This document shows, one piece after another, positions 1 through 56,500 of a stretch of 56,500 nucleotides of DNA. The notes beneath the pieces are model-generated. The model was not told the origin of the DNA, did not search any database, and saw only the letters and a list, made by a program, of their open reading frames with translations. Every line of letters starts with the position of its first letter. Positions within the stretch are counted from its first letter, which is position 1. The stretch is from IMG/VR virus record IMGVR_UViG_3300020578_000086, positions 1 to 56,500 of that record; one strand, given 5' to 3'. The position numbers were made by a program, and so were the translations under genes. The stretch is from a virus.

Positions 1-3000
1 CGGAAGCTGGATTTCCTATAGCTCCTCTATTTTTTTGATATTTGTTATAGTATAAGACATAATTTAGAGCTTTAGGGTTATCTTCGCTCACTTCACCTCC
101 CGATAAACCAGCTGTAACACCCGCAAGACTTGTGATATATGGCGATGATGCACCTGTTCTACCGTAAACCATTTCAGCAGTAACCACCTGAGTTAGGATT
201 AGTTTTTCTATATTTCCAGTTGCGGTATTTCCACCGGTTGTTCCTCCTCCGCCGTTTCCTCCTGTGTAACCGGTCCCGCTTGTTAGTTGTCTATCTATGC
301 CATCTTCATGTTCTTTGCTACCCATATGATCGGTAAACACCATGAATGTTCCGCCGGTGTTATCGCTCTTAGGTATGAAGTACTCGCGAAGAGGTGATTC
401 ATTTTGGGCAGATTGCACAACTGTATTTACCTTTTTGTACGGTTCTGTTAATGACCCGGGTCTGCTAGAATCAGGATTCTTTTCTAGGAAAGTAAAGATT
501 AACTTAGGAGATTTTTGTCTATGCTCTTTAACTTTTTCATAAGAATAGTTTCCAAGACCGCCCGGTAAAGCACCACCTGTTGCGCCTTGGCCTGAAATCC
601 CAAAGCCTTCTCCATAAACAAAGTTATTTAATCTTAAGTTGGCGTCTCCACGTTCATCTGCTGTATTAATTAAGATAGCAATAGTAGCCCCTAAAACCAT
701 AGTAATGCCTTTAACCGATCCGCTATCTCTATTCATTCCGCTCCACTCTGCAGCAAGAGCGCCAGCTGGGGCAGTATAGCCTGGGTATGTCTGAGGGCCA
801 CCGTTATTGAACTCGGTTGGGTGAGGGTACACAATTACCGCAAAATTGGTGGATGTTACAGTCCCAGACTTTGTAAAAGTTATTCTTGAATCAACTATTC
901 GCCCTTCATCATCTGTTGTTAATTGCCATGAAGTTATTCCTGTTATTGGTGCAGTAAACTTAATGTAGTTTATTGGCGTTGCTACTAATAGAGTTGCGTT
1001 AGGCGGATATCCGTATCCATTTTGAGCAATAGAACGGCCATTTCTACTCCAAGCCTTTTCAGCAGCAACTTCCAATCTTATGTATTCTTTTTCCGTTGCA
1101 TTTGCGTTTATCTTAGCAGCTGGAGAGTCGGCTGGAGTTTCGGGGTAAGATACCCCATAGTCAATTAAGCCATAAGCACCAGTTCCGCTGTAGTACGCGT
1201 ATGCATAAGATGTACCAGCGCCCGCGGTAGTACCTGGGTTGGTTTCTTTTGAAGTTGCTGGGGTGTATCGCAAGTAACCGGTGTCAGTGAATCTGTCTAA
1301 TGATGGGTACGCGTCAAGATCCCATCCTGCAGCGTTACCAACGGCAATGTTACCGTTTCTATCAAAAACAATTTTCATTTGGTTAAGAACATCTCGTGTT
1401 CCTAGTCCGCGTTGCTCCCACTGTTCATAAGCATAACCACCGTCGCGCCCTCTTGGAATCGTAACCAAACCAATTTCTCCGTACGGTGAAGATATGATTG
1501 CAGCAGCACCGTTATTTCCGCGTTCATAATCGTTATCGCCGTCAGTTCCTAAAACCCAGCGAGTTGTGTCACGATTATCTCCGTTATTGTTTCCGTCTGC
1601 TGCAGAAACGTCTCTGAAAATGTTAAACCCAATGTAAGAAGCCGCTTCCCACCAAGCATTAGCTGTTCCTCCGTGTCTGTAAGCACCGTTTACCGTGACA
1701 GCAGGATTGGTTGATGGCCAAGCTTCATTTGATGCTGCTCCTGCTGGCCAAGGAGCAAATGTACGTGTCGGGGAAAGAGATTCTCTTGTAGGATATACCG
1801 CAGCATTGGGTGAAATAGAAACGAGAGAAGAACTTGATGTACTTGCTGTTAAACCAATAGTAAAGTATTGGTAATCGTATATTCCCACTGGGTATCTGTA
1901 AGTATCTCCTATGTAATCAATAGCTACTTGGCTGGTTGATGGAGAATTTTGTGCAGTACTTCCATAGAAGGGGTATGTTCCAGAAATACCAGTTGCGCTT
2001 CCGCCAGCTATAGTATAGCCAGGCGTCCATAGTTCTTCACCAAATTCTGCTTCATTATATGCATTTTTACCGTATATGTGTAAACGAGTTCTAGGATATA
2101 AGTTATGAATACCTACACCACTAATCGAACGGTTAGAATCTTCTAGTTCAGTAGAAGTGCTGTCAGTTGTGAGAGGGTGTATAGTTAATTGGAACTCATT
2201 TTTGTATGATCCCAAACTATTTTTACCGATAGGATTCTTTACTGGATCTGCGCCAGTGTAAATCACACCAGGTTGCGCACCAAATCTCAAAGTATTTACA
2301 TATGTATCGCTGCCTCTCCAAGATTCTGTACGAATCGCGTTTCTTAAAAAGTTATACCCTGTCGATCCGGCTTGCTCTTGCATGTGGTTAACTACATCAC
2401 CTGATGCATAAGAAGTAGCAGGGTTGACATATTCTACGCTTTGTGATCTTAGATTACCTATCAGGATGTCTGTGTTATATTGATTATTTGAAGCCCCAAA
2501 GTCTCCACTAAATGCTGCAACTGTAAAAGTTTCGTTAGGCAAGTATGAGCTTAAACCTGTACCTACACCTAAATCATTCCAGGTAAAAGTTGGATCGTTT
2601 TCTCTTAAGTTTTCTTTAGCGTGTACATGTAGTCGCGCAGCAGGTTCAAGCGGGCCTAAGTCATTAACAGCGTCAGCGTCTCCTACGAAAGTACCTATAC
2701 CGATGTTGCGATAAGGTGATACATATAGAGAGGGTAAACTTTTGTGAGCATTTATAGTTGGGTCAACTTGTGAGTTTGTTAAACCTGCTTCATACTCTAA
2801 ATCGATAGTAGGGGTTCTGAATTGAGAAGTGTAGAATATAAGTTCAGATAAGAAATGAGTTTTATCTTCTTCATCTTTAAATCTTCTCCCACGTTCCATC
2901 ATACCAGCGACCCTGATTAAGTTATATTGATCGATAGCAGCTTGTGTGTTTGTCCAATCGCTCGGATCACTATCCAAAACCGAAGATCCGTACCAAGATT

Positions 3001-4603
3001 TACGAGTACTCATACCAGCAGTACCTGAAGCTGCATCGTGTATACCTCCTGTGTAACCACCAGCTCCACCGGGCACACCATCACCTAAACCATATTCCCA
3101 ATATGCTGCGTATTGTCCTTCGCCCGTTAACGTCTTTCCGTTAATTGAACTTATGTAGCCTTGGTATGTTCTGTATGCAAAATCTAAGTTATCTACATTA
3201 TCGCTATTACTTTCATCATATGTAGAATTACCAGAATAGTCACCAATGTAATCGCTTGATAGACGTAGGTCCGCTGGAACAGAACATACGTATTGGTTTG
3301 ATGCAGTTATTCTTCTAAAATCAAGCATAAGCTCTCCCCAGTTTTCAGTATCAACAGAATCCAATGGTGGTGTGAATAGCGGATCGTACATCTGTGTTGG
3401 GTCTGGAGAATAGCGAGTTGAGAACAAGAATATGCTCTTGTTCTGGTTGTCTTCGGCGCCTTCCCCCACTGCGGTAAACATATAGATCCCCAGCGAACTG
3501 AATTTTATATCTGGGTCTGCATCCTCAAGCCTTCTTTCTGATAAAAAGAGCAAGGGTGTGTATTTTTCAAAAGATACGTCATATGCAGGATTTGCCCAGT
3601 AAGATGCACCCAGCATCTGAGTACCACTATCGTCCGGGTAAATACTGTTTGGCTGCATTGGGAACGGGTTGCCTGCATCAGGACCAATAACTCCAGTATA
3701 TCCTCTTGCGGTTATATTTGACAGGTAAGGAAGGCCGTCCAACGACATCTTGAAAAGCAAGCGATCAATACCGCTATTTACTCTTCCTGGGTTAGGATAA
3801 AGTAAACCAGCGGGATCATGCCCCCACTCTCCAATAGTTGGTGTATTTAAGTCGCTATCTTCATAAGAAGCGGGGTTGTTTTCATCACTACCGCTACTTA
3901 CCCAAATAGTTCCGTATTTTGACAGGAGCCTTGCATTTTTAACAGTTAGCGGTGAAGTATTTGTATCTTCATAAGGCCCTTGTGCATAAGGCCCCGTTGG
4001 AGATGTTGCTAAATAGGTTGTGTTATCGCTGATCCAAACCGTAGAGGAATCCACGCTTTCTGGGACTGGGTAAAAATACCAACCAGCACCTGCCCATCCT
4101 CCTGTAGAACCCAAGTAAGGGTATGCTGCGCCAGTTCCTTGATAAGAATAGTAACCGCCTGATGTATAACCACCGGCTCCGTCACACGCACCTTGCACAT
4201 CTGGTGCATTTAAGTACTGCCAGTAACCGTCGTTGGCGTGATCTATAAAAATATCTCCTTGAGCTCCTGTAACATGATAGTATTGTAACCACTGCCATGA
4301 AGATTGAGGCCAAGGACCAACGGTTCCGTATGGAGTAACGATTGTACCGGAAGGCCCAATAGCAGTAGGTCCTGTACCAGGTATACAAGCAAAAGGAATG
4401 ATCCCCAAGATAGTTCCTGTTGGGCCGGTAGCACCAGTCGGTCCTGTTGGTCCAAGTTTTCCAGGCAATCCTGGGATTCCTTGCGCGCCGCGAATACCTT
4501 GCGGTCCGCCATTTGATGCGGCTATCGTTTGGAAATTTGCGTTTAGTTTTGCTACAAGTGACGAAATACTATCGCTTTCTAATATCTGTTGGATTGTTAA
4601 CAT
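1..4603 (-). CDS. Collagen-repeat tail-fibre-like protein (C-terminus beyond window edge)
   Basis: The minus strand is open from an ATG at 4603; I read the frame codon by codon over 1 to about 2580 and in outline for the rest and met no stop, so at least 1534 residues are coded and the C-terminus lies outside the window. The N-terminus (MLTIQQILESDSISSLVAKL) suits a short oligomerisation or virion-attachment helix. Residues about 33-63 are ten Gly-X-Y triplets (GPQGIRGAQGIPG, GPTGPTGATGPTG), a collagen-like stalk. The rest is rich in Gly, Ser, Tyr, Asn and Asp with no catalytic motif, and turns very Gly-rich towards the window edge. Collagen-like stalks are known in phage fibres, where they trimerise. 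It is the last gene of the fibre block, 34 bases after the 2529-residue gene, with a promoter-like element in the gap. Receptor binding is inferred from position and composition only. Confidence 0.85.
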   Translation of the reverse strand, partial: MLTIQQILESDSISSLVAKLNANFQTIAASNGGPQGIRGAQGIPGLPGKLGPTGPTGATGPTGTILGIIPFACIPGTGPTAIGPSGTIVTPYGTVGPWPQSSWQWLQYYHVTGAQGDIFIDHANDGYWQYLNAPDVQGACDGAGGYTSGGYYSYQGTGAAYPYLGSTGGWAGAGWYFYPVPESVDSSTVWISDNTTYLATSPTGPYAQGPYEDTNTSPLTVKNARLLSKYGTIWVSSGSDENNPASYEDSDLNTPTIGEWGHDPAGLLYPNPGRVNSGIDRLLFKMSLDGLPYLSNITARGYTGVIGPDAGNPFPMQPNSIYPDDSGTQMLGASYWANPAYDVSFEKYTPLLFLSERRLEDADPDIKFSSLGIYMFTAVGEGAEDNQNKSIFLFSTRYSPDPTQMYDPLFTPPLDSVDTENWGELMLDFRRITASNQYVCSVPADLRLSSDYIGDYSGNSTYDESNSDNVDNLDFAYRTYQGYISSINGKTLTGEGQYAAYWEYGLGDGVPGGAGGYTGGIHDAASGTAGMSTRKSWYGSSVLDSDPSDWTNTQAAIDQYNLIRVAGMMERGRRFKDEEDKTHFLSELIFYTSQFRTPTIDLEYEAGLTNSQVDPTINAHKSLPSLYVSPYRNIGIGTFVGDADAVNDLGPLEPAARLHVHAKENLRENDPTFTWNDLGVGTGLSSYLPNETFTVAAFSGDFGASNNQYNTDILIGNLRSQSVEYVNPATSYASGDVVNHMQEQAGSTGYNFLRNAIRTESWRGSDTYVNTLRFGAQPGVIYTGADPVKNPIGKNSLGSYKNEFQLTIHPLTTDSTSTELEDSNRSISGVGIHNLYPRTRLHIYGKNAYNEAEFGEELWTPGYTIAGGSATGISGTYPFYGSTAQNSPSTSQVAIDYIGDTYRYPVGIYDYQYFTIGLTASTSSSSLVSISPNAAVYPTRESLSPTRTFAPWPAGAASNEAWPSTNPAVTVNGAYRHGGTANAWWEAASYIGFNIFRDVSAADGNNNGDNRDTTRWVLGTDGDNDYERGNNGAAAIISSPYGEIGLVTIPRGRDGGYAYEQWEQRGLGTRDVLNQMKIVFDRNGNIAVGNAAGWDLDAYPSLDRFTDTGYLRYTPATSKETNPGTTAGAGTSYAYAYYSGTGAYGLIDYGVSYPETPADSPAAKINANATEKEYIRLEVAAEKAWSRNGRSIAQNGYGYPPNATLLVATPINYIKFTAPITGITSWQLTTDDEGRIVDSRITFTKSGTVTSTNFAVIVYPHPTEFNNGGPQTYPGYTAPAGALAAEWSGMNRDSGSVKGITMVLGATIAILINTADERGDANLRLNNFVYGEGFGISGQGATGGALPGGLGNYSYEKVKEHRQKSPKLIFTFLEKNPDSSRPGSLTEPYKKVNTVVQSAQNESPLREYFIPKSDNTGGTFMVFTDHMGSKEHEDGIDRQLTSGTGYTGGNGGGGTTGGNTATGNIEKLILTQVVTAEMVYGRTGASSPYITSLAGVTAGLSGGEVSEDNPKALNYVLYYNKYQKNRGAIGNPAS

Positions 4604-4627
4604 TCCTGCTTAGTTTTTATTCTTTAT

Positions 4628-4637
4628 GTATATATCA
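4628..4637 (-). promoter_or_regulatory. Candidate late-promoter element (TGATATATAC)
   Basis: Minus-strand TGATATATAC ends 24 bases before the ATG of the collagen-repeat fibre gene, in the only gap between it and the gene upstream. The same element stands before several other transcription-unit heads in the window. The spacing suits a -10-type late element with a short leader, by analogy with T4 late promoters. Confidence 0.45.
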
Positions 4638-7600
4638 TCATATTCTTTTAACAGTTGCCGAGAAGGTGAATCCTACTGGCACCGCAGGATTCAATGTCTT
4701 GGTTAACTGGAATTTAAAGTCGGATAACTTAGTCACAACACAATCTTTGTCTACTCTATAGCCGTTTCTAAATTTTTCTACTTCTGTAAGATCGCCATTC
4801 ACAAGTTCTACTCCTTGCTGTTGCAAAGAATACAAAGTTACGTCGGTAACTTGGTAGATGTTGATTATATTCTTATTGATGTACTGAGTTTTAAGATTAA
4901 GTAATTCCTCGGTTGATAATGATGTTAATTCACTGATTCCTAAAGTGGTCAATCTTGTGAATTCATCTACATTGTTAGGGTTGTCGATACCTGCAAGTAA
5001 TTCTCTTCTTAACTTTTCTTCTATGTTAACTGTTATTATTACCTTAGGCCTGTTTGAATACGGCATTCCTTGCTGAACTGCAGAGTTATTAGAAGAAAGA
5101 GCGTCTACTCCAATAGCAGCTGCTGGTTGAACAAGTTCGAAGGTATACTCTACACCATCTATGTACTCGTGCAAGTCGAATTTTTTTGGCACGTTCATGG
5201 CTTTAGATGCTAAGAATGCTTTTGTCTCTTGCATTTCAGCAATCCCATAAACTTCCGTAAAGTCATTGGTAGTTTGATAGTTTCTGTAAAAATCTTTGTC
5301 CCAAGAACTTGTAAAAGCATTAAAATCCTTGTTAGTAACAGAGACTTCTCCCACCAGTGGATATAAGCTCTTGTAAGAAGAACCTGTACTTATTACCATT
5401 ACCTCTCCACCGGTAGAAACTTTGTTGATGCCGTAGTTTCTCACAAGACCTGACAAAGATGACTTTGCATTTATGTGAGTATTCGATAATAAAAAGTCAA
5501 GCTCAAAGTGACTGGAGAAACTATCATCTTCTCTAACCCAGAATGACAGTATGTCTCGTGTCTTTGGTTCATAATACCCGCGGTGACGTGTGATAAATTC
5601 TTGTCCGTTAGTATCTACGATGTTATAGCCTATTATGCTGGTTGATTGATATTCTATCGGCTTGTCTTCATCTGTTGCAGTGTTTAGAACATTTGTTTTA
5701 ACCAGCGTGTCCGGGTTAATTATGTTTAATCGATAGTCATAGGCAAGTACCTTGCCGCTGTCTGTAACGTTATAGTATTCGATAAGAGTGCTATCGGTGT
5801 TTATTAATGACTGTATGTTTCCAAAGGTTATGTAGTTTTTAATAGACTGAAAACCGTCAGTTCCACCGTTCACAAAGTATGTTTCGTTTACTTCTGAATT
5901 AGACGGAACACTACCAGGTATGGTTGTAGGAGCAGGGCTCGCAAGCGCTGATTGAAGCAGAACACCTGTGGAAGTAATGTTTGTTCTAAATCTGCTATAC
6001 TTTTTAGCACTTCCGATAGAGATACTGCTAAGTGTAAGAATGTCTACCCTGTCTTGGCTATCTAAGAAATTCCAAAATGTATAGATTTCACTGCTAGAAT
6101 TCTGTTTATACAAAACTGAGTGTATGTTAAATTCATACCCATCATACCCAAATTCTTTTGCCCAGATGGAACCGGTAAGAGATGTGTCCTGTATAAAAGG
6201 GTAAGGAGAATCAGGTACTCGGTAATCATTATTTATAGTGGTAATTTCATTTAATAGACTAAATTGGTATGTCACAGGATCAACACTATTAAAGTTCATA
6301 AACAACTGAGCCTTTGTGTTTTGCCCTGGAGGGATAGGTGCATTCCACTCAGGTGAAACGGTGGGAGTGTAATCAACTAAACCGCCAATTTTTTTGTCAC
6401 CCAGTTGAATATAGCCTCCGCCTAAAAACCCTTGTCTTGGCCTCATTACCGCATTAGGGGTGTAAGGATTTAGGTAAGTGGTATACGTACCATCATAAGG
6501 CAAAAAGTTTCTTAACATAGAGCTAGATAGCGTCCCAACCGCTAAATCATACTTTAATTGATTTTGATTTGAATTTTTAAGAACATCGTTCGCAAAATAC
6601 TGTAGCGCATAATCTATGTGCCCACTTTGTGTTCTATAATCTTTTACTTTAATTGAAAAGATCATTGTGATAGTCTTAAACTTATCATTTTTTAGAACTT
6701 CAATATCAACCGGCTTCTCAATCGTAAAAGGTTCATACGGTAAGAATCTAGCAATAGCTGAAAACTTATATCCTTCAAAATCTGTGCTATTCGGTATAGG
6801 TGTAGAAAGTGAGGTAGTTATGTTAGGTCCAGCTTCATACTGAGTTATTTCAATCTTTGCACCTCTAAACAAAGTTTGCGACTTTCCTGTTCCGGTGTTG
6901 TAAATAAAGAAAGTATATCTTTCATCGCGTGATTTTGGTATCTTATTTCCACCAAAAAATGCTTCAGATGGGTATCCCAAGGAAAAGTATTTGGAGAACC
7001 AATCATTTTCAACGTTACTTGTAATTAAGTCATACCAGGTTCTACCTCTCCAGACAGTAGTGTCTAGTTTTTCAAAGAAGTAAGATCTAGAAGATTCGAG
7101 ACTTTCTTTTGGGTAATCTTGTGGTATTGCATCAAGATATGGAAATTCATGCGTTAGTACAGAAGGTTCAGCAAAATCTACAACAGAACTTGGTGAAAGA
7201 TTGCTTAAACCAAAGCCTAAAGATGTATCTAGTCTATAGTAATTATCTCGTGCATCAGTCCCTTCTTGCACCCACTTGTTAATGTATGGCACAGTTTTTG
7301 ACCTAACAGCCCAATCTTTGGTAAAGTTCTCTCTTAATCGATCATATTCTGATAGCAATAGCTGATAAGTAAGCGCTTCTATAAACTGCCCGTTTTGCTT
7401 TAAGTTTTCAATAGTCTGCGCGTCATTTAGACTTGTTATGTCTTGTATACCCGCAAAGCCATTGAACAGCTTAACGTCTTTATCGTTTTCATAGTTATAG
7501 TTGGTGATAACTATTTTTTCTGCTGTTGATACACCTGTTTGTCTATATTTAACACGAAACTTTTCGGGATAAAACACAACTGACTCATTAGTGTCTGGGT

Positions 7601-10600
7601 CAAGTTTTACCAGGTATCTTCTATCAAAATTTCTAAAACCAGCTGCTCTAGATTGGACTTCCAGTGAAGTGTTGGCGTTAGTCGGATCCGGAGCCAAGTA
7701 AGGATAGCCATCGGGTTGGCCTGACACCATGTCATAGTCATATAAAGGATAAAATGTGTTAAACAAAAATTCCGAACTACCGGATACGTTTTGTAAAGAC
7801 TCCACCATTGTCCATATATCAGTTTCTACATCGTATGCCTCAACATCTAAATCAAAAGAAGAAGTATCCGCAGATCCGGCGCCGTTAAACTGTTCTACTT
7901 TGTAGTTATTAAAGAGGTCAAGTTCTATGTATTCGTTATCAAGAGCTTCTTCACTAAAGAAGTATTTCAGTATCTCCAAAGTTGGTGTATAAGAATACTC
8001 AGAAAATAAAAAGTCAAAGTCAAATTCTTTGATTGGAAAGATTGAGAAGATTCCAAAAGTTGGTCTATAAACTTTGTAAGCAACTATTCTATTATCATTT
8101 GAATAATAAAACTCTTGGTCATACTTGTCTAGCTGAATAATTGAATAGTCCTTATAGTTCTTAAAACCTGACAAATAATTTTCTGCATCATATGTAGGTT
8201 GGTCAAGATATGGTAAAGAATAAACATACTTGCCCTGAACCTCCCACCCTTTCATTCTGCTGAAAACGCTTTTTAGCGATTGGTACCACTGTTGGTTAAT
8301 TTTGTTATCATTTAGAATACTTAGTTCCCCGGCTGTAATTTTTACGCCTGACGCTGTTTCGGTCGAGTTCACGTTCATCACGACACTTCCAACGTTAACA
8401 TCAATAATTTTTGCGCCGTTAGGTATACCACTACCAATGATTGGATTCCCTACATATAAACCAGTCGAGTCTATAGTAACTATTGGCGAACCACTGGTTG
8501 TGTTTCCTTTTCTGATTACTTTTTTGTTTTGGTAGTAATTTTGTCCGTTTAGAAATTCAATTCTGGCGCGGTTTCTTAAACGTTTTTGCCCTCCTACAAA
8601 GTATTGCTGAACCTCTGATGAAGAAGTTTGTGTATAAATAAACTGACCTGTTGTTCCTATAGGTATTTTCTTAAGATTAAATGTAATTGGTATAGAATTG
8701 TCAACAAAGAACTCGTCTTTAGTAGGAATGTTAAAAATGAATGGCGTACCGGTTGATGTTGCAAGAGCCCACGTACTAGCATTTATGCCTAAGCGAATAA
8801 GAATGTTAGTAGAGAAGTTATCGCGCGTTACTTGCACAAAATATGACGTGTTGGTTATTTGGTCAGGTTCTTGCAGTACTTTTGCTTCAATATCATAGGT
8901 ATCCGAAGTTGTTGTAGGAGTAATTTGTAAGGTTTGTACTTTTAATTCATTCCCTCTATCAACGTTTCCTACTTCATAAAAACCAACATTTGCATAGTAG
9001 CTATTACCTTGCAATACTCGCTTAAACTGAATAGAGTTGCCTTCTTCGTGCAAAAGATTGGATCTCATGTATACTTCAGTTCCGTCTGACCATGCTTGTA
9101 CTGGTAAATTCCCGAATGAATTTACACACTTTACTATTGCTTTTGCTACCTGGTCAAGTCTTCCTTCGTTACTAAAATTGGAAACATAATCAACTCCATT
9201 TGGGTCAAGTAAAGGATAGTCCCAAGCATCACCCGGCTGAAGTCCTAAACCGTTTGCTTGCAGCCTCCAACGAAACTGCTGATACTGGGGTGTGTATTCT
9301 GCGTCCACTTCGTTAGTGCCGTTTAAGATAAATTTTTGAATACTCGGGGCATCTAATTCAATGCGCCAAGCATCGTAAAGTGAGTATCCTGTGGAAAAAT
9401 CTACAAGATTAAGTTTCACATAGTTGTCGATTGATAGGTATGTATCAAGAGGGTTTAAGTTGTATGTTGCGATACCACCCAGCGCGCTTCCGGCCAATTT
9501 ACCAGCTACTATAACTGTAGCTGGTGCGGCATTTCCAGGATTCCCTAAATTCTTAATTGTGACGGTGGAAGCAGTCGGAATTGCCGTTACTGAATAATAA
9601 CCGCCTTGTACTATGTAAAGACTTTGACCTACAACCAGATTAGCCGTAGTAGTTACTGATATCGTTACGTCCAAACCTGGTGCCAATTGGGTAAAAGGCG
9701 CAGTTGTCTGAATCACGTTCTGATCTATGAAATACGCTAAAGTTAAAGAAGTCCCTGCTACAAAGTTTGTGACTTGTGTATAATAAGTATATGAGCTGTC
9801 CGGGTTGTTGTAATTCTTAACTTCAAAGATTAGTTCTTCGTCGTTAGCTATACATCCTGTACCAAATTGATCTAGTAAATGCAATCTTAGTTGCGCATGC
9901 CCGCTATCAAGAAGGGTTGCGGGAAATTGTGAAACAATGTCTGCAACTCCACCATAAGAGCTTATATTTTCTTGTGTGTCAAACAATTCAAGCTGAGTTG
10001 CTCTAACATAATCTGGAGACAGCGGACTACCGTAATCGACCTCTGTGAGTTTTCTTACTTTCTTAAATATGTTATCTCGGTCTCTTACATAAAATAGTCT
10101 AAGAGGATCATCCACCATTGCAGGAAGAGGAAACTTGCCAAGCACCTCCCCTTGATAAGAAGGGACTATCGAGGTGTTATTCACAAATGCTGTATTGTGA
10201 TAGTAATGAACAGGTATTTGAATACCGTTTGCGTTTGTTTGTACAAAAGGTTTAATGCTATAAGGCTGCCCGTCTACCTCAGGTTTTGGAAGTGGCGTCT
10301 GACCGCTAATCTTTCCAAGAACTGTGGGTTCAATTTCGAATTCCGCCAATTGATTTTCTGTTACATAAAAACCAATGTAACGATTAATGCTGTATAGCGG
10401 TGCTTCTTCATCATCAAACAAAAACTCCAAGTTGAGCAAGTTTGTACTAATGATATTATTTCTTTGAAAACCTCCTGTTACGAAGTCTTCAAATTCTTTA
10501 ATTAACCTGTCTTGTTCTATGTAGTCATGTATAAGTTCTCCTTTTGCTGAAAGTGTACCCTCTGTGTAAACCGCACCAGACCAATATGTGGGAGTACTAG

Positions 10601-12227
10601 AGTCCCAGCTAAATTCGAGCGGTCTTTCTTTCCAACGAGGATCGTTTACCAAGTTACGAATGTAAGTACCTATTTTAGAAGAAGAGCGCAAATCAAAAGT
10701 TTTTACGATTCTTGCTCCACTCATATAATCTTTTATAGTAGTCTCTAAATTAACCCACGGGATATAAGTATCAGGGTTAATTGGGTGATCAACTCTTAAA
10801 ATTACAAAATAGTCTGGTAGATTCTTTCTTAACCAGATAGGTGCTAAGAAGGTAAAGTTTTCATCGTAAAACTTGCTCTTAAGTTGCTCTACACCGTAAT
10901 TGTAAAAGTTATCAAACTGCTGTGAATATGATTGTTTTGTGTTTAAGTACTGGTCATCGTATTCATGTAGGTCAAAAACAATGTCTGCGGGAGTTTGTCC
11001 TTTCTTAAAGAAATCGTACAAACTCTTTTGGTATGTGGAGTTAGGGTTAACCGCAAACTTTTTATAAGAAGCTTCTGATAGCTCTTGGTTTGCATCAAAA
11101 GAGTTTAACCAAATATCACCTTTTGAGTCAACTGTAAGTTTTACGTTTCCCGAAAGCTTAGGATTGGTCTTAAGTAAACCATAAGAAGATCTATCATCGT
11201 ATAACGGGTCAAGTATAGGGTAATCTATCGCAGCGTTATCTCTGCTAGGTCTAGCATAATCGTCCGGATAACCAAAGATATGAATCTCCTGGTAATCAGC
11301 ATCAGTACTGTACGGAACAGAGGCGCTGACGTCGCCTGACTTAAAACCAAACGGCGGGGTTGATAAAAATGCATTTTGAGGATAGTTAACCGGATCATAC
11401 GGAGCGGATTCGGGAGGTGGAGTAGCGTCAGACTTAAATATCAAAAAATTAATCTTTAAGTGAGCGTCATTTGCACCGTCATAGTCTATTCGAAAAGTAG
11501 CACCGTTAGTTTCTTCGTTTCCGTTTGTGGGTGTAATGCCTTGATGTTCTACTTTAGTCCAAAATGCTTTCTTTCTTGTTATGAATCCCGTTTCATCTCC
11601 ATAGTTACCAGACCAGGTAGTTCCATCGAATGGGTTTGGATAAGTTATCTGGTATGTGTAAAGAACGTTGGCGTCAGTAGCTGAGTAGTCAGCTCTTGCT
11701 AAGTCGTCAGCCGGTGCTGCATTTATCTTAAAGTTTTGTCCGTCTTGCTCTACAAACACACCTAACTTTAAAACAGTGGAAACTGGGACAGGCGCCGAAA
11801 AAAGCGTTCCTGATGACGTCTCAACTACTATTACACCGGGTGCATATGAAATTACTTTAACAGGAGCGTCTGCGACGGTTAAGGACGGATCTAGGTCCCA
11901 CCAGTTTCTAACAACAAGTTCTTCCGATACGCGATTAAATGAAGGCGTTTGATTATTTAGTGGAGATACATCAGAAAATGAAATGGTTTGCGTCAAAGCT
12001 GGAAAAACCAAAGGCGCAGTGCTGTCTACAACGATCTCAGCTCTTTGCTCAAATGTATACGCCTGGGGAAAACCTATTATGTATAAGTCTTCATTTGGTA
12101 ATATAGGACCAAACAGGGTAGCATCATTCCTAATTATTGATATGAATGTAGTAGTCTTACCTTGTAAAACTACCTCCCTCTCTACATCTATCTTATAGAA
12201 AGATGGTATATTTGGTGTTATTGGCAT
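4638..12227 (-). CDS. Giant virion protein, baseplate periphery / fibre (2529 aa)
   Basis: A single frame of 2529 residues, the longest complete gene here. Its ATG shares a base with the stop of the 1190-residue gene (TAATG), so the two are probably translationally coupled. The sequence is rich in Tyr, Asn, Asp, Ser and Thr and looks beta-rich throughout; I see no membrane segment and no enzyme motif. Around residue 1250 there is a module GSPIVTIDSTGLYVGNPIIG followed by GSGIP, and a weaker copy near residue 870 (TTTANLVVGQSLYIVQGGYY). Related 'GmxVxGxGIPxGTxV' units also occur in the 2179-residue protein at 24522-31061. Position between other fibre-type genes and composition point to a structural baseplate or fibre-network protein. 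The exact T4 counterpart, if any, is not recognisable. Confidence 0.8.
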   Translation of the reverse strand: MPITPNIPSFYKIDVEREVVLQGKTTTFISIIRNDATLFGPILPNEDLYIIGFPQAYTFEQRAEIVVDSTAPLVFPALTQTISFSDVSPLNNQTPSFNRVSEELVVRNWWDLDPSLTVADAPVKVISYAPGVIVVETSSGTLFSAPVPVSTVLKLGVFVEQDGQNFKINAAPADDLARADYSATDANVLYTYQITYPNPFDGTTWSGNYGDETGFITRKKAFWTKVEHQGITPTNGNEETNGATFRIDYDGANDAHLKINFLIFKSDATPPPESAPYDPVNYPQNAFLSTPPFGFKSGDVSASVPYSTDADYQEIHIFGYPDDYARPSRDNAAIDYPILDPLYDDRSSYGLLKTNPKLSGNVKLTVDSKGDIWLNSFDANQELSEASYKKFAVNPNSTYQKSLYDFFKKGQTPADIVFDLHEYDDQYLNTKQSYSQQFDNFYNYGVEQLKSKFYDENFTFLAPIWLRKNLPDYFVILRVDHPINPDTYIPWVNLETTIKDYMSGARIVKTFDLRSSSKIGTYIRNLVNDPRWKERPLEFSWDSSTPTYWSGAVYTEGTLSAKGELIHDYIEQDRLIKEFEDFVTGGFQRNNIISTNLLNLEFLFDDEEAPLYSINRYIGFYVTENQLAEFEIEPTVLGKISGQTPLPKPEVDGQPYSIKPFVQTNANGIQIPVHYYHNTAFVNNTSIVPSYQGEVLGKFPLPAMVDDPLRLFYVRDRDNIFKKVRKLTEVDYGSPLSPDYVRATQLELFDTQENISSYGGVADIVSQFPATLLDSGHAQLRLHLLDQFGTGCIANDEELIFEVKNYNNPDSSYTYYTQVTNFVAGTSLTLAYFIDQNVIQTTAPFTQLAPGLDVTISVTTTANLVVGQSLYIVQGGYYSVTAIPTASTVTIKNLGNPGNAAPATVIVAGKLAGSALGGIATYNLNPLDTYLSIDNYVKLNLVDFSTGYSLYDAWRIELDAPSIQKFILNGTNEVDAEYTPQYQQFRWRLQANGLGLQPGDAWDYPLLDPNGVDYVSNFSNEGRLDQVAKAIVKCVNSFGNLPVQAWSDGTEVYMRSNLLHEEGNSIQFKRVLQGNSYYANVGFYEVGNVDRGNELKVQTLQITPTTTSDTYDIEAKVLQEPDQITNTSYFVQVTRDNFSTNILIRLGINASTWALATSTGTPFIFNIPTKDEFFVDNSIPITFNLKKIPIGTTGQFIYTQTSSSEVQQYFVGGQKRLRNRARIEFLNGQNYYQNKKVIRKGNTTSGSPIVTIDSTGLYVGNPIIGSGIPNGAKIIDVNVGSVVMNVNSTETASGVKITAGELSILNDNKINQQWYQSLKSVFSRMKGWEVQGKYVYSLPYLDQPTYDAENYLSGFKNYKDYSIIQLDKYDQEFYYSNDNRIVAYKVYRPTFGIFSIFPIKEFDFDFLFSEYSYTPTLEILKYFFSEEALDNEYIELDLFNNYKVEQFNGAGSADTSSFDLDVEAYDVETDIWTMVESLQNVSGSSEFLFNTFYPLYDYDMVSGQPDGYPYLAPDPTNANTSLEVQSRAAGFRNFDRRYLVKLDPDTNESVVFYPEKFRVKYRQTGVSTAEKIVITNYNYENDKDVKLFNGFAGIQDITSLNDAQTIENLKQNGQFIEALTYQLLLSEYDRLRENFTKDWAVRSKTVPYINKWVQEGTDARDNYYRLDTSLGFGLSNLSPSSVVDFAEPSVLTHEFPYLDAIPQDYPKESLESSRSYFFEKLDTTVWRGRTWYDLITSNVENDWFSKYFSLGYPSEAFFGGNKIPKSRDERYTFFIYNTGTGKSQTLFRGAKIEITQYEAGPNITTSLSTPIPNSTDFEGYKFSAIARFLPYEPFTIEKPVDIEVLKNDKFKTITMIFSIKVKDYRTQSGHIDYALQYFANDVLKNSNQNQLKYDLAVGTLSSSMLRNFLPYDGTYTTYLNPYTPNAVMRPRQGFLGGGYIQLGDKKIGGLVDYTPTVSPEWNAPIPPGQNTKAQLFMNFNSVDPVTYQFSLLNEITTINNDYRVPDSPYPFIQDTSLTGSIWAKEFGYDGYEFNIHSVLYKQNSSSEIYTFWNFLDSQDRVDILTLSSISIGSAKKYSRFRTNITSTGVLLQSALASPAPTTIPGSVPSNSEVNETYFVNGGTDGFQSIKNYITFGNIQSLINTDSTLIEYYNVTDSGKVLAYDYRLNIINPDTLVKTNVLNTATDEDKPIEYQSTSIIGYNIVDTNGQEFITRHRGYYEPKTRDILSFWVREDDSFSSHFELDFLLSNTHINAKSSLSGLVRNYGINKVSTGGEVMVISTGSSYKSLYPLVGEVSVTNKDFNAFTSSWDKDFYRNYQTTNDFTEVYGIAEMQETKAFLASKAMNVPKKFDLHEYIDGVEYTFELVQPAAAIGVDALSSNNSAVQQGMPYSNRPKVIITVNIEEKLRRELLAGIDNPNNVDEFTRLTTLGISELTSLSTEELLNLKTQYINKNIINIYQVTDVTLYSLQQQGVELVNGDLTEVEKFRNGYRVDKDCVVTKLSDFKFQLTKTLNPAVPVGFTFSATVKRI

Positions 12228-15200
12228 TACGACTGAAGAGTTTTAATAGTTTCTTTTGTATAGACAATGTTTTGTAATTGTTTGTTAACCGTTGGGGTAG
12301 CAGTAGCAATCACTTGACTTAAAGAAGATTTCTTATAGACAGCCGATACTTGAATGTCAAAAGAAAATGCTGGTTCGTCTTGTGCGTATATGTCAACGCC
12401 GATTCTTCTAATATATGTTAAGTTTTTAGGTGGTACAGTAACCGATGGGTTAAACCCACCAACTATGCCGGCACCAGCGCCACCCGAAGTTCCATAGTAA
12501 TCTTCCATTCTGTACTGAAAGACAACAGGTATGATGATTGCGTTTTCATCTCCAATTTCAACAGTTTTCGTCGAACGAGCATCAATACCTTTTACGTTTA
12601 ATTGATTAAACACACTTGGGCCAAGAAATAAATAAGAGCCTACGGTGTTAGATCCTATCAAGAATCTGTCATTAGATAAGAATCCAAACTTGTCAGGAAG
12701 CTCAGAAGGGTTTGTGACAGCATAAGACGTAGTAAAAGGAGCAGGCCCAACATTTTGTAAAAAAGATTGCCTATAGCTTAATTGTGCAGAAGGCACACCA
12801 TTGCTTGCCATTGAATTTACCAAAGCCGCATGCCTGAATGCACCAACTGCTTCGGGCGCAACAGCATACCCGGTAGAAGGATCTATGCTGACTGTAGGTA
12901 ATTGTAAGTTAGCCGCTTGAAATGTAATGCCAAGAGAGGTTGTTGACGGGTACAAGTCAGGGTGATCCGTATGAAAGCAGAATACAGTTTCGCTACCTGG
13001 TCCTAGCGGTATCCCGCCCGGCAAAATGGGTTGCCCGTCCCATATCCACGCTTGAGTGGTACCAGGTGTAAAGTCGGGTAAAAGGGTTCTCGTAGGAGCT
13101 TCTTTGTATAAAGACTTAACTAATCCTACGTCAGTATACCTTGACCATACATACTGCCCCGTTGACTGTCCGCTTTGGTAATACGCAGTAGCAAATTTGT
13201 TTGAGTTATTTGTGTCTTCTGCATTTATAGAAGTTTGAACTATTGGGACCTGGTCATATTTTCTAAATACGGTGAAATCGCTGTCATTGACCGTTGGAAA
13301 CAAGATGTTAGGGTCATATGGTGAGTTAGGAAGAAAGGACGGTACTGTAGTCAAAGATGTCGGTAAAGAGCCGCCTATCCCACCTGGGAATCTTGAAACT
13401 AATTGTAGCGGCGTTGCTTCGCTATTCTGTATTGCGATCTGATATACTCTATTCACAATTGCTCCACGTCTCTCGTTAGGAGGCAACAATGTTACGTAGT
13501 CTAAGTAGTAACCGGCAAAAAGATCGATTACTGTTGAGTTACTTACAGCTATTTTGCTGTTATTGCTTGGGTCGATTATGTAGACCATAAGTGTCCCAGC
13601 CACTTTATCGAGGCGATCTTCTAATGAAGCGATACGTTTTTGAAGTTCTTGGAGTTTTTCATACAGAGATATTACTTTCCCTTCTTGTGTATAAAAATTA
13701 GAGGCTACCACATCCGCGTCGTGTGCGTAGTACTTTTCTAGCGAATTAAAAGAAGATGATAAATGGATATCTAATCCTTTAGCTGCTAAGTTATTCTCAA
13801 GCTCTACATTCACGATCTCCTTGCTTGCTTGTGATAGAGCAAGACTTGCCTCATCTTCTGTAAATAAATCGATAGGAAATTCTATCGTAATCGTAGCCGA
13901 TGGTTCTGATAGTAGTGGGTTTTCTGGCCAACCAGCTTCTGACACACTCTTAACAAATAATTCTACCTTTTCGCCTTTGCTGATAGGAATGTCAACCTGA
14001 TTTATGTTTACTGAGTCAGCGTTTTCTACGTTTTCAGAGGCCCACTCATATTTACCAGTTGCGATGTTGTATACTTTTTTTCGTATTTCACTTTTAGATT
14101 CTACAAGATTGGAATATGTACCTCTCTTCGTTTGACCATTTTGGTCAGTAAAGTCGAATTGTTTAACATCTCCTTGACTACCGTCTGGGCGAACATAACG
14201 GTAATATGTTATGAATTGTATCACTTCTTGGTTACCGGTTTTAGGAGAACGCTTGGGGTTAGGTACGCCAAAGAATCCGCGTATTCTATACTTAGGACCG
14301 TCTAGTGCAGCTGGTTTTGCCTGTGCAATAACTGCAAGTTCTTGGACGATTGATGCATAGAGAGAAGATTTGATAGTTCTTTCTCTAATTAAACTGTCTA
14401 GTTCGTTCTTAACAGCTCGTCTTTCTGTTGGGCTATTGAATTGTTTAGAGTTCAGTTCCTCCTTTTTGACATTAATCGATTTTTCCAATTCTTTAATCTC
14501 TGATTGAAGAGTTACTTTATCAGCTTGTTTTTTACGAATGCTCTCAACTTCTGATTGGTCAAGTTTATGATCATTGACCATAACTACTTTAAAGTTAGAA
14601 TCATTTAGGGTAGGTGCGTCAGGAGTGATGCCGTCGACTGCTGAAATTTTGCCCTCTTTAGCAGCAGATAGCAATATGTTACCAAAGTCAAGAACGTTTT
14701 CTTGGTAAAACTGAGTCATGGTAACATTACCTATACTAGTATCTGTAGATAAGTCATTAGTATAAAATGCAACGCCTGGAGAATAATCAATAGATATTAT
14801 GTTTTTCTCGTCGTTAACAGTTCTAAAGAAAACAATGTTATATTCGTCAAAACCAATTCCAACGTTTACTAGTTTTGGGGAGAAGGTTTCAGAATAAACC
14901 GAGACGGATTCTCCAACAACTAGCGGATCGAAGCCGTTAAGCCTTTTTAGACGAATGCATTTTGTGGAATTGTCGATCTCAATAACTTCGTATAGAGTTT
15001 CTCCCTTTAAGATACGATCTCCTGTTCTAAGAGTTTCAGTATCCTTTGTTAAGGACAGGTTATCTGTGTATGTAAGTTTGTCAAGTAAGAACCATCTCTT
15101 GGTTGAACTTGTGCCGTCAGCAAATGTTACTTTGCGATCTTCAAAGTTTACCAAAGTAAAGTTACCTGTGTAACGGACGATGCTAAGAGGCATATCGTTT

Positions 15201-15799
15201 ACACTTTCGTCTATGAAGAATGCAATGTTTTGTGTTTGCATATCTATCATAAAACTAACATAGTCAATGTCACTTTTACCTTTTAAGTTATTGTTAAAGT
15301 ATTGCAGCTTTGCTTCGGTGTCAAGTTTAAGAATGTGACGTTTAACAAAGATTTTCGACTCTTGTTGTGGAACGTAAGGCGTAATATCAAAAGTAACTTT
15401 AAGAGCTGGTGTCATCATGCTCTCAAAGAACCAGTTATTTTCGGCAATGAACTTTGAAGGTGTAACCAGATTAGTAACAGGATTTGGGTTTCTTAGTGCA
15501 ACCGATTGGTAAATTCTCTTAAATGTGCCGTCGGGCATTCTAATAAATGCTTCACTTCCGTCAAAACCAAGCAGCTTTGATATAGTAGCATCTATCCTGT
15601 CAATGCTACTTTTAAGATAGCCAAAAGAAGGGACAGAATATGTGGTCGTAGTCCCGTCAGTGTTATTCACATCGACTGTTACGGTATCGCTATTAGATAT
15701 CGTTGCTTTTTGTATTGTTTGCAAAGTATCCAGCGAATTGTTATACACTTTTATGAAGTTCGCCAGAATCGTAGAAAAACTATTCTGTGTAGTTGCCAT
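12227..15799 (-). CDS. Large virion structural protein with coiled coils (1190 aa)
   Basis: Begins MATTQNSFSTILANFIKVYN. Two heptad-like stretches are visible: residues about 410-490, very rich in Lys, Glu and Leu (ESIRKKQADKVTLQSEIKEL), and about 703-733 (LYEKLQELQKRIASLEDRL). The regions around them are beta-rich; the 520-650 stretch, with PDGSQGDVKQFDF and an EAGWPENPLLSEPSATITI strand pattern, resembles fibronectin-III-like modules, and the C-terminal third is Pro/Ser/Thr-rich. Coiled coils alternating with beta domains fit an elongated trimeric fibre or baseplate-tip protein. It lies between the 717-residue and 2529-residue structural genes with only a short gap or a shared base, as in one operon. 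Virion structural role: fairly confident. Specific role: unknown. Confidence 0.78.
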   Translation of the reverse strand: MATTQNSFSTILANFIKVYNNSLDTLQTIQKATISNSDTVTVDVNNTDGTTTTYSVPSFGYLKSSIDRIDATISKLLGFDGSEAFIRMPDGTFKRIYQSVALRNPNPVTNLVTPSKFIAENNWFFESMMTPALKVTFDITPYVPQQESKIFVKRHILKLDTEAKLQYFNNNLKGKSDIDYVSFMIDMQTQNIAFFIDESVNDMPLSIVRYTGNFTLVNFEDRKVTFADGTSSTKRWFLLDKLTYTDNLSLTKDTETLRTGDRILKGETLYEVIEIDNSTKCIRLKRLNGFDPLVVGESVSVYSETFSPKLVNVGIGFDEYNIVFFRTVNDEKNIISIDYSPGVAFYTNDLSTDTSIGNVTMTQFYQENVLDFGNILLSAAKEGKISAVDGITPDAPTLNDSNFKVVMVNDHKLDQSEVESIRKKQADKVTLQSEIKELEKSINVKKEELNSKQFNSPTERRAVKNELDSLIRERTIKSSLYASIVQELAVIAQAKPAALDGPKYRIRGFFGVPNPKRSPKTGNQEVIQFITYYRYVRPDGSQGDVKQFDFTDQNGQTKRGTYSNLVESKSEIRKKVYNIATGKYEWASENVENADSVNINQVDIPISKGEKVELFVKSVSEAGWPENPLLSEPSATITIEFPIDLFTEDEASLALSQASKEIVNVELENNLAAKGLDIHLSSSFNSLEKYYAHDADVVASNFYTQEGKVISLYEKLQELQKRIASLEDRLDKVAGTLMVYIIDPSNNSKIAVSNSTVIDLFAGYYLDYVTLLPPNERRGAIVNRVYQIAIQNSEATPLQLVSRFPGGIGGSLPTSLTTVPSFLPNSPYDPNILFPTVNDSDFTVFRKYDQVPIVQTSINAEDTNNSNKFATAYYQSGQSTGQYVWSRYTDVGLVKSLYKEAPTRTLLPDFTPGTTQAWIWDGQPILPGGIPLGPGSETVFCFHTDHPDLYPSTTSLGITFQAANLQLPTVSIDPSTGYAVAPEAVGAFRHAALVNSMASNGVPSAQLSYRQSFLQNVGPAPFTTSYAVTNPSELPDKFGFLSNDRFLIGSNTVGSYLFLGPSVFNQLNVKGIDARSTKTVEIGDENAIIIPVVFQYRMEDYYGTSGGAGAGIVGGFNPSVTVPPKNLTYIRRIGVDIYAQDEPAFSFDIQVSAVYKKSSLSQVIATATPTVNKQLQNIVYTKETIKTLQS

Positions 15800-15813
15800 G
15801 CGTTATTCCTATT

Positions 15814-17967
15814 TTAGAATATGTCAACAGCAAATTGGTATGTATCAGGATTTATGCAGACCAATTCGATTGTTGGAACATTATTTTTCGTTTCAAAGTC
15901 AAGATAAGTTAAGAACCCAATCTGTGCTGAATACGGAAAACCTGTGTTTAACCTGTCAGCAGCGTCAGAGTATATGATAAAGTTGAATTGTCCGTTGGTA
16001 TTGTCAAGATCTAGACCATTCAAGAATGATATTCTCATAGTCTGGCCTTTTTGCCATCTCTTAGTTGTATCGTCAACATATACGATAACATCTCTGTCTA
16101 CGATGTACGCTGCGCCGGGACTACCGTCCGTCATCTTTAGATAGTTTGAGAAGTCTTCTAATTTATGAACATATGAGTAATTAGTAGGGTTTGCTAAGAA
16201 ATAACCCGATATGTCTACAAGAGGGTTTGGGCCGATGTTAAATGTTTGATTGGTATTTACTATCGATAAAGATCCTGCTTGTGATTGATCAATAAAAATA
16301 CCCTGTCCAGCATTTATGACACCTAAGTTATATGACATTTGAACAGAGGTTTGTCCAGTGTAAATGTTTTGTATCTCTTGGTAGTTTTGCTGAATAAGGT
16401 TTAACAAGTTGGATGTATTAGCAAAGATCGTTGCATTATCACCTACGCTATCTTCAAGTTCTGCTAGTTTCAATTTAATTTGTTCTGCGTCCTCATTTGT
16501 AAGAATAAAGTTTTGCAGATCCAAAAACTTTGCATTAAGAATGTTTATCTGCTCGTTGTTAGAGAGCAAGATGCCAACTGCACTGTTCATTTCGTTCAGC
16601 GCTTCCATGTATAGTTGAAGTGAGAACGGGTTATAGTCATTTATACTTGTCTCGACTGCGGTATCCTGTGTGTTAACATCAAACTTAAGATTGATTCTAA
16701 AAGCATAGGAGTTACCATTTTCTCCTGTTAGAGAATTTGGTTTATACTTAGTTAATCTTGGTATGTATCCCCCTCCCGTTGATATAAGATCAACGTTGTC
16801 AAGAAATAGTACCCCAAATAAGTTGGTTGTACTGTTGCTTGGGTTAGCAGGATCATACAGATCGTAATAAACTAATACTGCGTTGAAGTCAAAAGTTTGA
16901 GCAGCGGCCGTTTCGTTAAAAGGACCAAAGTCAGTTAACCCAGCAGCAGCATTTTGAATACCTGCGTATACAGCGGGATCCATTTCAAGTGATATACCAT
17001 CTAAACGACTTCTCTTATATTCAACAGACTTGTTGATACTTTCAATCTTAAACTTATCATTAGTTGCATCACCGAAAGATGCGGCCTCTGTATAGTAAGA
17101 ATTTGCTATCGGGTTAGAAAACCACCATTGAAACCCTGGGTTGCCTTGTTGAATATAAGAACCCGATATTGGCTCATAATAGTAATAATCTGCGGTTGCA
17201 CCAAATGGGTCAGACACGGTAAAAGTGTTTGTGTCACTGTCATAAAAGGCAAAGGTGCTCAAGCCAGCTGGCTGAACAGAAGTAGCATCGCGTCCGTATA
17301 AGTATTCAGCAGCAAGAGGGTTGATGGGATCATTTGTAAAGATTCTGTTTGGTCCATAGTTTGCATCGCTTATTGCATTGTATAAAACTGTTGGTGTATT
17401 ACCGTGTGATGTTGGTATGTATATGTAAACTTCGCTGAACGCGTTGAAGTTATTGCGAACGCTATTAAGAATGTTAATGTCTCCAATGTATCTTACAACT
17501 TTCTTGTAAGAATTACTATCGTCTTCTTCGACCCATCTTACACCGTAGATAGCAGAACTTGTTTCCCCGGCAACCGCTTCACGAAAACGAATGGCTCCAA
17601 TTTCTTTTAGCCACTTAAAGAAAACCCTTTCTGAAATCGTTCTGTCTACCGTTGGGTCATAGTTAGGATCCGAACTCATGATTGCTTCCAAGTTTAGGCA
17701 GTAGTTTTGGAAAGACTCTCCAAAGTAATCGTTAAGAGATTTAGACCCGTCTATTTCAGTAAACGCACCTGGCGTATTTGACAGACCAATCGTATTTTCT
17801 CCGTTTTGCGGATTGTTGATATTAGGAATGTTTAATAGAGCAAATTTAGAGAACTTAAACTTTTTCTCTGAGCTATTAAACGTCATCCCAAGATCTTCAG
17901 ACGCTGAAGAAAATGTATAGAATGTACCACCTTGTAGGCGGATAGGCTTTATTAGTGGCGCTATCAT
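15814..17967 (-). CDS. Virion structural protein (717 aa)
   Basis: Starts MIAPLIKPIRLQGGTFYTFS. Residues about 75-160 (LNDYFGESFQNYCLNLEAIM and on to FFKWLKEIGAIRF) look like a mixed alpha/beta N-terminal domain. A long middle region is rich in Asn, Tyr and Asp. A helical stretch at about 455-542 (NEMNSAVGILLSNNEQINIL, then KLKLAELEDSVGDNATI) is probably a coiled coil, and a beta-rich C-terminal domain follows. No enzyme signature is seen. It belongs to the fibre/baseplate-periphery run, 14 bases before the 1190-residue gene. A T4 equivalent (gp8 to gp12 territory by position) cannot be assigned by eye. Confidence 0.75.
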   Translation of the reverse strand: MIAPLIKPIRLQGGTFYTFSSASEDLGMTFNSSEKKFKFSKFALLNIPNINNPQNGENTIGLSNTPGAFTEIDGSKSLNDYFGESFQNYCLNLEAIMSSDPNYDPTVDRTISERVFFKWLKEIGAIRFREAVAGETSSAIYGVRWVEEDDSNSYKKVVRYIGDINILNSVRNNFNAFSEVYIYIPTSHGNTPTVLYNAISDANYGPNRIFTNDPINPLAAEYLYGRDATSVQPAGLSTFAFYDSDTNTFTVSDPFGATADYYYYEPISGSYIQQGNPGFQWWFSNPIANSYYTEAASFGDATNDKFKIESINKSVEYKRSRLDGISLEMDPAVYAGIQNAAAGLTDFGPFNETAAAQTFDFNAVLVYYDLYDPANPSNSTTNLFGVLFLDNVDLISTGGGYIPRLTKYKPNSLTGENGNSYAFRINLKFDVNTQDTAVETSINDYNPFSLQLYMEALNEMNSAVGILLSNNEQINILNAKFLDLQNFILTNEDAEQIKLKLAELEDSVGDNATIFANTSNLLNLIQQNYQEIQNIYTGQTSVQMSYNLGVINAGQGIFIDQSQAGSLSIVNTNQTFNIGPNPLVDISGYFLANPTNYSYVHKLEDFSNYLKMTDGSPGAAYIVDRDVIVYVDDTTKRWQKGQTMRISFLNGLDLDNTNGQFNFIIYSDAADRLNTGFPYSAQIGFLTYLDFETKNNVPTIELVCINPDTYQFAVDIF

Positions 17968-17982
17968 TTAGGGCTTTGTTTT

Positions 17983-18819
17983 TTAGTAAGTTACGTCAGG
18001 TGTAGCACCTACGTTTGGCTGAGCAATGTTAAGAACTCTCCAGCCAGCGGCGTCAGCAAAAAGTGTAACAGCAACTTTCTTAATTCTTGCATCATCAGTT
18101 CCAAAAAGGTTGACACCAATTGCGATAGGTAATGTATATCCTGGATCAAAGTTTGTATTTGATATTTTGAAACCGCCTCCAATAGCAGCAGGAGAAACCT
18201 GGTCGATGATAATTGTGATTACTTGACCAAGTGTTGCACCTACACCTACTGCAGGCAAACTAATCTCTTCGCAGTTATCTGAAGTTGCAGAGTTATATGT
18301 GCTCAAGTCAAGACGTAATACGCTGTATCCTACTAAAGAAGCGGTCAAGGGTCTTGAAGTAGCGCCAGCTGGAGTGAGCGTCTGCGGGTTAAGAGTAGGA
18401 GCTGCGGCTGTTTGAGCGCCTAACTGCGTTATAGCAAATCCTTTTCTAAATTCTGAGAAGATAGATGACAAGAAAGTACCAGATCCGGAAGAACCTGTAA
18501 AGTTAACATTTCTTCCAGCTGTGATATCAAGTCCTGCACTTATGCTTTGTGTAACACTTGCATCAAGAAGAACGTTTAAGTTTCCTTGAAATTGCCCGGT
18601 AGCTTCGCAGTCAAAGATCTGCGCCGATGTCGGGTTTGTGTATTTTTTAATAAGAGCGTTACCAACGTTTAAAGAACCGCCTGGTACGAAAGATGTGTCA
18701 AGTCTTGTTTCAAGCGTATTGATTGCGTTAGTAATTTTCTTAAAATTGTCATTAATTGTGATTCTTGAGCCAGCAAGATTGTCGCCGCCTAAGATTTCTG
18801 TAACCGTAATTACTGCCAT
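17983..18819 (-). CDS. Small tail-fibre / virion surface protein (278 aa)
   Basis: The N-terminus MAVITVTEILGGDNLAGSRI is followed by NDNFKKITNAINTLETRLDT, a short amphipathic helix of the kind seen at the attachment end of phage fibres. The rest is Gly/Ala/Ser/Thr-rich with alternating hydrophobic residues (VLLDASVTQSISAGLDITAG), suggesting a beta-helix or beta-sandwich fibre. No enzyme motif or signal peptide. It heads the leftmost leftward block: a TGATATATAC element lies 26 bases before its ATG, and the fibre genes continue downstream with short gaps. Structural role inferred from composition and context. Confidence 0.7.
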   Translation of the reverse strand: MAVITVTEILGGDNLAGSRITINDNFKKITNAINTLETRLDTSFVPGGSLNVGNALIKKYTNPTSAQIFDCEATGQFQGNLNVLLDASVTQSISAGLDITAGRNVNFTGSSGSGTFLSSIFSEFRKGFAITQLGAQTAAAPTLNPQTLTPAGATSRPLTASLVGYSVLRLDLSTYNSATSDNCEEISLPAVGVGATLGQVITIIIDQVSPAAIGGGFKISNTNFDPGYTLPIAIGVNLFGTDDARIKKVAVTLFADAAGWRVLNIAQPNVGATPDVTY

Positions 18820-18845
18820 TGTATTAGTCTATTTTTTCCGTTGTT

Positions 18846-18855
18846 GTATATATCA
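18846..18855 (-). promoter_or_regulatory. Candidate late-promoter element (TGATATATAC)
   Basis: An exact minus-strand copy of TGATATATAC, 26 bases before the ATG of the 278-residue fibre gene at 18819, in the 44-base gap after the glycosylase gene. It would separate the enzyme island from the fibre operon transcriptionally. Confidence 0.5.
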
Positions 18856-18863
18856 CTCTACAT

Positions 18864-19700
18864 TTACCGTGTTAAGTGTTCGCTATTCTCCCACTTTGGG
18901 TCATACCAAAACCTTCTACCGTTCTTGTCCATTCTTGAAGCTAGTTTTCCATAGCAGCGAACCCATTCATCAAAGTTAGCGGCATCTACTCCCGCTGGGT
19001 TTTTCCAATCTCTTAGTTGCCCACCTCCTAGTACATAAGCTTCTTTTACACACGTATGAGTCGTTGCTATAAGTTCATGTAGCATGTTAAGAGAAATGAT
19101 GTTCATAGGCTGAAACGGATCAATGTCTAACCTATAAAGGATTTCTGCCCGTAAGTAATTGCCCACACCGTTAAAGTATCCTTGGTCCATCAGGATTTCG
19201 TAAAGAGGCTTGTTAAGCTTCTTACTATTTTGCCAATCACTTAGTATCTTGTACTGAAACTCGTTAAACTCACTAAAAGGGCAAGGACCGCGACCACCGC
19301 CCCAACCGTCGCTCCATTTCCACTTTGCAAAACGGCGTATATCATACATGATTAGCCAGTTTCCTGTAGTAGTCTTAAATCTCAAGTGACCGTGCTTAAG
19401 AGCTTTTTCCAGGTTTGGGCTATCTCCTCGCATATATATCCAAGAACCACTCATTCCCATAGTCATAAGTAGATTTTTTGTAACAGCGCCTTCAAGCCCT
19501 CCTCCAACCATTTCCATGTGAAGCATCAGTTCTTTACCTCGTGATTTTGCACGAATAGTAAATACACCTCCAGCGAAAGGGTTATCTTCTGTCTTAACTT
19601 TTGAAACCGGCGACTTTTCCATAGACTCAAAGAAAGTATCTTGCGACACAACCTGATTAATGAAGTCGGACATTATTTTTATCTCTGCTAATTCTGGCAT
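18864..19700 (-). CDS. Fpg/Nei-family DNA glycosylase
   Basis: Base-excision-repair glycosylase/AP lyase predicted to remove oxidised bases and cleave the abasic strand. The N-terminus is MPELAEI: after Met removal Pro2 is the family's Schiff-base nucleophile and Glu3 its acid partner. Lys56 in RGKELML matches the conserved beta-hairpin lysine, and DIRRF (120-124) matches the family's D-x-R-R-F patch. The helix-two-turn-helix DQGYFNGVGNYLRAEIL spans about 172-188. The C-terminal zinc finger has lost its four cysteines: only CYGKLASR, then NGRRFWYDPKW at 260-270, remain, resembling the zincless finger of NEIL1-type enzymes with its conserved arginine. Length (278) is normal. The ATG overlaps the stop of the exonuclease gene by one base. 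Family call is strong; preferred lesion is unknown. Confidence 0.92.
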   Translation of the reverse strand: MPELAEIKIMSDFINQVVSQDTFFESMEKSPVSKVKTEDNPFAGGVFTIRAKSRGKELMLHMEMVGGGLEGAVTKNLLMTMGMSGSWIYMRGDSPNLEKALKHGHLRFKTTTGNWLIMYDIRRFAKWKWSDGWGGGRGPCPFSEFNEFQYKILSDWQNSKKLNKPLYEILMDQGYFNGVGNYLRAEILYRLDIDPFQPMNIISLNMLHELIATTHTCVKEAYVLGGGQLRDWKNPAGVDAANFDEWVRCYGKLASRMDKNGRRFWYDPKWENSEHLTR

Positions 19701-20416
19701 TATACTAATACTGTGGGTGAATAAATGTTGTATAACTTTTCACACATAAGAATCATTGTCTTAACATCCTTTTCACAATATGTTTTAATTCTTTCAGTAT
19801 TGCCTTTCCAGTATTCTTTATGTACTTGACTTCCGTCAATATCGTCCTTAGGAGAAGGAACACCCATTCCGTAAGCAGCTTCTTCAAAAGTAACATCTAG
19901 ATTTGAAAATGATTTCCACATTTCTTTTAGATCCATGATATTTACTTCCCAGGGTTTTTTCTCATACGTGGATATTGCTTGTGGGATTGTAATTCCGTGC
20001 ATTAAGAGCTTTCTTTGCACCCAAGGAACATCAAAGTTTTTGATATTCCAACCTGTTGGAATAAGCCCGCTTGCACCAGCTTTATGAAACAAGTTGGCGA
20101 TAAGTTTCATCATTTTATCTTCGTCTTCTTCCATGATAGTGCTAACAGCCATTTCTCCGTTTTTCCCAACACCATATGATAAGCAAACTATTCGCCCGAA
20201 CTCTGGGAAAAGAGATACTTTATCTTGCCAACCTTGCGCCGGATCTCCGTAATTTAATCTGCTACACTTCTTCTCCCAAATGTGAGCACCTTCATGGTCT
20301 CTATCTAACAGGTTATTGAAGTTCTCATACTTACCGCATGTTTCAATGTCAAAGAATAGCATTGAACTTAATTTTTGCTTGCTGTACATATTTTTTTCAT
20401 TTGTTTTTATATTCAT
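19700..20416 (-). CDS. DEDDy 3'-5' exonuclease (DnaQ/PolB-exonuclease-like)
   Basis: A ribonuclease-H-fold 3'-5' exonuclease with the four metal ligands in order: D23 and E25 in FFDIET, D129 in GWNIKNFDVP, and the Y213-x3-D217 pair in YCEKDVKT. This is the DEDDy arrangement of stand-alone exonucleases related to the proofreading domain of family-B polymerases. There is no polymerase domain (238 residues). It may trim DNA ends or degrade nucleic acid during replication or repair; its pairing with the Fpg/Nei glycosylase (one-base overlap) favours DNA processing. Met10 (MYSKQK) at 20389 is an alternative start; neither start has a Shine-Dalgarno sequence. It is divergent from the SET operon across a 104-base intergenic region. 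Confidence 0.88.
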   Translation of the reverse strand: MNIKTNEKNMYSKQKLSSMLFFDIETCGKYENFNNLLDRDHEGAHIWEKKCSRLNYGDPAQGWQDKVSLFPEFGRIVCLSYGVGKNGEMAVSTIMEEDEDKMMKLIANLFHKAGASGLIPTGWNIKNFDVPWVQRKLLMHGITIPQAISTYEKKPWEVNIMDLKEMWKSFSNLDVTFEEAAYGMGVPSPKDDIDGSQVHKEYWKGNTERIKTYCEKDVKTMILMCEKLYNIYSPTVLV

Positions 20417-20494
20417 TAGAAAAAATTAGTTCCAGGGCAAGAACTATATTTCAAATCTGAATAAAACTAATAAGGAAAATTCCCAAAAGGATAA

Positions 20495-20504
20495 GTATAT
20501 AGAC
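20495..20504 (+). promoter_or_regulatory. Candidate promoter element (GTATATAGAC) for the SET operon
   Basis: Plus-strand GTATATAGAC ends 16 bases before the ATG at 20521. It is a plus-strand variant of the TATATAC/TATATAG element found elsewhere and the only such element in the 104-base divergent region. It would drive the three-gene SET operon against the surrounding leftward transcription. Confidence 0.4.
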
Positions 20505-20520
20505 GATTTAAGATAACACT

Positions 20521-20784
20521 ATGAATTTAAACACAAACCAAGAAGACCCAGGTCTTCACATCAATCCCAAAGACTTACCATGGGTAGGTTGCTCAAAAGG
20601 AATACGAGCATATGAACAAGCTTTTCTTTTTAAGAGATTATCTCCACTATTAAGTCCAACTGGCAAAGAAGAGATGGTACCAGCCGAGATAGTTCTTTGC
20701 AAAACCTGTGGAAAAGCTCCAAAGTTTATCTGGAGCAAAATACCTGACTTTCCAGAAGAAATGAAATCTGATTGTGAAAAATAG
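20521..20784 (+). CDS. Small conserved hypothetical protein, possible metal-binding CxxC (87 aa)
   Basis: First gene of a three-gene plus-strand operon. It begins MNLNTNQEDPGLHINPKDLP and carries LCKTCGKAPKF near residue 60, a CxxC knuckle with a single extra Cys near the C-terminus, so a complete zinc site is uncertain. No membrane segment. It overlaps the next gene (first SET gene, GTG start at 20774) by 11 bases, so coupling is likely. I do not recognise a named family; the co-transcribed SET genes are the only functional hint. Confidence 0.65.
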   Translation: MNLNTNQEDPGLHINPKDLPWVGCSKGIRAYEQAFLFKRLSPLLSPTGKEEMVPAEIVLCKTCGKAPKFIWSKIPDFPEEMKSDCEK

Positions 20785-21202
20785 TCCTTTCATAGATAAG
20801 AGGCTGGAGCTACGTCAAATACCAGAGATTAATGGTTGGGGTGTATTTACCACTGACCTAATTAAAGAAGGAGAATTGATAGAAATATCTCCCGTGATTC
20901 TTATACCTAAAAAATTGATTGATATAGCGATATGGGCATGTCAAGCAGACGGTATACCCAACAAGGATTTGATGCTAGATCAATACACATTACGATGGGG
21001 AGATAATCTTGCTTGCCCTCTTGGATGGGTTGGCTTATACAATCACAGCGATAACAATAACGCAATGTTTGTTGGGGAACATGAAAAGAATCTAATAGGT
21101 ATAGTGACAATTAAAGATATAAACCCTGGTCAGCAAGTTCTTGTCTATTATTCAGACGTTTGGTTTGCGGAAAAAGGGTATATCACAAAGGTAAACCTTT
21201 AA
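20774..21202 (+). CDS. SET-domain protein, first of a tandem pair (putative protein-lysine methyltransferase)
   Basis: A minimal SET domain of 142 residues. INGWGVF (19-25) is the S-adenosylmethionine-binding N-SET motif, YNHSDNNN (89-96) matches the NHS-x-x-PN motif that forms the cofactor/pseudoknot site, and GQQVLVYY (119-126) matches the C-terminal G-E-x-L-x-x-x-Y motif with the catalytic-type tyrosine. The post-SET cysteine cluster is absent, as in short bacterial and viral SET proteins (for example the chlorovirus vSET family). The predicted reaction is transfer of methyl groups to lysine side chains; the substrate is unknown. The start is GTG at 20774, 11 bases inside the previous gene; its TAA overlaps the ATG of the second SET gene. 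Confidence 0.85.
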   Translation: MKNSPFIDKRLELRQIPEINGWGVFTTDLIKEGELIEISPVILIPKKLIDIAIWACQADGIPNKDLMLDQYTLRWGDNLACPLGWVGLYNHSDNNNAMFVGEHEKNLIGIVTIKDINPGQQVLVYYSDVWFAEKGYITKVNL

Positions 21203-21624
21203 TGAAACCTTTTATTGATAGCAGGTTAGAAACTAAATACATGCCCGAGATTAATGGGTGGGGCGTATTCGCAAATAACAACATTGAAGCAAATGTGCTT
21301 ATCGAAGTTGCACCTGTTATAGTTTATCCTAGCAGTCCGGTAAATCTTGCATTTTCTATTTGTCAAGCACAAGGAATTTCTATAGAGAATTTTCAAATAG
21401 ATCAATACGTATTAGAGTGGCAAGGCAACTTTGGCTTAATGTTAGGGTGGACTGCTGTATACAATCATAGCGATAACAATAACGTAAGGTTTCTTGCTGA
21501 CTTTAAAAATTCTTTTATGACTATTGAAACTTTGCGAGAAATTAACGCAGGTGAACAAGTATTAGTTAGCTATGGAGAAGACTGGTGGAAAAAGAAACCT
21601 TACGTTAAGAAAGTAAATTATTGA
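21202..21624 (+). CDS. SET-domain protein, second of a tandem pair
   Basis: The ATG at 21202 overlaps the stop of the first SET gene (TAATG); a longer frame from 21160 would run inside that gene and is not needed. The 140-residue protein is a clear paralogue of its neighbour: PFID-RLE, PEINGWGVF, DQY-L-W, LGW then YNHSDNNN, and GEQVLVSYG all align. Motif positions are GWGVF 19-23, YNHSDNNN 87-94 and GEQVLVSY 117-124. The region between motifs (about 40-70), which in SET proteins forms the substrate-facing SET-I insert, differs most between the copies, suggesting different targets. The 3' end overlaps the 3' end of the convergent phoH-like gene by 7 bases, leaving no room for a terminator. Confidence 0.85.
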   Translation: MKPFIDSRLETKYMPEINGWGVFANNNIEANVLIEVAPVIVYPSSPVNLAFSICQAQGISIENFQIDQYVLEWQGNFGLMLGWTAVYNHSDNNNVRFLADFKNSFMTIETLREINAGEQVLVSYGEDWWKKKPYVKKVNY

Positions 21625-22346
21625 TTTCCTTTTTCTTCTTCTTCGTCGAATATCTCGTCTATTTTAATAATAAGAGGGTTTCTTACGATATCAGCTCTTT
21701 CGAATTCTACTACTCCGATATCATAAACATTAACAAACATTTTAACGATTCTAGCTAACGAGCTGGAACTTTTCTTGTTTAAGTCAATCTGCTTGGTGTC
21801 GCCCATGATTATCATTTTGGAGCGATCACCAATTCTTGTCATAGTGGATCGCATGTTTTTCATGGTAATGTTTTGTGCTTCATCAACAATAATAAATGTA
21901 TCATCAATAGAACGACCGCGTATATAAGCAAGTGGGGTGATCTCTATTAGTTCATGATGTATAAGTTCATCGGTAAGAGGCTTTCCTATGATCTTGTAAA
22001 AGTTATCCATAAATGATATCATAATGGGTTCCATTTTTTCTTTAAGAGTACCTTTTAAGAAACCGATGTCTTCTCCTTCAAGAACGGTAACACTTTTAGC
22101 AACAATGATTTTCTTAAATTCACCTTTTGCTAATAGGCGAAGAGATTCTGCACAAGCAACGTATGTTTTTCCCGTTCCCGCTGGGCCAGCGCATATAATG
22201 ATCTGATTATGATTTATCTGTTTAGCAAATTTCTTTTGATTCTCGGTCTTACATCTTAAAGAGATATCCAAACGAGTAAGTAACCTCTGTTGTGGAGTTA
22301 ACGAATCATATATTTCGTTGTTTGATGTTGATCTCCTTTTAGCCAT
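21618..22346 (-). CDS. phoH: PhoH-like P-loop ATPase
   Basis: Walker A is GPAGTGKT at 54-61 and Walker B with the PhoH/helicase signature is IIVDEAQN at 152-159, followed by TRIGDRSKMIIMGDTKQID, the sensor/motif-III region. The 242 residues match the usual phage PhoH core. PhoH proteins are ATPases related to superfamily-1 helicases; a role in RNA or phosphate-stress metabolism is proposed, but the phage role is unresolved. The C-terminus is very acidic (FDEEEEKG). It starts 12 bases after the Cys-rich 84-residue gene and its 3' end overlaps the convergent second SET gene. Confidence 0.93.
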   Translation of the reverse strand: MAKRRSTSNNEIYDSLTPQQRLLTRLDISLRCKTENQKKFAKQINHNQIIICAGPAGTGKTYVACAESLRLLAKGEFKKIIVAKSVTVLEGEDIGFLKGTLKEKMEPIMISFMDNFYKIIGKPLTDELIHHELIEITPLAYIRGRSIDDTFIIVDEAQNITMKNMRSTMTRIGDRSKMIIMGDTKQIDLNKKSSSSLARIVKMFVNVYDIGVVEFERADIVRNPLIIKIDEIFDEEEEKGNQ

Positions 22347-22358
22347 ATAATTTGTTTT

Positions 22359-22613
22359 TTACCACTTTTCTCCTGGGCATCTACATTCTACACACAGCAC
22401 CTTTTTGTCGATTTGACATCCGCAACCATTGAAGAAATCTCCATTAGGTTTAATACCGTGTTTTTCTGTGGAACATATTAAACCTTGCCGAAGTGGGCAA
22501 GTTGCGCAGATTGACATTCTAGATTCTCCAAGCACTTTAATCTCGGGATCTAATAAATTTACTGCATTAAGAAAGCTGTTGAACCAACCTTCTGCTATGT
22601 GTTTAAGAGCCAT
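22359..22613 (-). CDS. Small Cys-rich, probably zinc-binding protein (84 aa)
   Basis: An N-terminal helix (MALKHIAEGWFNSFLNAVN) precedes a cysteine-rich half: CATCP, CSTEKHG, NGCGCQIDKK, CVECRCPGEKW. The spacing, C-x2-C ... C ... C-x-C ... K ... C-x2-C-x-C-P-x-x-x-W, is that of a zinc-ribbon-like small protein common in phage genomes as an unnamed conserved protein. No catalytic residues are apparent. It lies between the HAD gene (3-base gap) and the PhoH gene in the leftward enzyme island. Biochemical role unknown; metal binding is inferred from the cysteines. Confidence 0.8.
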   Translation of the reverse strand: MALKHIAEGWFNSFLNAVNLLDPEIKVLGESRMSICATCPLRQGLICSTEKHGIKPNGDFFNGCGCQIDKKVLCVECRCPGEKW

Positions 22614-22616
22614 GTG

Positions 22617-23201
22617 TTATACTTTAACTGTTTGTACTTTAACATCTTTTTCCGTTTCAATCTCCTTAGCAAGAGCTAAGTTATCGTCATTATCATCAAA
22701 GAATATGAAATCATTATATCCTTCTTCTACAAAGCGATGAATAGCTTCTTTCTTCTTTTCCGCGATATTTCCCTTAAAGCCATACTTAGGATCATTTACA
22801 GCAATAACTAAATCGGTGTGAATGTCGATGCCATTCTCCAGGAAAAAATTGCGAATTAGAGAAGAGCTTGACCTTGCGGTAACTATTGATACATGTATGC
22901 CGCTGTTGTAAAATTTTAGAAGTTCGTCCATGACGTGAGTAATGAAAGTACTCTTTCTAAGGATATCAGCATCTTCAAACTCTTCAAAAGATAGCGTTTG
23001 CTTTGGGTTTGTATGAACAAAGTGATTAAACTCAGCGGGTGTCATTTCCTTTAGAACTCGACCTTTTTTAGGGTCAAGAACTTTAATCTTTGCCGCTGAA
23101 ATTATGAGGGTGTCATCAAGGTCAAAAATCGCTAACTTCTCTGCACGACTACCTTTAATCGTTGCCTCTTTTAGAACTTTACGTATTCTTCTGTTGACCA
23201 T
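22617..23201 (-). CDS. HAD-superfamily phosphatase
   Basis: Haloacid-dehalogenase-fold hydrolase. Motif I is FDLDDTL (26-32, nucleophile first Asp of DLD), motif II is the T of VTARSS (about 108), motif III the lysine in AEKKK (about 149-151), and motif IV FFDDNDDN (about 168-174). A cap is inserted between motifs I and II (about 40-90). The layout resembles the 3'-phosphatase half of phage polynucleotide kinases, so 5'/3' nucleic-acid end processing is possible, but no kinase domain is present and the substrate is unproven. The ATG at 23201 lies 31 bases inside the preceding structural gene; no later in-frame ATG would leave motif I intact. Confidence 0.87.
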   Translation of the reverse strand: MVNRRIRKVLKEATIKGSRAEKLAIFDLDDTLIISAAKIKVLDPKKGRVLKEMTPAEFNHFVHTNPKQTLSFEEFEDADILRKSTFITHVMDELLKFYNSGIHVSIVTARSSSSLIRNFFLENGIDIHTDLVIAVNDPKYGFKGNIAEKKKEAIHRFVEEGYNDFIFFDDNDDNLALAKEIETEKDVKVQTVKV

Positions 23202-24535
23202 TCTGTGTATAGTTTATTTATCTCGTCGTAAATTGCGGATACTGAAAAGGCCCAAGTAGTACCTGACGAGAATGAACCCCAATAATTTGGGTCTGCATAA
23301 AAACGAGCTCTTTCTTGTGTCTTTTTAGGAAAAGCAATTACTTTACCTGTATAAGAACCACCACTTGACTTAAGAATACCATCGTGTGTTTTAATCTTAG
23401 TATTAAGAATAGAACTTCTCCATGCAGGTGTTATGTTAATTAAACCACCGTCAGCTCTTCTTACGTCTAACCTAAGATAACGACCATTACCAGGAACAGG
23501 AAATGTTTTATTGTCTACATAAAAATCGCTGGTACCTAAAAGAACGGGCAGTCCGTCAATGTAAGAAAACAAATACGGAGCAGGCCACGTCGGATTTCCG
23601 TTAGGATATTGAGCTATTGTTTTTTGTGAATAAACATATATTTGATTAGTACCTACTGTTGCATCATAAACTGTAAATTCATTAATAGTTAAATTGCCAT
23701 CAATGTCGGGTATCATAGACGCTAATCCACCAGTTCCTGTTCCTTTTATGTCAAGCAGTTTTGGGCCGGCTATATTGCCTGCTGTTCTATTTATCTTAAT
23801 TGTTGTGATTCCACCACCACCAACAAAAGGTGTTAAAGAAATATCAGGGTTCTGATCTAAACCCGTCACATTATACACAAAGTAATTGGTTGGGTCAGAA
23901 ACATCTCTGGCCATGATTCTATACTTTCGGCTCTCCTGATTAACGTCATCCCAGTAAAAATATAAGTCACCTGTATTTCTGTCGTGCGAAACGCTTAGGT
24001 TAATTGGTGGAACAGCATTATTAAAAGTGCTTAGGTCTTGGAACAGTCGCCGGTTCCAAGCAAACACATCTCCTGATTCCATATCTAAAGGCTGACCTTG
24101 CGTAATTACACAAGTTAATGTATATGTGTAGCTATAAGTACTGCCAGCGATTGTAAATGATATGTCAGTAACTTTTGCGATATATCCTCTAACCCAATCG
24201 TGTGTAGAACTCTTAACTACAAAAGTATCACCGTCTTTAATTATGTTTGATCCGTAAAGTCCAGGATTCGTAGCTGAAGTTTCTAGCGTGGCATCATACT
24301 CAACGATAAAAGTAAAAGTACTTAATTCGCCAGTTACACTTATTTGAGAAGTTGGTGCTGTAAGAAGAGAAGCTTCATACGAAACGCTATAGTCATCTGC
24401 GCTTGTGAGTTCAGATGTAAAAATCTTTCCTTGCAATTCTCCGCTAGGAACGTTACCATCTTCTATAGACGGAGATCTTAAGACCTGGTCTTGAAAGTTT
24501 GAGTAAATCTCGGGTGCATTATTACGAATTCTCAT
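23171..24535 (-). CDS. Virion structural protein, baseplate/fibre type (454 aa)
   Basis: Starts MRIRNNAPEIYSNFQDQVLR, overlapping the end of the 2179-residue gene by 14 bases. The sequence is Ser/Thr/Asn/Asp-rich and beta-like, with a fibronectin-III-like segment near residues 180-220 (NLSVSHDRNTGDLYFYWDDV) and a C-terminal segment ending SAIYDEINKLYTEWSTEEY. No enzyme motif or membrane segment. Coupling to the giant gp7-position protein suggests a partner in the same baseplate layer. Last structural gene before the enzyme island. Specific identity not recognised. Confidence 0.75.
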   Translation of the reverse strand: MRIRNNAPEIYSNFQDQVLRSPSIEDGNVPSGELQGKIFTSELTSADDYSVSYEASLLTAPTSQISVTGELSTFTFIVEYDATLETSATNPGLYGSNIIKDGDTFVVKSSTHDWVRGYIAKVTDISFTIAGSTYSYTYTLTCVITQGQPLDMESGDVFAWNRRLFQDLSTFNNAVPPINLSVSHDRNTGDLYFYWDDVNQESRKYRIMARDVSDPTNYFVYNVTGLDQNPDISLTPFVGGGGITTIKINRTAGNIAGPKLLDIKGTGTGGLASMIPDIDGNLTINEFTVYDATVGTNQIYVYSQKTIAQYPNGNPTWPAPYLFSYIDGLPVLLGTSDFYVDNKTFPVPGNGRYLRLDVRRADGGLINITPAWRSSILNTKIKTHDGILKSSGGSYTGKVIAFPKKTQERARFYADPNYWGSFSSGTTWAFSVSAIYDEINKLYTEWSTEEYVKF

Positions 24536-27500
24536 AGATGGTTAAAAAGTCATTTCTTGTGTAATTCTTCTTATTGCCATTGGTATCAGTAATTTCTAAT
24601 TCTAACGTAAATTTGCCAGGACGATCAAATGTAAACATCATTTCAGAATCAGTCAATTCTACCAAGGTACTATTTTCATTGGAAAGTTTCCAATAGAAAC
24701 TAGTTTTTCCAGCAATTCTACTAGCATCAGAAGAAAAATAAACTGTAGTCCCGGAGGGTAATTTAACTGGTTCAATTCCAATGTAGGTATCCTCCCATCG
24801 CCAAGCACCTCCTATCGCAGATTCATACGGCAAACGATTTGATTGAGCTTCTGCTACTAAATCATTGTCCCAAACAGGCAACGCCGGCGGTGGCGGATTC
24901 ATAGTAAAACTGTATTGAAGTGGTAAGTCAGCAGCAGGATACCAGCCTCCTGGCAAGGAAAGAGGGTTAAGACCTTCATGTTGATAAATTTGATAGTATC
25001 TGCTTGTCATTAAGAATTCTTTTAGTCCGCCTTCAAACGCGCCTACAAGCCCTGGTCCGTAACCAAAGTGTTTTGCCACATTTTTTAGAGGGTATGTGTG
25101 ACAAATCGGAGTGTTTACGAGGTTAAGCGGGTCTTCAAAACTAATACCGTTTTGACCTATTAACCAGCCTAAATGGTCAGTAGAAGGAGTTGCTGCAACC
25201 GCGTGTATTTTTAAGTTAGTGGCATTTTGGAAAACTAATGTAAAGTCAACTTGTTCATTTGAAAACCACTCCACATCAAATGAACAATTAACCTGAGTTA
25301 CAGTTGAAGCAATGTCAAGTTTAAGAGTATTAACACTGCCTTGATAAGAATTGATTTCAACGATTCTTGCGGGAAAAGCTGGCGAAGTAGGCAACCCCGG
25401 TCCAGATATTATCTCTCCTACGTATATTTCATTTTCGTTAAGGCCAGTAATCTTGGATATTATAGCTGACCCGTTTTTAAGATTGCCTACAAAACTAAGT
25501 TTCTTAGGTAACGGGTTAACCATTTTAATATCATTGGGTGTAACACCTATAAAAGGATATGTTTGAATTTCAGCAGCAGGGCCAGTAAATTCGGAGATGA
25601 TCACATCTCCCGCAGAAGGTGAGGTTACTACTGTAGGTTGAATAATTAAATCAGGGTGATCATATGTGTTTAAGGTTCCAGTAATTTTTTCTTTGTCTAC
25701 ATTTTCTTCACCGAGCAATTCATATTCGAATCTAGATAACCCAGGGTTGTCTGTTGCTCGTAATTCATAAAGAGCTTGAGAAAATTTTTCTCCATTAGAC
25801 ATACCACCAACTATGCCCTGAAAATAAAACGTAGGATCATTATTAAATTGGATGTTTCCATTTTGGTCAACACCCGTGATTGTAAAATCACATGCAATTC
25901 TTTCTTGAAAGTCTAAAGTATCCCATGTATGATAGTAAGATTCTTTCCATGTAACAGATCTGTAATTTTGCCATTGTTGAACAAGCGTCCCAATTCTTCT
26001 TTCAGCAAAGTCTTCATCAAACTTTCTTTGCATTACATAGAAAGAAGAAGAACTTCTTAATAGCTCGGATTCTTCATCGTCAAGGGTGAGTATTGTGCCA
26101 AGTCCGTTTCTCCAGTAACCTGTATTAGTTACAAGAAGGCTGTAATCGCCAGAAACAATACCGTGATCGTAATACCAACCTTCGCCAGTTGTGGTGACAG
26201 CAAATTCTGCCGCAAGGGCGCTATTAAAGTCTCCACTTGACGGGTACATGTTAAAGTCCATAAAAATTTCAGCGTTAGGGCCAGAATTCTGAAAAAGATA
26301 AGATCTAGTTGGAAACTCGTTATACTCATACTCTAACCAAATACTTGAACCAGCGGCTTGTGTAGCTGCTAGATGTGCTGTGAGTCCGTTGATGCTCCCT
26401 CCATCAAGAGCAACAAAATCGATTACGTGTACTCCGTCATATCCAGGAGGTAAACCGCCCCAAATATCGAAAGGGTGACCTGTGTTGCTTGTGTCAAAGA
26501 ATACATGTGTCGTTCTTAACCGCTGTTCATATGAATTACCGCTAACAGGGTCTATCAGGTAGATTGATATGACAGAAAAACCGGGAGTAAGTTCTCCAGT
26601 TGGATTGGCTGGCAAACAACCCGGAACACCTGGACCTGCTGTTGCGCTTAATATGTAAAGTTTTCCAATATGATCGTTTACGAGAGGGTCGTTTGATACA
26701 CTTGGTTCTATAACCCAAGTAGAATTTACAGGGTTAGTGTCCCAATTTAGATTACCGTTTGCTACATCAGTGCCTCTATACTGGTATATCATTCCTAACT
26801 CACCGCCCTTGGAATAAACTGGATCTGAAGCACCACCGTCAATGGTGATACTATTAGGCTGACCTGGTAAAGGAAGCGTGTCTTTGTTTATGATCTGCTT
26901 ACGGAATCTTACAGGTATCTCATCATGACCAAAAAGTCTAATATAATCACCAATAACTATTCCAGTGGGGTTTGTAACAGCATTATAGATTTGATTGCCA
27001 TCAAGAACAATGGTTCCTCCAATTTCTCTTAACACTTGCCATGTAGTAGGGCTGTTGGTAAAAGCAGATGGAGGCGTACTTGTAAGTTCAATTTCAGTTT
27101 GACCTGGTGTTGCATAATTTGCATTCAGGACTTCTAGCTGATATGTAACATCATCACGTCTAATGAATACCCAATCATTAGGGTTAATTGCAGGTTCTAT
27201 TTCCGGGTAAGGTCTTTGACCGGAAACGATTATTGTTGGGTTAAGCGTAGAAGGAGTAGTAGTAGAATCAGTATAAGAAATAACTGCACCTTCGACATTA
27301 TCTTCAGGCGAAACCTGAATAACTTCGATAGGTAACTTTATAGGGTAGTTATATTTGTTTACACCATCTAAGTTTCCAGTCTCTAAACTATCCCATCTTA
27401 CTTGAGAAGAATCCCACGTCGTCATGGTGAATATGGGATTCACCCAGCGCCCAAATGCGTTTTCCCATGTGTAGCGAATATCATCCGGTATAACAGGCTG

Positions 27501-30500
27501 AAGATCAACAGGATTAGGTTCGAACTCCGGTATAGGTGCCTGGTAATAACCCTCCCAGCTATCTTCATAGCCATTAGCGTATTTTGCTACATAAGCATAA
27601 GTAGCTTCTGGGAGTATTACGTCGATAAAGTTATTCTTTATCTCATTTATGAAGTTGTTATCTGTATCATAAGCAATCATTTCAACTGTGTACTTACCTA
27701 CATATGGAAGTATAAGTTGGTGATTGATTAAATCGTCTATAGGTTTAATTCCTGAGACATAATTGAACTGATGAATAGGATTTTCTGGTGCAGTCAGAGT
27801 AACTTTCCATTCCATCTGATAGAAATCACCTCTACCTAATTCATCCCATGTATATAAGTTTCCAACATGCCCACCTTTAGGTGAAATAGTTGGTACTGAA
27901 GTATAACCAATGCCTGGGTTAGTAACACTTACACCTTCGTGAATTTCAATTTCATCACCAGCAACAGTAGTAATCACAACCGGAGAACCATCGAACTTAG
28001 AAAGAACAACTTGTGAAAAAGGTTGGATCACGCCACTTACAATCGTGCCTTCAGGAATGCCTGGACCTTTTATTATTCTGTTTGGGCTAACAGCGTTGCT
28101 ACCAACAACAGGCAACAATGGAGTCAAGTCTAAAACGTTTCCTGCAACAGCAGTTACGGTAAAGTTGAGAATTTTTAGTTGTCCGTTTCTTAATTCAGCG
28201 GGCGCAGATAAACCGCAGACTTCGCCGCCAGTTCCGTCTCCACCTCCTACAACAAAAGTTGGGGCATATCTATAAACGTTGCCAGGACTAACTATTTCAA
28301 CGGCCAGCAACTGTCCAGAACCTAAAGGCAATTCACTCACATATCCTTTAAGTACTGCATCGCTTCCTCCACCAAGTGAGTTCCATGTGTATGGGACTTC
28401 GTTCCATGTAATGTCAAACTGAGTTTTTAAGTCAAGAGGTGCACCCACAGGTGAACCTGCAACATTAATAAAGCCAAAGATTGGTGCGTTATCATTAAGA
28501 TAGCCAATCGGCGAATTATTCACTGTTACCAGGTCTAAGTTGATAGAAGAACCTATATTTGGTAAAATGTCAACAGTTGGTATGTTGCTATACTTTAAGC
28601 CTTTTGTAGTAAAACCAATGCTTTCGATTTCGAAAGGAATGTCTGTTGATAAGCAATTAAAACCTTGAGCTGATGCAGTTACGTACTGTGTTCCTGAGAT
28701 TCTAAAAACGCTTGCCTGAAAAAACCCTGCTGTAGGTAAGGCGGAATAATTAGAACCTTGGTGCAATCCTGCTTGAATCGCAAAGTTGGTCACTTCTCCG
28801 TTAGGGCCTACAACATTAACCGTGATTCTTATCGGCACTTCATATACACCACCGCTTAACGTAATGACATCTCCAGGCTGATAACCCGTACCACTTGGTG
28901 TAAGTGGAGCAATGATTCCTAAAGAATATGCACGCATCTTTGCGTACCCGGTTGCTTGCTGGTATGCTTGTCCGGGAAAAGATACTTGAGGTATTTCACC
29001 CCAGTAAGGTCCACCTGAAGTTGCAATAAGCGCACCGTTTATGTTATACTTATTTGTATATTCTTCTAATAAATCAAAGTATGGCGGCGAAGGCAGAGTT
29101 TCATCTGAATCAAAAGAAATAGTACTTTCTATTTCAATCGATTTCTTTTCAGCATCAAAGTCGATCTGACGAGTAAGATCTACATTAAAGTAATTACTTG
29201 GATCATTCCAAGAATTTATTGAGTATCTATCATAATAAACACCTTCACCTGTAATATCAACTATTTTTGAGTTAAGAGGCAAGAATTTTTCTTTTAAGTA
29301 TCTCTTTAATGCAAATAGTTTAACTAAGACTTCTTCGTTAGTATAATCAAAAGCATCTTGCGTAAGAGGCACGCCAAATGTATCAAATACACCTTTATCT
29401 TTTATGATGTCATAAAATAAACCAAATCTACTAGTTTTCTTATAGTGTTTACTAGGTACTAAAGAAATTTCTTTCTTGGTGTCGCCTTTTGTGTCTAGTT
29501 GAAAAGGAATTTGTACTTGCCTGTACTTACCAAAATACTCGTCATCTTGGTTAACATTTAAGAAGTATTCTTTAACACGAATGTCATAATAACCAAACCA
29601 GTTAAGTATGTTAACCAATCCTTTATAAGATCCTACATAGGGCCAGATATTGTTGCCTTCAAGCAACATTTCTTTTCTCTTGGCGTTAAGAAGCAAGTTA
29701 TCTGTTAAATCTTCGTTTATATCAGATTTTCTGAGTATGAGCTCTTGTTCGTAATCAACATCACGACCAAAGTTTTGTAGAAGCAAGCCTAATCTTTCAT
29801 CTTCTGCGACGGTTTCTCCTTCATATAGACCAAGAAAGATTCTTATAGGTGTTTCATAAGTAACATCATCAATGTTAATCTGCGCCGCGTAAACACCTTC
29901 AATATCAGATCTTAAACCAATGTTAAGAGCAAAGGCTTCTTGTGGAATTCTTTGATGAACAGTTCTTTGATAAGTAGAATTCCCTATTGGAAATGTATCA
30001 GGCGCCGCACTTTCTTGTGGGTCATTAAACTCAAAGAAAAAATCATTTATTTTTTCTACTGTTGGGTAATCTTCATTGTAGACTACGTCAAACAAGAAAA
30101 ATTCTTTATCACTATTCTCTTCTATGTATGCACGATATATTGGAATAACTCCAAATTTCATTGTACCCGTTGAAGTAGTAGGAATAATCTGAGCAGATTC
30201 AAAGGTAAGTTCGGTTGGAGAAACTTTTACCAAATCATGTCTTCCGTCTAATGAAGTAGATCCAAACGTATCAAAAATGCGTATAGTATTACCTACGCGT
30301 AGATTATGAGGCTTAAAAAACTCTAATGTTACATTACCAGCTGATAAATCCGTACTGATAGTTACTGTGTTGTACGTTGTGTCTATTTCTGTTATAAAAG
30401 AGGGTTGGGTCAAGACTCCACCAGTTACAAACATTCCAATCTCAAGAGTAGATATTATTCCAGGAGGGATTCCCCATATTTTACTGAGTTTTGAGGCCAA

Positions 30501-31061
30501 AACATTGCCCGTCACAGTAATAGTAGCAATCTTTATAGAAGCACTTGTACCATTGGCTGAATAACTCACAACATCAATAGGGCTGTATTCATCTGATCTT
30601 GGATATGTATATGAATCGTTTCCATTGGAGTCATATACATTTTCAACAATGAATAATTGATCGGTTGATACTAAACCCGTTGAAATCGGCTCAAGAAAAT
30701 GGTTGGTAAATAAGAAAGATGAAATGTATGAAAACCCTTTGTTTTCTAATGGATAAGTTACATTAAAACTTGTAATTTCTCCACTAACTGAAAGAGTTAG
30801 ATCAATAGGATCAGTATTCCATATCGCTTCAGTTTGTGCATCTTCAAATCTTAAGTAACTTCCGGGATTGTATCCTTGCCCACCGGCCAAAATCTCTACA
30901 TAAATAATTCTGCCTTCAAAATCGGTATACGCATTAATAAGTGCGCCGTTTCCCTTTATGTCTCCGGGATCGACAACCGTAACAACAATCGACTTTGACT
31001 CTGTTGGAGATAAGCTGTTACCCTTCTTATCAAATAGTCTTAATTTGTTTACTAACAGCAT
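24522..31061 (-). CDS. Giant baseplate-wedge/fibre protein in the gp7 position (2179 aa)
   Basis: Follows gp6 and a 90-residue gene, where T4 has gp7 (about 1030 residues); this is twice that size. The N-terminal 100 residues and the stretch about 720-1060 contain recurring 'G-x-G-Y-x-x-x-P' units: GGQGYNPGSYLRF (about 60), GTGYQPGDVITLSGG (about 724), NVYRYAPTFVVGGGDG (about 930), GIGYTSVPTISPKGG (about 1050). Residues about 470-600 are an alpha/beta region (WPYVGSYKGLVNILNWFGYY, then LFALKRYLKEKFLPL). PKD/Ig-like segments occur near 1110-1140 (VGKYTVEMIAYDTDNN) and at the C-terminus (FDRPGKFTLELEITDTNGN). It is beta-rich with no enzyme motif. Role as a wedge scaffold is inferred from position; homology to gp7 is not shown. 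Confidence 0.78.
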   Translation of the reverse strand: MLLVNKLRLFDKKGNSLSPTESKSIVVTVVDPGDIKGNGALINAYTDFEGRIIYVEILAGGQGYNPGSYLRFEDAQTEAIWNTDPIDLTLSVSGEITSFNVTYPLENKGFSYISSFLFTNHFLEPISTGLVSTDQLFIVENVYDSNGNDSYTYPRSDEYSPIDVVSYSANGTSASIKIATITVTGNVLASKLSKIWGIPPGIISTLEIGMFVTGGVLTQPSFITEIDTTYNTVTISTDLSAGNVTLEFFKPHNLRVGNTIRIFDTFGSTSLDGRHDLVKVSPTELTFESAQIIPTTSTGTMKFGVIPIYRAYIEENSDKEFFLFDVVYNEDYPTVEKINDFFFEFNDPQESAAPDTFPIGNSTYQRTVHQRIPQEAFALNIGLRSDIEGVYAAQINIDDVTYETPIRIFLGLYEGETVAEDERLGLLLQNFGRDVDYEQELILRKSDINEDLTDNLLLNAKRKEMLLEGNNIWPYVGSYKGLVNILNWFGYYDIRVKEYFLNVNQDDEYFGKYRQVQIPFQLDTKGDTKKEISLVPSKHYKKTSRFGLFYDIIKDKGVFDTFGVPLTQDAFDYTNEEVLVKLFALKRYLKEKFLPLNSKIVDITGEGVYYDRYSINSWNDPSNYFNVDLTRQIDFDAEKKSIEIESTISFDSDETLPSPPYFDLLEEYTNKYNINGALIATSGGPYWGEIPQVSFPGQAYQQATGYAKMRAYSLGIIAPLTPSGTGYQPGDVITLSGGVYEVPIRITVNVVGPNGEVTNFAIQAGLHQGSNYSALPTAGFFQASVFRISGTQYVTASAQGFNCLSTDIPFEIESIGFTTKGLKYSNIPTVDILPNIGSSINLDLVTVNNSPIGYLNDNAPIFGFINVAGSPVGAPLDLKTQFDITWNEVPYTWNSLGGGSDAVLKGYVSELPLGSGQLLAVEIVSPGNVYRYAPTFVVGGGDGTGGEVCGLSAPAELRNGQLKILNFTVTAVAGNVLDLTPLLPVVGSNAVSPNRIIKGPGIPEGTIVSGVIQPFSQVVLSKFDGSPVVITTVAGDEIEIHEGVSVTNPGIGYTSVPTISPKGGHVGNLYTWDELGRGDFYQMEWKVTLTAPENPIHQFNYVSGIKPIDDLINHQLILPYVGKYTVEMIAYDTDNNFINEIKNNFIDVILPEATYAYVAKYANGYEDSWEGYYQAPIPEFEPNPVDLQPVIPDDIRYTWENAFGRWVNPIFTMTTWDSSQVRWDSLETGNLDGVNKYNYPIKLPIEVIQVSPEDNVEGAVISYTDSTTTPSTLNPTIIVSGQRPYPEIEPAINPNDWVFIRRDDVTYQLEVLNANYATPGQTEIELTSTPPSAFTNSPTTWQVLREIGGTIVLDGNQIYNAVTNPTGIVIGDYIRLFGHDEIPVRFRKQIINKDTLPLPGQPNSITIDGGASDPVYSKGGELGMIYQYRGTDVANGNLNWDTNPVNSTWVIEPSVSNDPLVNDHIGKLYILSATAGPGVPGCLPANPTGELTPGFSVISIYLIDPVSGNSYEQRLRTTHVFFDTSNTGHPFDIWGGLPPGYDGVHVIDFVALDGGSINGLTAHLAATQAAGSSIWLEYEYNEFPTRSYLFQNSGPNAEIFMDFNMYPSSGDFNSALAAEFAVTTTGEGWYYDHGIVSGDYSLLVTNTGYWRNGLGTILTLDDEESELLRSSSSFYVMQRKFDEDFAERRIGTLVQQWQNYRSVTWKESYYHTWDTLDFQERIACDFTITGVDQNGNIQFNNDPTFYFQGIVGGMSNGEKFSQALYELRATDNPGLSRFEYELLGEENVDKEKITGTLNTYDHPDLIIQPTVVTSPSAGDVIISEFTGPAAEIQTYPFIGVTPNDIKMVNPLPKKLSFVGNLKNGSAIISKITGLNENEIYVGEIISGPGLPTSPAFPARIVEINSYQGSVNTLKLDIASTVTQVNCSFDVEWFSNEQVDFTLVFQNATNLKIHAVAATPSTDHLGWLIGQNGISFEDPLNLVNTPICHTYPLKNVAKHFGYGPGLVGAFEGGLKEFLMTSRYYQIYQHEGLNPLSLPGGWYPAADLPLQYSFTMNPPPPALPVWDNDLVAEAQSNRLPYESAIGGAWRWEDTYIGIEPVKLPSGTTVYFSSDASRIAGKTSFYWKLSNENSTLVELTDSEMMFTFDRPGKFTLELEITDTNGNKKNYTRNDFLTIYENS

Positions 31062-31333
31062 TAATTTAAGTACTTATAGTTCTTATCTACGGTGTAATTA
31101 AAGGATTTCTTTATGTTACTTGCGTAGTCCATAATATACGCAATGAATTTTTGTAATTCAACGATGATTGCCTCTCTCTTGGGATCACTAAGAAGGTAGA
31201 ATGAAACAGATCTTTTGATAGAATTATTTCTCCAATCATAGCCAGTGTGCTTAAGATCATCATACTGATGATAAGTGTATTGATAGTAGCTCTGTCTTGT
31301 TAAGTATGCACCCCTTCGCGGTTTATTTTCCAT
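31061..31333 (-). CDS. Small conserved hypothetical protein between gp6 and giant wedge protein (90 aa)
   Basis: Starts MENKPRRGAYLTRQSYYQYT; the N-terminal 45 residues are rich in Tyr, Gln, Arg and His, and the C-terminal half looks helical (SDPKREAIIVELQKFIAYIM). It shares a base with the start of the 2179-residue gene (TAATG) and starts one base after the stop of the gp6-like gene, so it is firmly inside the baseplate operon. Small size and tight packing suggest a minor baseplate component or assembly factor; no family recognised. Confidence 0.7.
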   Translation of the reverse strand: MENKPRRGAYLTRQSYYQYTYHQYDDLKHTGYDWRNNSIKRSVSFYLLSDPKREAIIVELQKFIAYIMDYASNIKKSFNYTVDKNYKYLN

Positions 31334-31334
31334 C

Positions 31335-33029
31335 TTACGTATACTTTATATTTTCAATGTTAATTCTGTGAATGTCCATGTTAAGAGATTTAGAAGTACT
31401 TTTTCCGTAAGCAATGTTGATACTACCAGGTTTAGATTGATCAGATGTGTCATGATAGAAATATCCATTCCTTGCCTCCCAACCACCGCGAATAAGAGCG
31501 TATTCTCCTCTGCCTATCACCACATCCCCAAAAGAATCTATACCGATGTCCGGTTTATTTATGTTAGCAGGATCGCTCTTATAAACTTCATTTTCTTCAG
31601 AAACAAACCAAAGATTAACTGAATCTACTCCTGGGACATTTTCAATAATTGAAATTAAGTCAGACTTAGGTATCTTATCGCGCCTGCGATTATTTAAGAA
31701 GTACTCGCTACATTTAGAAATTACTTGCTGGGATATAGTTTCTTTGCTATACCCTTCAAACGCAGATATATTTATATTGATCACGTATCTTTTAACAACG
31801 GGATCAATGATCTTAACAACCGTAGTTAGAATCTTTTGTCCGCTTTGTTCAACGTAATCATAAATTTTTTGCTTTTCTTCATCTGATAGCAAAAAAAGAG
31901 AATAAGGCACGGTGAAATAATCGCCATTCGTGGGCTTTCTCTTATTAACATCTGGTATCAAGAAAAGATAAACTACATTGTCATCTGTAATGTCATCGTC
32001 ATCAAGTGAGCTAAATGCATCTATAACACTAAAGATGTTAAACTTTTGTAAGAAATACACGTAAGAATCAGCGTTGGCTAACACATAAGAACGGCTAGTT
32101 TTTGGAGCAAGAACTCGCGTTAAATAGATAGGTTCTGCGTCAGACCCAAACATTATAGATTTGTTAATCGAAATGTCAATCACTTCATCAATTTTTAGCG
32201 AGTTACCTAGCAAATCATAAACCGCTTCATCAAAAGCAAATTGCGCATCATCTTCTACTATATTACCAGCGTTTCCAGCTGTAGTCAGATACTCAACCCT
32301 GATTGATGAACCTATAGGCGGTGGAGCGCCAAAGAACCCGTTTCCAAAGTATAGGTCTAATCCTCCACTTATTCCGGTTTTTATTACTACGCCTTTAGCT
32401 TCGTACGGCATATCATAAACAGAATCATATTGTTTCCACTCTTCAGAATTTACATATACCTTAACAAAGAAGTTGTCGATTTGCGCATTCTTCTTAGGAT
32501 TGATTGCGTATGATTGTAAAGGCAATCCAGTACCGGTTACAGTTTGAGCCTCAACAGAGCCTTGTGTAACCTTTACCTCTATAGTATTTTTACCAGTAAG
32601 ATTCATTCTTATTTCTTCTACATCAGTAGTAATAGTATAAGAAAGACCCGTCGAATTATCTAACAATCGTGTGTAATTTGGTATGATAACCGTGTTGCCA
32701 TAAATATCAATAGGATTGCCGTTGTATGTAAGATTAATCGTACCTGTCGCAGCGACCGCCCTAGAAGGGTTATGTCCAGAAATACGCGCAAGACTGCGAA
32801 TAGATACATCGCGAGTAGCAGTAAATATGTTCATCTCAGTAATTCCATCTTCTACGTAATAAAAGATAAGTTTACCTAGATCTATCATTACACCTAAAAG
32901 TTGACCATACGCACTTGCTGGGCTAAATACATCTCCTACTTGCGCAAAAGTTCTTACGAGATAATTTTGTGCATCAGCGGCTAATTCATCGTATCGTATT
33001 CTGTTGTACTTAAAGATTTCTAATGCCAT
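31335..33029 (-). CDS. Baseplate wedge protein, gp6 / baseplate J-like
   Basis: 564 residues (T4 gp6 has 660). The N-terminal region FKYNRIRYDELAADAQNYLV then AYGQLLGVMIDLGKLIFYYV, and ATRDVSIRSLARISGHNPSR, are the typical start of baseplate-J/gp6 proteins. The middle has the gp6-type LDLYFGNGFFGAPPPIGSSI segment and TAGNAGN. The C-terminus (VVKRYVININISAFEGYSKE, then IPKSDLISIIENVPGVDSVN) is the conserved dimerisation/core-bundle domain. gp6 forms the inner ring that joins wedges around the hub. It lies 9 bases downstream of the gp25-like gene, the usual order in contractile tails. Confidence 0.9.
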   Translation of the reverse strand: MALEIFKYNRIRYDELAADAQNYLVRTFAQVGDVFSPASAYGQLLGVMIDLGKLIFYYVEDGITEMNIFTATRDVSIRSLARISGHNPSRAVAATGTINLTYNGNPIDIYGNTVIIPNYTRLLDNSTGLSYTITTDVEEIRMNLTGKNTIEVKVTQGSVEAQTVTGTGLPLQSYAINPKKNAQIDNFFVKVYVNSEEWKQYDSVYDMPYEAKGVVIKTGISGGLDLYFGNGFFGAPPPIGSSIRVEYLTTAGNAGNIVEDDAQFAFDEAVYDLLGNSLKIDEVIDISINKSIMFGSDAEPIYLTRVLAPKTSRSYVLANADSYVYFLQKFNIFSVIDAFSSLDDDDITDDNVVYLFLIPDVNKRKPTNGDYFTVPYSLFLLSDEEKQKIYDYVEQSGQKILTTVVKIIDPVVKRYVININISAFEGYSKETISQQVISKCSEYFLNNRRRDKIPKSDLISIIENVPGVDSVNLWFVSEENEVYKSDPANINKPDIGIDSFGDVVIGRGEYALIRGGWEARNGYFYHDTSDQSKPGSINIAYGKSTSKSLNMDIHRINIENIKYT

Positions 33030-33038
33030 TCCAATTCT

Positions 33039-33401
33039 TTATTTAGCTAGTACGCCAAGGTATTTCCTGCCGTCTATGTATATATCTATGTAAGCAATGT
33101 CTCTTACTGTCCCGGGCACAAAATTAACCTGCAGGTCTAAGTTATAGTACTGAGATTCGGGCACATACTTTGATACTTGGCCAAAAAAGTTTTGTTGTAG
33201 CTGAAATGCATTAAAGTTTAATTCGAATAGATGATATTCAAGATCTAACCCGATGTCAGGCATACCAAGTACTTCACCGCGATTAGTAAAAAGAATCATA
33301 CGAAGTTTGGTTAAGAGAGCTTCTATAGGATTGTGCGTCTCTAGTTGCTTGTAATTGTACTGCGGGTCGTTTATATTTCGACAGTATATTTCCTTTAACA
33401 T
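33039..33401 (-). CDS. Baseplate wedge protein, gp25-like
   Basis: 120 residues (T4 gp25 has 132). The core EALLTKLRMILFTNRGEVLG then MPDIGLDLEYHLFE matches the gp25/GpW lysozyme-like wedge family, including the characteristic 'I-x-T-x-x-GEr...P-x-x-G-x-x-L' pattern. The C-terminal strands include VRDIAYIDIYIDGRKY. gp25 helps form the core bundle with gp6 and nucleates sheath polymerisation, which makes this a contractile tail. The ATG at 33401 lies just before the stop of the 243-residue gene; the gp6-like gene follows. Confidence 0.92.
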   Translation of the reverse strand: MLKEIYCRNINDPQYNYKQLETHNPIEALLTKLRMILFTNRGEVLGMPDIGLDLEYHLFELNFNAFQLQQNFFGQVSKYVPESQYYNLDLQVNFVPGTVRDIAYIDIYIDGRKYLGVLAK

Positions 33402-33402
33402 A

Positions 33403-34134
33403 TCAATGAAATATGTAGAACCAGTCTGGGCTGTTCTCTTCGTCTATTTTTGTTTTGAGCTGTTCAATTTCTTCTTTCCCTTCATCGGTCATTTTACTAC
33501 CGTCTATAGTAATTCCACCGGGAAGATTAAATTGAAACATTCCAAGTATTCTTCCGAGCGATATTTTACCTTGCGCAGTTACATATCTTTGGAAAAACCA
33601 GTCATCGTAAAGTTTGTTTTCTTGTATCTTAACGTAAGTATTTATGAAAAGATTCTTCCTTGGATCTCGACCTAAAATCTTTAAGCGATGTGTATTCAAG
33701 TTAAAGTCGTACCTTACTCTCTCAAGTATAAACGCTTTAGTAAGATCCCAATAAGAATACTGTGCAGTACGTAATACCAAATCATCAGAAGCAAATGGTG
33801 CAAGGTAAATTTCAGCAGCAAGAAGTCGGTTATCACTAAAGTCTCTATCAATCGTTCCTAATCTTCCACCGCCTGAGATTTCTCGGCACTCAAACACGCT
33901 GACTACACAATCAGGGAGTAATATGCTACGAGTCTTTTTAAACTCAGGATCGCTAAACCATTGACGCTGTATTACATAATACTGTGTTTCTACAGCTGGC
34001 CCGTAATTAATATAGAACCAATTTAGAGCTTGGTCAACTATGCGTTCAGCTTCCCTTGCAGGAATGGAATAAGGAAGAGCACCACTTGCGGTGATTTCAT
34101 TATTTATCAGTTCTATTAATTCTTCTCTAGTCAT
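33403..34134 (-). CDS. Virion structural protein upstream of gp25 (243 aa)
   Basis: Begins MTREELIELINNEITASGAL, a helical N-terminus, then ALNWFYINYGPAVETQYYVI, CVVSVFECREISGGG, LVLRTAQYSYWDLTKAFILE and RVRYDFNLNTHRLKILGRDP. The mixed alpha/beta pattern without enzyme motifs, and its place directly before gp25 and gp6, mark it as a baseplate, neck or tail-completion component. The C-terminus is charged and ends with aromatic residues (SPDWFYIFH). It sits two bases upstream of the gp25-like gene. I cannot name a T4 equivalent. Confidence 0.72.
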   Translation of the reverse strand: MTREELIELINNEITASGALPYSIPAREAERIVDQALNWFYINYGPAVETQYYVIQRQWFSDPEFKKTRSILLPDCVVSVFECREISGGGRLGTIDRDFSDNRLLAAEIYLAPFASDDLVLRTAQYSYWDLTKAFILERVRYDFNLNTHRLKILGRDPRKNLFINTYVKIQENKLYDDWFFQRYVTAQGKISLGRILGMFQFNLPGGITIDGSKMTDEGKEEIEQLKTKIDEENSPDWFYIFH

Positions 34135-34141
34135 ATAAAGA

Positions 34142-34486
34142 TTAATCTAATTCAGGTAAAAAACCAAGGCTATTCATGCAATCTTGATCAAAGTATGCGC
34201 GTTGATTTTTGGGATATTCATGAGTAAAAACTACTTTCTCGTCTTCAATAATTTCCAAGATGTAATTACCTTCACCAGTAGTTCCTACTTTAATCACCCA
34301 CTCATTCCCGTTTCTTCTTTCGTCTGCATAGTAAACTTGAACAAAATCAAAACGATTATCATCGTCTTCATCGGTAAGCTCTTCATTAAACTCGAAAGTT
34401 ACACCACCTAATTGTAGTGATTTTTGAATCTTAAAGTCCAAGTGCCCTTCATTCAAAAAGTTCTCAAATGTTTTAATGTGTTTCAT
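34142..34486 (-). CDS. Small protein with capsid-targeting-like leader (114 aa)
   Basis: The N-terminus MKHIKTFENFLNE/GHLDFKIQ belongs to the repeated leader family of this window; F-L-N-E followed by a small residue resembles the T4 internal-protein leader, which ends FIAE before the gp21 cleavage site. The mature part would be an acidic mixed alpha/beta protein (LTDEDDDNRFDFVQVYYAD; EWVIKVGTTGEGNYILEIIE) of about 100 residues. No known domain. It is the only member of the leader family inside the baseplate operon, between the amidoligase-like gene and the 243-residue structural gene. Head packaging is inferred from the leader. Confidence 0.75.
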   Translation of the reverse strand: MKHIKTFENFLNEGHLDFKIQKSLQLGGVTFEFNEELTDEDDDNRFDFVQVYYADERRNGNEWVIKVGTTGEGNYILEIIEDEKVVFTHEYPKNQRAYFDQDCMNSLGFLPELD

Positions 34487-34571
34487 ATTCAGCTTTCAGT
34501 TTTTTGAGAATAGCTTCATTTTTAAGAATTCTTTTTAAGTTCTTTGCCATAGTGCGCCGGTTGCGAGGCAT
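34473..34571 (-). CDS. Candidate very small basic protein (32 aa)
   Basis: A frame from ATG 34571 coding MPRNRRTMAKNLKRILKNEA then ILKKLKAEYETH. It is strongly basic and would form one amphipathic helix. Its stop overlaps the ATG region of the leader-bearing 114-residue gene, a spacing typical of coupled small phage genes. It overlaps another tiny frame (34522-34608); at most one is likely to be real. This one is favoured for its coherent helix. Confidence 0.35.
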   Translation of the reverse strand: MPRNRRTMAKNLKRILKNEAILKKLKAEYETH

Positions 34572-34608
34572 TCCCTGTTTTTCTTTTTTTGCTCTTGCCA
34601 CTACTCAT
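34522..34608 (-). CDS. Alternative tiny basic ORF (28 aa)
   Basis: An ATG at 34608, five bases after the stop of the amidoligase-like gene, opens a 28-codon frame (MSSGKSKKRKTGNASQPAHY, then GKELKKNS). It is Lys/Ser-rich with no predicted fold. It competes with the overlapping 34473-34571 frame in this 127-base gap. Listed so the gap is accounted for; real coding is uncertain. Confidence 0.25.
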   Translation of the reverse strand: MSSGKSKKRKTGNASQPAHYGKELKKNS

Positions 34609-34613
34609 AAGGG

Positions 34614-36038
34614 TTATTTTTTCTTGGATTCTTTATTCTTTTCTCTATTCTTTTCGTCTTGTGCAGCATCTTGAAATGTATTACCACCCGAATTCCCTGT
34701 TTCGATTGGTTGACCTTCAACAATCATAGTTTCTTTGGAAATTTTTGCAAGTTTTCCAATTTCGCCGTTTCGAATAACACCGCGGTTAACTTGACAGTTA
34801 ATGATGTTTTTCTTGTTTTCTATAAAACAGTCATTAAGCTTATTATCAATATGAAGCTCGCATTCAGAAATTTTACTAAAATCAACGGTATTTCCTTTTA
34901 CAAAATTACCGTCTTGTATCCTTGAGTTCTTAATTTTACAATCATAAAACCATGCTCTATGAATAACACCTTCAAGTTCGCAGTTAATAAATTCCATGTC
35001 AGTTAACTTGCAGTTACGCAACTTGGTGTCCTTTAATTGAAAACGTCCAATTTCTTTGTCATAATTAAAGGCGCCTTTCTTCATCTTTCCTGTAATTATA
35101 AGATCAAATAGTTTTTCTCGAATGTTAACCCACATAGATTCCAGTACTTGTGGGTCTGCGTTCATATCAACCCCAACTTCTATTCCAGGAAACGCTTTTT
35201 GGAAAACTTCGTATTTAACAAAAGATTTATACACCTTTTCGTCAATGGCCGTCATTTTTTTAAAGTCCGCCTTTTCTTTGTCAGTAAATCCTTCAAAGTT
35301 TAACGTATCATATAAATGAAGAATAAAGTAATCGACCAAGTCAAGAATTTTCTTTGTCGTCTTTTCATAATCTTTACCACCAAGGTAACGATATTCCAGA
35401 TAACCCTTTTCCGCCTTCAAGAAGTTAACTCCATAGTACTTTTCGTCAGCTGGAAGAGTTAGGGTGGCGCGACTAAATTCTTCTAATGTAGGAGAATAAA
35501 AAAGTACTCTGTTAGGTCTTAGAGACTTAATACTTCTAGCATAAACACTCCCTTCTCTTTTAGGAAAGATGTCATATATCTTTTTCTCATCAAAAGATAA
35601 GATAAACTTAGGTATGTTGATGTTAGGAATAGTAAAACGGGTAGGGACCGCATTTTCATCAATACTAATGTTTACGTGTATAGAACACCTTTCGTTAGTA
35701 TAGCCATTACTGCTGATCCATTCAAAGACTTTAATTAAGACGTTGCGAGCATCTTTGTATTTCATCGGTCCAGTGACTAACTCACACATACTCTTACCAC
35801 CTGAATAATCAGGTTCTAGTTTAAATATGTCAGCAGTAGGAGCTACTGGAGAGTGATAAAGAGGCTTAGGTTCTGTTATAGAACTTAATGCAAGAGGCAC
35901 TACTACCCTTCTTTTTACAAATTTTGCGATGTCTTTAGCGGTTTCAAACACATCCATCGAGCTGTAAAACTCAAACTCGAATCCGCAACGGGCGCTGTCA
36001 AGAACCTCAGTCTTAGTGTAATTCTTTTTAACCTTCAT
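34614..36038 (-). CDS. Amidoligase-like (carboxylate-amine ligase fold) protein with beta-helix-like C-terminal repeats
   Basis: The ATG at 36038 (MKVKKNYTKTEVLD) is preferred to a TTG at 36080 lying deeper in the S1 gene. Residues about 15-300 show amidoligase-family signs: ARCGFEFEFY (the G-x-E-x-E metal/ATP motif), YSGGKSMCELVTGPM and NERCSIHVNIS (the H-x-N motif), and KGYLEYRYLGG. Such enzymes join a carboxylate to an amine using ATP, and related phage genes are thought to act on peptides or cell-wall material. Residues about 330-450 are short repeats with a hydrophobic or Cys residue every few positions (LRNCKLTDMEFINCELEGV; HRAWFYDCKIKNSRIQDG), a pentapeptide-repeat-like right-handed beta-helix. 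The tail is Lys/Glu-rich. The start overlaps the S1 gene by 11 bases. Confidence 0.7.
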   Translation of the reverse strand: MKVKKNYTKTEVLDSARCGFEFEFYSSMDVFETAKDIAKFVKRRVVVPLALSSITEPKPLYHSPVAPTADIFKLEPDYSGGKSMCELVTGPMKYKDARNVLIKVFEWISSNGYTNERCSIHVNISIDENAVPTRFTIPNINIPKFILSFDEKKIYDIFPKREGSVYARSIKSLRPNRVLFYSPTLEEFSRATLTLPADEKYYGVNFLKAEKGYLEYRYLGGKDYEKTTKKILDLVDYFILHLYDTLNFEGFTDKEKADFKKMTAIDEKVYKSFVKYEVFQKAFPGIEVGVDMNADPQVLESMWVNIREKLFDLIITGKMKKGAFNYDKEIGRFQLKDTKLRNCKLTDMEFINCELEGVIHRAWFYDCKIKNSRIQDGNFVKGNTVDFSKISECELHIDNKLNDCFIENKKNIINCQVNRGVIRNGEIGKLAKISKETMIVEGQPIETGNSGGNTFQDAAQDEKNREKNKESKKK

Positions 36039-37224
36039 TTGGCAATGATAAGAAAATTTTGTCGTTGTGAACTCTATCAATCGAGACCATTACTGTGTCT
36101 CCAACCGTAAAGTTCTTTTTCTTTGTTTTGATTTCTTTTTGAGAAATCATTCCGCAGATATCTTTTTGTAACTTAACCAATGTACCAAACGGCTGAATTG
36201 AAATAACTTCACCACCCCGAATAGTTCCAAGATTTTTTTCTTTAAACTCTTCAAGTTCTAATCTTTTAGCCGTGGGATCTTCATCTGTAAGAATAATTTT
36301 CTTGTCAGGTGTGATCTCTTTGATCCAAAAAGTTAATTCATTTCCAGCCGTGATCTCACGGTCAGTAAACTTCTTCTTCATCTCTGGAGTCATTTTGCTT
36401 GTGTGCAATAGACCCGTGAATATCTCATCAAACTCAACGAATACACCGTACTTTGCAACTCCAGTAACGCTTCCGGTATACATTTTGTCGGTCTCTAACT
36501 CACTAATTTTGCTAGGCAATATCATACTCACATATTTCTTATACGAGAATACAAATGTATTACTTTCGCGTAAATAATCTTCTACAACGACAGGAATCTC
36601 TCTTCCTATCATACTGTCAAAATCTCTTACGATATTTGTAGCAGCGAGTGACCCTGGCAAAAATCCTTTGATACCCGCAACAAATATGATAAAACCGCCT
36701 CCATTCTTTTCAAGAATCTTACCAATGTAAGCCGATGTTGGTTTAGCAATTTGCTTGACAAATTCACTTTTAATCTTTTCTTCCATCCCTCTTGAAATTG
36801 AAACTTTAACGTAAGGTTCAACTTGCTCAACGGTGGCTTGTATTTCCTGGTTTAAGAAGTAGTTTTGCCCTTCTTCGGTACTCAAATACTCTGAAAAACC
36901 TTCAGAATCCATGTTAATTGTGTTTAAGTAGCCTTTTTCTCTTTTAAGATCTACTATCCCATCAATCAGCCCGCCTAGTATTACATGCACCTCATTCTTA
37001 TTAGCTGCTCTAACAGCAATGATTCTCCTTGTCTCACCTTCTCTAAGTTCTTTACTTAAGATTTCTTGTCCAAGAATCATTTTCTCATAAAGATCTAGTG
37101 CGTATGGTTCTAAGCAGTAATTCTTAGCACCATACTTTGCTAAGATTTCAGGATTAGGTTTTCTGCGTTTACCAGATTCGAGTCTGTCCCAATCAATTTC
37201 TTGTTTGTTTTTTTGTGTATTCAT
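36028..37224 (-). CDS. S1-domain RNA-binding protein (ribosomal protein S1-like)
   Basis: 398 residues with three clear and one degenerate OB-fold S1 repeats. About 160-235 has AYIGKILEKNGGGFIIFVAG with GFLPGS; about 245-315 has YTGSVTGVAKYGVFVEFDEI with GLLHTSKM; about 330-395 has LGTIRGGEVISIQPFGTLVK with GMISQKEI. A weaker one lies at about 60-145. The G-x-V-x-x-i-x-x-x-G-x-F/Y-V pattern and G-l-l-h/p-x-S turn are diagnostic. Bacterial S1 has up to six repeats and delivers mRNA to the 30S subunit; phage S1-like proteins are known from large phages. An RNA-binding, translation-linked role is likely. A TGATATATAC element lies 14 bases before the ATG. It is odd among baseplate genes. Confidence 0.88.
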   Translation of the reverse strand: MNTQKNKQEIDWDRLESGKRRKPNPEILAKYGAKNYCLEPYALDLYEKMILGQEILSKELREGETRRIIAVRAANKNEVHVILGGLIDGIVDLKREKGYLNTINMDSEGFSEYLSTEEGQNYFLNQEIQATVEQVEPYVKVSISRGMEEKIKSEFVKQIAKPTSAYIGKILEKNGGGFIIFVAGIKGFLPGSLAATNIVRDFDSMIGREIPVVVEDYLRESNTFVFSYKKYVSMILPSKISELETDKMYTGSVTGVAKYGVFVEFDEIFTGLLHTSKMTPEMKKKFTDREITAGNELTFWIKEITPDKKIILTDEDPTAKRLELEEFKEKNLGTIRGGEVISIQPFGTLVKLQKDICGMISQKEIKTKKKNFTVGDTVMVSIDRVHNDKIFLSLPNEG

Positions 37225-37238
37225 TATTTTAGATTTTT

Positions 37239-37248
37239 GTATATATCA
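37239..37248 (-). promoter_or_regulatory. Candidate late-promoter element (TGATATATAC)
   Basis: An exact minus-strand copy, 14 bases before the ATG of the S1-domain gene, in the 34-base gap after the 1528-residue gene. This spacing would give a very short untranslated leader. Confidence 0.45.
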
Positions 37249-37258
37249 TACAAGTTCT

Positions 37259-40200
37259 TTACGCAAAGTATGGTGCCACATAGCTATTTCCTAACAAAGC
37301 GTTCCTTTGTGCTGTGGCGACAAGCTGGTCAAGCCAGATGATGAATGGAAAGTTTTTTGTCGAAAGCCCTTCCCATGCAGGTAAGACTTCTTTTGGTTTC
37401 GATGGATGAATTTTTGTAAGCGCAATTCGAGTTGCTGGAAAAGCACACCCAAGAAGTATTACAGGAAAAGGTATGTTTTCGCTTGTAAACGAAGCAGCAC
37501 CTTTTATGATAGGATCTACATAATCTTTTATTAACTTGGGGTTAAGTTCAAAAAATGGCCCTTCTGGTTTAGGAGGATCAGGTGTAACGAATTGAGATAT
37601 GATTGATAAAAATGGAGATTTAAGATTAGAAGCAGCGTCTATAAGTGTACCTAAAACATCCAGCGCTGGAAATGCTATCGTCTCTAGCAAAGAAAACAAA
37701 AATGCTTTTATGTCCGGTCCTGATATTTGTTCAAGACTCACGCTAAACAATAGCTTTATGATATTCAAAATAACGGCAATCTTTGATGCAACAGCAGAAG
37801 TACCTAAGTTTTTGCATATTTGATTTATGTAACAGTTCGCAAACTCGTTAAAAGAAGATAAGAAATCTTTTAACGCCTTTTTTATGATAAAAAGAATTTT
37901 TGTCCCAGGGATTTCTATTTGTATAGGAAGACCAACTTTAGGCAATCTTACGGTAAATGATGCGATGAAGTTTTTTAAAGCTATCTTAATCTCTTTAAGA
38001 AGAGAAACACTTATATCGATAGGGATAACAAGAGGGGGTATTAAGTCCAAAAACAAGTTAATTCCAAGCTGAAATAATTCTTCAGCAGAAGGCAGCTGAA
38101 CAGCAAAGTCAATAATTTTACTAAGTGCTTTTAGTATCAAGTCATCATTAAGACCCAGAATAATGTTGGGTATATTCTTAATTGCTTCCAAAGCAAGAGA
38201 TATTCCAGGGTTAAGAGGGGGGATTGAAACGTTAGTATAACACGGCTCGGGCAAAGATACCAAGATATCTGCAGATGAAACAAAACCCAATTTCTCAGGG
38301 GTTATATCTTTAATTGCATCTTCTATCTGCTTCTTTAAAAGATCTTTAACTAAATCTAATCTCTTCTTAGCCGCTTCTTCAGGACTTCCTAAATCTACTT
38401 CAGCTTCAAGTGCGTCAATCTTTGTGTCGAACTCAGAAAAGATTTCTATCGATGCAGCATACGATGTATTGGCTCTAACCAGTTCCTTTAATTTAGCAGT
38501 AACATCAAAAGGGTTGTTTATACTTAATCCTATTTCTTTAAGAAGCTTCTTTGCTTTATCCGGAGCTGTCTTAAGAATACTCAACAAAGAATTAATAGTG
38601 TCAAGCATAGCAATCGCACTGGGAAGCTCCATCATCATGCCCTTTGAGTCACGCGGTATTTTTATTCCTGGTACATCAAGTCCATCCAAACTTGCAATTA
38701 AAAGCTCTATAATAGTTTTTAGTGACAACTTAATTGCTTCTACATTATCGCAGTTAGTAAACTTTAAAGCATTCTTAATTAAGTCTTTCATCCGCAAAGC
38801 AGTGGGGGAAAATCCTCCAAAGACAGGTGGGTCAGGTATAACTAGTTCATCTACAGATTTCTTAATCTTACCTTTTATGCTATCAATGACAGTTTTCGAT
38901 GAATCTGGTTTGTTTACATCAAGTCTTGTGGATCCTGTAAATAGGTTACCCGGAAATTGTGTAAGATTAATTTTTAATGTAGTATCAAGACCTGGTAATA
39001 ACTCAAGAAGACTTTTTTCGTCAAACTCGGTAATTCCCAAAGAAGGATCCGGAATCTTACTAGGTCCTGTGAGAGTAACAGCAAAAATAGTTTGTTGCTT
39101 TTCATCAATGAACATTACATAGACATTAGGAATGATCCCCCCTGCTGCGCCAATCCAAAACACAAAAGTACCAACTGATGTATGCAAAGTTAAGAGATGA
39201 ACCCACAAGAATGGCAGGGGAATGCTTATGACAGGGTCGGGTATTCCAAGTGCAAGTGAAGGGATAGGGGCCGGAACGGGTATCTGTAAAGCTACTGGGT
39301 AATATCTAAATAATCTTTTATTTAAGAACATCAAGTCAGGTATCGGCATAAGACTTACTATCTGCATAATCTTGGTATATTCACGCCAATAACAATTCTT
39401 TTTGTAATCGGGGCAGCCATTGGATCCTTTAAGACCCAGAGGATCACTTCCTAAAAGATCTTTGCATTTCTTTTCAGTACCAGGTGAACTATCACCGCCT
39501 CCTGCCTTTTCTGCACATGCAGTAATAGCTTTTTTCTGCTCTTCTATACAAGTATTGCATTCTTCTATCGTCTTAACGAAAAAGTTTAGCTCTTTTTGTA
39601 ATTTATTAAGAAATCTGTTTGAAATGTCTAATTCATTTATAAACTTGTCAGGATTAAAAGATTCAAAATTTGATACGCTAATACTAGAAAAATCGGTAGA
39701 ACTTATCATATCATAAAAAGATAGCTTTGCTTCTAACCTTGCATAAAACCTAATTTTTTTTATGTAAGGCTTGGCATCAGAGCTAGTAAGTATTTGATTC
39801 GCTAAAGAGTTTATTTTACCTCTCGTAAGTTCTTCTAAATTTTCAATAAATGGAATAGCAATCGCTAGATCTACGTTGCAATTCTTTACAGAAGTTGGTA
39901 CTTCTTGAACTATGGTAGAACCGTCGCCTGACTTGATTTCTACTGTAGACTTTGCACCTAAAGCATTTCCCTGATCATCATATTGTGGTTTAGGTCCTGT
40001 GTATCCTTGTTCTTTCCATGTAAACAGGTCATCTATACGGTTAGGAGAATAGTATTTTCTCCAAAGTCCGTTTTCTAAAAAACCAGTCCTTGGTAGTCCC
40101 TCTCCTGGTACAAATGTATAGTTATCAACTTTAAGATAACCGTCAAAAATTGTGTCTTGCGCGCCATTTAAAGATTGCGCTAGCAAAAAGTCTAGCCTGC

Positions 40201-41845
40201 CTTTAATTTCGGGATTTGTAACAATCAGTTCAAGTGACTTGCCGTTATCTTTAAATCCTGTAAGATTAGATAAAGCATTTGTAGTTCTTTTTACTTTTTT
40301 TCGAGCCTTTTCTACATAATCTTCAAAATCATATGTATTAAATTCTGCAATGTCAAATTCATCTTTTATTTCAGCTTCAAGGCCAGCATTAAAGTTGTCT
40401 ACGGAACTCTGAAAATCTTCTTGTAAAGAAATTAATGATTGATCCAAATCATTTTTTTGTGCATTCAAATTTTCTGTTTCTACGGCGGATAAATTAGTTG
40501 ATAACAGCTTTGCGGTAACATCCGCTAGCTGAGATTCTATAGACGACTTCTCTTTTGCTATCGCAATAAACGGCGGATTCAATAAGTTATTTGTGGTAGC
40601 TCTTTCTGATACATACTTGTGATTCAAGTCGTGTAAAAGAGCCACTTCTTTAAACGCATAGTATCTGTTTATAGCATTAACTTTTTTCTTACCACACTCA
40701 TTCATAATGTCTTGCGCTTTCTTTATACAAGCCATCATGTTTTTTATTTTATTTAGTTCATCTTCAGGATTAGGTAAACTTAAACCGTTGATTAAATCCT
40801 CTACTTCTTTTATGTTTGCAAGAGGTATCTCTGGTTCAATGGGAACAACACAAGGTATCGCTTCTTCTACTTCATCAGTAGAAAATTTCTTGGTTTTTGA
40901 AGGTCTCTTTCCACACAAGTCCATTTTACCAACTTCTTTAAGATCTTTAACCAACGAATTGCCAACTTTTTTGTTTAAGTTTTTCTTAATCGCTTTAGCC
41001 GCTTTTAGATTGTCTTTATAGATTTTTTCTGCAATATCACCAAGGTTTTCTTCTATGTATAGATTAATTCCCTCCCTTTCCAATATCTCAAAAAACATAT
41101 CTGCGTTAGTAGCTGCTAAAAGTTCTGTTAGAATAGCAATATCTTTAACCTCCTTTTTTGCTATTTCTTTTAATTCCTCTAACGACTTTCCAACAGAAGG
41201 CGTTAGTAGAGATTTTATCTTATCATTTTTAAGAGCATCAAGAGCTTTCTTAGGAGTACTGAAGTTTGTGTCGATAGCTGGCCCCCATGAAACTTCTTTT
41301 GTAGATATTGCAAAACGCAAGTTTATTGAAACCGGTCCCATATTGATAGACTTGTTCAGCGTGATAGCCGGAACAGTCAGAGAAATCTTGACATCTTTCA
41401 TTTTACTAGTGTCAAGACCGGGAAGTACTTTACTTACATCAATCGTAGGATTGTCAGATAGATTATTTACTGAATTAGCAGCGGCTTGTATTTTTGAAGT
41501 ATCTAAGGAAGCAAAGTCAATCGAAAAAACTTCTTTGGTTAAACTTACAATATCACTAATAGCACCACTCAAAGCTGAATTGATTGCTTCTAATAACTTT
41601 AAAATGCGATCTTTGTCATTAGGGTTTTCTACTGCGGGCAGTGCTTTCTTTGCGAATGCCTTAATACAGTTATCTGCGTCATCTTGCGCACTGCCGTTAG
41701 CACTGCCGTTAGCACTGCCGTTAGCACTGCCGTTAGCATTCTTACCTGCGTTGGGGTCAAGAAGAGAACTTATTTCATTTAATACACTTTTGGCATCATC
41801 AGATAGTTCATCGCAGCAGTCGCACCCTTTTTTTAATTCATCCAT
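37259..41845 (-). CDS. Large virion structural protein with NGSA repeats and Cys pairs (1528 aa)
   Basis: Its ATG shares a base with the stop of the gp5-like spike gene, so it belongs to the hub operon. The N-terminus has a Cys cluster (MDELKKGCDCCDEL) and a linker of four NGSA units coded by perfect 12-base repeats. Helical, Lys/Glu/Leu-rich stretches (IESQLADVTAKLLSTNLSAV; FDIAEFNTYDFEDYVEKARK) alternate with hydrophobic, Pro-rich beta segments (PVALQIPVPAPIPSLALGIP; LDLIPPLVIPIDISVSLLKE). Cys pairs occur mid-protein (CNTCIEEQKKAITAC). No enzyme motif was found. A structural baseplate role follows from the neighbourhood. A tape-measure role is possible but the composition (Pro-rich beta segments, Cys) is not typical of one. 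Not assigned. Confidence 0.75.
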   Translation of the reverse strand: MDELKKGCDCCDELSDDAKSVLNEISSLLDPNAGKNANGSANGSANGSANGSAQDDADNCIKAFAKKALPAVENPNDKDRILKLLEAINSALSGAISDIVSLTKEVFSIDFASLDTSKIQAAANSVNNLSDNPTIDVSKVLPGLDTSKMKDVKISLTVPAITLNKSINMGPVSINLRFAISTKEVSWGPAIDTNFSTPKKALDALKNDKIKSLLTPSVGKSLEELKEIAKKEVKDIAILTELLAATNADMFFEILEREGINLYIEENLGDIAEKIYKDNLKAAKAIKKNLNKKVGNSLVKDLKEVGKMDLCGKRPSKTKKFSTDEVEEAIPCVVPIEPEIPLANIKEVEDLINGLSLPNPEDELNKIKNMMACIKKAQDIMNECGKKKVNAINRYYAFKEVALLHDLNHKYVSERATTNNLLNPPFIAIAKEKSSIESQLADVTAKLLSTNLSAVETENLNAQKNDLDQSLISLQEDFQSSVDNFNAGLEAEIKDEFDIAEFNTYDFEDYVEKARKKVKRTTNALSNLTGFKDNGKSLELIVTNPEIKGRLDFLLAQSLNGAQDTIFDGYLKVDNYTFVPGEGLPRTGFLENGLWRKYYSPNRIDDLFTWKEQGYTGPKPQYDDQGNALGAKSTVEIKSGDGSTIVQEVPTSVKNCNVDLAIAIPFIENLEELTRGKINSLANQILTSSDAKPYIKKIRFYARLEAKLSFYDMISSTDFSSISVSNFESFNPDKFINELDISNRFLNKLQKELNFFVKTIEECNTCIEEQKKAITACAEKAGGGDSSPGTEKKCKDLLGSDPLGLKGSNGCPDYKKNCYWREYTKIMQIVSLMPIPDLMFLNKRLFRYYPVALQIPVPAPIPSLALGIPDPVISIPLPFLWVHLLTLHTSVGTFVFWIGAAGGIIPNVYVMFIDEKQQTIFAVTLTGPSKIPDPSLGITEFDEKSLLELLPGLDTTLKINLTQFPGNLFTGSTRLDVNKPDSSKTVIDSIKGKIKKSVDELVIPDPPVFGGFSPTALRMKDLIKNALKFTNCDNVEAIKLSLKTIIELLIASLDGLDVPGIKIPRDSKGMMMELPSAIAMLDTINSLLSILKTAPDKAKKLLKEIGLSINNPFDVTAKLKELVRANTSYAASIEIFSEFDTKIDALEAEVDLGSPEEAAKKRLDLVKDLLKKQIEDAIKDITPEKLGFVSSADILVSLPEPCYTNVSIPPLNPGISLALEAIKNIPNIILGLNDDLILKALSKIIDFAVQLPSAEELFQLGINLFLDLIPPLVIPIDISVSLLKEIKIALKNFIASFTVRLPKVGLPIQIEIPGTKILFIIKKALKDFLSSFNEFANCYINQICKNLGTSAVASKIAVILNIIKLLFSVSLEQISGPDIKAFLFSLLETIAFPALDVLGTLIDAASNLKSPFLSIISQFVTPDPPKPEGPFFELNPKLIKDYVDPIIKGAASFTSENIPFPVILLGCAFPATRIALTKIHPSKPKEVLPAWEGLSTKNFPFIIWLDQLVATAQRNALLGNSYVAPYFA
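41691..41738 (+). repeat. Four perfect 12-bp tandem repeats (unit ctgccgttagca)
   Basis: Four identical in-frame copies of ctgccgttagca coding, on the minus strand, NGSA units near residue 40 of the 1528-residue protein. Identity at every synonymous position indicates recent slippage-type expansion, so copy number may vary between related phages. Confidence 0.9.
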
Positions 41846-42678
41846 TATGAACTTACTTTAACGTTTTTAGATGTAGACAACTGTTCAAACGCAGAAGCCT
41901 GCGAACTATAAACTCCAGGGGTTGAAGGCAACTTGCCGTCAACCGCAGTAGCAAGAGATTTTAGAAATGCCCATAGCGGTTCAGCAAGAACGGCTGAATA
42001 TGTAGGAGCTGGCCCAAGTTTTGTAACTGCTGAGCCATTCATGGCAACTTCTGTAGATTCTGCTCTGATTAGAGAGTTAGAAGCTAGATTGATGCTTGAA
42101 TTACATGTGATGTTTATGTTAGGTCCTACAAGTTCAATTATGCTTTCACTACCCGAATGCTCTATAGTTATACTTGTATCAGGGTTTATCGTTATATGTG
42201 AATCTTTTAAAGATATCTCCATACCGATATCTGGTGTGTAGTATACTTTTAACTCTTCATCTTGGTCCCAGCCAAACACATGACTGTTTAGATATGAAGC
42301 GCTGATAGCAGCCTGCATATCAGTGTTTATGTTTATGATAGAAGAATACTCGGGTGAATAAATGTTACCATCACAAAAATTTACTGATACGATTGCTCCT
42401 ATCTTAGGCACACTTAAATTACCAAACCCTCCTTCACCACCCGCAAAGAAATTGTTATTTTTAGGATACGCCCACGGAATGTCTTCTTTTTTCAATTCTG
42501 TTCTTTTAGTCTGCCCGGGTATAGGTTTATTGTTTTTGTCATATACAGGTTCTTCAAAGTCAAAGACTCCAAACACCATGATTCTACAACGCCCTTCACG
42601 ATTTGGGTCATCATTATCAACTACTCGTCCTACAAATGAACCTTGGGATAAATATCTTTTTTCAAGAGTACTTGCCAT
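41845..42678 (-). CDS. Baseplate spike protein, gp5-like OB-fold plus beta-helix, no lysozyme
   Basis: 277 residues. The N-terminal 130 form a gp5/GpV-type OB-fold: GSFVGRVVDNDDPNREGRCR then IMVFGVFDF, and IPWAYPKNNNFFAGG followed by LSVPKIGAIVSVNFCDGN. About 160-215 are short alternating strands (HITINPDTSITIEHSG; IIELVGPNINITCNSSINLA) typical of the triple-stranded beta-helix needle. The lysozyme domain that T4 gp5 carries between these parts is absent, as in P2-type spikes. It would form the membrane-puncturing tip under the hub. It lies 31 bases after the 681-residue gene and is coupled to the 1528-residue gene. Family call is strong. Confidence 0.88.
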   Translation of the reverse strand: MASTLEKRYLSQGSFVGRVVDNDDPNREGRCRIMVFGVFDFEEPVYDKNNKPIPGQTKRTELKKEDIPWAYPKNNNFFAGGEGGFGNLSVPKIGAIVSVNFCDGNIYSPEYSSIININTDMQAAISASYLNSHVFGWDQDEELKVYYTPDIGMEISLKDSHITINPDTSITIEHSGSESIIELVGPNINITCNSSINLASNSLIRAESTEVAMNGSAVTKLGPAPTYSAVLAEPLWAFLKSLATAVDGKLPSTPGVYSSQASAFEQLSTSKNVKVSS

Positions 42679-42709
42679 TTTTAGTTTTTAGCTTTAATAG
42701 TTTTATATT

Positions 42710-44755
42710 TTATTTGCGACTTTTATTAGAAAAACCAATGTTACCTAAACCAGTAGATTTTAAAGATGACCCTTGGCTTTCAAGGTTAACATTAGCTGGT
42801 TTAGGAGTTGAATCACTATCAATCTTATCACCTTCTAAAGTAACGATTGAGGTATCAAGACTAGCATCTATAGTAGATACAGGTCCTTCAAGCTGTGCTT
42901 TTGCTACAGCTTGCGCAGCAACTGGGGATGAACCAAATAAGATTCTACCAAGGTCAGACTGTAACAGTGATGTCTTACCCGATGATAGCAAATCTTCTTT
43001 TCGAGGATTTGGTGTAGTAGCTTTAGGTGGTTCTAATCTTACAAGTTCTCCAAGCGTGGCATTCTCTAAAGATGTACCAGCTGTTACTGATTGTATCTCT
43101 TTTATGTCTCCAATAAAGCCTTTTAGAAGTTCAATATCAGCACCATCTAAGTTAATGTTATCCGCCATTGTAGAAGCTTCTTTAGGGGACTTTGCAAATT
43201 TACTTAATAAACCTTGCAGGGCGGCTACGGGGTTATTCAGAATCCCTTGTAGTTCACCTACAAGTGTGGTTAAAGATAAACCATAAACATTACCAAGAAA
43301 TGCGCCTCTAAGCAAATTTCCAGCCAATGCACGAGCTCTTGATCCTACATCAACGCTTCCTAAGTTACGTTCTATCAAAGTGCCAGATGGTGGTACAAGT
43401 AAATTTTCACCTAATGCATTTTCTCCAGCAAGATTGGTTTCTTGTGCAGGTGCCCCACCTAACTGAATGTTTTGTGCATTAAGTGAAGTGTTTACTCTAT
43501 CTACCAGCTCGCCTTGTGCATTATATACTTTTGATTCAAACCCTTGTTTTCCTGGTGCTTTGTTTTCAGTTCCATTATTTTTGTTCCCCACGCCAAAACT
43601 AAATTGTTTATCCTCTGTCCTTTTCCCGACGCTTTGCCCCTCTCTCCATTCTGTTTCCCCCGCCGTAAAAAATGGCGGCGTCGCAGCTGAAAAGAGCAGT
43701 GATCTAAGATCTTTAAAGCCATCAACGTTATTATAAGACAAAGTTTGTAAGTCACGCGAGAATTTTTCAACATCGTCACCTCTTGTTACACCATCTCCCT
43801 CTGGTTCCCCCTGTATGCTGGTTGTTTTATTAAATGATGAATACATCGTGTCTTTTCCTCGCTGGTAATTGTAAAAAGTGTCTGCGATAAGTCCACCCAT
43901 CATACCATAGTTATTGACTTCACGAATCGCTCCAATCTTAATTGGTATTTTTACGTGTGCTGGTTTATCACTCGCGTATCTTGCGACATCTGCCAAATAA
44001 CCTACAGTTTCTTCAGTCAAAAAGTCAAATTCACAATAGTCTAATCTGAACCTAATAAACGAACCTGTGTTGAAAAAAGAATTTGGTGAGAGCCCCTTAG
44101 GATCAGCCGCAGTATTCGGACGCTTAATATGGCGTATTTCAGTGACCCACAAGTCCATTGAAAAGTATCTTTGGTTATCGGGTAACATATGACGCATGTT
44201 AGAGAAATCATATGAAGCTTTTCGATAACAATCAATAAGATACGTCATCTTCATTGAAATGCTTTCATGGCAATCAAATATAATTTTCTTTTCTTTTGCG
44301 CGATAAGGGTTTTTTGGGTCAACTCTCCATAAGTCAGCTAATCCTTCAACTTTTTCGAATGTCCATGGCTCGTATGTGGATACTTTCATAAAACCCTCTC
44401 TAAATTCTCGAATCATGCCAGCGCGGTAATACTCGCCTCGCCTTCTTAAAAAGCTTTCAGCGCCATCAGGTAAGTTTGTATACCCATCACCAAGGCCTTT
44501 CTCCGTATCATTGGCCTTATTGTAATTTTCATCATACTTCATAAATAAGCCCATCGGCATTACATCCATGTCCATGTTAGTTGGATCATAATATCCGTCT
44601 GGGATAATTCTAAAGTAGAAGCCCATGTAAGTAGGGTCTTCGTAGTCTTGCCATCTACTAATCTCCTCATCAAATTTTTCGGGGCGAGATGGAGATGGTA
44701 ACCACTGGCCCCCGCCAGTTAAAAACCCTTTTGTAATTTTGTTAGTGTAGTACAT
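42710..44755 (-). CDS. Virion structural protein of the hub region, possible tube-initiator type (681 aa)
   Basis: Starts MYYTNKITKGFLTGGGQWLP. The N-terminal half is well ordered: ESFLRRRGEYYRAGMIREFR, TYEPWTFEKVEGLADLWRVD, KKIIFDCHESISMKMTYLID then CYRKASYDF, and MLPDNQRYFSMDLWVTEIRH. This pattern is familiar from large-phage proteins that combine a tube-like beta fold with baseplate association. The C-terminal half (about 330 on) is low-complexity, Asn/Gly/Ser-rich and probably disordered or a linker. Lying between gp27-like hub and gp5-like spike, it may be part of the hub or tube base. No enzyme motif. Identity with a named T4 protein is not shown. Confidence 0.72.
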   Translation of the reverse strand: MYYTNKITKGFLTGGGQWLPSPSRPEKFDEEISRWQDYEDPTYMGFYFRIIPDGYYDPTNMDMDVMPMGLFMKYDENYNKANDTEKGLGDGYTNLPDGAESFLRRRGEYYRAGMIREFREGFMKVSTYEPWTFEKVEGLADLWRVDPKNPYRAKEKKIIFDCHESISMKMTYLIDCYRKASYDFSNMRHMLPDNQRYFSMDLWVTEIRHIKRPNTAADPKGLSPNSFFNTGSFIRFRLDYCEFDFLTEETVGYLADVARYASDKPAHVKIPIKIGAIREVNNYGMMGGLIADTFYNYQRGKDTMYSSFNKTTSIQGEPEGDGVTRGDDVEKFSRDLQTLSYNNVDGFKDLRSLLFSAATPPFFTAGETEWREGQSVGKRTEDKQFSFGVGNKNNGTENKAPGKQGFESKVYNAQGELVDRVNTSLNAQNIQLGGAPAQETNLAGENALGENLLVPPSGTLIERNLGSVDVGSRARALAGNLLRGAFLGNVYGLSLTTLVGELQGILNNPVAALQGLLSKFAKSPKEASTMADNINLDGADIELLKGFIGDIKEIQSVTAGTSLENATLGELVRLEPPKATTPNPRKEDLLSSGKTSLLQSDLGRILFGSSPVAAQAVAKAQLEGPVSTIDASLDTSIVTLEGDKIDSDSTPKPANVNLESQGSSLKSTGLGNIGFSNKSRK

Positions 44756-44768
44756 ATTAGTATATATT

Positions 44769-46361
44769 TTAACCTGTTCCAGGTACTGGCCATTCTCTTC
44801 TCTTTAAGTAAAAGATCTCGGTGTAAGATGGGACGATAGCTTTATTATTGGATATGAAGTTAGTTGAAGTAGGTAACATTGAATATGTAATCTTTATGCC
44901 GTCTACCATGTAAAAACCGCTGTAAATCTGATTGGCAACCATGTTTGCCTCAGAACCGACATCCATTACATCGGAGACTTCGTTAGGGGTAGCATTCTGC
45001 CTTCTTGCGTTTACGTTGTCTTGTGAGTAAACAAGAACAGGTATCTTTTCTCCACGATATATGTTTGGGTTCCAGCGTTCTACGTGAGCTATCAAATACA
45101 ATTTTTCTAGCTCTTCGTTATTACGAGTATTCCATAGTTCTGAATAGTAGTACTTGTCATGAACATCTTCATATTGAATACCTTGCCAATACCTCTTATA
45201 TTGTGTTTTCCAATATGTTTCTTCGGACGTACCGTCCGGTAATTTCTTAAAGGACCGCCCCTTTAGCAATATCTTTTTTTCATTCGCGCCTTCGGTAACT
45301 AGCGGATCAACAAATATGTTCCAAAACTGCAAACTTTGATAGTCAAAGATTTGCGAAAAACTTTTGTAACCCCACTTCTTAGAAACCGCTGATGAATTAT
45401 TCTCAACGCCATACTGTTTTATGAACATGTTTGTGTCTCTTAAAGATTGTATGTCAGTTAACATTTTGGCTGTAGTTGTCTGAGAATTTTCTACCATGTT
45501 ATCTTTATCATTATACAAATCCCTAAATTGTGTTACGTCTAAAAGAGCAACTTCAATCTTACCATCACCAGCAACCTGTGGGTTAACATTTACAAAGTTT
45601 AAGTGATAATAGTTATCAATAAAGACCTTGTAAAAAGATTGTTCATTTTTCCAAGCGTGGTTGGCAACATGCTTAATGAAATTATGCAATGTATCACCTG
45701 TGCATAGCCAGACTTGTGAATCATTAGTAAAAGATTCGTTGGTAGCAAAACCTAACCCCAAGTCTCCTGCAACTTTTTGTAAAACTTCAAAGGTTGTTCC
45801 ACTATATGACTTTAACACTTCATCGTGTATATGCGGAACGAAAAGTTCGCCAAAGATAGTAAGTGTCCCACCTTGCCCTTGTGACACACCTGGCGATATA
45901 TCAACTCGTGTTATTAAGAAATCATTTCTGATAGGCTTAAATGCGTCAGACTTGGCTCTAATAAAAACATTAACTAAATCACCGTCTTTTGGCACAGATG
46001 TAAACTTAAAACCTGTTTTAGTCGAGTCTAATACAATTTCTAATCTAAGAGCAGGCAAGAATCCTGTTGAATCTATCTCAAAATCGTAAATGTCACCTGT
46101 GTTAAAAACTACCGCGTTAATCATAATAAACGGATATGAAGTGCCTATATCGTTCTGAATTTGATAACCAGATTCAACACCCTTTTGGTCATAAAGATTT
46201 TCAGAAGTTCCTTGGAATGCATCTTCAATTATCATATCATCAACCTCTATCGTAGGTTTTAGCAAAGACCTAATTATGCACTCTTCTTGATTAGTGTTTC
46301 TAATTTGATTAGGATTCTCCGGCGGTTCAATAAAAAACGGGTTAACAAAGTTATCTGCCAT
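44769..46361 (-). CDS. Baseplate hub protein, gp27-like
   Basis: 530 residues (T4 gp27 has 391). Hub-family features: SYPFIMINAVVFNTGDIYDF, SVPKDGDLVNVFIRAKSDAF, a second tube-like domain LLITRVDISPGVSQ then LTIFGELFVPHIHDE, and the diagnostic FEVLQKVAGDLGLGFA followed by WLCTGDTLHNFIKHVANHAW and FYKVFIDNYYHLNFVNVN. Such proteins form the trimeric hub joining the tail tube to the spike, which is coded two genes downstream. Position between the gp53-like and gp5-like genes agrees. The ATG overlaps the stop of the gp53-like gene (TAATG). Confidence 0.85.
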   Translation of the reverse strand: MADNFVNPFFIEPPENPNQIRNTNQEECIIRSLLKPTIEVDDMIIEDAFQGTSENLYDQKGVESGYQIQNDIGTSYPFIMINAVVFNTGDIYDFEIDSTGFLPALRLEIVLDSTKTGFKFTSVPKDGDLVNVFIRAKSDAFKPIRNDFLITRVDISPGVSQGQGGTLTIFGELFVPHIHDEVLKSYSGTTFEVLQKVAGDLGLGFATNESFTNDSQVWLCTGDTLHNFIKHVANHAWKNEQSFYKVFIDNYYHLNFVNVNPQVAGDGKIEVALLDVTQFRDLYNDKDNMVENSQTTTAKMLTDIQSLRDTNMFIKQYGVENNSSAVSKKWGYKSFSQIFDYQSLQFWNIFVDPLVTEGANEKKILLKGRSFKKLPDGTSEETYWKTQYKRYWQGIQYEDVHDKYYYSELWNTRNNEELEKLYLIAHVERWNPNIYRGEKIPVLVYSQDNVNARRQNATPNEVSDVMDVGSEANMVANQIYSGFYMVDGIKITYSMLPTSTNFISNNKAIVPSYTEIFYLKRREWPVPGTG

Positions 46362-46984
46362 TACTTGTTATTATTTAGTCGGTTTTTAACTAGCCTTGCT
46401 AAGAATTCACTTTTAGAAATTGGTTCTTCACAAGCTTCTTTGCTCTTTGTAACATTAGGGCCGAAGTAGAGTTTACCGTTTCTTAATTGTATTTCTTTAT
46501 CCCCAAAGTCAGCGTAGTTAGGAGGTAAAGCATTTTCTTGCGCGGATTTTTCACCAGGTTTTTTATTTCTTTTTTCAAACTCTTTAAGTTTAGGGTCAAG
46601 CTGGGAACCTTTTTCAGGGGAAAGATATTGTTTACGAACATCTTTAATTTTTTCTGCCTGGTTTTCTTCATTTCTAAAGTTTTTGTTTAGACTGATTGGG
46701 TCATATATAACAAGAAGATCACCAGTATTGATAGCAAGAGGGTTACTTATGTCATTAAACTTAAGAATTTTTTCAATCATATCCATGTTACCGTACATTG
46801 CTTTGGATATTAAGTCTATTCTCATTGCAGTTTCATCAGTAACTAGGTAGTACTTTATACCCTTTGGCCCGTTTGAAGGGTCAACATTAAGGTCTCTATG
46901 AATAAAGTCAATATAAAACTCATTTGTTTTTTTGTCTTTAATTTCGGGTTTAGTATTCTGTGTTACGTTAAATTCAATCGGCAT
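46361..46984 (-). CDS. Baseplate wedge protein, gp53-like with LysM-like domain
   Basis: 207 residues (T4 gp53 has 196). The diagnostic stretch is IDLISKAMYGNMDMIEKILK then FNDISNPLAINTGDLLVIYD, the LysM-like pattern 'D-x-I-x-x-x-x-Y-G-x-x-x-x-x-x-I-x-x-x-N-x-I-x-N-P-x-x-i-x-x-G-d-x-L-x-i-y' of gp53 and related tail proteins. The N-terminus has a YIDFIHRDL motif; the C-terminal half is a charged, Lys-rich tail (AQENALPPNYADFGDKEI; then ARLVKNRLNNNK). gp53 clamps wedges together around the hub. It is 11 bases downstream of the 760-residue gene and coupled to the hub gene. Confidence 0.82.
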   Translation of the reverse strand: MPIEFNVTQNTKPEIKDKKTNEFYIDFIHRDLNVDPSNGPKGIKYYLVTDETAMRIDLISKAMYGNMDMIEKILKFNDISNPLAINTGDLLVIYDPISLNKNFRNEENQAEKIKDVRKQYLSPEKGSQLDPKLKEFEKRNKKPGEKSAQENALPPNYADFGDKEIQLRNGKLYFGPNVTKSKEACEEPISKSEFLARLVKNRLNNNK

Positions 46985-46995
46985 AGTCTACTTAA

Positions 46996-49278
46996 TTATT
47001 TTGACATCCATTTTACACCAGCTGCGACAGTTGCGTTATATGTATTTTTTAACCTTGGTATTACTGATTGCTTATAGTATCCTATAATGTTGTCAATTTC
47101 GCGTGGATCTCCAAGGAGTGGGTTTTTTCCTGAATACCCGCTTCTTCCACCATTATAGTATCCTTTAGCTCCACCCCTGCCTTTCCCGTTACTGTTTTTC
47201 TTAATTCCACTGCTTTCTCCCCAAGGGTTAGGACCAGTTGTTGAACCGCCTGTAGAAGAATCAACAGCACTCTGATTAAATGATGAAAAACTATTTTCAT
47301 ATCCTTTAGGAACTGAATAAATTCTACCCGATCCTTTGTTAAACATAGATTCTATACCAGCTCTATCTCTGGGCATTCCGTGTTCAAGTGAAATTGTTGC
47401 TTTTAACTCAGTAGGAAAATCATCTGGGCCAAGCTCTTCGTTAAAACTGATTTCTATACCCGTACAGATAAGATTACCAACCATCATCATCGGGTTAAGA
47501 GGATTACCTACAGTTAAGTGCCATTCTCCAACAGGATTACCCGTTAAGAGGGAGTGCATTCCCTGCATGAATCCTGATCCCGAAGTAGTATTCATTAACA
47601 TGTGTCCACTCAGCGCTCCTGCTGCGATTGATTTTAGTCCACCAATAGGATCATCAAAGAATTTTTGAAACATTTCACCCACATTTTCTATCGCTTTAGC
47701 AAATTGTTTACCAAGCGCATTAAAGAATCCGTCAACGTCACCTCTCATCCAGGCATCTCTACCTTCGCTTCCTCCTAAAAAAGGAGGAATACCACCTTGA
47801 GCAGCCGCTGGCATATAGCGGTTCATACCACCCCAGAAAGTTGCTTCATTATATGTAAGTAACATTAAATTTCCAAGTATGTCAAGTATAGCTGCTTTGG
47901 AGTTTATACCTCCAATACTTCTTGCGACATACTCAAACTGTAACTTAATCTCGTGTTTGAATGTAATACCTCGCTCACGAGCCTTTGTGCTATCAATCAC
48001 GGTAACAGGACCAAGTATTTTGTTAGCATAAGGGCCGTTGTTGTACGGATCAGGCGGTGGCCCACCACCTACAGAAGGTTTGGCTGCATTGGCACCACCC
48101 GCTAAGTAACCAAGAACGGTAGCTAAACCCGGAGCGGGACCATTTGCTGTTCCTGGGGACCCGCTAAAGCTAACTTCCCAAACATCTGCTTTAACTTCTT
48201 TCCATTTAAGACCAGCGCTGATAGGCCCAAGTATAGTTGATATTTTATTTCCAGGGTCCTCGCCTAAAAAAGTTATAGCTGTAGCAGCTGGCGTTATTTT
48301 GTCCTTTGGTATCTCTCCTTTTGCTTCAGATACCGATGAAACGTTGTCAATACAAGGAAATGTATAACGACGCAAAGTAATCATATAGTTAAGAGGGATC
48401 TTTTTCCAATACTTTAAGAAAACAAAGTCTTGGTATCGGTATGGAAATTTTGTATTACCTGGTCTTTCACACCATTCAACAAGTTGTGAAACTGTTAGGT
48501 CAGTTGTTAATCCTGAAACAGCACCACTACCTGTAGATCCTGAATTAGGATTTTGCACATTTGCTGTTACGTCATAAAAACGCGGCTGATTTTCACGATC
48601 TATCAAATACTTATTTCCTAATTTACCAGCAGCAGCCTGCAAATTAATGTAAGCATTGTAGTTCATTAATGAAGGTACACCCCAATGTTCAGGTGCCAGA
48701 TCTTTCATTTGCTTTGGAGTCACCTCAGGATTTGATGCACTAACAGGTCCGGTGTTTCCGGCCGTTGCACTTGGCACAGATACTACGAAACCTTCGGTTA
48801 AAGTCGATTGAATATCTTCGGATGTGCAAAAGCTGTAAACAACAGAACCGTCATCAGCTACATTAAAAATTAAGCGAGGGTCAAAAGGTAAAGTAGTATT
48901 TGGGCCTCCTGTTAAACCTGGAGCACTTCCGTCGTTTGTACTGGGTTCTGTGCCCTCTTCACCCGCCGCAGGCTGTGGCGGATAAACTGTTCCTGTCCCA
49001 TATACAGCTTCAAGTTTGCTATAAGCGTCATCAAAAGTAAGTCCATAATTCAAAACCCACCCTGCTTGCCCGGTTGCTCCATTTGGCTGGGTTTCAACCA
49101 GTGGACCGTCTGGACCCAACTTCATAGTGTATACGTCGGGACCGACAGACTTAACAGCAACTTTATACGGTGGGTCTTTTGGCCCGCTATACGGTGGTGA
49201 GCCTCCGGAAAGTCCAGAGTCTCTCTGAGTCCCATTTGCTTTCCCCGTAGGCCCTTTCGATTTTTTTCCGTTACCCAT
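46996..49278 (-). CDS. Virion structural protein, first gene of baseplate operon (760 aa)
   Basis: The N-terminal 130 residues are Gly/Pro/Ser/Thr-rich and probably disordered (MGNGKKSKGPTGKANGTQRD). Ordered parts include WKKIPLNYMITLRRYTFPCI, EHWGVPSLMNYNAYINLQAA, RGITFKHEIKLQFEYVARSI and, near the end, HLTVGNPLNPMMMVGNLICT then GIEISFNEELGPDDFPTELK, followed by ISLEHGMPRDRAGIESMFNK. This last block ('GNP-x-x-P-x-x-x-x-G-N-L ... LGPDDFPT-x-L') recurs in large-phage tail proteins next to hub genes and may be a tube-initiator-like beta domain. The C-terminal tail is Gly-rich. It starts the leftward operon behind a TGATATATAC element. Confidence 0.72.
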   Translation of the reverse strand: MGNGKKSKGPTGKANGTQRDSGLSGGSPPYSGPKDPPYKVAVKSVGPDVYTMKLGPDGPLVETQPNGATGQAGWVLNYGLTFDDAYSKLEAVYGTGTVYPPQPAAGEEGTEPSTNDGSAPGLTGGPNTTLPFDPRLIFNVADDGSVVYSFCTSEDIQSTLTEGFVVSVPSATAGNTGPVSASNPEVTPKQMKDLAPEHWGVPSLMNYNAYINLQAAAGKLGNKYLIDRENQPRFYDVTANVQNPNSGSTGSGAVSGLTTDLTVSQLVEWCERPGNTKFPYRYQDFVFLKYWKKIPLNYMITLRRYTFPCIDNVSSVSEAKGEIPKDKITPAATAITFLGEDPGNKISTILGPISAGLKWKEVKADVWEVSFSGSPGTANGPAPGLATVLGYLAGGANAAKPSVGGGPPPDPYNNGPYANKILGPVTVIDSTKARERGITFKHEIKLQFEYVARSIGGINSKAAILDILGNLMLLTYNEATFWGGMNRYMPAAAQGGIPPFLGGSEGRDAWMRGDVDGFFNALGKQFAKAIENVGEMFQKFFDDPIGGLKSIAAGALSGHMLMNTTSGSGFMQGMHSLLTGNPVGEWHLTVGNPLNPMMMVGNLICTGIEISFNEELGPDDFPTELKATISLEHGMPRDRAGIESMFNKGSGRIYSVPKGYENSFSSFNQSAVDSSTGGSTTGPNPWGESSGIKKNSNGKGRGGAKGYYNGGRSGYSGKNPLLGDPREIDNIIGYYKQSVIPRLKNTYNATVAAGVKWMSK

Positions 49279-49296
49279 TTATTACACTTATTTTAG

Positions 49297-49306
49297 GTAT
49301 ATATCA
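49297..49306 (-). promoter_or_regulatory. Candidate late-promoter element (TGATATATAC), leftward
   Basis: An exact minus-strand copy in the divergent region 49279-49359, 18 bases before the ATG of the 760-residue gene, the first gene of the baseplate operon. Confidence 0.5.
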
Positions 49307-49330
49307 CCTTCATATACAATTCTTAACCAT

Positions 49331-49340
49331 GAATATATAG
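49331..49340 (+). promoter_or_regulatory. Candidate late-promoter element (GAATATATAG), rightward
   Basis: A plus-strand variant of the same element, 19 bases before the ATG at 49360. With 49297-49306 it forms a back-to-back pair about 25 bases apart, which would fire the baseplate operon and the leader-protein cassette together. Confidence 0.42.
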
Positions 49341-49359
49341 TCTAAAATACAGACAAACT

Positions 49360-49581
49360 ATGAATAGAAGAGTATTAAATTTTTCCGACTTTTTGGTAGA
49401 AGCTGATGAATTGGAAAAAGATCTTGTTAAGAAGAATCTTCGTGCTGAAGCTGGCGGTGAACAAGAAGAAGAAAAAGAAGAAGAAATCGACGCAGCAGAA
49501 GTTAGCGATGACGACGATGACGACGATGACGACGTCGCATCCGATGATTCCGTTGCTTCAGACGGTGGAGCAGATATCTAA
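49360..49581 (+). CDS. Small acidic protein with capsid-targeting-like leader, gp67-like
   Basis: 73 residues. The leader MNRRVLNFSDFLVE/ADELEK is a looser member of the F-L-x-E family. The mature part is very acidic: EEEKEEEIDAAEV, then a run of nine Asp in VSDDDDDDDDDVAS coded by repeated gac/gat codons. T4 gp67, the prohead-core protein, has the same plan: about 80 residues with an Asp/Glu-rich C-terminus, cut up by the gp21 protease. A prohead-core (scaffold) role is therefore suggested by analogy, not homology. First gene of the rightward cassette; 15 bases before the next leader gene. Confidence 0.75.
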   Translation: MNRRVLNFSDFLVEADELEKDLVKKNLRAEAGGEQEEEKEEEIDAAEVSDDDDDDDDDVASDDSVASDGGADI

Positions 49582-49596
49582 AAAAATTCTAACATA

Positions 49597-49938
49597 ATGA
49601 AGCACATACACACATTTGAAAACTTCTTAAATGAAGCCCTGGCTTTTGATACATCTAAACTAAAGAATATCAACTTTATCCTTCCTCCTTTTGATAAGCC
49701 GTACCAAGATGAATTCCAGATCTCCTTTGATAAAGGTGTAGATAAAGATGCAATTGAAAAAGCAATTAAAAGTGAAAAGGGCGCAGCCCGTGTAAAGTAC
49801 GAGTGGACTACAGACCCGCACGGCTCGGAAGTTCTACTGCTTAAACCTGGAAAAGATAACTCAGGTCTAACTTTCGTTTTCAGCGCAGTCGATGATTTCT
49901 ATGGTTCACACGGTGCAAGCATGGGATGGGCACTATAA
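49597..49938 (+). CDS. Small protein with capsid-targeting-like leader (113 aa)
   Basis: Leader MKHIHTFENFLNE/ALAFDT. Cleavage after FLNE would leave about 100 residues of alpha/beta type (KDAIEKAIKSEKGAARVKYE; SEVLLLKPGKDNSGLTFVFS), ending YGSHGASMGWAL. There is no known domain or catalytic motif. The ATG at 49597 is 15 bases after the acidic gene, with an A-rich leader (CTAACATA) and no Shine-Dalgarno sequence. The next leader gene follows within 15 bases. Cargo or internal-head role inferred only from the leader. Confidence 0.78.
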   Translation: MKHIHTFENFLNEALAFDTSKLKNINFILPPFDKPYQDEFQISFDKGVDKDAIEKAIKSEKGAARVKYEWTTDPHGSEVLLLKPGKDNSGLTFVFSAVDDFYGSHGASMGWAL

Positions 49939-49952
49939 AAAAACATAATAAG

Positions 49953-50264
49953 ATGAAACACCTAAAAACCTTTGAAAACTTCCTCAATGAGGCAAACGGC
50001 CTTGCATACTGGTCTGACTACGCGGAAGACACTTCTGGACAAGCAGAAGCCTGGATGAGCGAGCCTTGCACAGATATGTCACACGTTATTAAGTGTGTTG
50101 ACGATTCTATTGCTGCATGGAACAAAGCAGCAGAAGCAGACGGCGGGGACCGTGTGTCTAAACCATCAGAAAAACATATCGGTGATTTGGCAATCCGTTA
50201 TTGGAAACAGTTTAAGACTATTAACGGAAACATCATCACTGCAATGATTGCGCAAGAGTCTTGA
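49953..50264 (+). CDS. Small protein with capsid-targeting-like leader (103 aa)
   Basis: The start at ATG 49953 (MKHLKTFENFLNE/ANGLAY) is chosen over an upstream in-frame ATG at 49926 because it aligns exactly with its neighbours' leaders. After the putative cleavage site the protein is helical and aromatic (YWSDYAEDTSGQAEAWMSEP; VDDSIAAWNKAAEA), with a C-terminal helix (HIGDLAIRYWKQFKTINGN). No recognisable family. Third gene of the rightward cassette. Confidence 0.78.
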   Translation: MKHLKTFENFLNEANGLAYWSDYAEDTSGQAEAWMSEPCTDMSHVIKCVDDSIAAWNKAAEADGGDRVSKPSEKHIGDLAIRYWKQFKTINGNIITAMIAQES

Positions 50265-50289
50265 AGTAGGTACTAAAAAAAGAATTAAT

Positions 50290-50589
50290 ATGAAAAACAT
50301 TAAAACGTTTGAAGACTTTCTTGGTGATTCTACCAAAACCAATGAAGAAGCAGAAGGCAAAATGTATAAAGTATCTCTTGATACAATCATAAAGAGCGCT
50401 GAAGAAATCAAATCCCTTGTTACCGACGACCAAGATCTTGAGGCCTGGGTGCAAGACAAGATAACTATCGCTGAACACAACATGGAAGCTATTCTTGGTT
50501 ATATGAAAGGCGAAGGCGGCAAGAAGAAAATTGAAGTACCAGTTCAAGGAGATATGAAAACTGGCGGAATGTTAAAGGACGAAAACTAA
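50290..50589 (+). CDS. Small protein with degenerate leader (99 aa)
   Basis: The ATG at 50290 (MKNIKTFEDFLGD/STKTNEE) is preferred to an upstream frame start at 50248 because the leader then aligns. The last leader residue is Asp instead of Glu, so protease cleavage may be lost or altered. The core DLEAWVQDKITIAEHNMEAI then LGYMKGEG is a helical segment of a type often seen in small phage virion-associated proteins ('W-x-Q-x-K-I-x-x-A-x-x-x-I'). The C-terminus is Lys/Gly-rich. The TAA overlaps the ATG of the CapA-like gene, so the two are coupled. Confidence 0.75.
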   Translation: MKNIKTFEDFLGDSTKTNEEAEGKMYKVSLDTIIKSAEEIKSLVTDDQDLEAWVQDKITIAEHNMEAILGYMKGEGGKKKIEVPVQGDMKTGGMLKDEN

Positions 50590-51653
50590 TGCACGTTTTA
50601 CCGTTCGATAAGTTCAGCAAAGAAAAAGGCGTCTTTAAGATAGCTTTTCTTGGAGACATAATGTGTGAAGACTCCGCACTTATGTCAGTTGTCAATGATG
50701 AACCATTCCAATTCATAAAGCCGTTTCTGTATTCCACTGATTATGTTGTAGGAAATCTTGAAACAACTTTTAGTGGAGAAACGAGCAGTTATCCTAAATT
50801 TTCAACGAATGATCTGTTAGCGGATGACCTAAGTAGTTTTGTGAATCTTGTGTTTACTGCGAACAACCACTGCTATGATTTTGGAACAAAAGGAGTTGAA
50901 AGGACTATTGAAATACTGGATGAATTTGGTATAAATTACGTAGGAACTAATCCTTTACCAAAAATTCGCAGAACATTCGATGCTGACTTAAAAGGTCATA
51001 AATTATCTTTTCTAAACTATACACAATTTATTAATGAAACGAAGAAAGACCCAATTTACAAAGGAATTAATACCCCAGAAACACCAACAAACCTCATCAA
51101 TTTTTACTCTAAAACCCAAGCTCAGGAAACGATTAATCTGGCGAAGGAGAGATCTGAACTTGTCTTTGTTGGAGTCCATCAATCATCTAGAAAAAGTAAT
51201 GCAAGAGAACTCGAACGAACAAGCACCAGCGAGCAACGAGAGTTCTTGGCTTCCGTAAGTAATTTTGGCGCTGACGTAGTTATTGGTGGACATCCGCATT
51301 ACTTTCAAGGTGCAGAAATTCTTGAAGAGGGAAAGATCATTGTCTATTCACTTGGAAATTTCTTTTCTACCATGTGGAACCCTCCTCATTATACTACTAA
51401 CTGCGGGTGCATTATGATAATGTCTTGTGATGGGTTTTCAAATATAAGATATACCTTCTTACCGATAGCAACCGTTAAGAACGAAAGTAATAACCACTAC
51501 TATGTTATTCCTATCGCTACGCTTGAAGGTGGTAACTATGATTGGGTTTCTGTTAAACAGCGAGATGAACTTCTTGAAGAACTGGAAAGAATTCGTAAAA
51601 CTTTAAGAGATTGTTCTCTTATCGAGGAAGAGCTTCCGATCCACTTTTTCTAA
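50589..51653 (+). CDS. CapA-like metallophosphoesterase
   Basis: 354 residues of the CapA/PgsA (poly-gamma-glutamate synthesis) type calcineurin-like fold. Metal-site motifs in order: FLGDIM (20-25), GNLE (55-58), TANNHCYDFG (90-99), GGHPH (233-237) and SLGNF (254-258). There is no signal peptide or membrane segment, so unlike typical host CapA it should be cytoplasmic or virion-borne. In bacteria CapA acts in capsule or polyglutamate assembly; phage homologues have unknown substrates. It closes the leader-protein cassette and is coupled to the preceding gene. Its last 51 bases overlap the 3' end of a convergent gene. Family call strong, function open. Confidence 0.88.
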   Translation: MHVLPFDKFSKEKGVFKIAFLGDIMCEDSALMSVVNDEPFQFIKPFLYSTDYVVGNLETTFSGETSSYPKFSTNDLLADDLSSFVNLVFTANNHCYDFGTKGVERTIEILDEFGINYVGTNPLPKIRRTFDADLKGHKLSFLNYTQFINETKKDPIYKGINTPETPTNLINFYSKTQAQETINLAKERSELVFVGVHQSSRKSNARELERTSTSEQREFLASVSNFGADVVIGGHPHYFQGAEILEEGKIIVYSLGNFFSTMWNPPHYTTNCGCIMIMSCDGFSNIRYTFLPIATVKNESNNHYYVIPIATLEGGNYDWVSVKQRDELLEELERIRKTLRDCSLIEEELPIHFF

Positions 51654-52076
51654 AGAATCCAACCAAACTACTGGCACAGGTTCGCAATTAATCATGTGAA
51701 CCTTTTTTATTGTCGGGTAAAACAAAACTTCTTCGAAGAGTTCATAGTACTCTTCTTTTAACCACTTATCGGTTAAAAATATAATACTTTCTATTCCACG
51801 AATGTCTTGGGAAAAATGTATTACCTCCCGTATGATTTCATCATTAAACTCGGGATTGCTGTAGACAACGCCCAATAACTTTTTACTGTTGGCACCTTCT
51901 ACAATCATTTTGCGAATCTCTTCATTAACTATGAATCCTGAACATACATCTAAAGATTCTTTATCAAATCCCATCTGTTCTATTACCTCATCACTGTTAA
52001 CTATAAGATACTTTCTAAGATTTAAGAAACACTTCTTAATCTTGTTTCTATCATCAAAGGTAAGATACAAATTCAC
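51603..52076 (-). CDS. Hypothetical protein (157 aa)
   Basis: Starts with GTG at 52076, two bases after the stop of the coiled-coil gene. Alternating strands and helices (KLLGVVYSNPEFNDEIIREV; GIESIIFLTDKWLKEEYYEL) suggest a Rossmann-like alpha/beta fold, but no nucleotide-binding or catalytic motif stands out. It is last in the leftward run from 53.5 kb, and its 3' end overlaps the CapA-like gene tail to tail by 51 bases, so both 3' ends are under double coding constraint. No family recognised. Confidence 0.65.
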   Translation of the reverse strand: MNLYLTFDDRNKIKKCFLNLRKYLIVNSDEVIEQMGFDKESLDVCSGFIVNEEIRKMIVEGANSKKLLGVVYSNPEFNDEIIREVIHFSQDIRGIESIIFLTDKWLKEEYYELFEEVLFYPTIKKVHMINCEPVPVVWLDSLEKVDRKLFLDKRTIS

Positions 52077-52078
52077 TT

Positions 52079-52426
52079 CTATTGTGTGTTATTTTTAAGG
52101 CGTGATCTTTCTTCTTGCCTTAGTCTTCTTTCAGCAAGCTTAAGAGCGCGTTTTTCAGCAAATTCACGGTTTTTCTTGACATGCAATTCAGCTTCTTCAA
52201 AAGATTTACCCTCTTTCATTAAACGCTGTATGATCTCTGCATCACGATCAGCTTCTGCTTGGATTCTAGAATTTTCAACTTCTTGAAGATTTCTTAAGTG
52301 AATCTGGTTTCCGGCTTCACGCTTCTTTTTGCGAATCTCAGATTTTTCAGCTTCACTTTTGCTCTGATATTCTTTAAGGAGACCTAAGTTTTTCTCCATT
52401 TCACGACGTTGTTTATGATTATACAT
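52079..52426 (-). CDS. Highly charged coiled-coil protein (115 aa)
   Basis: Almost entirely Lys/Arg/Glu/Gln/Leu with continuous heptads: MYNHKQRREMEKNLGLLKEY, then NLQEVENSRIQAEADRDAEI, and LKLAERRLRQEERSRLKNN. A single long helix or coiled coil is expected; no membrane segment and no cysteines. It starts 8 bases inside the Nudix gene's end. Function unknown; such proteins recur next to Nudix or nucleotide genes in large phages. Confidence 0.68.
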   Translation of the reverse strand: MYNHKQRREMEKNLGLLKEYQSKSEAEKSEIRKKKREAGNQIHLRNLQEVENSRIQAEADRDAEIIQRLMKEGKSFEEAELHVKKNREFAEKRALKLAERRLRQEERSRLKNNTQ

Positions 52427-52958
52427 AATTCATTGATTTTGCGTACATATAATTGAACAATCTCAAGAATGCACTAAGGACCAATCCTTCATCTGAGATT
52501 AAGCCGTCACCGACTCTAACAAGATTAAATTCTGACAATCTCTCCTTTTTTGATCCGTCTTTCTGTGGTTTATTAATGTCTTTACCAGACACATCTACTG
52601 CAAAGATTGGTATTACCTTATCGCTATCTTTAGATGGGTAGATTGTGCCTAAAAAGATCCATTTTTCCGCATCATCAATCATATCAATACCGCTTTCTTC
52701 TAGGAGTTCTCTCTTGGCGGTAAATAGCAAACTATCATCTTCGTACTCAACGGTGCCTGTAATAAGCGTATCACAATGATTCCCTTCACGAAATTGATTA
52801 TACTCATGAAGCAAACCAATGTTTTCTATCATGCCGTTTGCTTCTACGGTAAAAGGTAAAACTGCGACTGACATATGTTTAGATCTTATACCAACATGCC
52901 CGTCAATGTCTACTACGTCGAACCACTTGTCTTCGTGTAATACTTTAGGTTGTTTCAT
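52419..52958 (-). CDS. Nudix hydrolase
   Basis: The start is taken at ATG 52958 (MKQPKVLHEDKWFDVVDID); a longer frame to 53027 would run inside the preceding gene. The Nudix box is ITGTVEYEDDSLLFTAKREL then LEESGID, with the RELLEESG catalytic core at 83-90. The spacing before the core is one residue longer than the canonical G-x5-E-x7-RE. Flanking parts (VAVLPFTVEANGMIENIGLL; WIFLGTIYPS) fit the ADP-ribose-pyrophosphatase-like subgroup. Likely substrates are nucleoside-diphosphate derivatives such as ADP-ribose, NAD metabolites or damaged NTPs. 179 residues; overlaps neighbours by 14 and 8 bases. Confidence 0.85.
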   Translation of the reverse strand: MKQPKVLHEDKWFDVVDIDGHVGIRSKHMSVAVLPFTVEANGMIENIGLLHEYNQFREGNHCDTLITGTVEYEDDSLLFTAKRELLEESGIDMIDDAEKWIFLGTIYPSKDSDKVIPIFAVDVSGKDINKPQKDGSKKERLSEFNLVRVGDGLISDEGLVLSAFLRLFNYMYAKSMNYV

Positions 52959-53502
52959 TTTTATTAGATTTTTGTTTCTTTTTAATATCTGACCAAATTT
53001 GTTTTGCTGCTTCCATGCGCATAACACTTATAGTACTTGCTAAGAACTCTAATACATGTTCTTCACCTTCTTCGTAAGAATCTGCTAAAACTTTCATCAA
53101 CTCACTTGACGGAATGTCAAGTTCAAGATCTAGTTTAATTTTGGTATTAACTTTTTTGCTGTCCAGCAAAAGACGTGATATTGGGTTTTCTGGCGCGCGA
53201 TTATTTGGTTCAAAAGGTTTATCTGCTGAGGCGTTAACCCTTTGCAATGGCGGATTATGTTGCTGAGGTAAAGGTTGAAAAGTAGGCTGTGGTTTCATCA
53301 TTTCAATGTCTACAAAACCGTCATGTTCACCCGCTACTTCAATAAAGTAATCACCTAGTAGCTCTTCATTAGCACGAGATCCGTCTTCAAAGATTAAAAA
53401 GTTTAGGTATCCGTCGTTATGGATTTCTCCATTCCATCTAACGAATTCTCCGGCTTTTTCTCCTTTAAGCCATTGAAATGTTTTTTGTGTAGTCTCTGTC
53501 AT
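52945..53502 (-). CDS. Conserved phage hypothetical protein (185 aa)
   Basis: The start is placed at ATG 53502 (MTETTQKTFQWLKGEKAGEF) because a promoter-like AAATATATAC lies 13 bases upstream and the longer frame to 53664 would overlap the neighbouring gene. The N-terminal 65 residues form a compact beta-like domain (FVRWNGEIHNDGYLNFLIFE then DGSRANEELLGDYFIEV). A Pro/Gln-rich linker (FQPLPQQHNPPLQRV) follows. The C-terminal helix region (SSELMKVLADSYEEGEEHVL) then ends in a Lys-rich tail. No named family. First gene of the leftward run that includes the Nudix hydrolase. Confidence 0.72.
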   Translation of the reverse strand: MTETTQKTFQWLKGEKAGEFVRWNGEIHNDGYLNFLIFEDGSRANEELLGDYFIEVAGEHDGFVDIEMMKPQPTFQPLPQQHNPPLQRVNASADKPFEPNNRAPENPISRLLLDSKKVNTKIKLDLELDIPSSELMKVLADSYEEGEEHVLEFLASTISVMRMEAAKQIWSDIKKKQKSNKNETT

Positions 53503-53515
53503 TTTATTTGTTTTA

Positions 53516-53525
53516 GTATATATTT
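53516..53525 (-). promoter_or_regulatory. Candidate late-promoter element (AAATATATAC)
   Basis: Minus-strand AAATATATAC, a one- or two-base variant of the recurring element, in the 28-base gap before the 185-residue gene and 13 bases from its ATG. It supports the shorter start for that gene. Confidence 0.4.
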
Positions 53526-53530
53526 CATCA

Positions 53531-53860
53531 CTAAAATTCGATGAAATGTTTGTATTCTTCATGGTATTCTTGCATCCAGAGCTCTGGAAGTCCTTGGTGG
53601 ATCCATCCGATATATTCATTCCTAAAGCCTTGAAGAAATTTTTGAATATGCCCTTCATAATCATTGTCCGCTAAGTGAAGTATGTCTATTGTTGATATCT
53701 TAAATGTATGATAAGTTCCTTGCACTCGCCAGTACATGTAAAGTATACGGTTTATGTGTTCATACCCATACTCTATGACAAGCGGTGATGTCCATTTAGG
53801 AACTTCAATGTCAAAAGTCCCTGTACCAGCTAATGTACTGAAATCTTTATGAAACGGCAT
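53531..53860 (-). CDS. Small conserved phage protein (109 aa)
   Basis: Starts MPFHKDFSTLAGTGTFDIEV; continues PKWTSPLVIEYGYEHINRIL then YMYWRVQGTYHTFKI, a beta-rich, aromatic first half, and a helical C-terminus (GHIQKFLQGFRNEYIGWIHQ). It resembles unnamed small proteins seen repeatedly in T4-like and other large phages; no catalytic motif. It begins one base after the stop of the 88-residue gene, so they share a transcript. Function unknown. Confidence 0.68.
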   Translation of the reverse strand: MPFHKDFSTLAGTGTFDIEVPKWTSPLVIEYGYEHINRILYMYWRVQGTYHTFKISTIDILHLADNDYEGHIQKFLQGFRNEYIGWIHQGLPELWMQEYHEEYKHFIEF

Positions 53861-53861
53861 G

Positions 53862-54128
53862 TTAGTTGCTTCCTTCCTTGTTAGCGATTTCTGTTTCCAT
53901 TGCAGCTACAAGCAATTCAAAAATATCTGCTCGTGATTGATTATGCAAGTTGCCGATTGCTTCAAGATCTTGACGCATCATACGAGTATTAAGAACAGCT
54001 TTGTCACCGTCCATTAATTGTATAATGATGTTATCCCAATCTTCATACTTGATATTTTTTTGTGCTTCAAGCATAAGTTTAAGATTTTCCTTTGCTTGTT
54101 CTAATTCTTTTTCGTTGTTTTGTTCCAT
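53862..54128 (-). CDS. Small helical hypothetical protein (88 aa)
   Basis: The ATG at 54128 (MEQNNEKELEQAKENLKLML) is chosen because it follows AAAGGATATCACA, the nearest thing to a Shine-Dalgarno sequence in this region, and a TATAAATA element lies 17 bases upstream; a longer frame to 54182 lacks both. The protein is nearly all helical (DIFELLVAAMETEIANKEGSN at the end). No family recognised. First gene after the terminator-like hairpin, so probably the head of a new transcript. Confidence 0.65.
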   Translation of the reverse strand: MEQNNEKELEQAKENLKLMLEAQKNIKYEDWDNIIIQLMDGDKAVLNTRMMRQDLEAIGNLHNQSRADIFELLVAAMETEIANKEGSN

Positions 54129-54145
54129 TGTGATATCCTTTGATA

Positions 54146-54153
54146 TATTTATA
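54146..54153 (-). promoter_or_regulatory. TATAAATA element upstream of 88-residue gene
   Basis: Minus-strand TATAAATA, identical to the T4 late-promoter core, 17 bases before the ATG at 54128 and downstream of a terminator-like hairpin. An A+T-rich genome will contain chance copies, so support is mainly positional. Confidence 0.35.
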
Positions 54154-54188
54154 TTCACATGTTTGTAAAGAGTTTTCTGCATAAAGAA

Positions 54189-54215
54189 ACCCGGACGATA
54201 GCGAAATCTCCGGGT
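54189..54215 (-). terminator. Rho-independent-type terminator hairpin
   Basis: ACCCGGA at 54189-54195 pairs with TCCGGGT at 54209-54215. On the minus strand the stem continues inward with GAT/ATC pairing and is followed by TTTCTTTAT, a U-rich tract in the RNA. It lies about 35 bases after the stop of the leader-bearing 109-residue gene and before the promoter-like TATAAATA of the next gene, the right place to end the upstream transcript. Confidence 0.7.
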
Positions 54216-54219
54216 CTCA

Positions 54220-54237
54220 AGTTTGTCGTAACAAACT
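54220..54237 (-). other. Second hairpin preceding the terminator
   Basis: AGTTTGT (54220-54226), loop CGTA, ACAAACT (54231-54237): a perfect 7-bp stem with a 4-base loop, 5 bases from the terminator stem on its transcriptionally upstream side. It has no U-tract of its own. It may protect the 3' end of the leader-gene mRNA or be part of a compound terminator. Confidence 0.5.
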
Positions 54238-54248
54238 CCGGTCCTACT

Positions 54249-54578
54249 TTATATACTAGATTCAAAAACGATAGAATGTTGATAACTAGGTTTATCTGAT
54301 GCTACATTGATTGTAACATTCCCTTTATGTTTAAGGATTTGTTTAAGATAATCTACGACTTGCTTAGGTTTTCTAGGAAATCCATTGGCTCCTCTTAATC
54401 CAGCACCATACAACCAACTTGGAAGATTGTCTGCCGATATGTTAGGATCCTTAATGAATTCTTGAATATCTTTATCGGTGTATGTATGTTGTTTATTACC
54501 GTAAGTGATAACGGTAATTTTCTTTCCTTCATTTAAATTCTCATTTAAGAATTCTTCGAAAAGTTTAATGTATGCCAT
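54249..54578 (-). CDS. Small protein with capsid-targeting-like leader (109 aa)
   Basis: Leader MAYIKLFEEFLNE/NLNEGKK: the F-L-N-E core is followed at once by N-L-N-E-G, giving two overlapping candidate cleavage sites of the L-x-E type. The mature part has a strand (KITVITYGNKQHTYTDKDIQ), a helix (KPKQVVDYLKQILKHKGNVT) and a C-terminal strand. NLPSWLYGAGLRGANGFPRK in the middle is the most distinctive stretch; no family recognised. An AGATATATAG element lies 19 bases before the ATG, and two hairpins follow the stop, so it is probably a single-gene transcript. Confidence 0.76.
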   Translation of the reverse strand: MAYIKLFEEFLNENLNEGKKITVITYGNKQHTYTDKDIQEFIKDPNISADNLPSWLYGAGLRGANGFPRKPKQVVDYLKQILKHKGNVTINVASDKPSYQHSIVFESSI

Positions 54579-54597
54579 CTTTAAAGAGTTATTTTGA

Positions 54598-54607
54598 CTA
54601 TATATCT
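54598..54607 (-). promoter_or_regulatory. Candidate late-promoter element (AGATATATAG)
   Basis: Minus-strand AGATATATAG, 19 bases before the ATG at 54578. It overlaps the last base of the stop codon of the GAF-like gene upstream and matches the recurring element at the TATATA core. Confidence 0.4.
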
Positions 54608-55032
54608 TATTTGAACTTGTGTATCAATCCCATTGTTCCCGAAATATAAGCAGCCGTGTCTAAGATCAACTCTTGTTGATCTTTTGTAAAAACTCTTGCT
54701 TCTTTTACAAATTCGACGCCCAGCGAGCCGTGAAGTTTGCCGCTAGGAGTTTTGAGAGATGCTATGAATACGGATCTACATCCTGTGCCTTCTGCCGTGT
54801 CTCTTAACCCAAATGTTGGGCGTATTTCGTCTGCCATGTTGTCAATGCAAAGATAATCATTATCGTGAATCTCTTTGAGACTTCTGCTAAAGAAGCTTGT
54901 CGGTATGTTTTGAAACTTTTCCCTAATGGTAGAAACTCCTATTGATACGGTTTCATAAAATATGCTAAACTTTTTGATAGAAACCCCAGAAGTGTAATAG
55001 TGTCCCCCGTTATGAAATTGCGCGATCCACAC
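54607..55032 (-). CDS. GAF-like domain protein, N-terminus lost to a frame break
   Basis: Coordinates use the first canonical start, GTG at 55032, but that is inside the domain: the same frame is open to 55098 and reads, before the GTG, INEQLEYLIKEIDCDR, which joins smoothly to VWIAQFHNGGHYYTSGVSIK. The rest (CRSVFIASLKTPSGKLHGSL, then a C-terminal helix) fits a GAF-like sensor or ligand-binding fold. From memory, T4-like phages carry single proteins of a membrane helix followed by this 'DRxWIxQFHNGGxxY' domain. Here the helix is coded in the next frame (55080-55226). Either a one-base indel or frameshifted expression must be involved, since no ATG, GTG or TTG starts the complete domain. Confidence 0.65.
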   Translation of the reverse strand: MWIAQFHNGGHYYTSGVSIKKFSIFYETVSIGVSTIREKFQNIPTSFFSRSLKEIHDNDYLCIDNMADEIRPTFGLRDTAEGTGCRSVFIASLKTPSGKLHGSLGVEFVKEARVFTKDQQELILDTAAYISGTMGLIHKFK

Positions 55033-55079
55033 TCTATCACAATCAATCTCTTTGATAAGATATTCTAACTGTTCGTTTA

Positions 55080-55226
55080 TCAGTATGTCAATTCCATCTC
55101 ACGATACATAGTATCTTCATTTTCGCTACGGCCTTTCATCTTTGCCTTAATATACTCAACCAATGCTGGACCTACGATCGCGGTTATCACAGCCACGATT
55201 ATAGTAACTATCAATGTAATTTCCAT
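55080..55226 (-). CDS. Small membrane protein, probable N-terminal half of the split GAF protein (48 aa)
   Basis: The ATG at 55226 (MEITLIVTIIVAVITAIVGP) starts a 48-residue frame with one transmembrane helix at about 3-25, then a charged stretch (ALVEYIKAKMKGRSENEDTM, YREMELTY). A -1 shift near the GAA codon at the end would read M-E-I-D-I-L-I-N-E-Q and continue into the GAF-like domain. The longer frame from a GTG at 55316 (MEDTLSQRLQTTRIRR) is less likely. If the break is real, it is a single-span protein whose cytoplasmic partner is separate; a holin-like role is a weaker alternative. Confidence 0.6.
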   Translation of the reverse strand: MEITLIVTIIVAVITAIVGPALVEYIKAKMKGRSENEDTMYREMELTY

Positions 55227-55233
55227 ATCTTTT

Positions 55234-55332
55234 TTACCGGCCTTGGCCTTTGTACTTTTTAACGTAATTCTTCGAATTCTTGTTGTTTGTAGTCTTTGAC
55301 TTAGCGTGTCTTCCACAAAGTTTTTTAGTCTT
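55234..55332 (-). pseudogene. Small basic reading frame without start codon (32 codons)
   Basis: In the 98 bases between the membrane-protein gene and the 64-residue gene, one frame reads KTKKLCGRHAKSKTTNNK then NSKNYVKKYKGQGR and a stop. A short basic protein with a G-R-H-x-K-S-K region and a C-terminal Y-x-GQGR looks like small proteins of large phages, from memory. But the frame has no ATG, GTG or TTG and is closed upstream by TAG at 55333-55335. It may be a remnant, use a rare start, or need a one-base correction. Low confidence. Confidence 0.3.
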
Positions 55333-55519
55333 CTAATTTAGCGAGTCCTTTTTCTACCGCCAATTCAGCATTAGCTTTTGAAAGAATAAGCGCCATCTTG
55401 TGACCGTCCTTAGTTACACCTTTTGCGATATAACCGCCTTTAGAAGTTCGAGAAATTACAGCTTCGTGCATTTCTTCCTTTTGTTTTGTCTTTAGACAAT
55501 ACGCGATGATTTGATCCAT
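55325..55519 (-). CDS. Small conserved protein, DUF5679-like without cysteines (64 aa)
   Basis: Begins MDQIIAYCLKTKQKEEMHEA; then ISRTSKGGYIAKGVTKDGHK and MALILSKANAELAVEKG. The 'AYC-x-K-x-K-x-x-x-x-M-x-x-A ... G ... G-x-K-M' layout is reminiscent of small zinc-ribbon-like phage/archaeal proteins (DUF5679), but only one Cys remains, so the metal site appears lost. Such proteins are often topoisomerase- or DNA-associated by annotation only. It follows the 297-residue leader gene by 15 bases. Function unknown. Confidence 0.65.
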   Translation of the reverse strand: MDQIIAYCLKTKQKEEMHEAVISRTSKGGYIAKGVTKDGHKMALILSKANAELAVEKGLAKLED

Positions 55520-55534
55520 GTTATTGGTTTTTTG

Positions 55535-56428
55535 TTAGTAATTTATTTTTTTGTAATCTGCAATGTCTTTTAGTTCGGCTGTAGGTAATACTTCAATTTT
55601 CTTTAGTATTACGTTTCTTACGTTTGCTAAATCATTAATTTCTTTTTCTGAAAGACCTGCAATAGTATAAGTTTCGCCAACAGAAAAACCAAGAGTAGAA
55701 AGCTTTTTTGCACTGTCGAGAGATTCCCAATACTTGCTATCTAATGGCTGATTTGTATTAAATGTTGCAACACAATTATCCCAAAGAGTTTTTGCGTCTA
55801 TTGGGGAAGTTTTTTCAATTACGCAGCTTTCGCCACTAGTATAAACAGCAGCAATTGAATACTTTCCTGACATAGCGTCAGGTGGAGTGTTTTCTTTAAG
55901 TTTCTTAAATTGTTCAGGCTTGTCTTTATCCATGGTAGAAGATAAGCCATTTGAAAAAAGAATACTTAATATCTGATTAATTTTAATTGCAGACATACTT
56001 AATACACCAGAAAAACCAGCCTTTTTAGAAGCTTTTACTGATATCTTTTCATCTCCTTTACTTACGTCAGAAAAAATCGAATCAGCGCCTGCTGCTCCAA
56101 CAGCCGTAGGATTAGTTTGTTGCCCGCCTAATACTTTTTCAACTATATGTTCAGCTATTGTTGAAGTTCTAATTCCACCTACTGCTGTATCTTTAGCGTT
56201 TGTTCCAAGATTTGTAACAAACGTATGAAAAAAGTTTGCTTCATTCAAAAGAGGCCCGTCATCAGCAGCAAACTTCTTATCTTTCAAGATATCACTATAA
56301 GAAATTGTTGCCCCAGCCTTAGCACCGCTTGATCCTATATACTGTGTTAAGAACTGAAAAATGTTTTGTGCATTAACAGATTCATTAACAGATTCATTCA
56401 AGAAAGATTCGTAATCTAGAAGACCCAT
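55535..56428 (-). CDS. Leader-bearing protein with nuclease-like SVKAS patch (297 aa)
   Basis: The N-terminus MGLLDYESFLNE/SVNESVNAQ carries the F-L-x-E leader followed by a duplicated NESV unit. It is the largest member of the leader family. The middle reads ADSIFSDVSKGDEKISVKAS then KKAGFSGVLSMSAIKINQIL. An acidic residue followed by [hydrophobic]-S-V-K, and a downstream Ser-rich turn, recalls the D...(D/E)-x-K core of PD-(D/E)XK nucleases, but other folds could give this pattern. No membrane segment. If the leader targets it to the head, it would be the best candidate in the window for a packaged enzyme delivered with DNA. Nuclease assignment is tentative. Confidence 0.72.
   Translation of the reverse strand: MGLLDYESFLNESVNESVNAQNIFQFLTQYIGSSGAKAGATISYSDILKDKKFAADDGPLLNEANFFHTFVTNLGTNAKDTAVGGIRTSTIAEHIVEKVLGGQQTNPTAVGAAGADSIFSDVSKGDEKISVKASKKAGFSGVLSMSAIKINQILSILFSNGLSSTMDKDKPEQFKKLKENTPPDAMSGKYSIAAVYTSGESCVIEKTSPIDAKTLWDNCVATFNTNQPLDSKYWESLDSAKKLSTLGFSVGETYTIAGLSEKEINDLANVRNVILKKIEVLPTAELKDIADYKKINY
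56372..56395 (+). repeat. Direct 12-bp repeat (2 copies of attaacagattc)
   Basis: Two perfect tandem copies of attaacagattc coding NESV-NESV right after the leader of the 297-residue protein. Slippage here would change the spacing between the putative leader cleavage site and the mature protein without breaking the frame. Confidence 0.85.
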
Positions 56429-56447
56429 AGTATGTTTTTATATTTTA

Positions 56448-56500
56448 TTATTGGGTATCCAATATAATTTGTTTTAAAGTTTTTCTAATGTCATTCTGTT
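56448..56500 (-). CDS. 3' end of an upstream gene (partial, runs off right edge)
   Basis: One minus-strand frame entering from the right edge is open for 16 codons and stops at TAA TAA; it reads QNDIRKTLKQIILDTQ. A helical, Lys/Leu/Ile-rich C-terminus ending 20 bases before the ATG at 56428 would suit a gene upstream in the same operon. Too short to identify; the other two frames close sooner. Confidence 0.35.
   Translation of the reverse strand, partial: QNDIRKTLKQIILDTQ

Follow-up and report, generated by a model that had tools for sequence, protein, structure and literature searches.

The stretch of DNA analyzed here (the window, 56.5 kb) is a jumbo-phage fragment. A tail/baseplate gene block on the minus strand (31335..49278), which includes a gp6-like gene (31335-33029), a hub-like gene (41845-42678), and a tail-protein-like gene (46361-46984), places it in the jumbo-phage group, and the window is collinear with G009, a leader-rich relative. 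When the initial 25 kb of the window was compared as DNA with 50,697 phage records, nothing matched, and a tblastn query made of four leader peptides joined together yielded marginal matches only.

Seven genes of the window start with a short leader, and each was found at the position and with the N-terminal peptide that a sequence-only reading of this DNA had reported. The sole one within the tail/baseplate block, minus-strand gene 34142-34486, has the leader MKHIKTFENFLNE/G (34448..34486) followed by an acidic mature part of 101 aa (34142..34447, net charge -14) that had no Pfam match; both its body and its leader are conserved in the relatives G009 and G005. Four genes lie on the plus strand. 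Gene 49360-49581 carries MNRRVLNFSDFLVE/A (49360..49401), and the 59-aa mature part of its product is 46% Asp/Glu; gene 49597-49938 carries MKHIHTFENFLNE/A (49597..49635); gene 49953-50264, with MKHLKTFENFLNE/A (49953..49991), has body homologues in G006 and G008; and gene 50290-50589, with the variant leader MKNIKTFEDFLGD/S (50290..50328), has body homologues in G009, G005, and G033, that of G009 starting with MSIASFGEFKKTLNE. The starts at 49953 and 50290 proved to be internal ATGs of slightly longer ORFs, which open at 49926 (ATG) and 50248 (TTG), respectively. The remaining two genes are on the minus strand: 54249-54578 carries MAYIKLFEEFLNE/N (54540..54578) with a second site, NLNE/G, directly after it, and 55535-56428 carries MGLLDYESFLNE/S (56393..56428) and then a second site, SVNE/S.

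The F-L-x-E leader said to be common to all seven has its full core in six; the seventh, 50290, reads FLGD/S, with Asp in place of Glu at P1, and is therefore outside the Glu-only counts. According to excerpts of PMC9026906, Asp at P1 of the cleavage site of T4 IPIII stops processing while leaving targeting unaffected, and the 50290 product is thus possibly targeted yet uncut. The bodies are unrelated as claimed, with no match among them at an E-value of 0.01 or better. Searches of the seven proteins against Pfam and PHROGs gave no significant family, the PHROGs lines being weak (E 0.013-0.081), and the net charge is negative in six of the seven. For the 297-aa product of 55535-56428, the only close relative was its counterpart in the near-identical record, and no PDB sequence matched it; a PD-(D/E)xK nuclease was suggested solely by visual inspection, and we make no such claim. 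All seven genes are real, but the set is bigger than the one first described because G022, a record 99.97% identical to the window, adds two leader genes just beyond the window end, at its positions 25707 and 26532. The expectation that more leader genes would exist elsewhere was also borne out in seven related records, which hold 16-35 apiece.

Frequency and conservation of the leader

A motif scan over the first 40 residues of 236 ORFs (≥40 aa) gave eight matches, the seven named genes and a minus-strand ORF (38974-39108) inside the large gene 37259-41845. The Glu-only core was found near the start of 7 of 43 window ORFs, whereas control draws (n = 200), taken at internal positions or after shuffling, averaged 0.21 and never exceeded 2. 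Six of these seven matches are named genes, to which the leader matrix gives 16.8-28.1 bits; the other, the PGA_cap gene 50589 (MHVLPFDKFSKE, 4.3 bits), is a chance match within the count. The start-proximal counts in G009 (21/163), G005 (17/221), G008 (35/351), G001 (19/110), and LR756500 (26/693) also exceeded every one of 200 control draws, and chance is thus excluded as the source of the leaders in the window and its relatives. The counts in T4, PTm1, and PA5oct did not exceed all 200 draws, and the leader matrix found no leader ORF in PTm1 (0/318) or PA5oct (0/467). The PA5oct record marks ESI-MS/MS genes. A DNA pattern with fixed spacing matched 166 times in 32 records against 14 times when reversed, these totals being sums over records of which two, G033 and G034, overlap. 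In Lak-B5, whose scaffold appears by eye to be without repeats, there were three leader-pattern matches and none in the control. Among 117 leaders, the Glu is residue 13 in 85, and the P1' residue is most often Ala (30), Ser (26), or Gly (21).

The similarity could in principle reside in DNA or RNA, for example in a translation start element or a recombination hot spot, or be left by recent tandem duplication, so that the peptide would have no function. Adjacent pairs of leader genes are indeed in excess in G009, G008, G001, G006, G033, and LR756500 (p ≤ 0.0015); no such excess was seen for the window (0.13), G005 (0.28), or LR756504 (0.31). Most bodies are unrelated. Identical codons are in excess in G006 (0.572 versus 0.463) and G008 (0.643 versus 0.584), whereas the other six records are at or near the expectation from codon usage. 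In the window, leader codon identity is 0.543 against an expected 0.536, which places the conservation at the protein level. Moreover, the codons of the Phe at -3 are split between TTT (56) and TTC (47), and in the leaders of LR756500 the pattern of the peptide persists while its residues differ (MKYIxEYEEF[LI]xE). We therefore consider a functionless peptide very improbable; readings as a DNA element, as duplication only, or as chance were rejected on the basis of the control draws and the codon-identity test.

Head machinery and scaffold repeats of the relatives

The prohead protease predicted together with the leaders was found in relatives but not in the window, where neither a gp21-type protease nor a scaffold was detected in the 56.5 kb. 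Peptidase_S77 exceeded the cut-off in 6 of the 34 records searched, many of which are fragments: 4/10 in one set of leader-bearing records, 2/23 in another, and 0/1 for the window itself. G009 is one of the six positives. The Gp23 shell-protein profile exceeded its curated cut-off in five of seven relatives tested, and the T4 positive control was detected in the profile searches. In leader-rich relatives, a gp21-type protease and a gp22-like scaffold form one fusion protein, and a single alignment spans both gp21 and gp22 of T4-type phages; excerpts of PMC5694885 give no confirmed gp22 counterpart in giant phages as of 2017. The predicted structure of the scaffold has low confidence (pLDDT 53). 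Where the shell protein was found, [IL]NE occurs within its first ten residues at 70 of 71 loci, and at the 71st (L130) it follows a likelier downstream start; the candidate sites of the shell protein often have a small residue after Glu, as the leaders do.

Tandem 14-residue repeats resembling the leader were present in all 80 gp21-gp22 scaffolds that scored best among 549 relatives, and 2478 of the 2629 motif pairs lying within 70 aa of each other in these 80 are spaced by multiples of 14. Such leader-like repeats in putative scaffolds are new here. They also exist in the scaffolds of LR756504 (11 units) and LR756500, the latter in a variant form that the strict scaffold-repeat DNA pattern misses. 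A matrix built from the repeats alone separates the leader genes, with a reciprocal AUC of 0.92-0.99, although the positives were defined by the leader core and the repeats by a similar core; column-permuted matrices gave mean AUCs of 0.48-0.61, but up to 0.92 in the small window set. Conversely, the best internal matches of the leader matrix in G009 are in the scaffold (six, versus at most two in any other of 163 ORFs). In G008 the scaffold tied for the top, and in LR756500 the leader matrix did not single it out.

The two peptides are not identical in preference: leaders favor Phe at -3, Asn at -1, and mostly Ala, Ser, or Gly after the Glu, and repeats favor Tyr or His, Ala, and Asn, Gln, or Lys, respectively. 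On these sequence grounds, the leader is probably a mimic of the scaffold repeat combined with a protease site. Docking through such mimicry seems to us somewhat better than an even bet. Repeats do not guarantee leaders, since 11 of 21 records with scaffold repeats (53-151 kb) had no fixed-spacing leader match, and mimicry cannot be the sole mode of docking because T4 has the leader but a gp22 without repeats. Single high scores also arise by chance, given that the repeat matrix assigns 14.0 bits, more than the T4 scores, to an N-terminus of PTm1 (MRKFKSIKDFSKYLKE, 143038-143262), a phage with neither leaders nor repeats.

The link to T4 was recovered by two separately built models. The leader matrix, made without T4 data, picked only 3 of 275 T4 ORFs, namely ipII, ipIII, and 61.1, and the scaffold-repeat matrix ranked ipIII and ipII at the top of T4, at 10.4 bits versus 1.1 for the third. 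Of the T4 internal proteins said to begin with MKTYQEFIAE/A, ipII and ipIII were thus confirmed, and the motif did not pick up ipI. According to excerpts of PMC9026906, the capsid targeting sequence (CTS) of T4 sends its bearers to the prohead core, and gp21 cleaves it off. A tag that instead localizes or docks its bearers away from the head, for instance at a replication compartment, a membrane, or another assembly, would accommodate the NMNAT-like, RNA-ligase-like, and glutamyl-tRNA synthetase bodies described below, which fit a cytoplasmic compartment too. It would leave unexplained, however, the recovery of ipII and ipIII, the concentration of internal matches in the head scaffold of G009, the small residue after the Glu, and why PTm1 and PA5oct, whose scaffolds are different, lack leader ORFs; we regard it as improbable. 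A targeting and cleavage leader is, by comparison, a reading that we hold with considerable confidence.

Probable cargo of the leaders and comparison with known systems

Ten sampled records, two of them from the same phage, contain 183 leader proteins, which fall into 119 body families including 91 singletons; 118 of the families were represented in the Pfam and PHROG searches, and four leader proteins straddle locus ends. The cargo of relatives includes NMNAT-like, RNA-ligase-like, PNK-phosphatase, cREC, and 2H enzymes. The cREC body carries the leader in one of the records and lacks it in five others. Variant leaders are present on some of the 50 homologues that did not count as leader genes. 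The leader-bearing PF01467 protein (31.4 bits, cut-off 21) matches 1F9A (MJ0541), which we take to be an NMNAT, with an E-value of 7.9e-4 over 38 residues, and is accordingly described here as NMN adenylyltransferase-like; the match starts at residue 21 of the query and residue 4 of the chain, so that the leader is an N-terminal addition. A leader-bearing 440-aa ligase-like family of the relatives retains the KxDG residues K76, D78, and G79 in 50/50 members. Its Foldseek matches are weak (best E 0.029), with RNA ligases at ranks 1-9, and its best ligase in VIA has Z 8.2, rmsd 4.8, and 186 aligned residues, the VIA rows without ligases not being used to exclude any fold. The family had no Pfam or PHROG match, and PDB sequence searches gave chance-level colicin lines only; the PHROG RNA-ligase match among the 118 representatives belongs to a different protein. 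The 184-aa leader protein of LR756504, which had no PDB sequence match, is classed by its profile scores as a 2H phosphoesterase. PF23474 (Acb1) gave 29.6 bits (cut-off 27), and the sister family 2_5_RNA_ligase2 scores higher (41.8), so that Acb1 anti-CBASS function is only a candidate role for it. Leaders also occur on an FMN-reductase-like protein and on the glutamyl-tRNA synthetase of LR756504. The latter is awkward for the sequence-only reading, which had named leaders on clearly cytoplasmic replication enzymes as evidence against itself; none was found on such enzymes across 25 of 31 Pfam families and 22 PHROGs.

The tag might target the prohead core and yet be carried by structural parts of that core, or by assembly aids removed by the protease, so that its bearers would serve head building and would not be injected helpers. 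The 49360 product resembles T4 gp67 in its small size and acidic tail, which is a resemblance only; the T4 ORF compared (80 aa, FLIE/G and then an acidic tail) is, judging by its position, presumably gp67. Other leader proteins are strongly acidic, such as G033 47509 (56% Asp/Glu), and a role in head morphogenesis has been suggested for T4 IPIII (excerpts of PMC9026906). The diversity of 119 families with 91 singletons, however, goes far beyond the needs of a core, enzymes of RNA or nucleotide metabolism account for several of the bodies, and T4 Ip1-3 are, in excerpts of PMC12373910, injected restriction inhibitors that share the leader only and block GmrSD restriction. Such core parts or aids therefore seem an unlikely general account of the cargo.

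Overall, we judge the likely explanation to be a tag of the T4 CTS type, for head targeting and maturation, on many unrelated proteins of a group of jumbo phages. The aromatic-x-x-aromatic-[LIV]-x-E core would imitate one 14-residue repeat unit of the phage's own gp21-gp22 protease-scaffold, and the tagged protein would thereby join the prohead core, either replacing a scaffold repeat or sitting next to one. The fused gp21-type protease would then cut after the leader Glu, and the freed body would remain in the head with the DNA and reach the next cell, where it might help the phage as an enzyme or inhibitor that acts early. The T4-like leader originally proposed is well supported, though indirectly, by independent tests, namely the cross-recognition of T4 and the machinery of the relatives; the sequence basis of the mimicry and of the cut site is shown here, and binding, cutting, packaging, and injection are inferred. 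Among the literature matches listed (12 of 118 and 12 of 237), no virion proteomics on leader-bearing phages was found. Whether the tagged proteins are injected helpers is, in our estimate, evenly balanced, and a role of the bodies as anti-host or anti-defense proteins is plausible, judging by the relatives' cargo. The same even weight goes to a broader proposal, in which the leader is a detached scaffold-repeat unit: one 13-residue repeat-like helix and a small residue after the Glu would make any protein head cargo, and the phages would possess an open system that delivers a pre-made kit, RNA-repair, NAD, and cyclic-phosphate enzymes included, at infection.

To our knowledge, how CTS cargo recognizes the prohead core is unsettled even in T4, and the match between repeat and leader offers a concrete, testable partner for this recognition. 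Because the tag resembles both the head-loading tag of T4 and the phage's own scaffold repeat, the carried proteins may be readable from DNA. If so, the packaged proteins of uncultured jumbo phages could be listed from sequence alone, and the list would point to enzymes possibly acting in the first moments of infection, before phage gene expression. The 119 body families would be candidates for counter-defense or host take-over, and the leaders would supply a range of short natural tags with which proteins could be loaded into phage heads.

The resemblance to T4 IPI-IPIII lies in an N-terminal leader of the form aromatic-x-x-F-[LI]-x-E/small residue, at a fixed place before unrelated bodies. 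The Glu is, however, mostly residue 13 here and residue 10 in T4, and there are 16-35 leader genes per related record as opposed to three internal proteins. The T4 proteins are described as basic (excerpts of PMC9026906), whereas the mature parts here have a median net charge near zero or negative, and some of the bodies are enzymes; basic charge is counted as a trait of the T4 proteins, not of the targeting tag. In their heads, the relatives resemble T4 gp21/gp22/gp23 in the Peptidase_S77 domain and the Gp23 profile matches, but their protease and scaffold are one protein, mostly of ~580-720 aa, their scaffolds have repeats matching the leader that T4 gp22 does not, and the candidate sites of the shell protein lie near residues 7 and 45, compared with 65 in T4. 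In SPN3US, a giant Salmonella phage of the phiKZ type, head propeptides are cut after Glu with Ser favored at P1', similar to the predicted leader site, but the nine substrates have propeptides mostly of 111-254 residues, with two of 20 and 24, unlike the leaders here (excerpts of PMC10052503). A survey of counter-defense in jumbo phages lists several of the same enzyme classes (RNA repair, cREC, 2H, NAD), and the terms "capsid-targeting" and "capsid targeting sequence" are absent from it (PMC7824862), whereas in the phages studied here such enzymes carry a putative head leader.

Leader genes in the window and its relatives

The window, a 56.5-kb virus record, carries tail and baseplate genes, and its closest relatives among the matches listed are huge uncultured phages, Prevotella Lak phages and Tenacibaculum phages, at 28–41% protein identity. 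An 83.7-kb record, G022, is 99.97% identical to the window across 56,424 bases and holds two extra leader genes, and the 142.9-kb record G009 is collinear with the window, with homologues for 32 of its 43 ORFs at a median identity of 45%. The tandem pair of related window ORFs at 20774-21202 and 21160-21624 (+), SET-domain-like by eye, has a single G009 homologue.

The sequence-only reading had described seven genes (34486, 49360, 49597, 49953, 50290, 54578 and 56428) as sharing an N-terminal leader on unrelated mature parts. All seven N-termini are indeed present, and no relation was found among the seven bodies. The core [FYW]xx[FYW][LIVMFTSA]xE lies within 17 residues of the start in 7/43 window ORFs, whereas 200 control draws from internal or shuffled positions averaged 0.21 and never exceeded 2. 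These ORFs are six of the named genes plus a chance match, 50589; gene 50290, in which Asp replaces the leader Glu, was left out of the core counts. The ORF at 50589-51653 (+), immediately 3' of the leader gene cluster, encodes a PGA_cap-type protein (PF09587, 152.5 bits) whose N-terminus fits the loose core (FDKFSKE), yet scores only 4.3 bits.

The pattern MKHxKTFExFxNE retrieved 34 stretches from IMG/VR, where many more leader genes stand in tandem. At the score threshold, leader genes number 19 in G009, 16 in G005, 35 in G008, 19 in G001, 25 in G006, 25 in G033, 22 in LR756500 and 6 in the window, each counted over the whole record, and 14 in the first 320 of the 636 kb of LR756504, while the leader matrix selected 0/318 ORFs of PTm1 and 0/467 of PA5oct. 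A fixed-spacing DNA pattern gave 166 matches across 32 records versus 14 for its reversed control, with at least one match in 18 of the records; eight marine-phage records with a related cargo domain had zero leader matches. In Lak-B5 (MK250024), 3 such matches were seen versus 0 for the control, and its scaffold has no 14-residue repeats by eye. The leader Glu is residue 13 in 85/117 leaders and is directly followed by Ala, Ser or Gly in 77/117. Extra [LIVMF]NE[AGSN] sites occur 10 times in the 3276 residues lying up to 28 residues after the leader, 12 times in 18,195 residues elsewhere in leader proteins and 16 times in 40,768 residues of the corresponding region of other ORFs. Leaders share identical codons about as often as codon usage predicts, with the greatest excess in G006 and G008, which shows conservation at the level of the peptide, not the DNA.

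Bodies carried behind the leader

The 183 leader proteins fall into 119 body families, 22 of them found in at least two records, and their mature parts are not basic. A Pfam search of 118 representatives matched 31 families at E 1e-4, of which 25 are listed with one member each. They include a PNK 3'-phosphatase (LR756500), cREC (G001), a 2H phosphoesterase of LR756504 (2_5_RNA_ligase2, 41.8 bits; Acb1, 29.6 with a cut-off of 27), cytidylyltransferase-like, RimK ATP-grasp, LicD and FMN reductase families, LRR and DUF285 repeats, and tRNA-synt_1c in one representative. The DUF285 match probably comes from the five related leader proteins of G033:C1:174543-177442 and 181335 (-), and the LRR matches probably from five related leader proteins of LR756500, leucine-rich-repeat-like in appearance. 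The tRNA synthetase is, by sequence, the glutamyl-tRNA-synthetase-like protein of LR756504 263081-264682 (+), which has a leader-like N-terminal extension scoring 17.1 bits; either this protein is packaged or its leader is a false positive.

A leader precedes the cREC domain in G001 but not in G005, G006, G008, G033 or LR756500, so the tag is a module that is gained or lost. Among NMNAT-like proteins, those of G009, G005, G001, G033, G006 and of the loci L009 and L012 begin with a leader-like sequence, and that of G008 with a divergent one; the relative in LR756500 is a portion of a 653-aa protein without a leader. In a 440-aa family whose KxDG motif is invariant, the strict core stands upstream in 12/23 jumbo-group loci, the others having variant leaders by eye; in 55 other loci encoding the domain of this family, the strict core is found in 0/55 and the domain mostly ends longer ORFs. 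The top structural matches of the model of this family (pLDDT 77) are RNA ligases, short of clear significance. Loci L254 and L255 (G033:C1:75249-76988 -) hold a longer ligase-like cargo gene with an intein-like insertion, EKC LSGDTIV, after the Lys of KxDG, a position that points to the active site. The 650-aa ORF of G001:C1:97328-99280 (-) starts with a leader, and another complete one, MKHIQDFESFLNE/A, follows in the same frame within the final sixth, an arrangement that would fit a fusion of two cargo proteins or the loss of a stop.

Head protease, shell protein and scaffold repeats

Peptidase_S77, the gp21 family, exceeded the cut-off in 4/10 records and then in 2/23 further records, many of the negative ones being fragments; T4, the positive control, was matched, and a profile search found no such domain in the 56.5-kb window. 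The ORFs with the domain are mostly 580-720 aa long, and a single tblastn match spans both gp21 and gp22 of T4-type phages, which indicates a protease-scaffold fusion. A second, short Peptidase_S77-like ORF, LR756500 154840-155244 (-), scores 18.6 bits, below the cut-off, and is perhaps a diverged protease paralogue. The Gp23 shell protein was found in 5/7 records and adjoins the fusion in G009, G008 and LR756500. Candidate cleavage sites in the fusion, [IV]NE[SA] past the protease domain and [VLI]NE close to the C-terminus, are kept in six aligned proteins, the exception being ISES at the first site of PTm1. The shell protein, located in 71/80 loci, has [IL]NE in its first ten residues in 70/71 and L[NY]E at residues 31-60 in 70/71; in the exception, L130, both are present downstream of a later start. 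A small protein encoded at G009:C1:18425-19102 (-) and G005:C1:89220-89906 (-) contains a stretch, NTPGMGNVxPA..GSGD, that resembles the region right after the second candidate cleavage site of the shell protein, as well as a leader-like segment inside.

The scaffold half of the fusion consists in part of tandem 14-residue repeats, such as IDYSNYLAESLDKS, which were spotted by eye in G009 before any test was made. Internal leader-like matches number 6 in the G009 scaffold and no more than 2 in each of the other G009 ORFs (163 in all); the scaffold of G008 is tied for the highest count; that of LR756500 was not picked out by the leader matrix. A looser motif, for which 0.10-0.25 occurrences were expected, is present 10, 5, 7, 7 and 7 times in the scaffolds of five leader-bearing phages, and 0 times in PTm1, PA5oct and T4 gp22. 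The LR756504 scaffold has 11 units versus a shuffle maximum of 3. Among the best 80 of 549 IMG/VR relatives, repeats were found in 80/80 scaffolds, with a minimum of 4, which is also the maximum in any shuffle of any scaffold, and the spacing of motif pairs up to 70 residues apart is a multiple of 14 in 2478/2629. In its strict form the repeat DNA makes one cluster per genome, in 42-base multiples, in 5/9 records; it is absent from PTm1, PA5oct, Lak-B5 and LR756500, the last because its repeat is a variant. An AlphaFold model of the repeat region is a single long helix of low confidence.

A matrix built from 339 repeat units only separated leader ORFs from other ORFs in the window with an AUC of 0.991 (5/6 top ORFs are leader ORFs) and in eight other records with AUCs of 0.919-0.980. 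Column-permuted matrices gave mean AUCs of 0.48-0.61 and at most 0.92, a value reached in the window. The same matrix ranked ipIII and ipII first among 275 T4 ORFs at 10.4 bits, the third ORF scoring 1.1, and its top score in PA5oct was 4.1. One high score on its own does not, however, amount to proof, because one ORF of PTm1, a phage without 14-residue repeats, reached 14.0 bits (AP019524 143038-143262 (+), N-terminus MRKFKSIKDFSKYLKE), the second scoring 6.5.

Leader, scaffold and the T4 internal proteins

Leaders and scaffold repeats have in common the frame aromatic-x-x-aromatic-[LIV]-x-E. The residue after Glu is mostly Ala, Ser or Gly in leaders and mostly Asn, Gln or Lys in repeats; the first shell site often has Ala, Ser, Gln or Asn in this position, the second Ser or Gly. 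The divergence falls at the position that should matter to a protease. The leader probably docks as an additional scaffold repeat and would then be cut by the protease; if so, the phage head would be an open loading system. The T4 case shows that a capsid targeting sequence (CTS) can work without such scaffold repeats, and 11/21 records with scaffold repeats have no fixed-pattern leader, so the link between leader and repeat is suggestive, not proven.

Among the listed results of searches in a library with few subscription journals and without bioRxiv as such, no paper was found that links a CTS to this phage group or to scaffold repeats. A jumbo-phage survey covers the same enzyme classes, and term searches of it returned no capsid-targeting terms (PMC7824862). 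T4 Ip1-3 are described as injected restriction inhibitors that have only the leader in common (PMC12373910; for IPIII, PMC9391042), and use of the tag for various proteins by T4-like phages has already been proposed (PMC9026906). The leader matrix, built without T4 data, selected 3/275 T4 ORFs, namely ipII (21.3 bits), ipIII (21.3 bits) and gene 61.1 (18.2 bits), and all remaining T4 ORFs with the core scored below 10 bits. Gene 61.1, as annotated at NC_000866 18966-19130, has the N-terminus MKTFKEFIKE/D, and its product is possibly an unrecognised T4 internal protein. In the T4 IPIII tag, targeting is reported to depend mainly on residues 4 and 7, and processing on residues 8 and 10 (PMC9026906). 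Those positions of MKTYQEFIAE hold Tyr, Phe, Ile and Glu, spaced as in the leader core.
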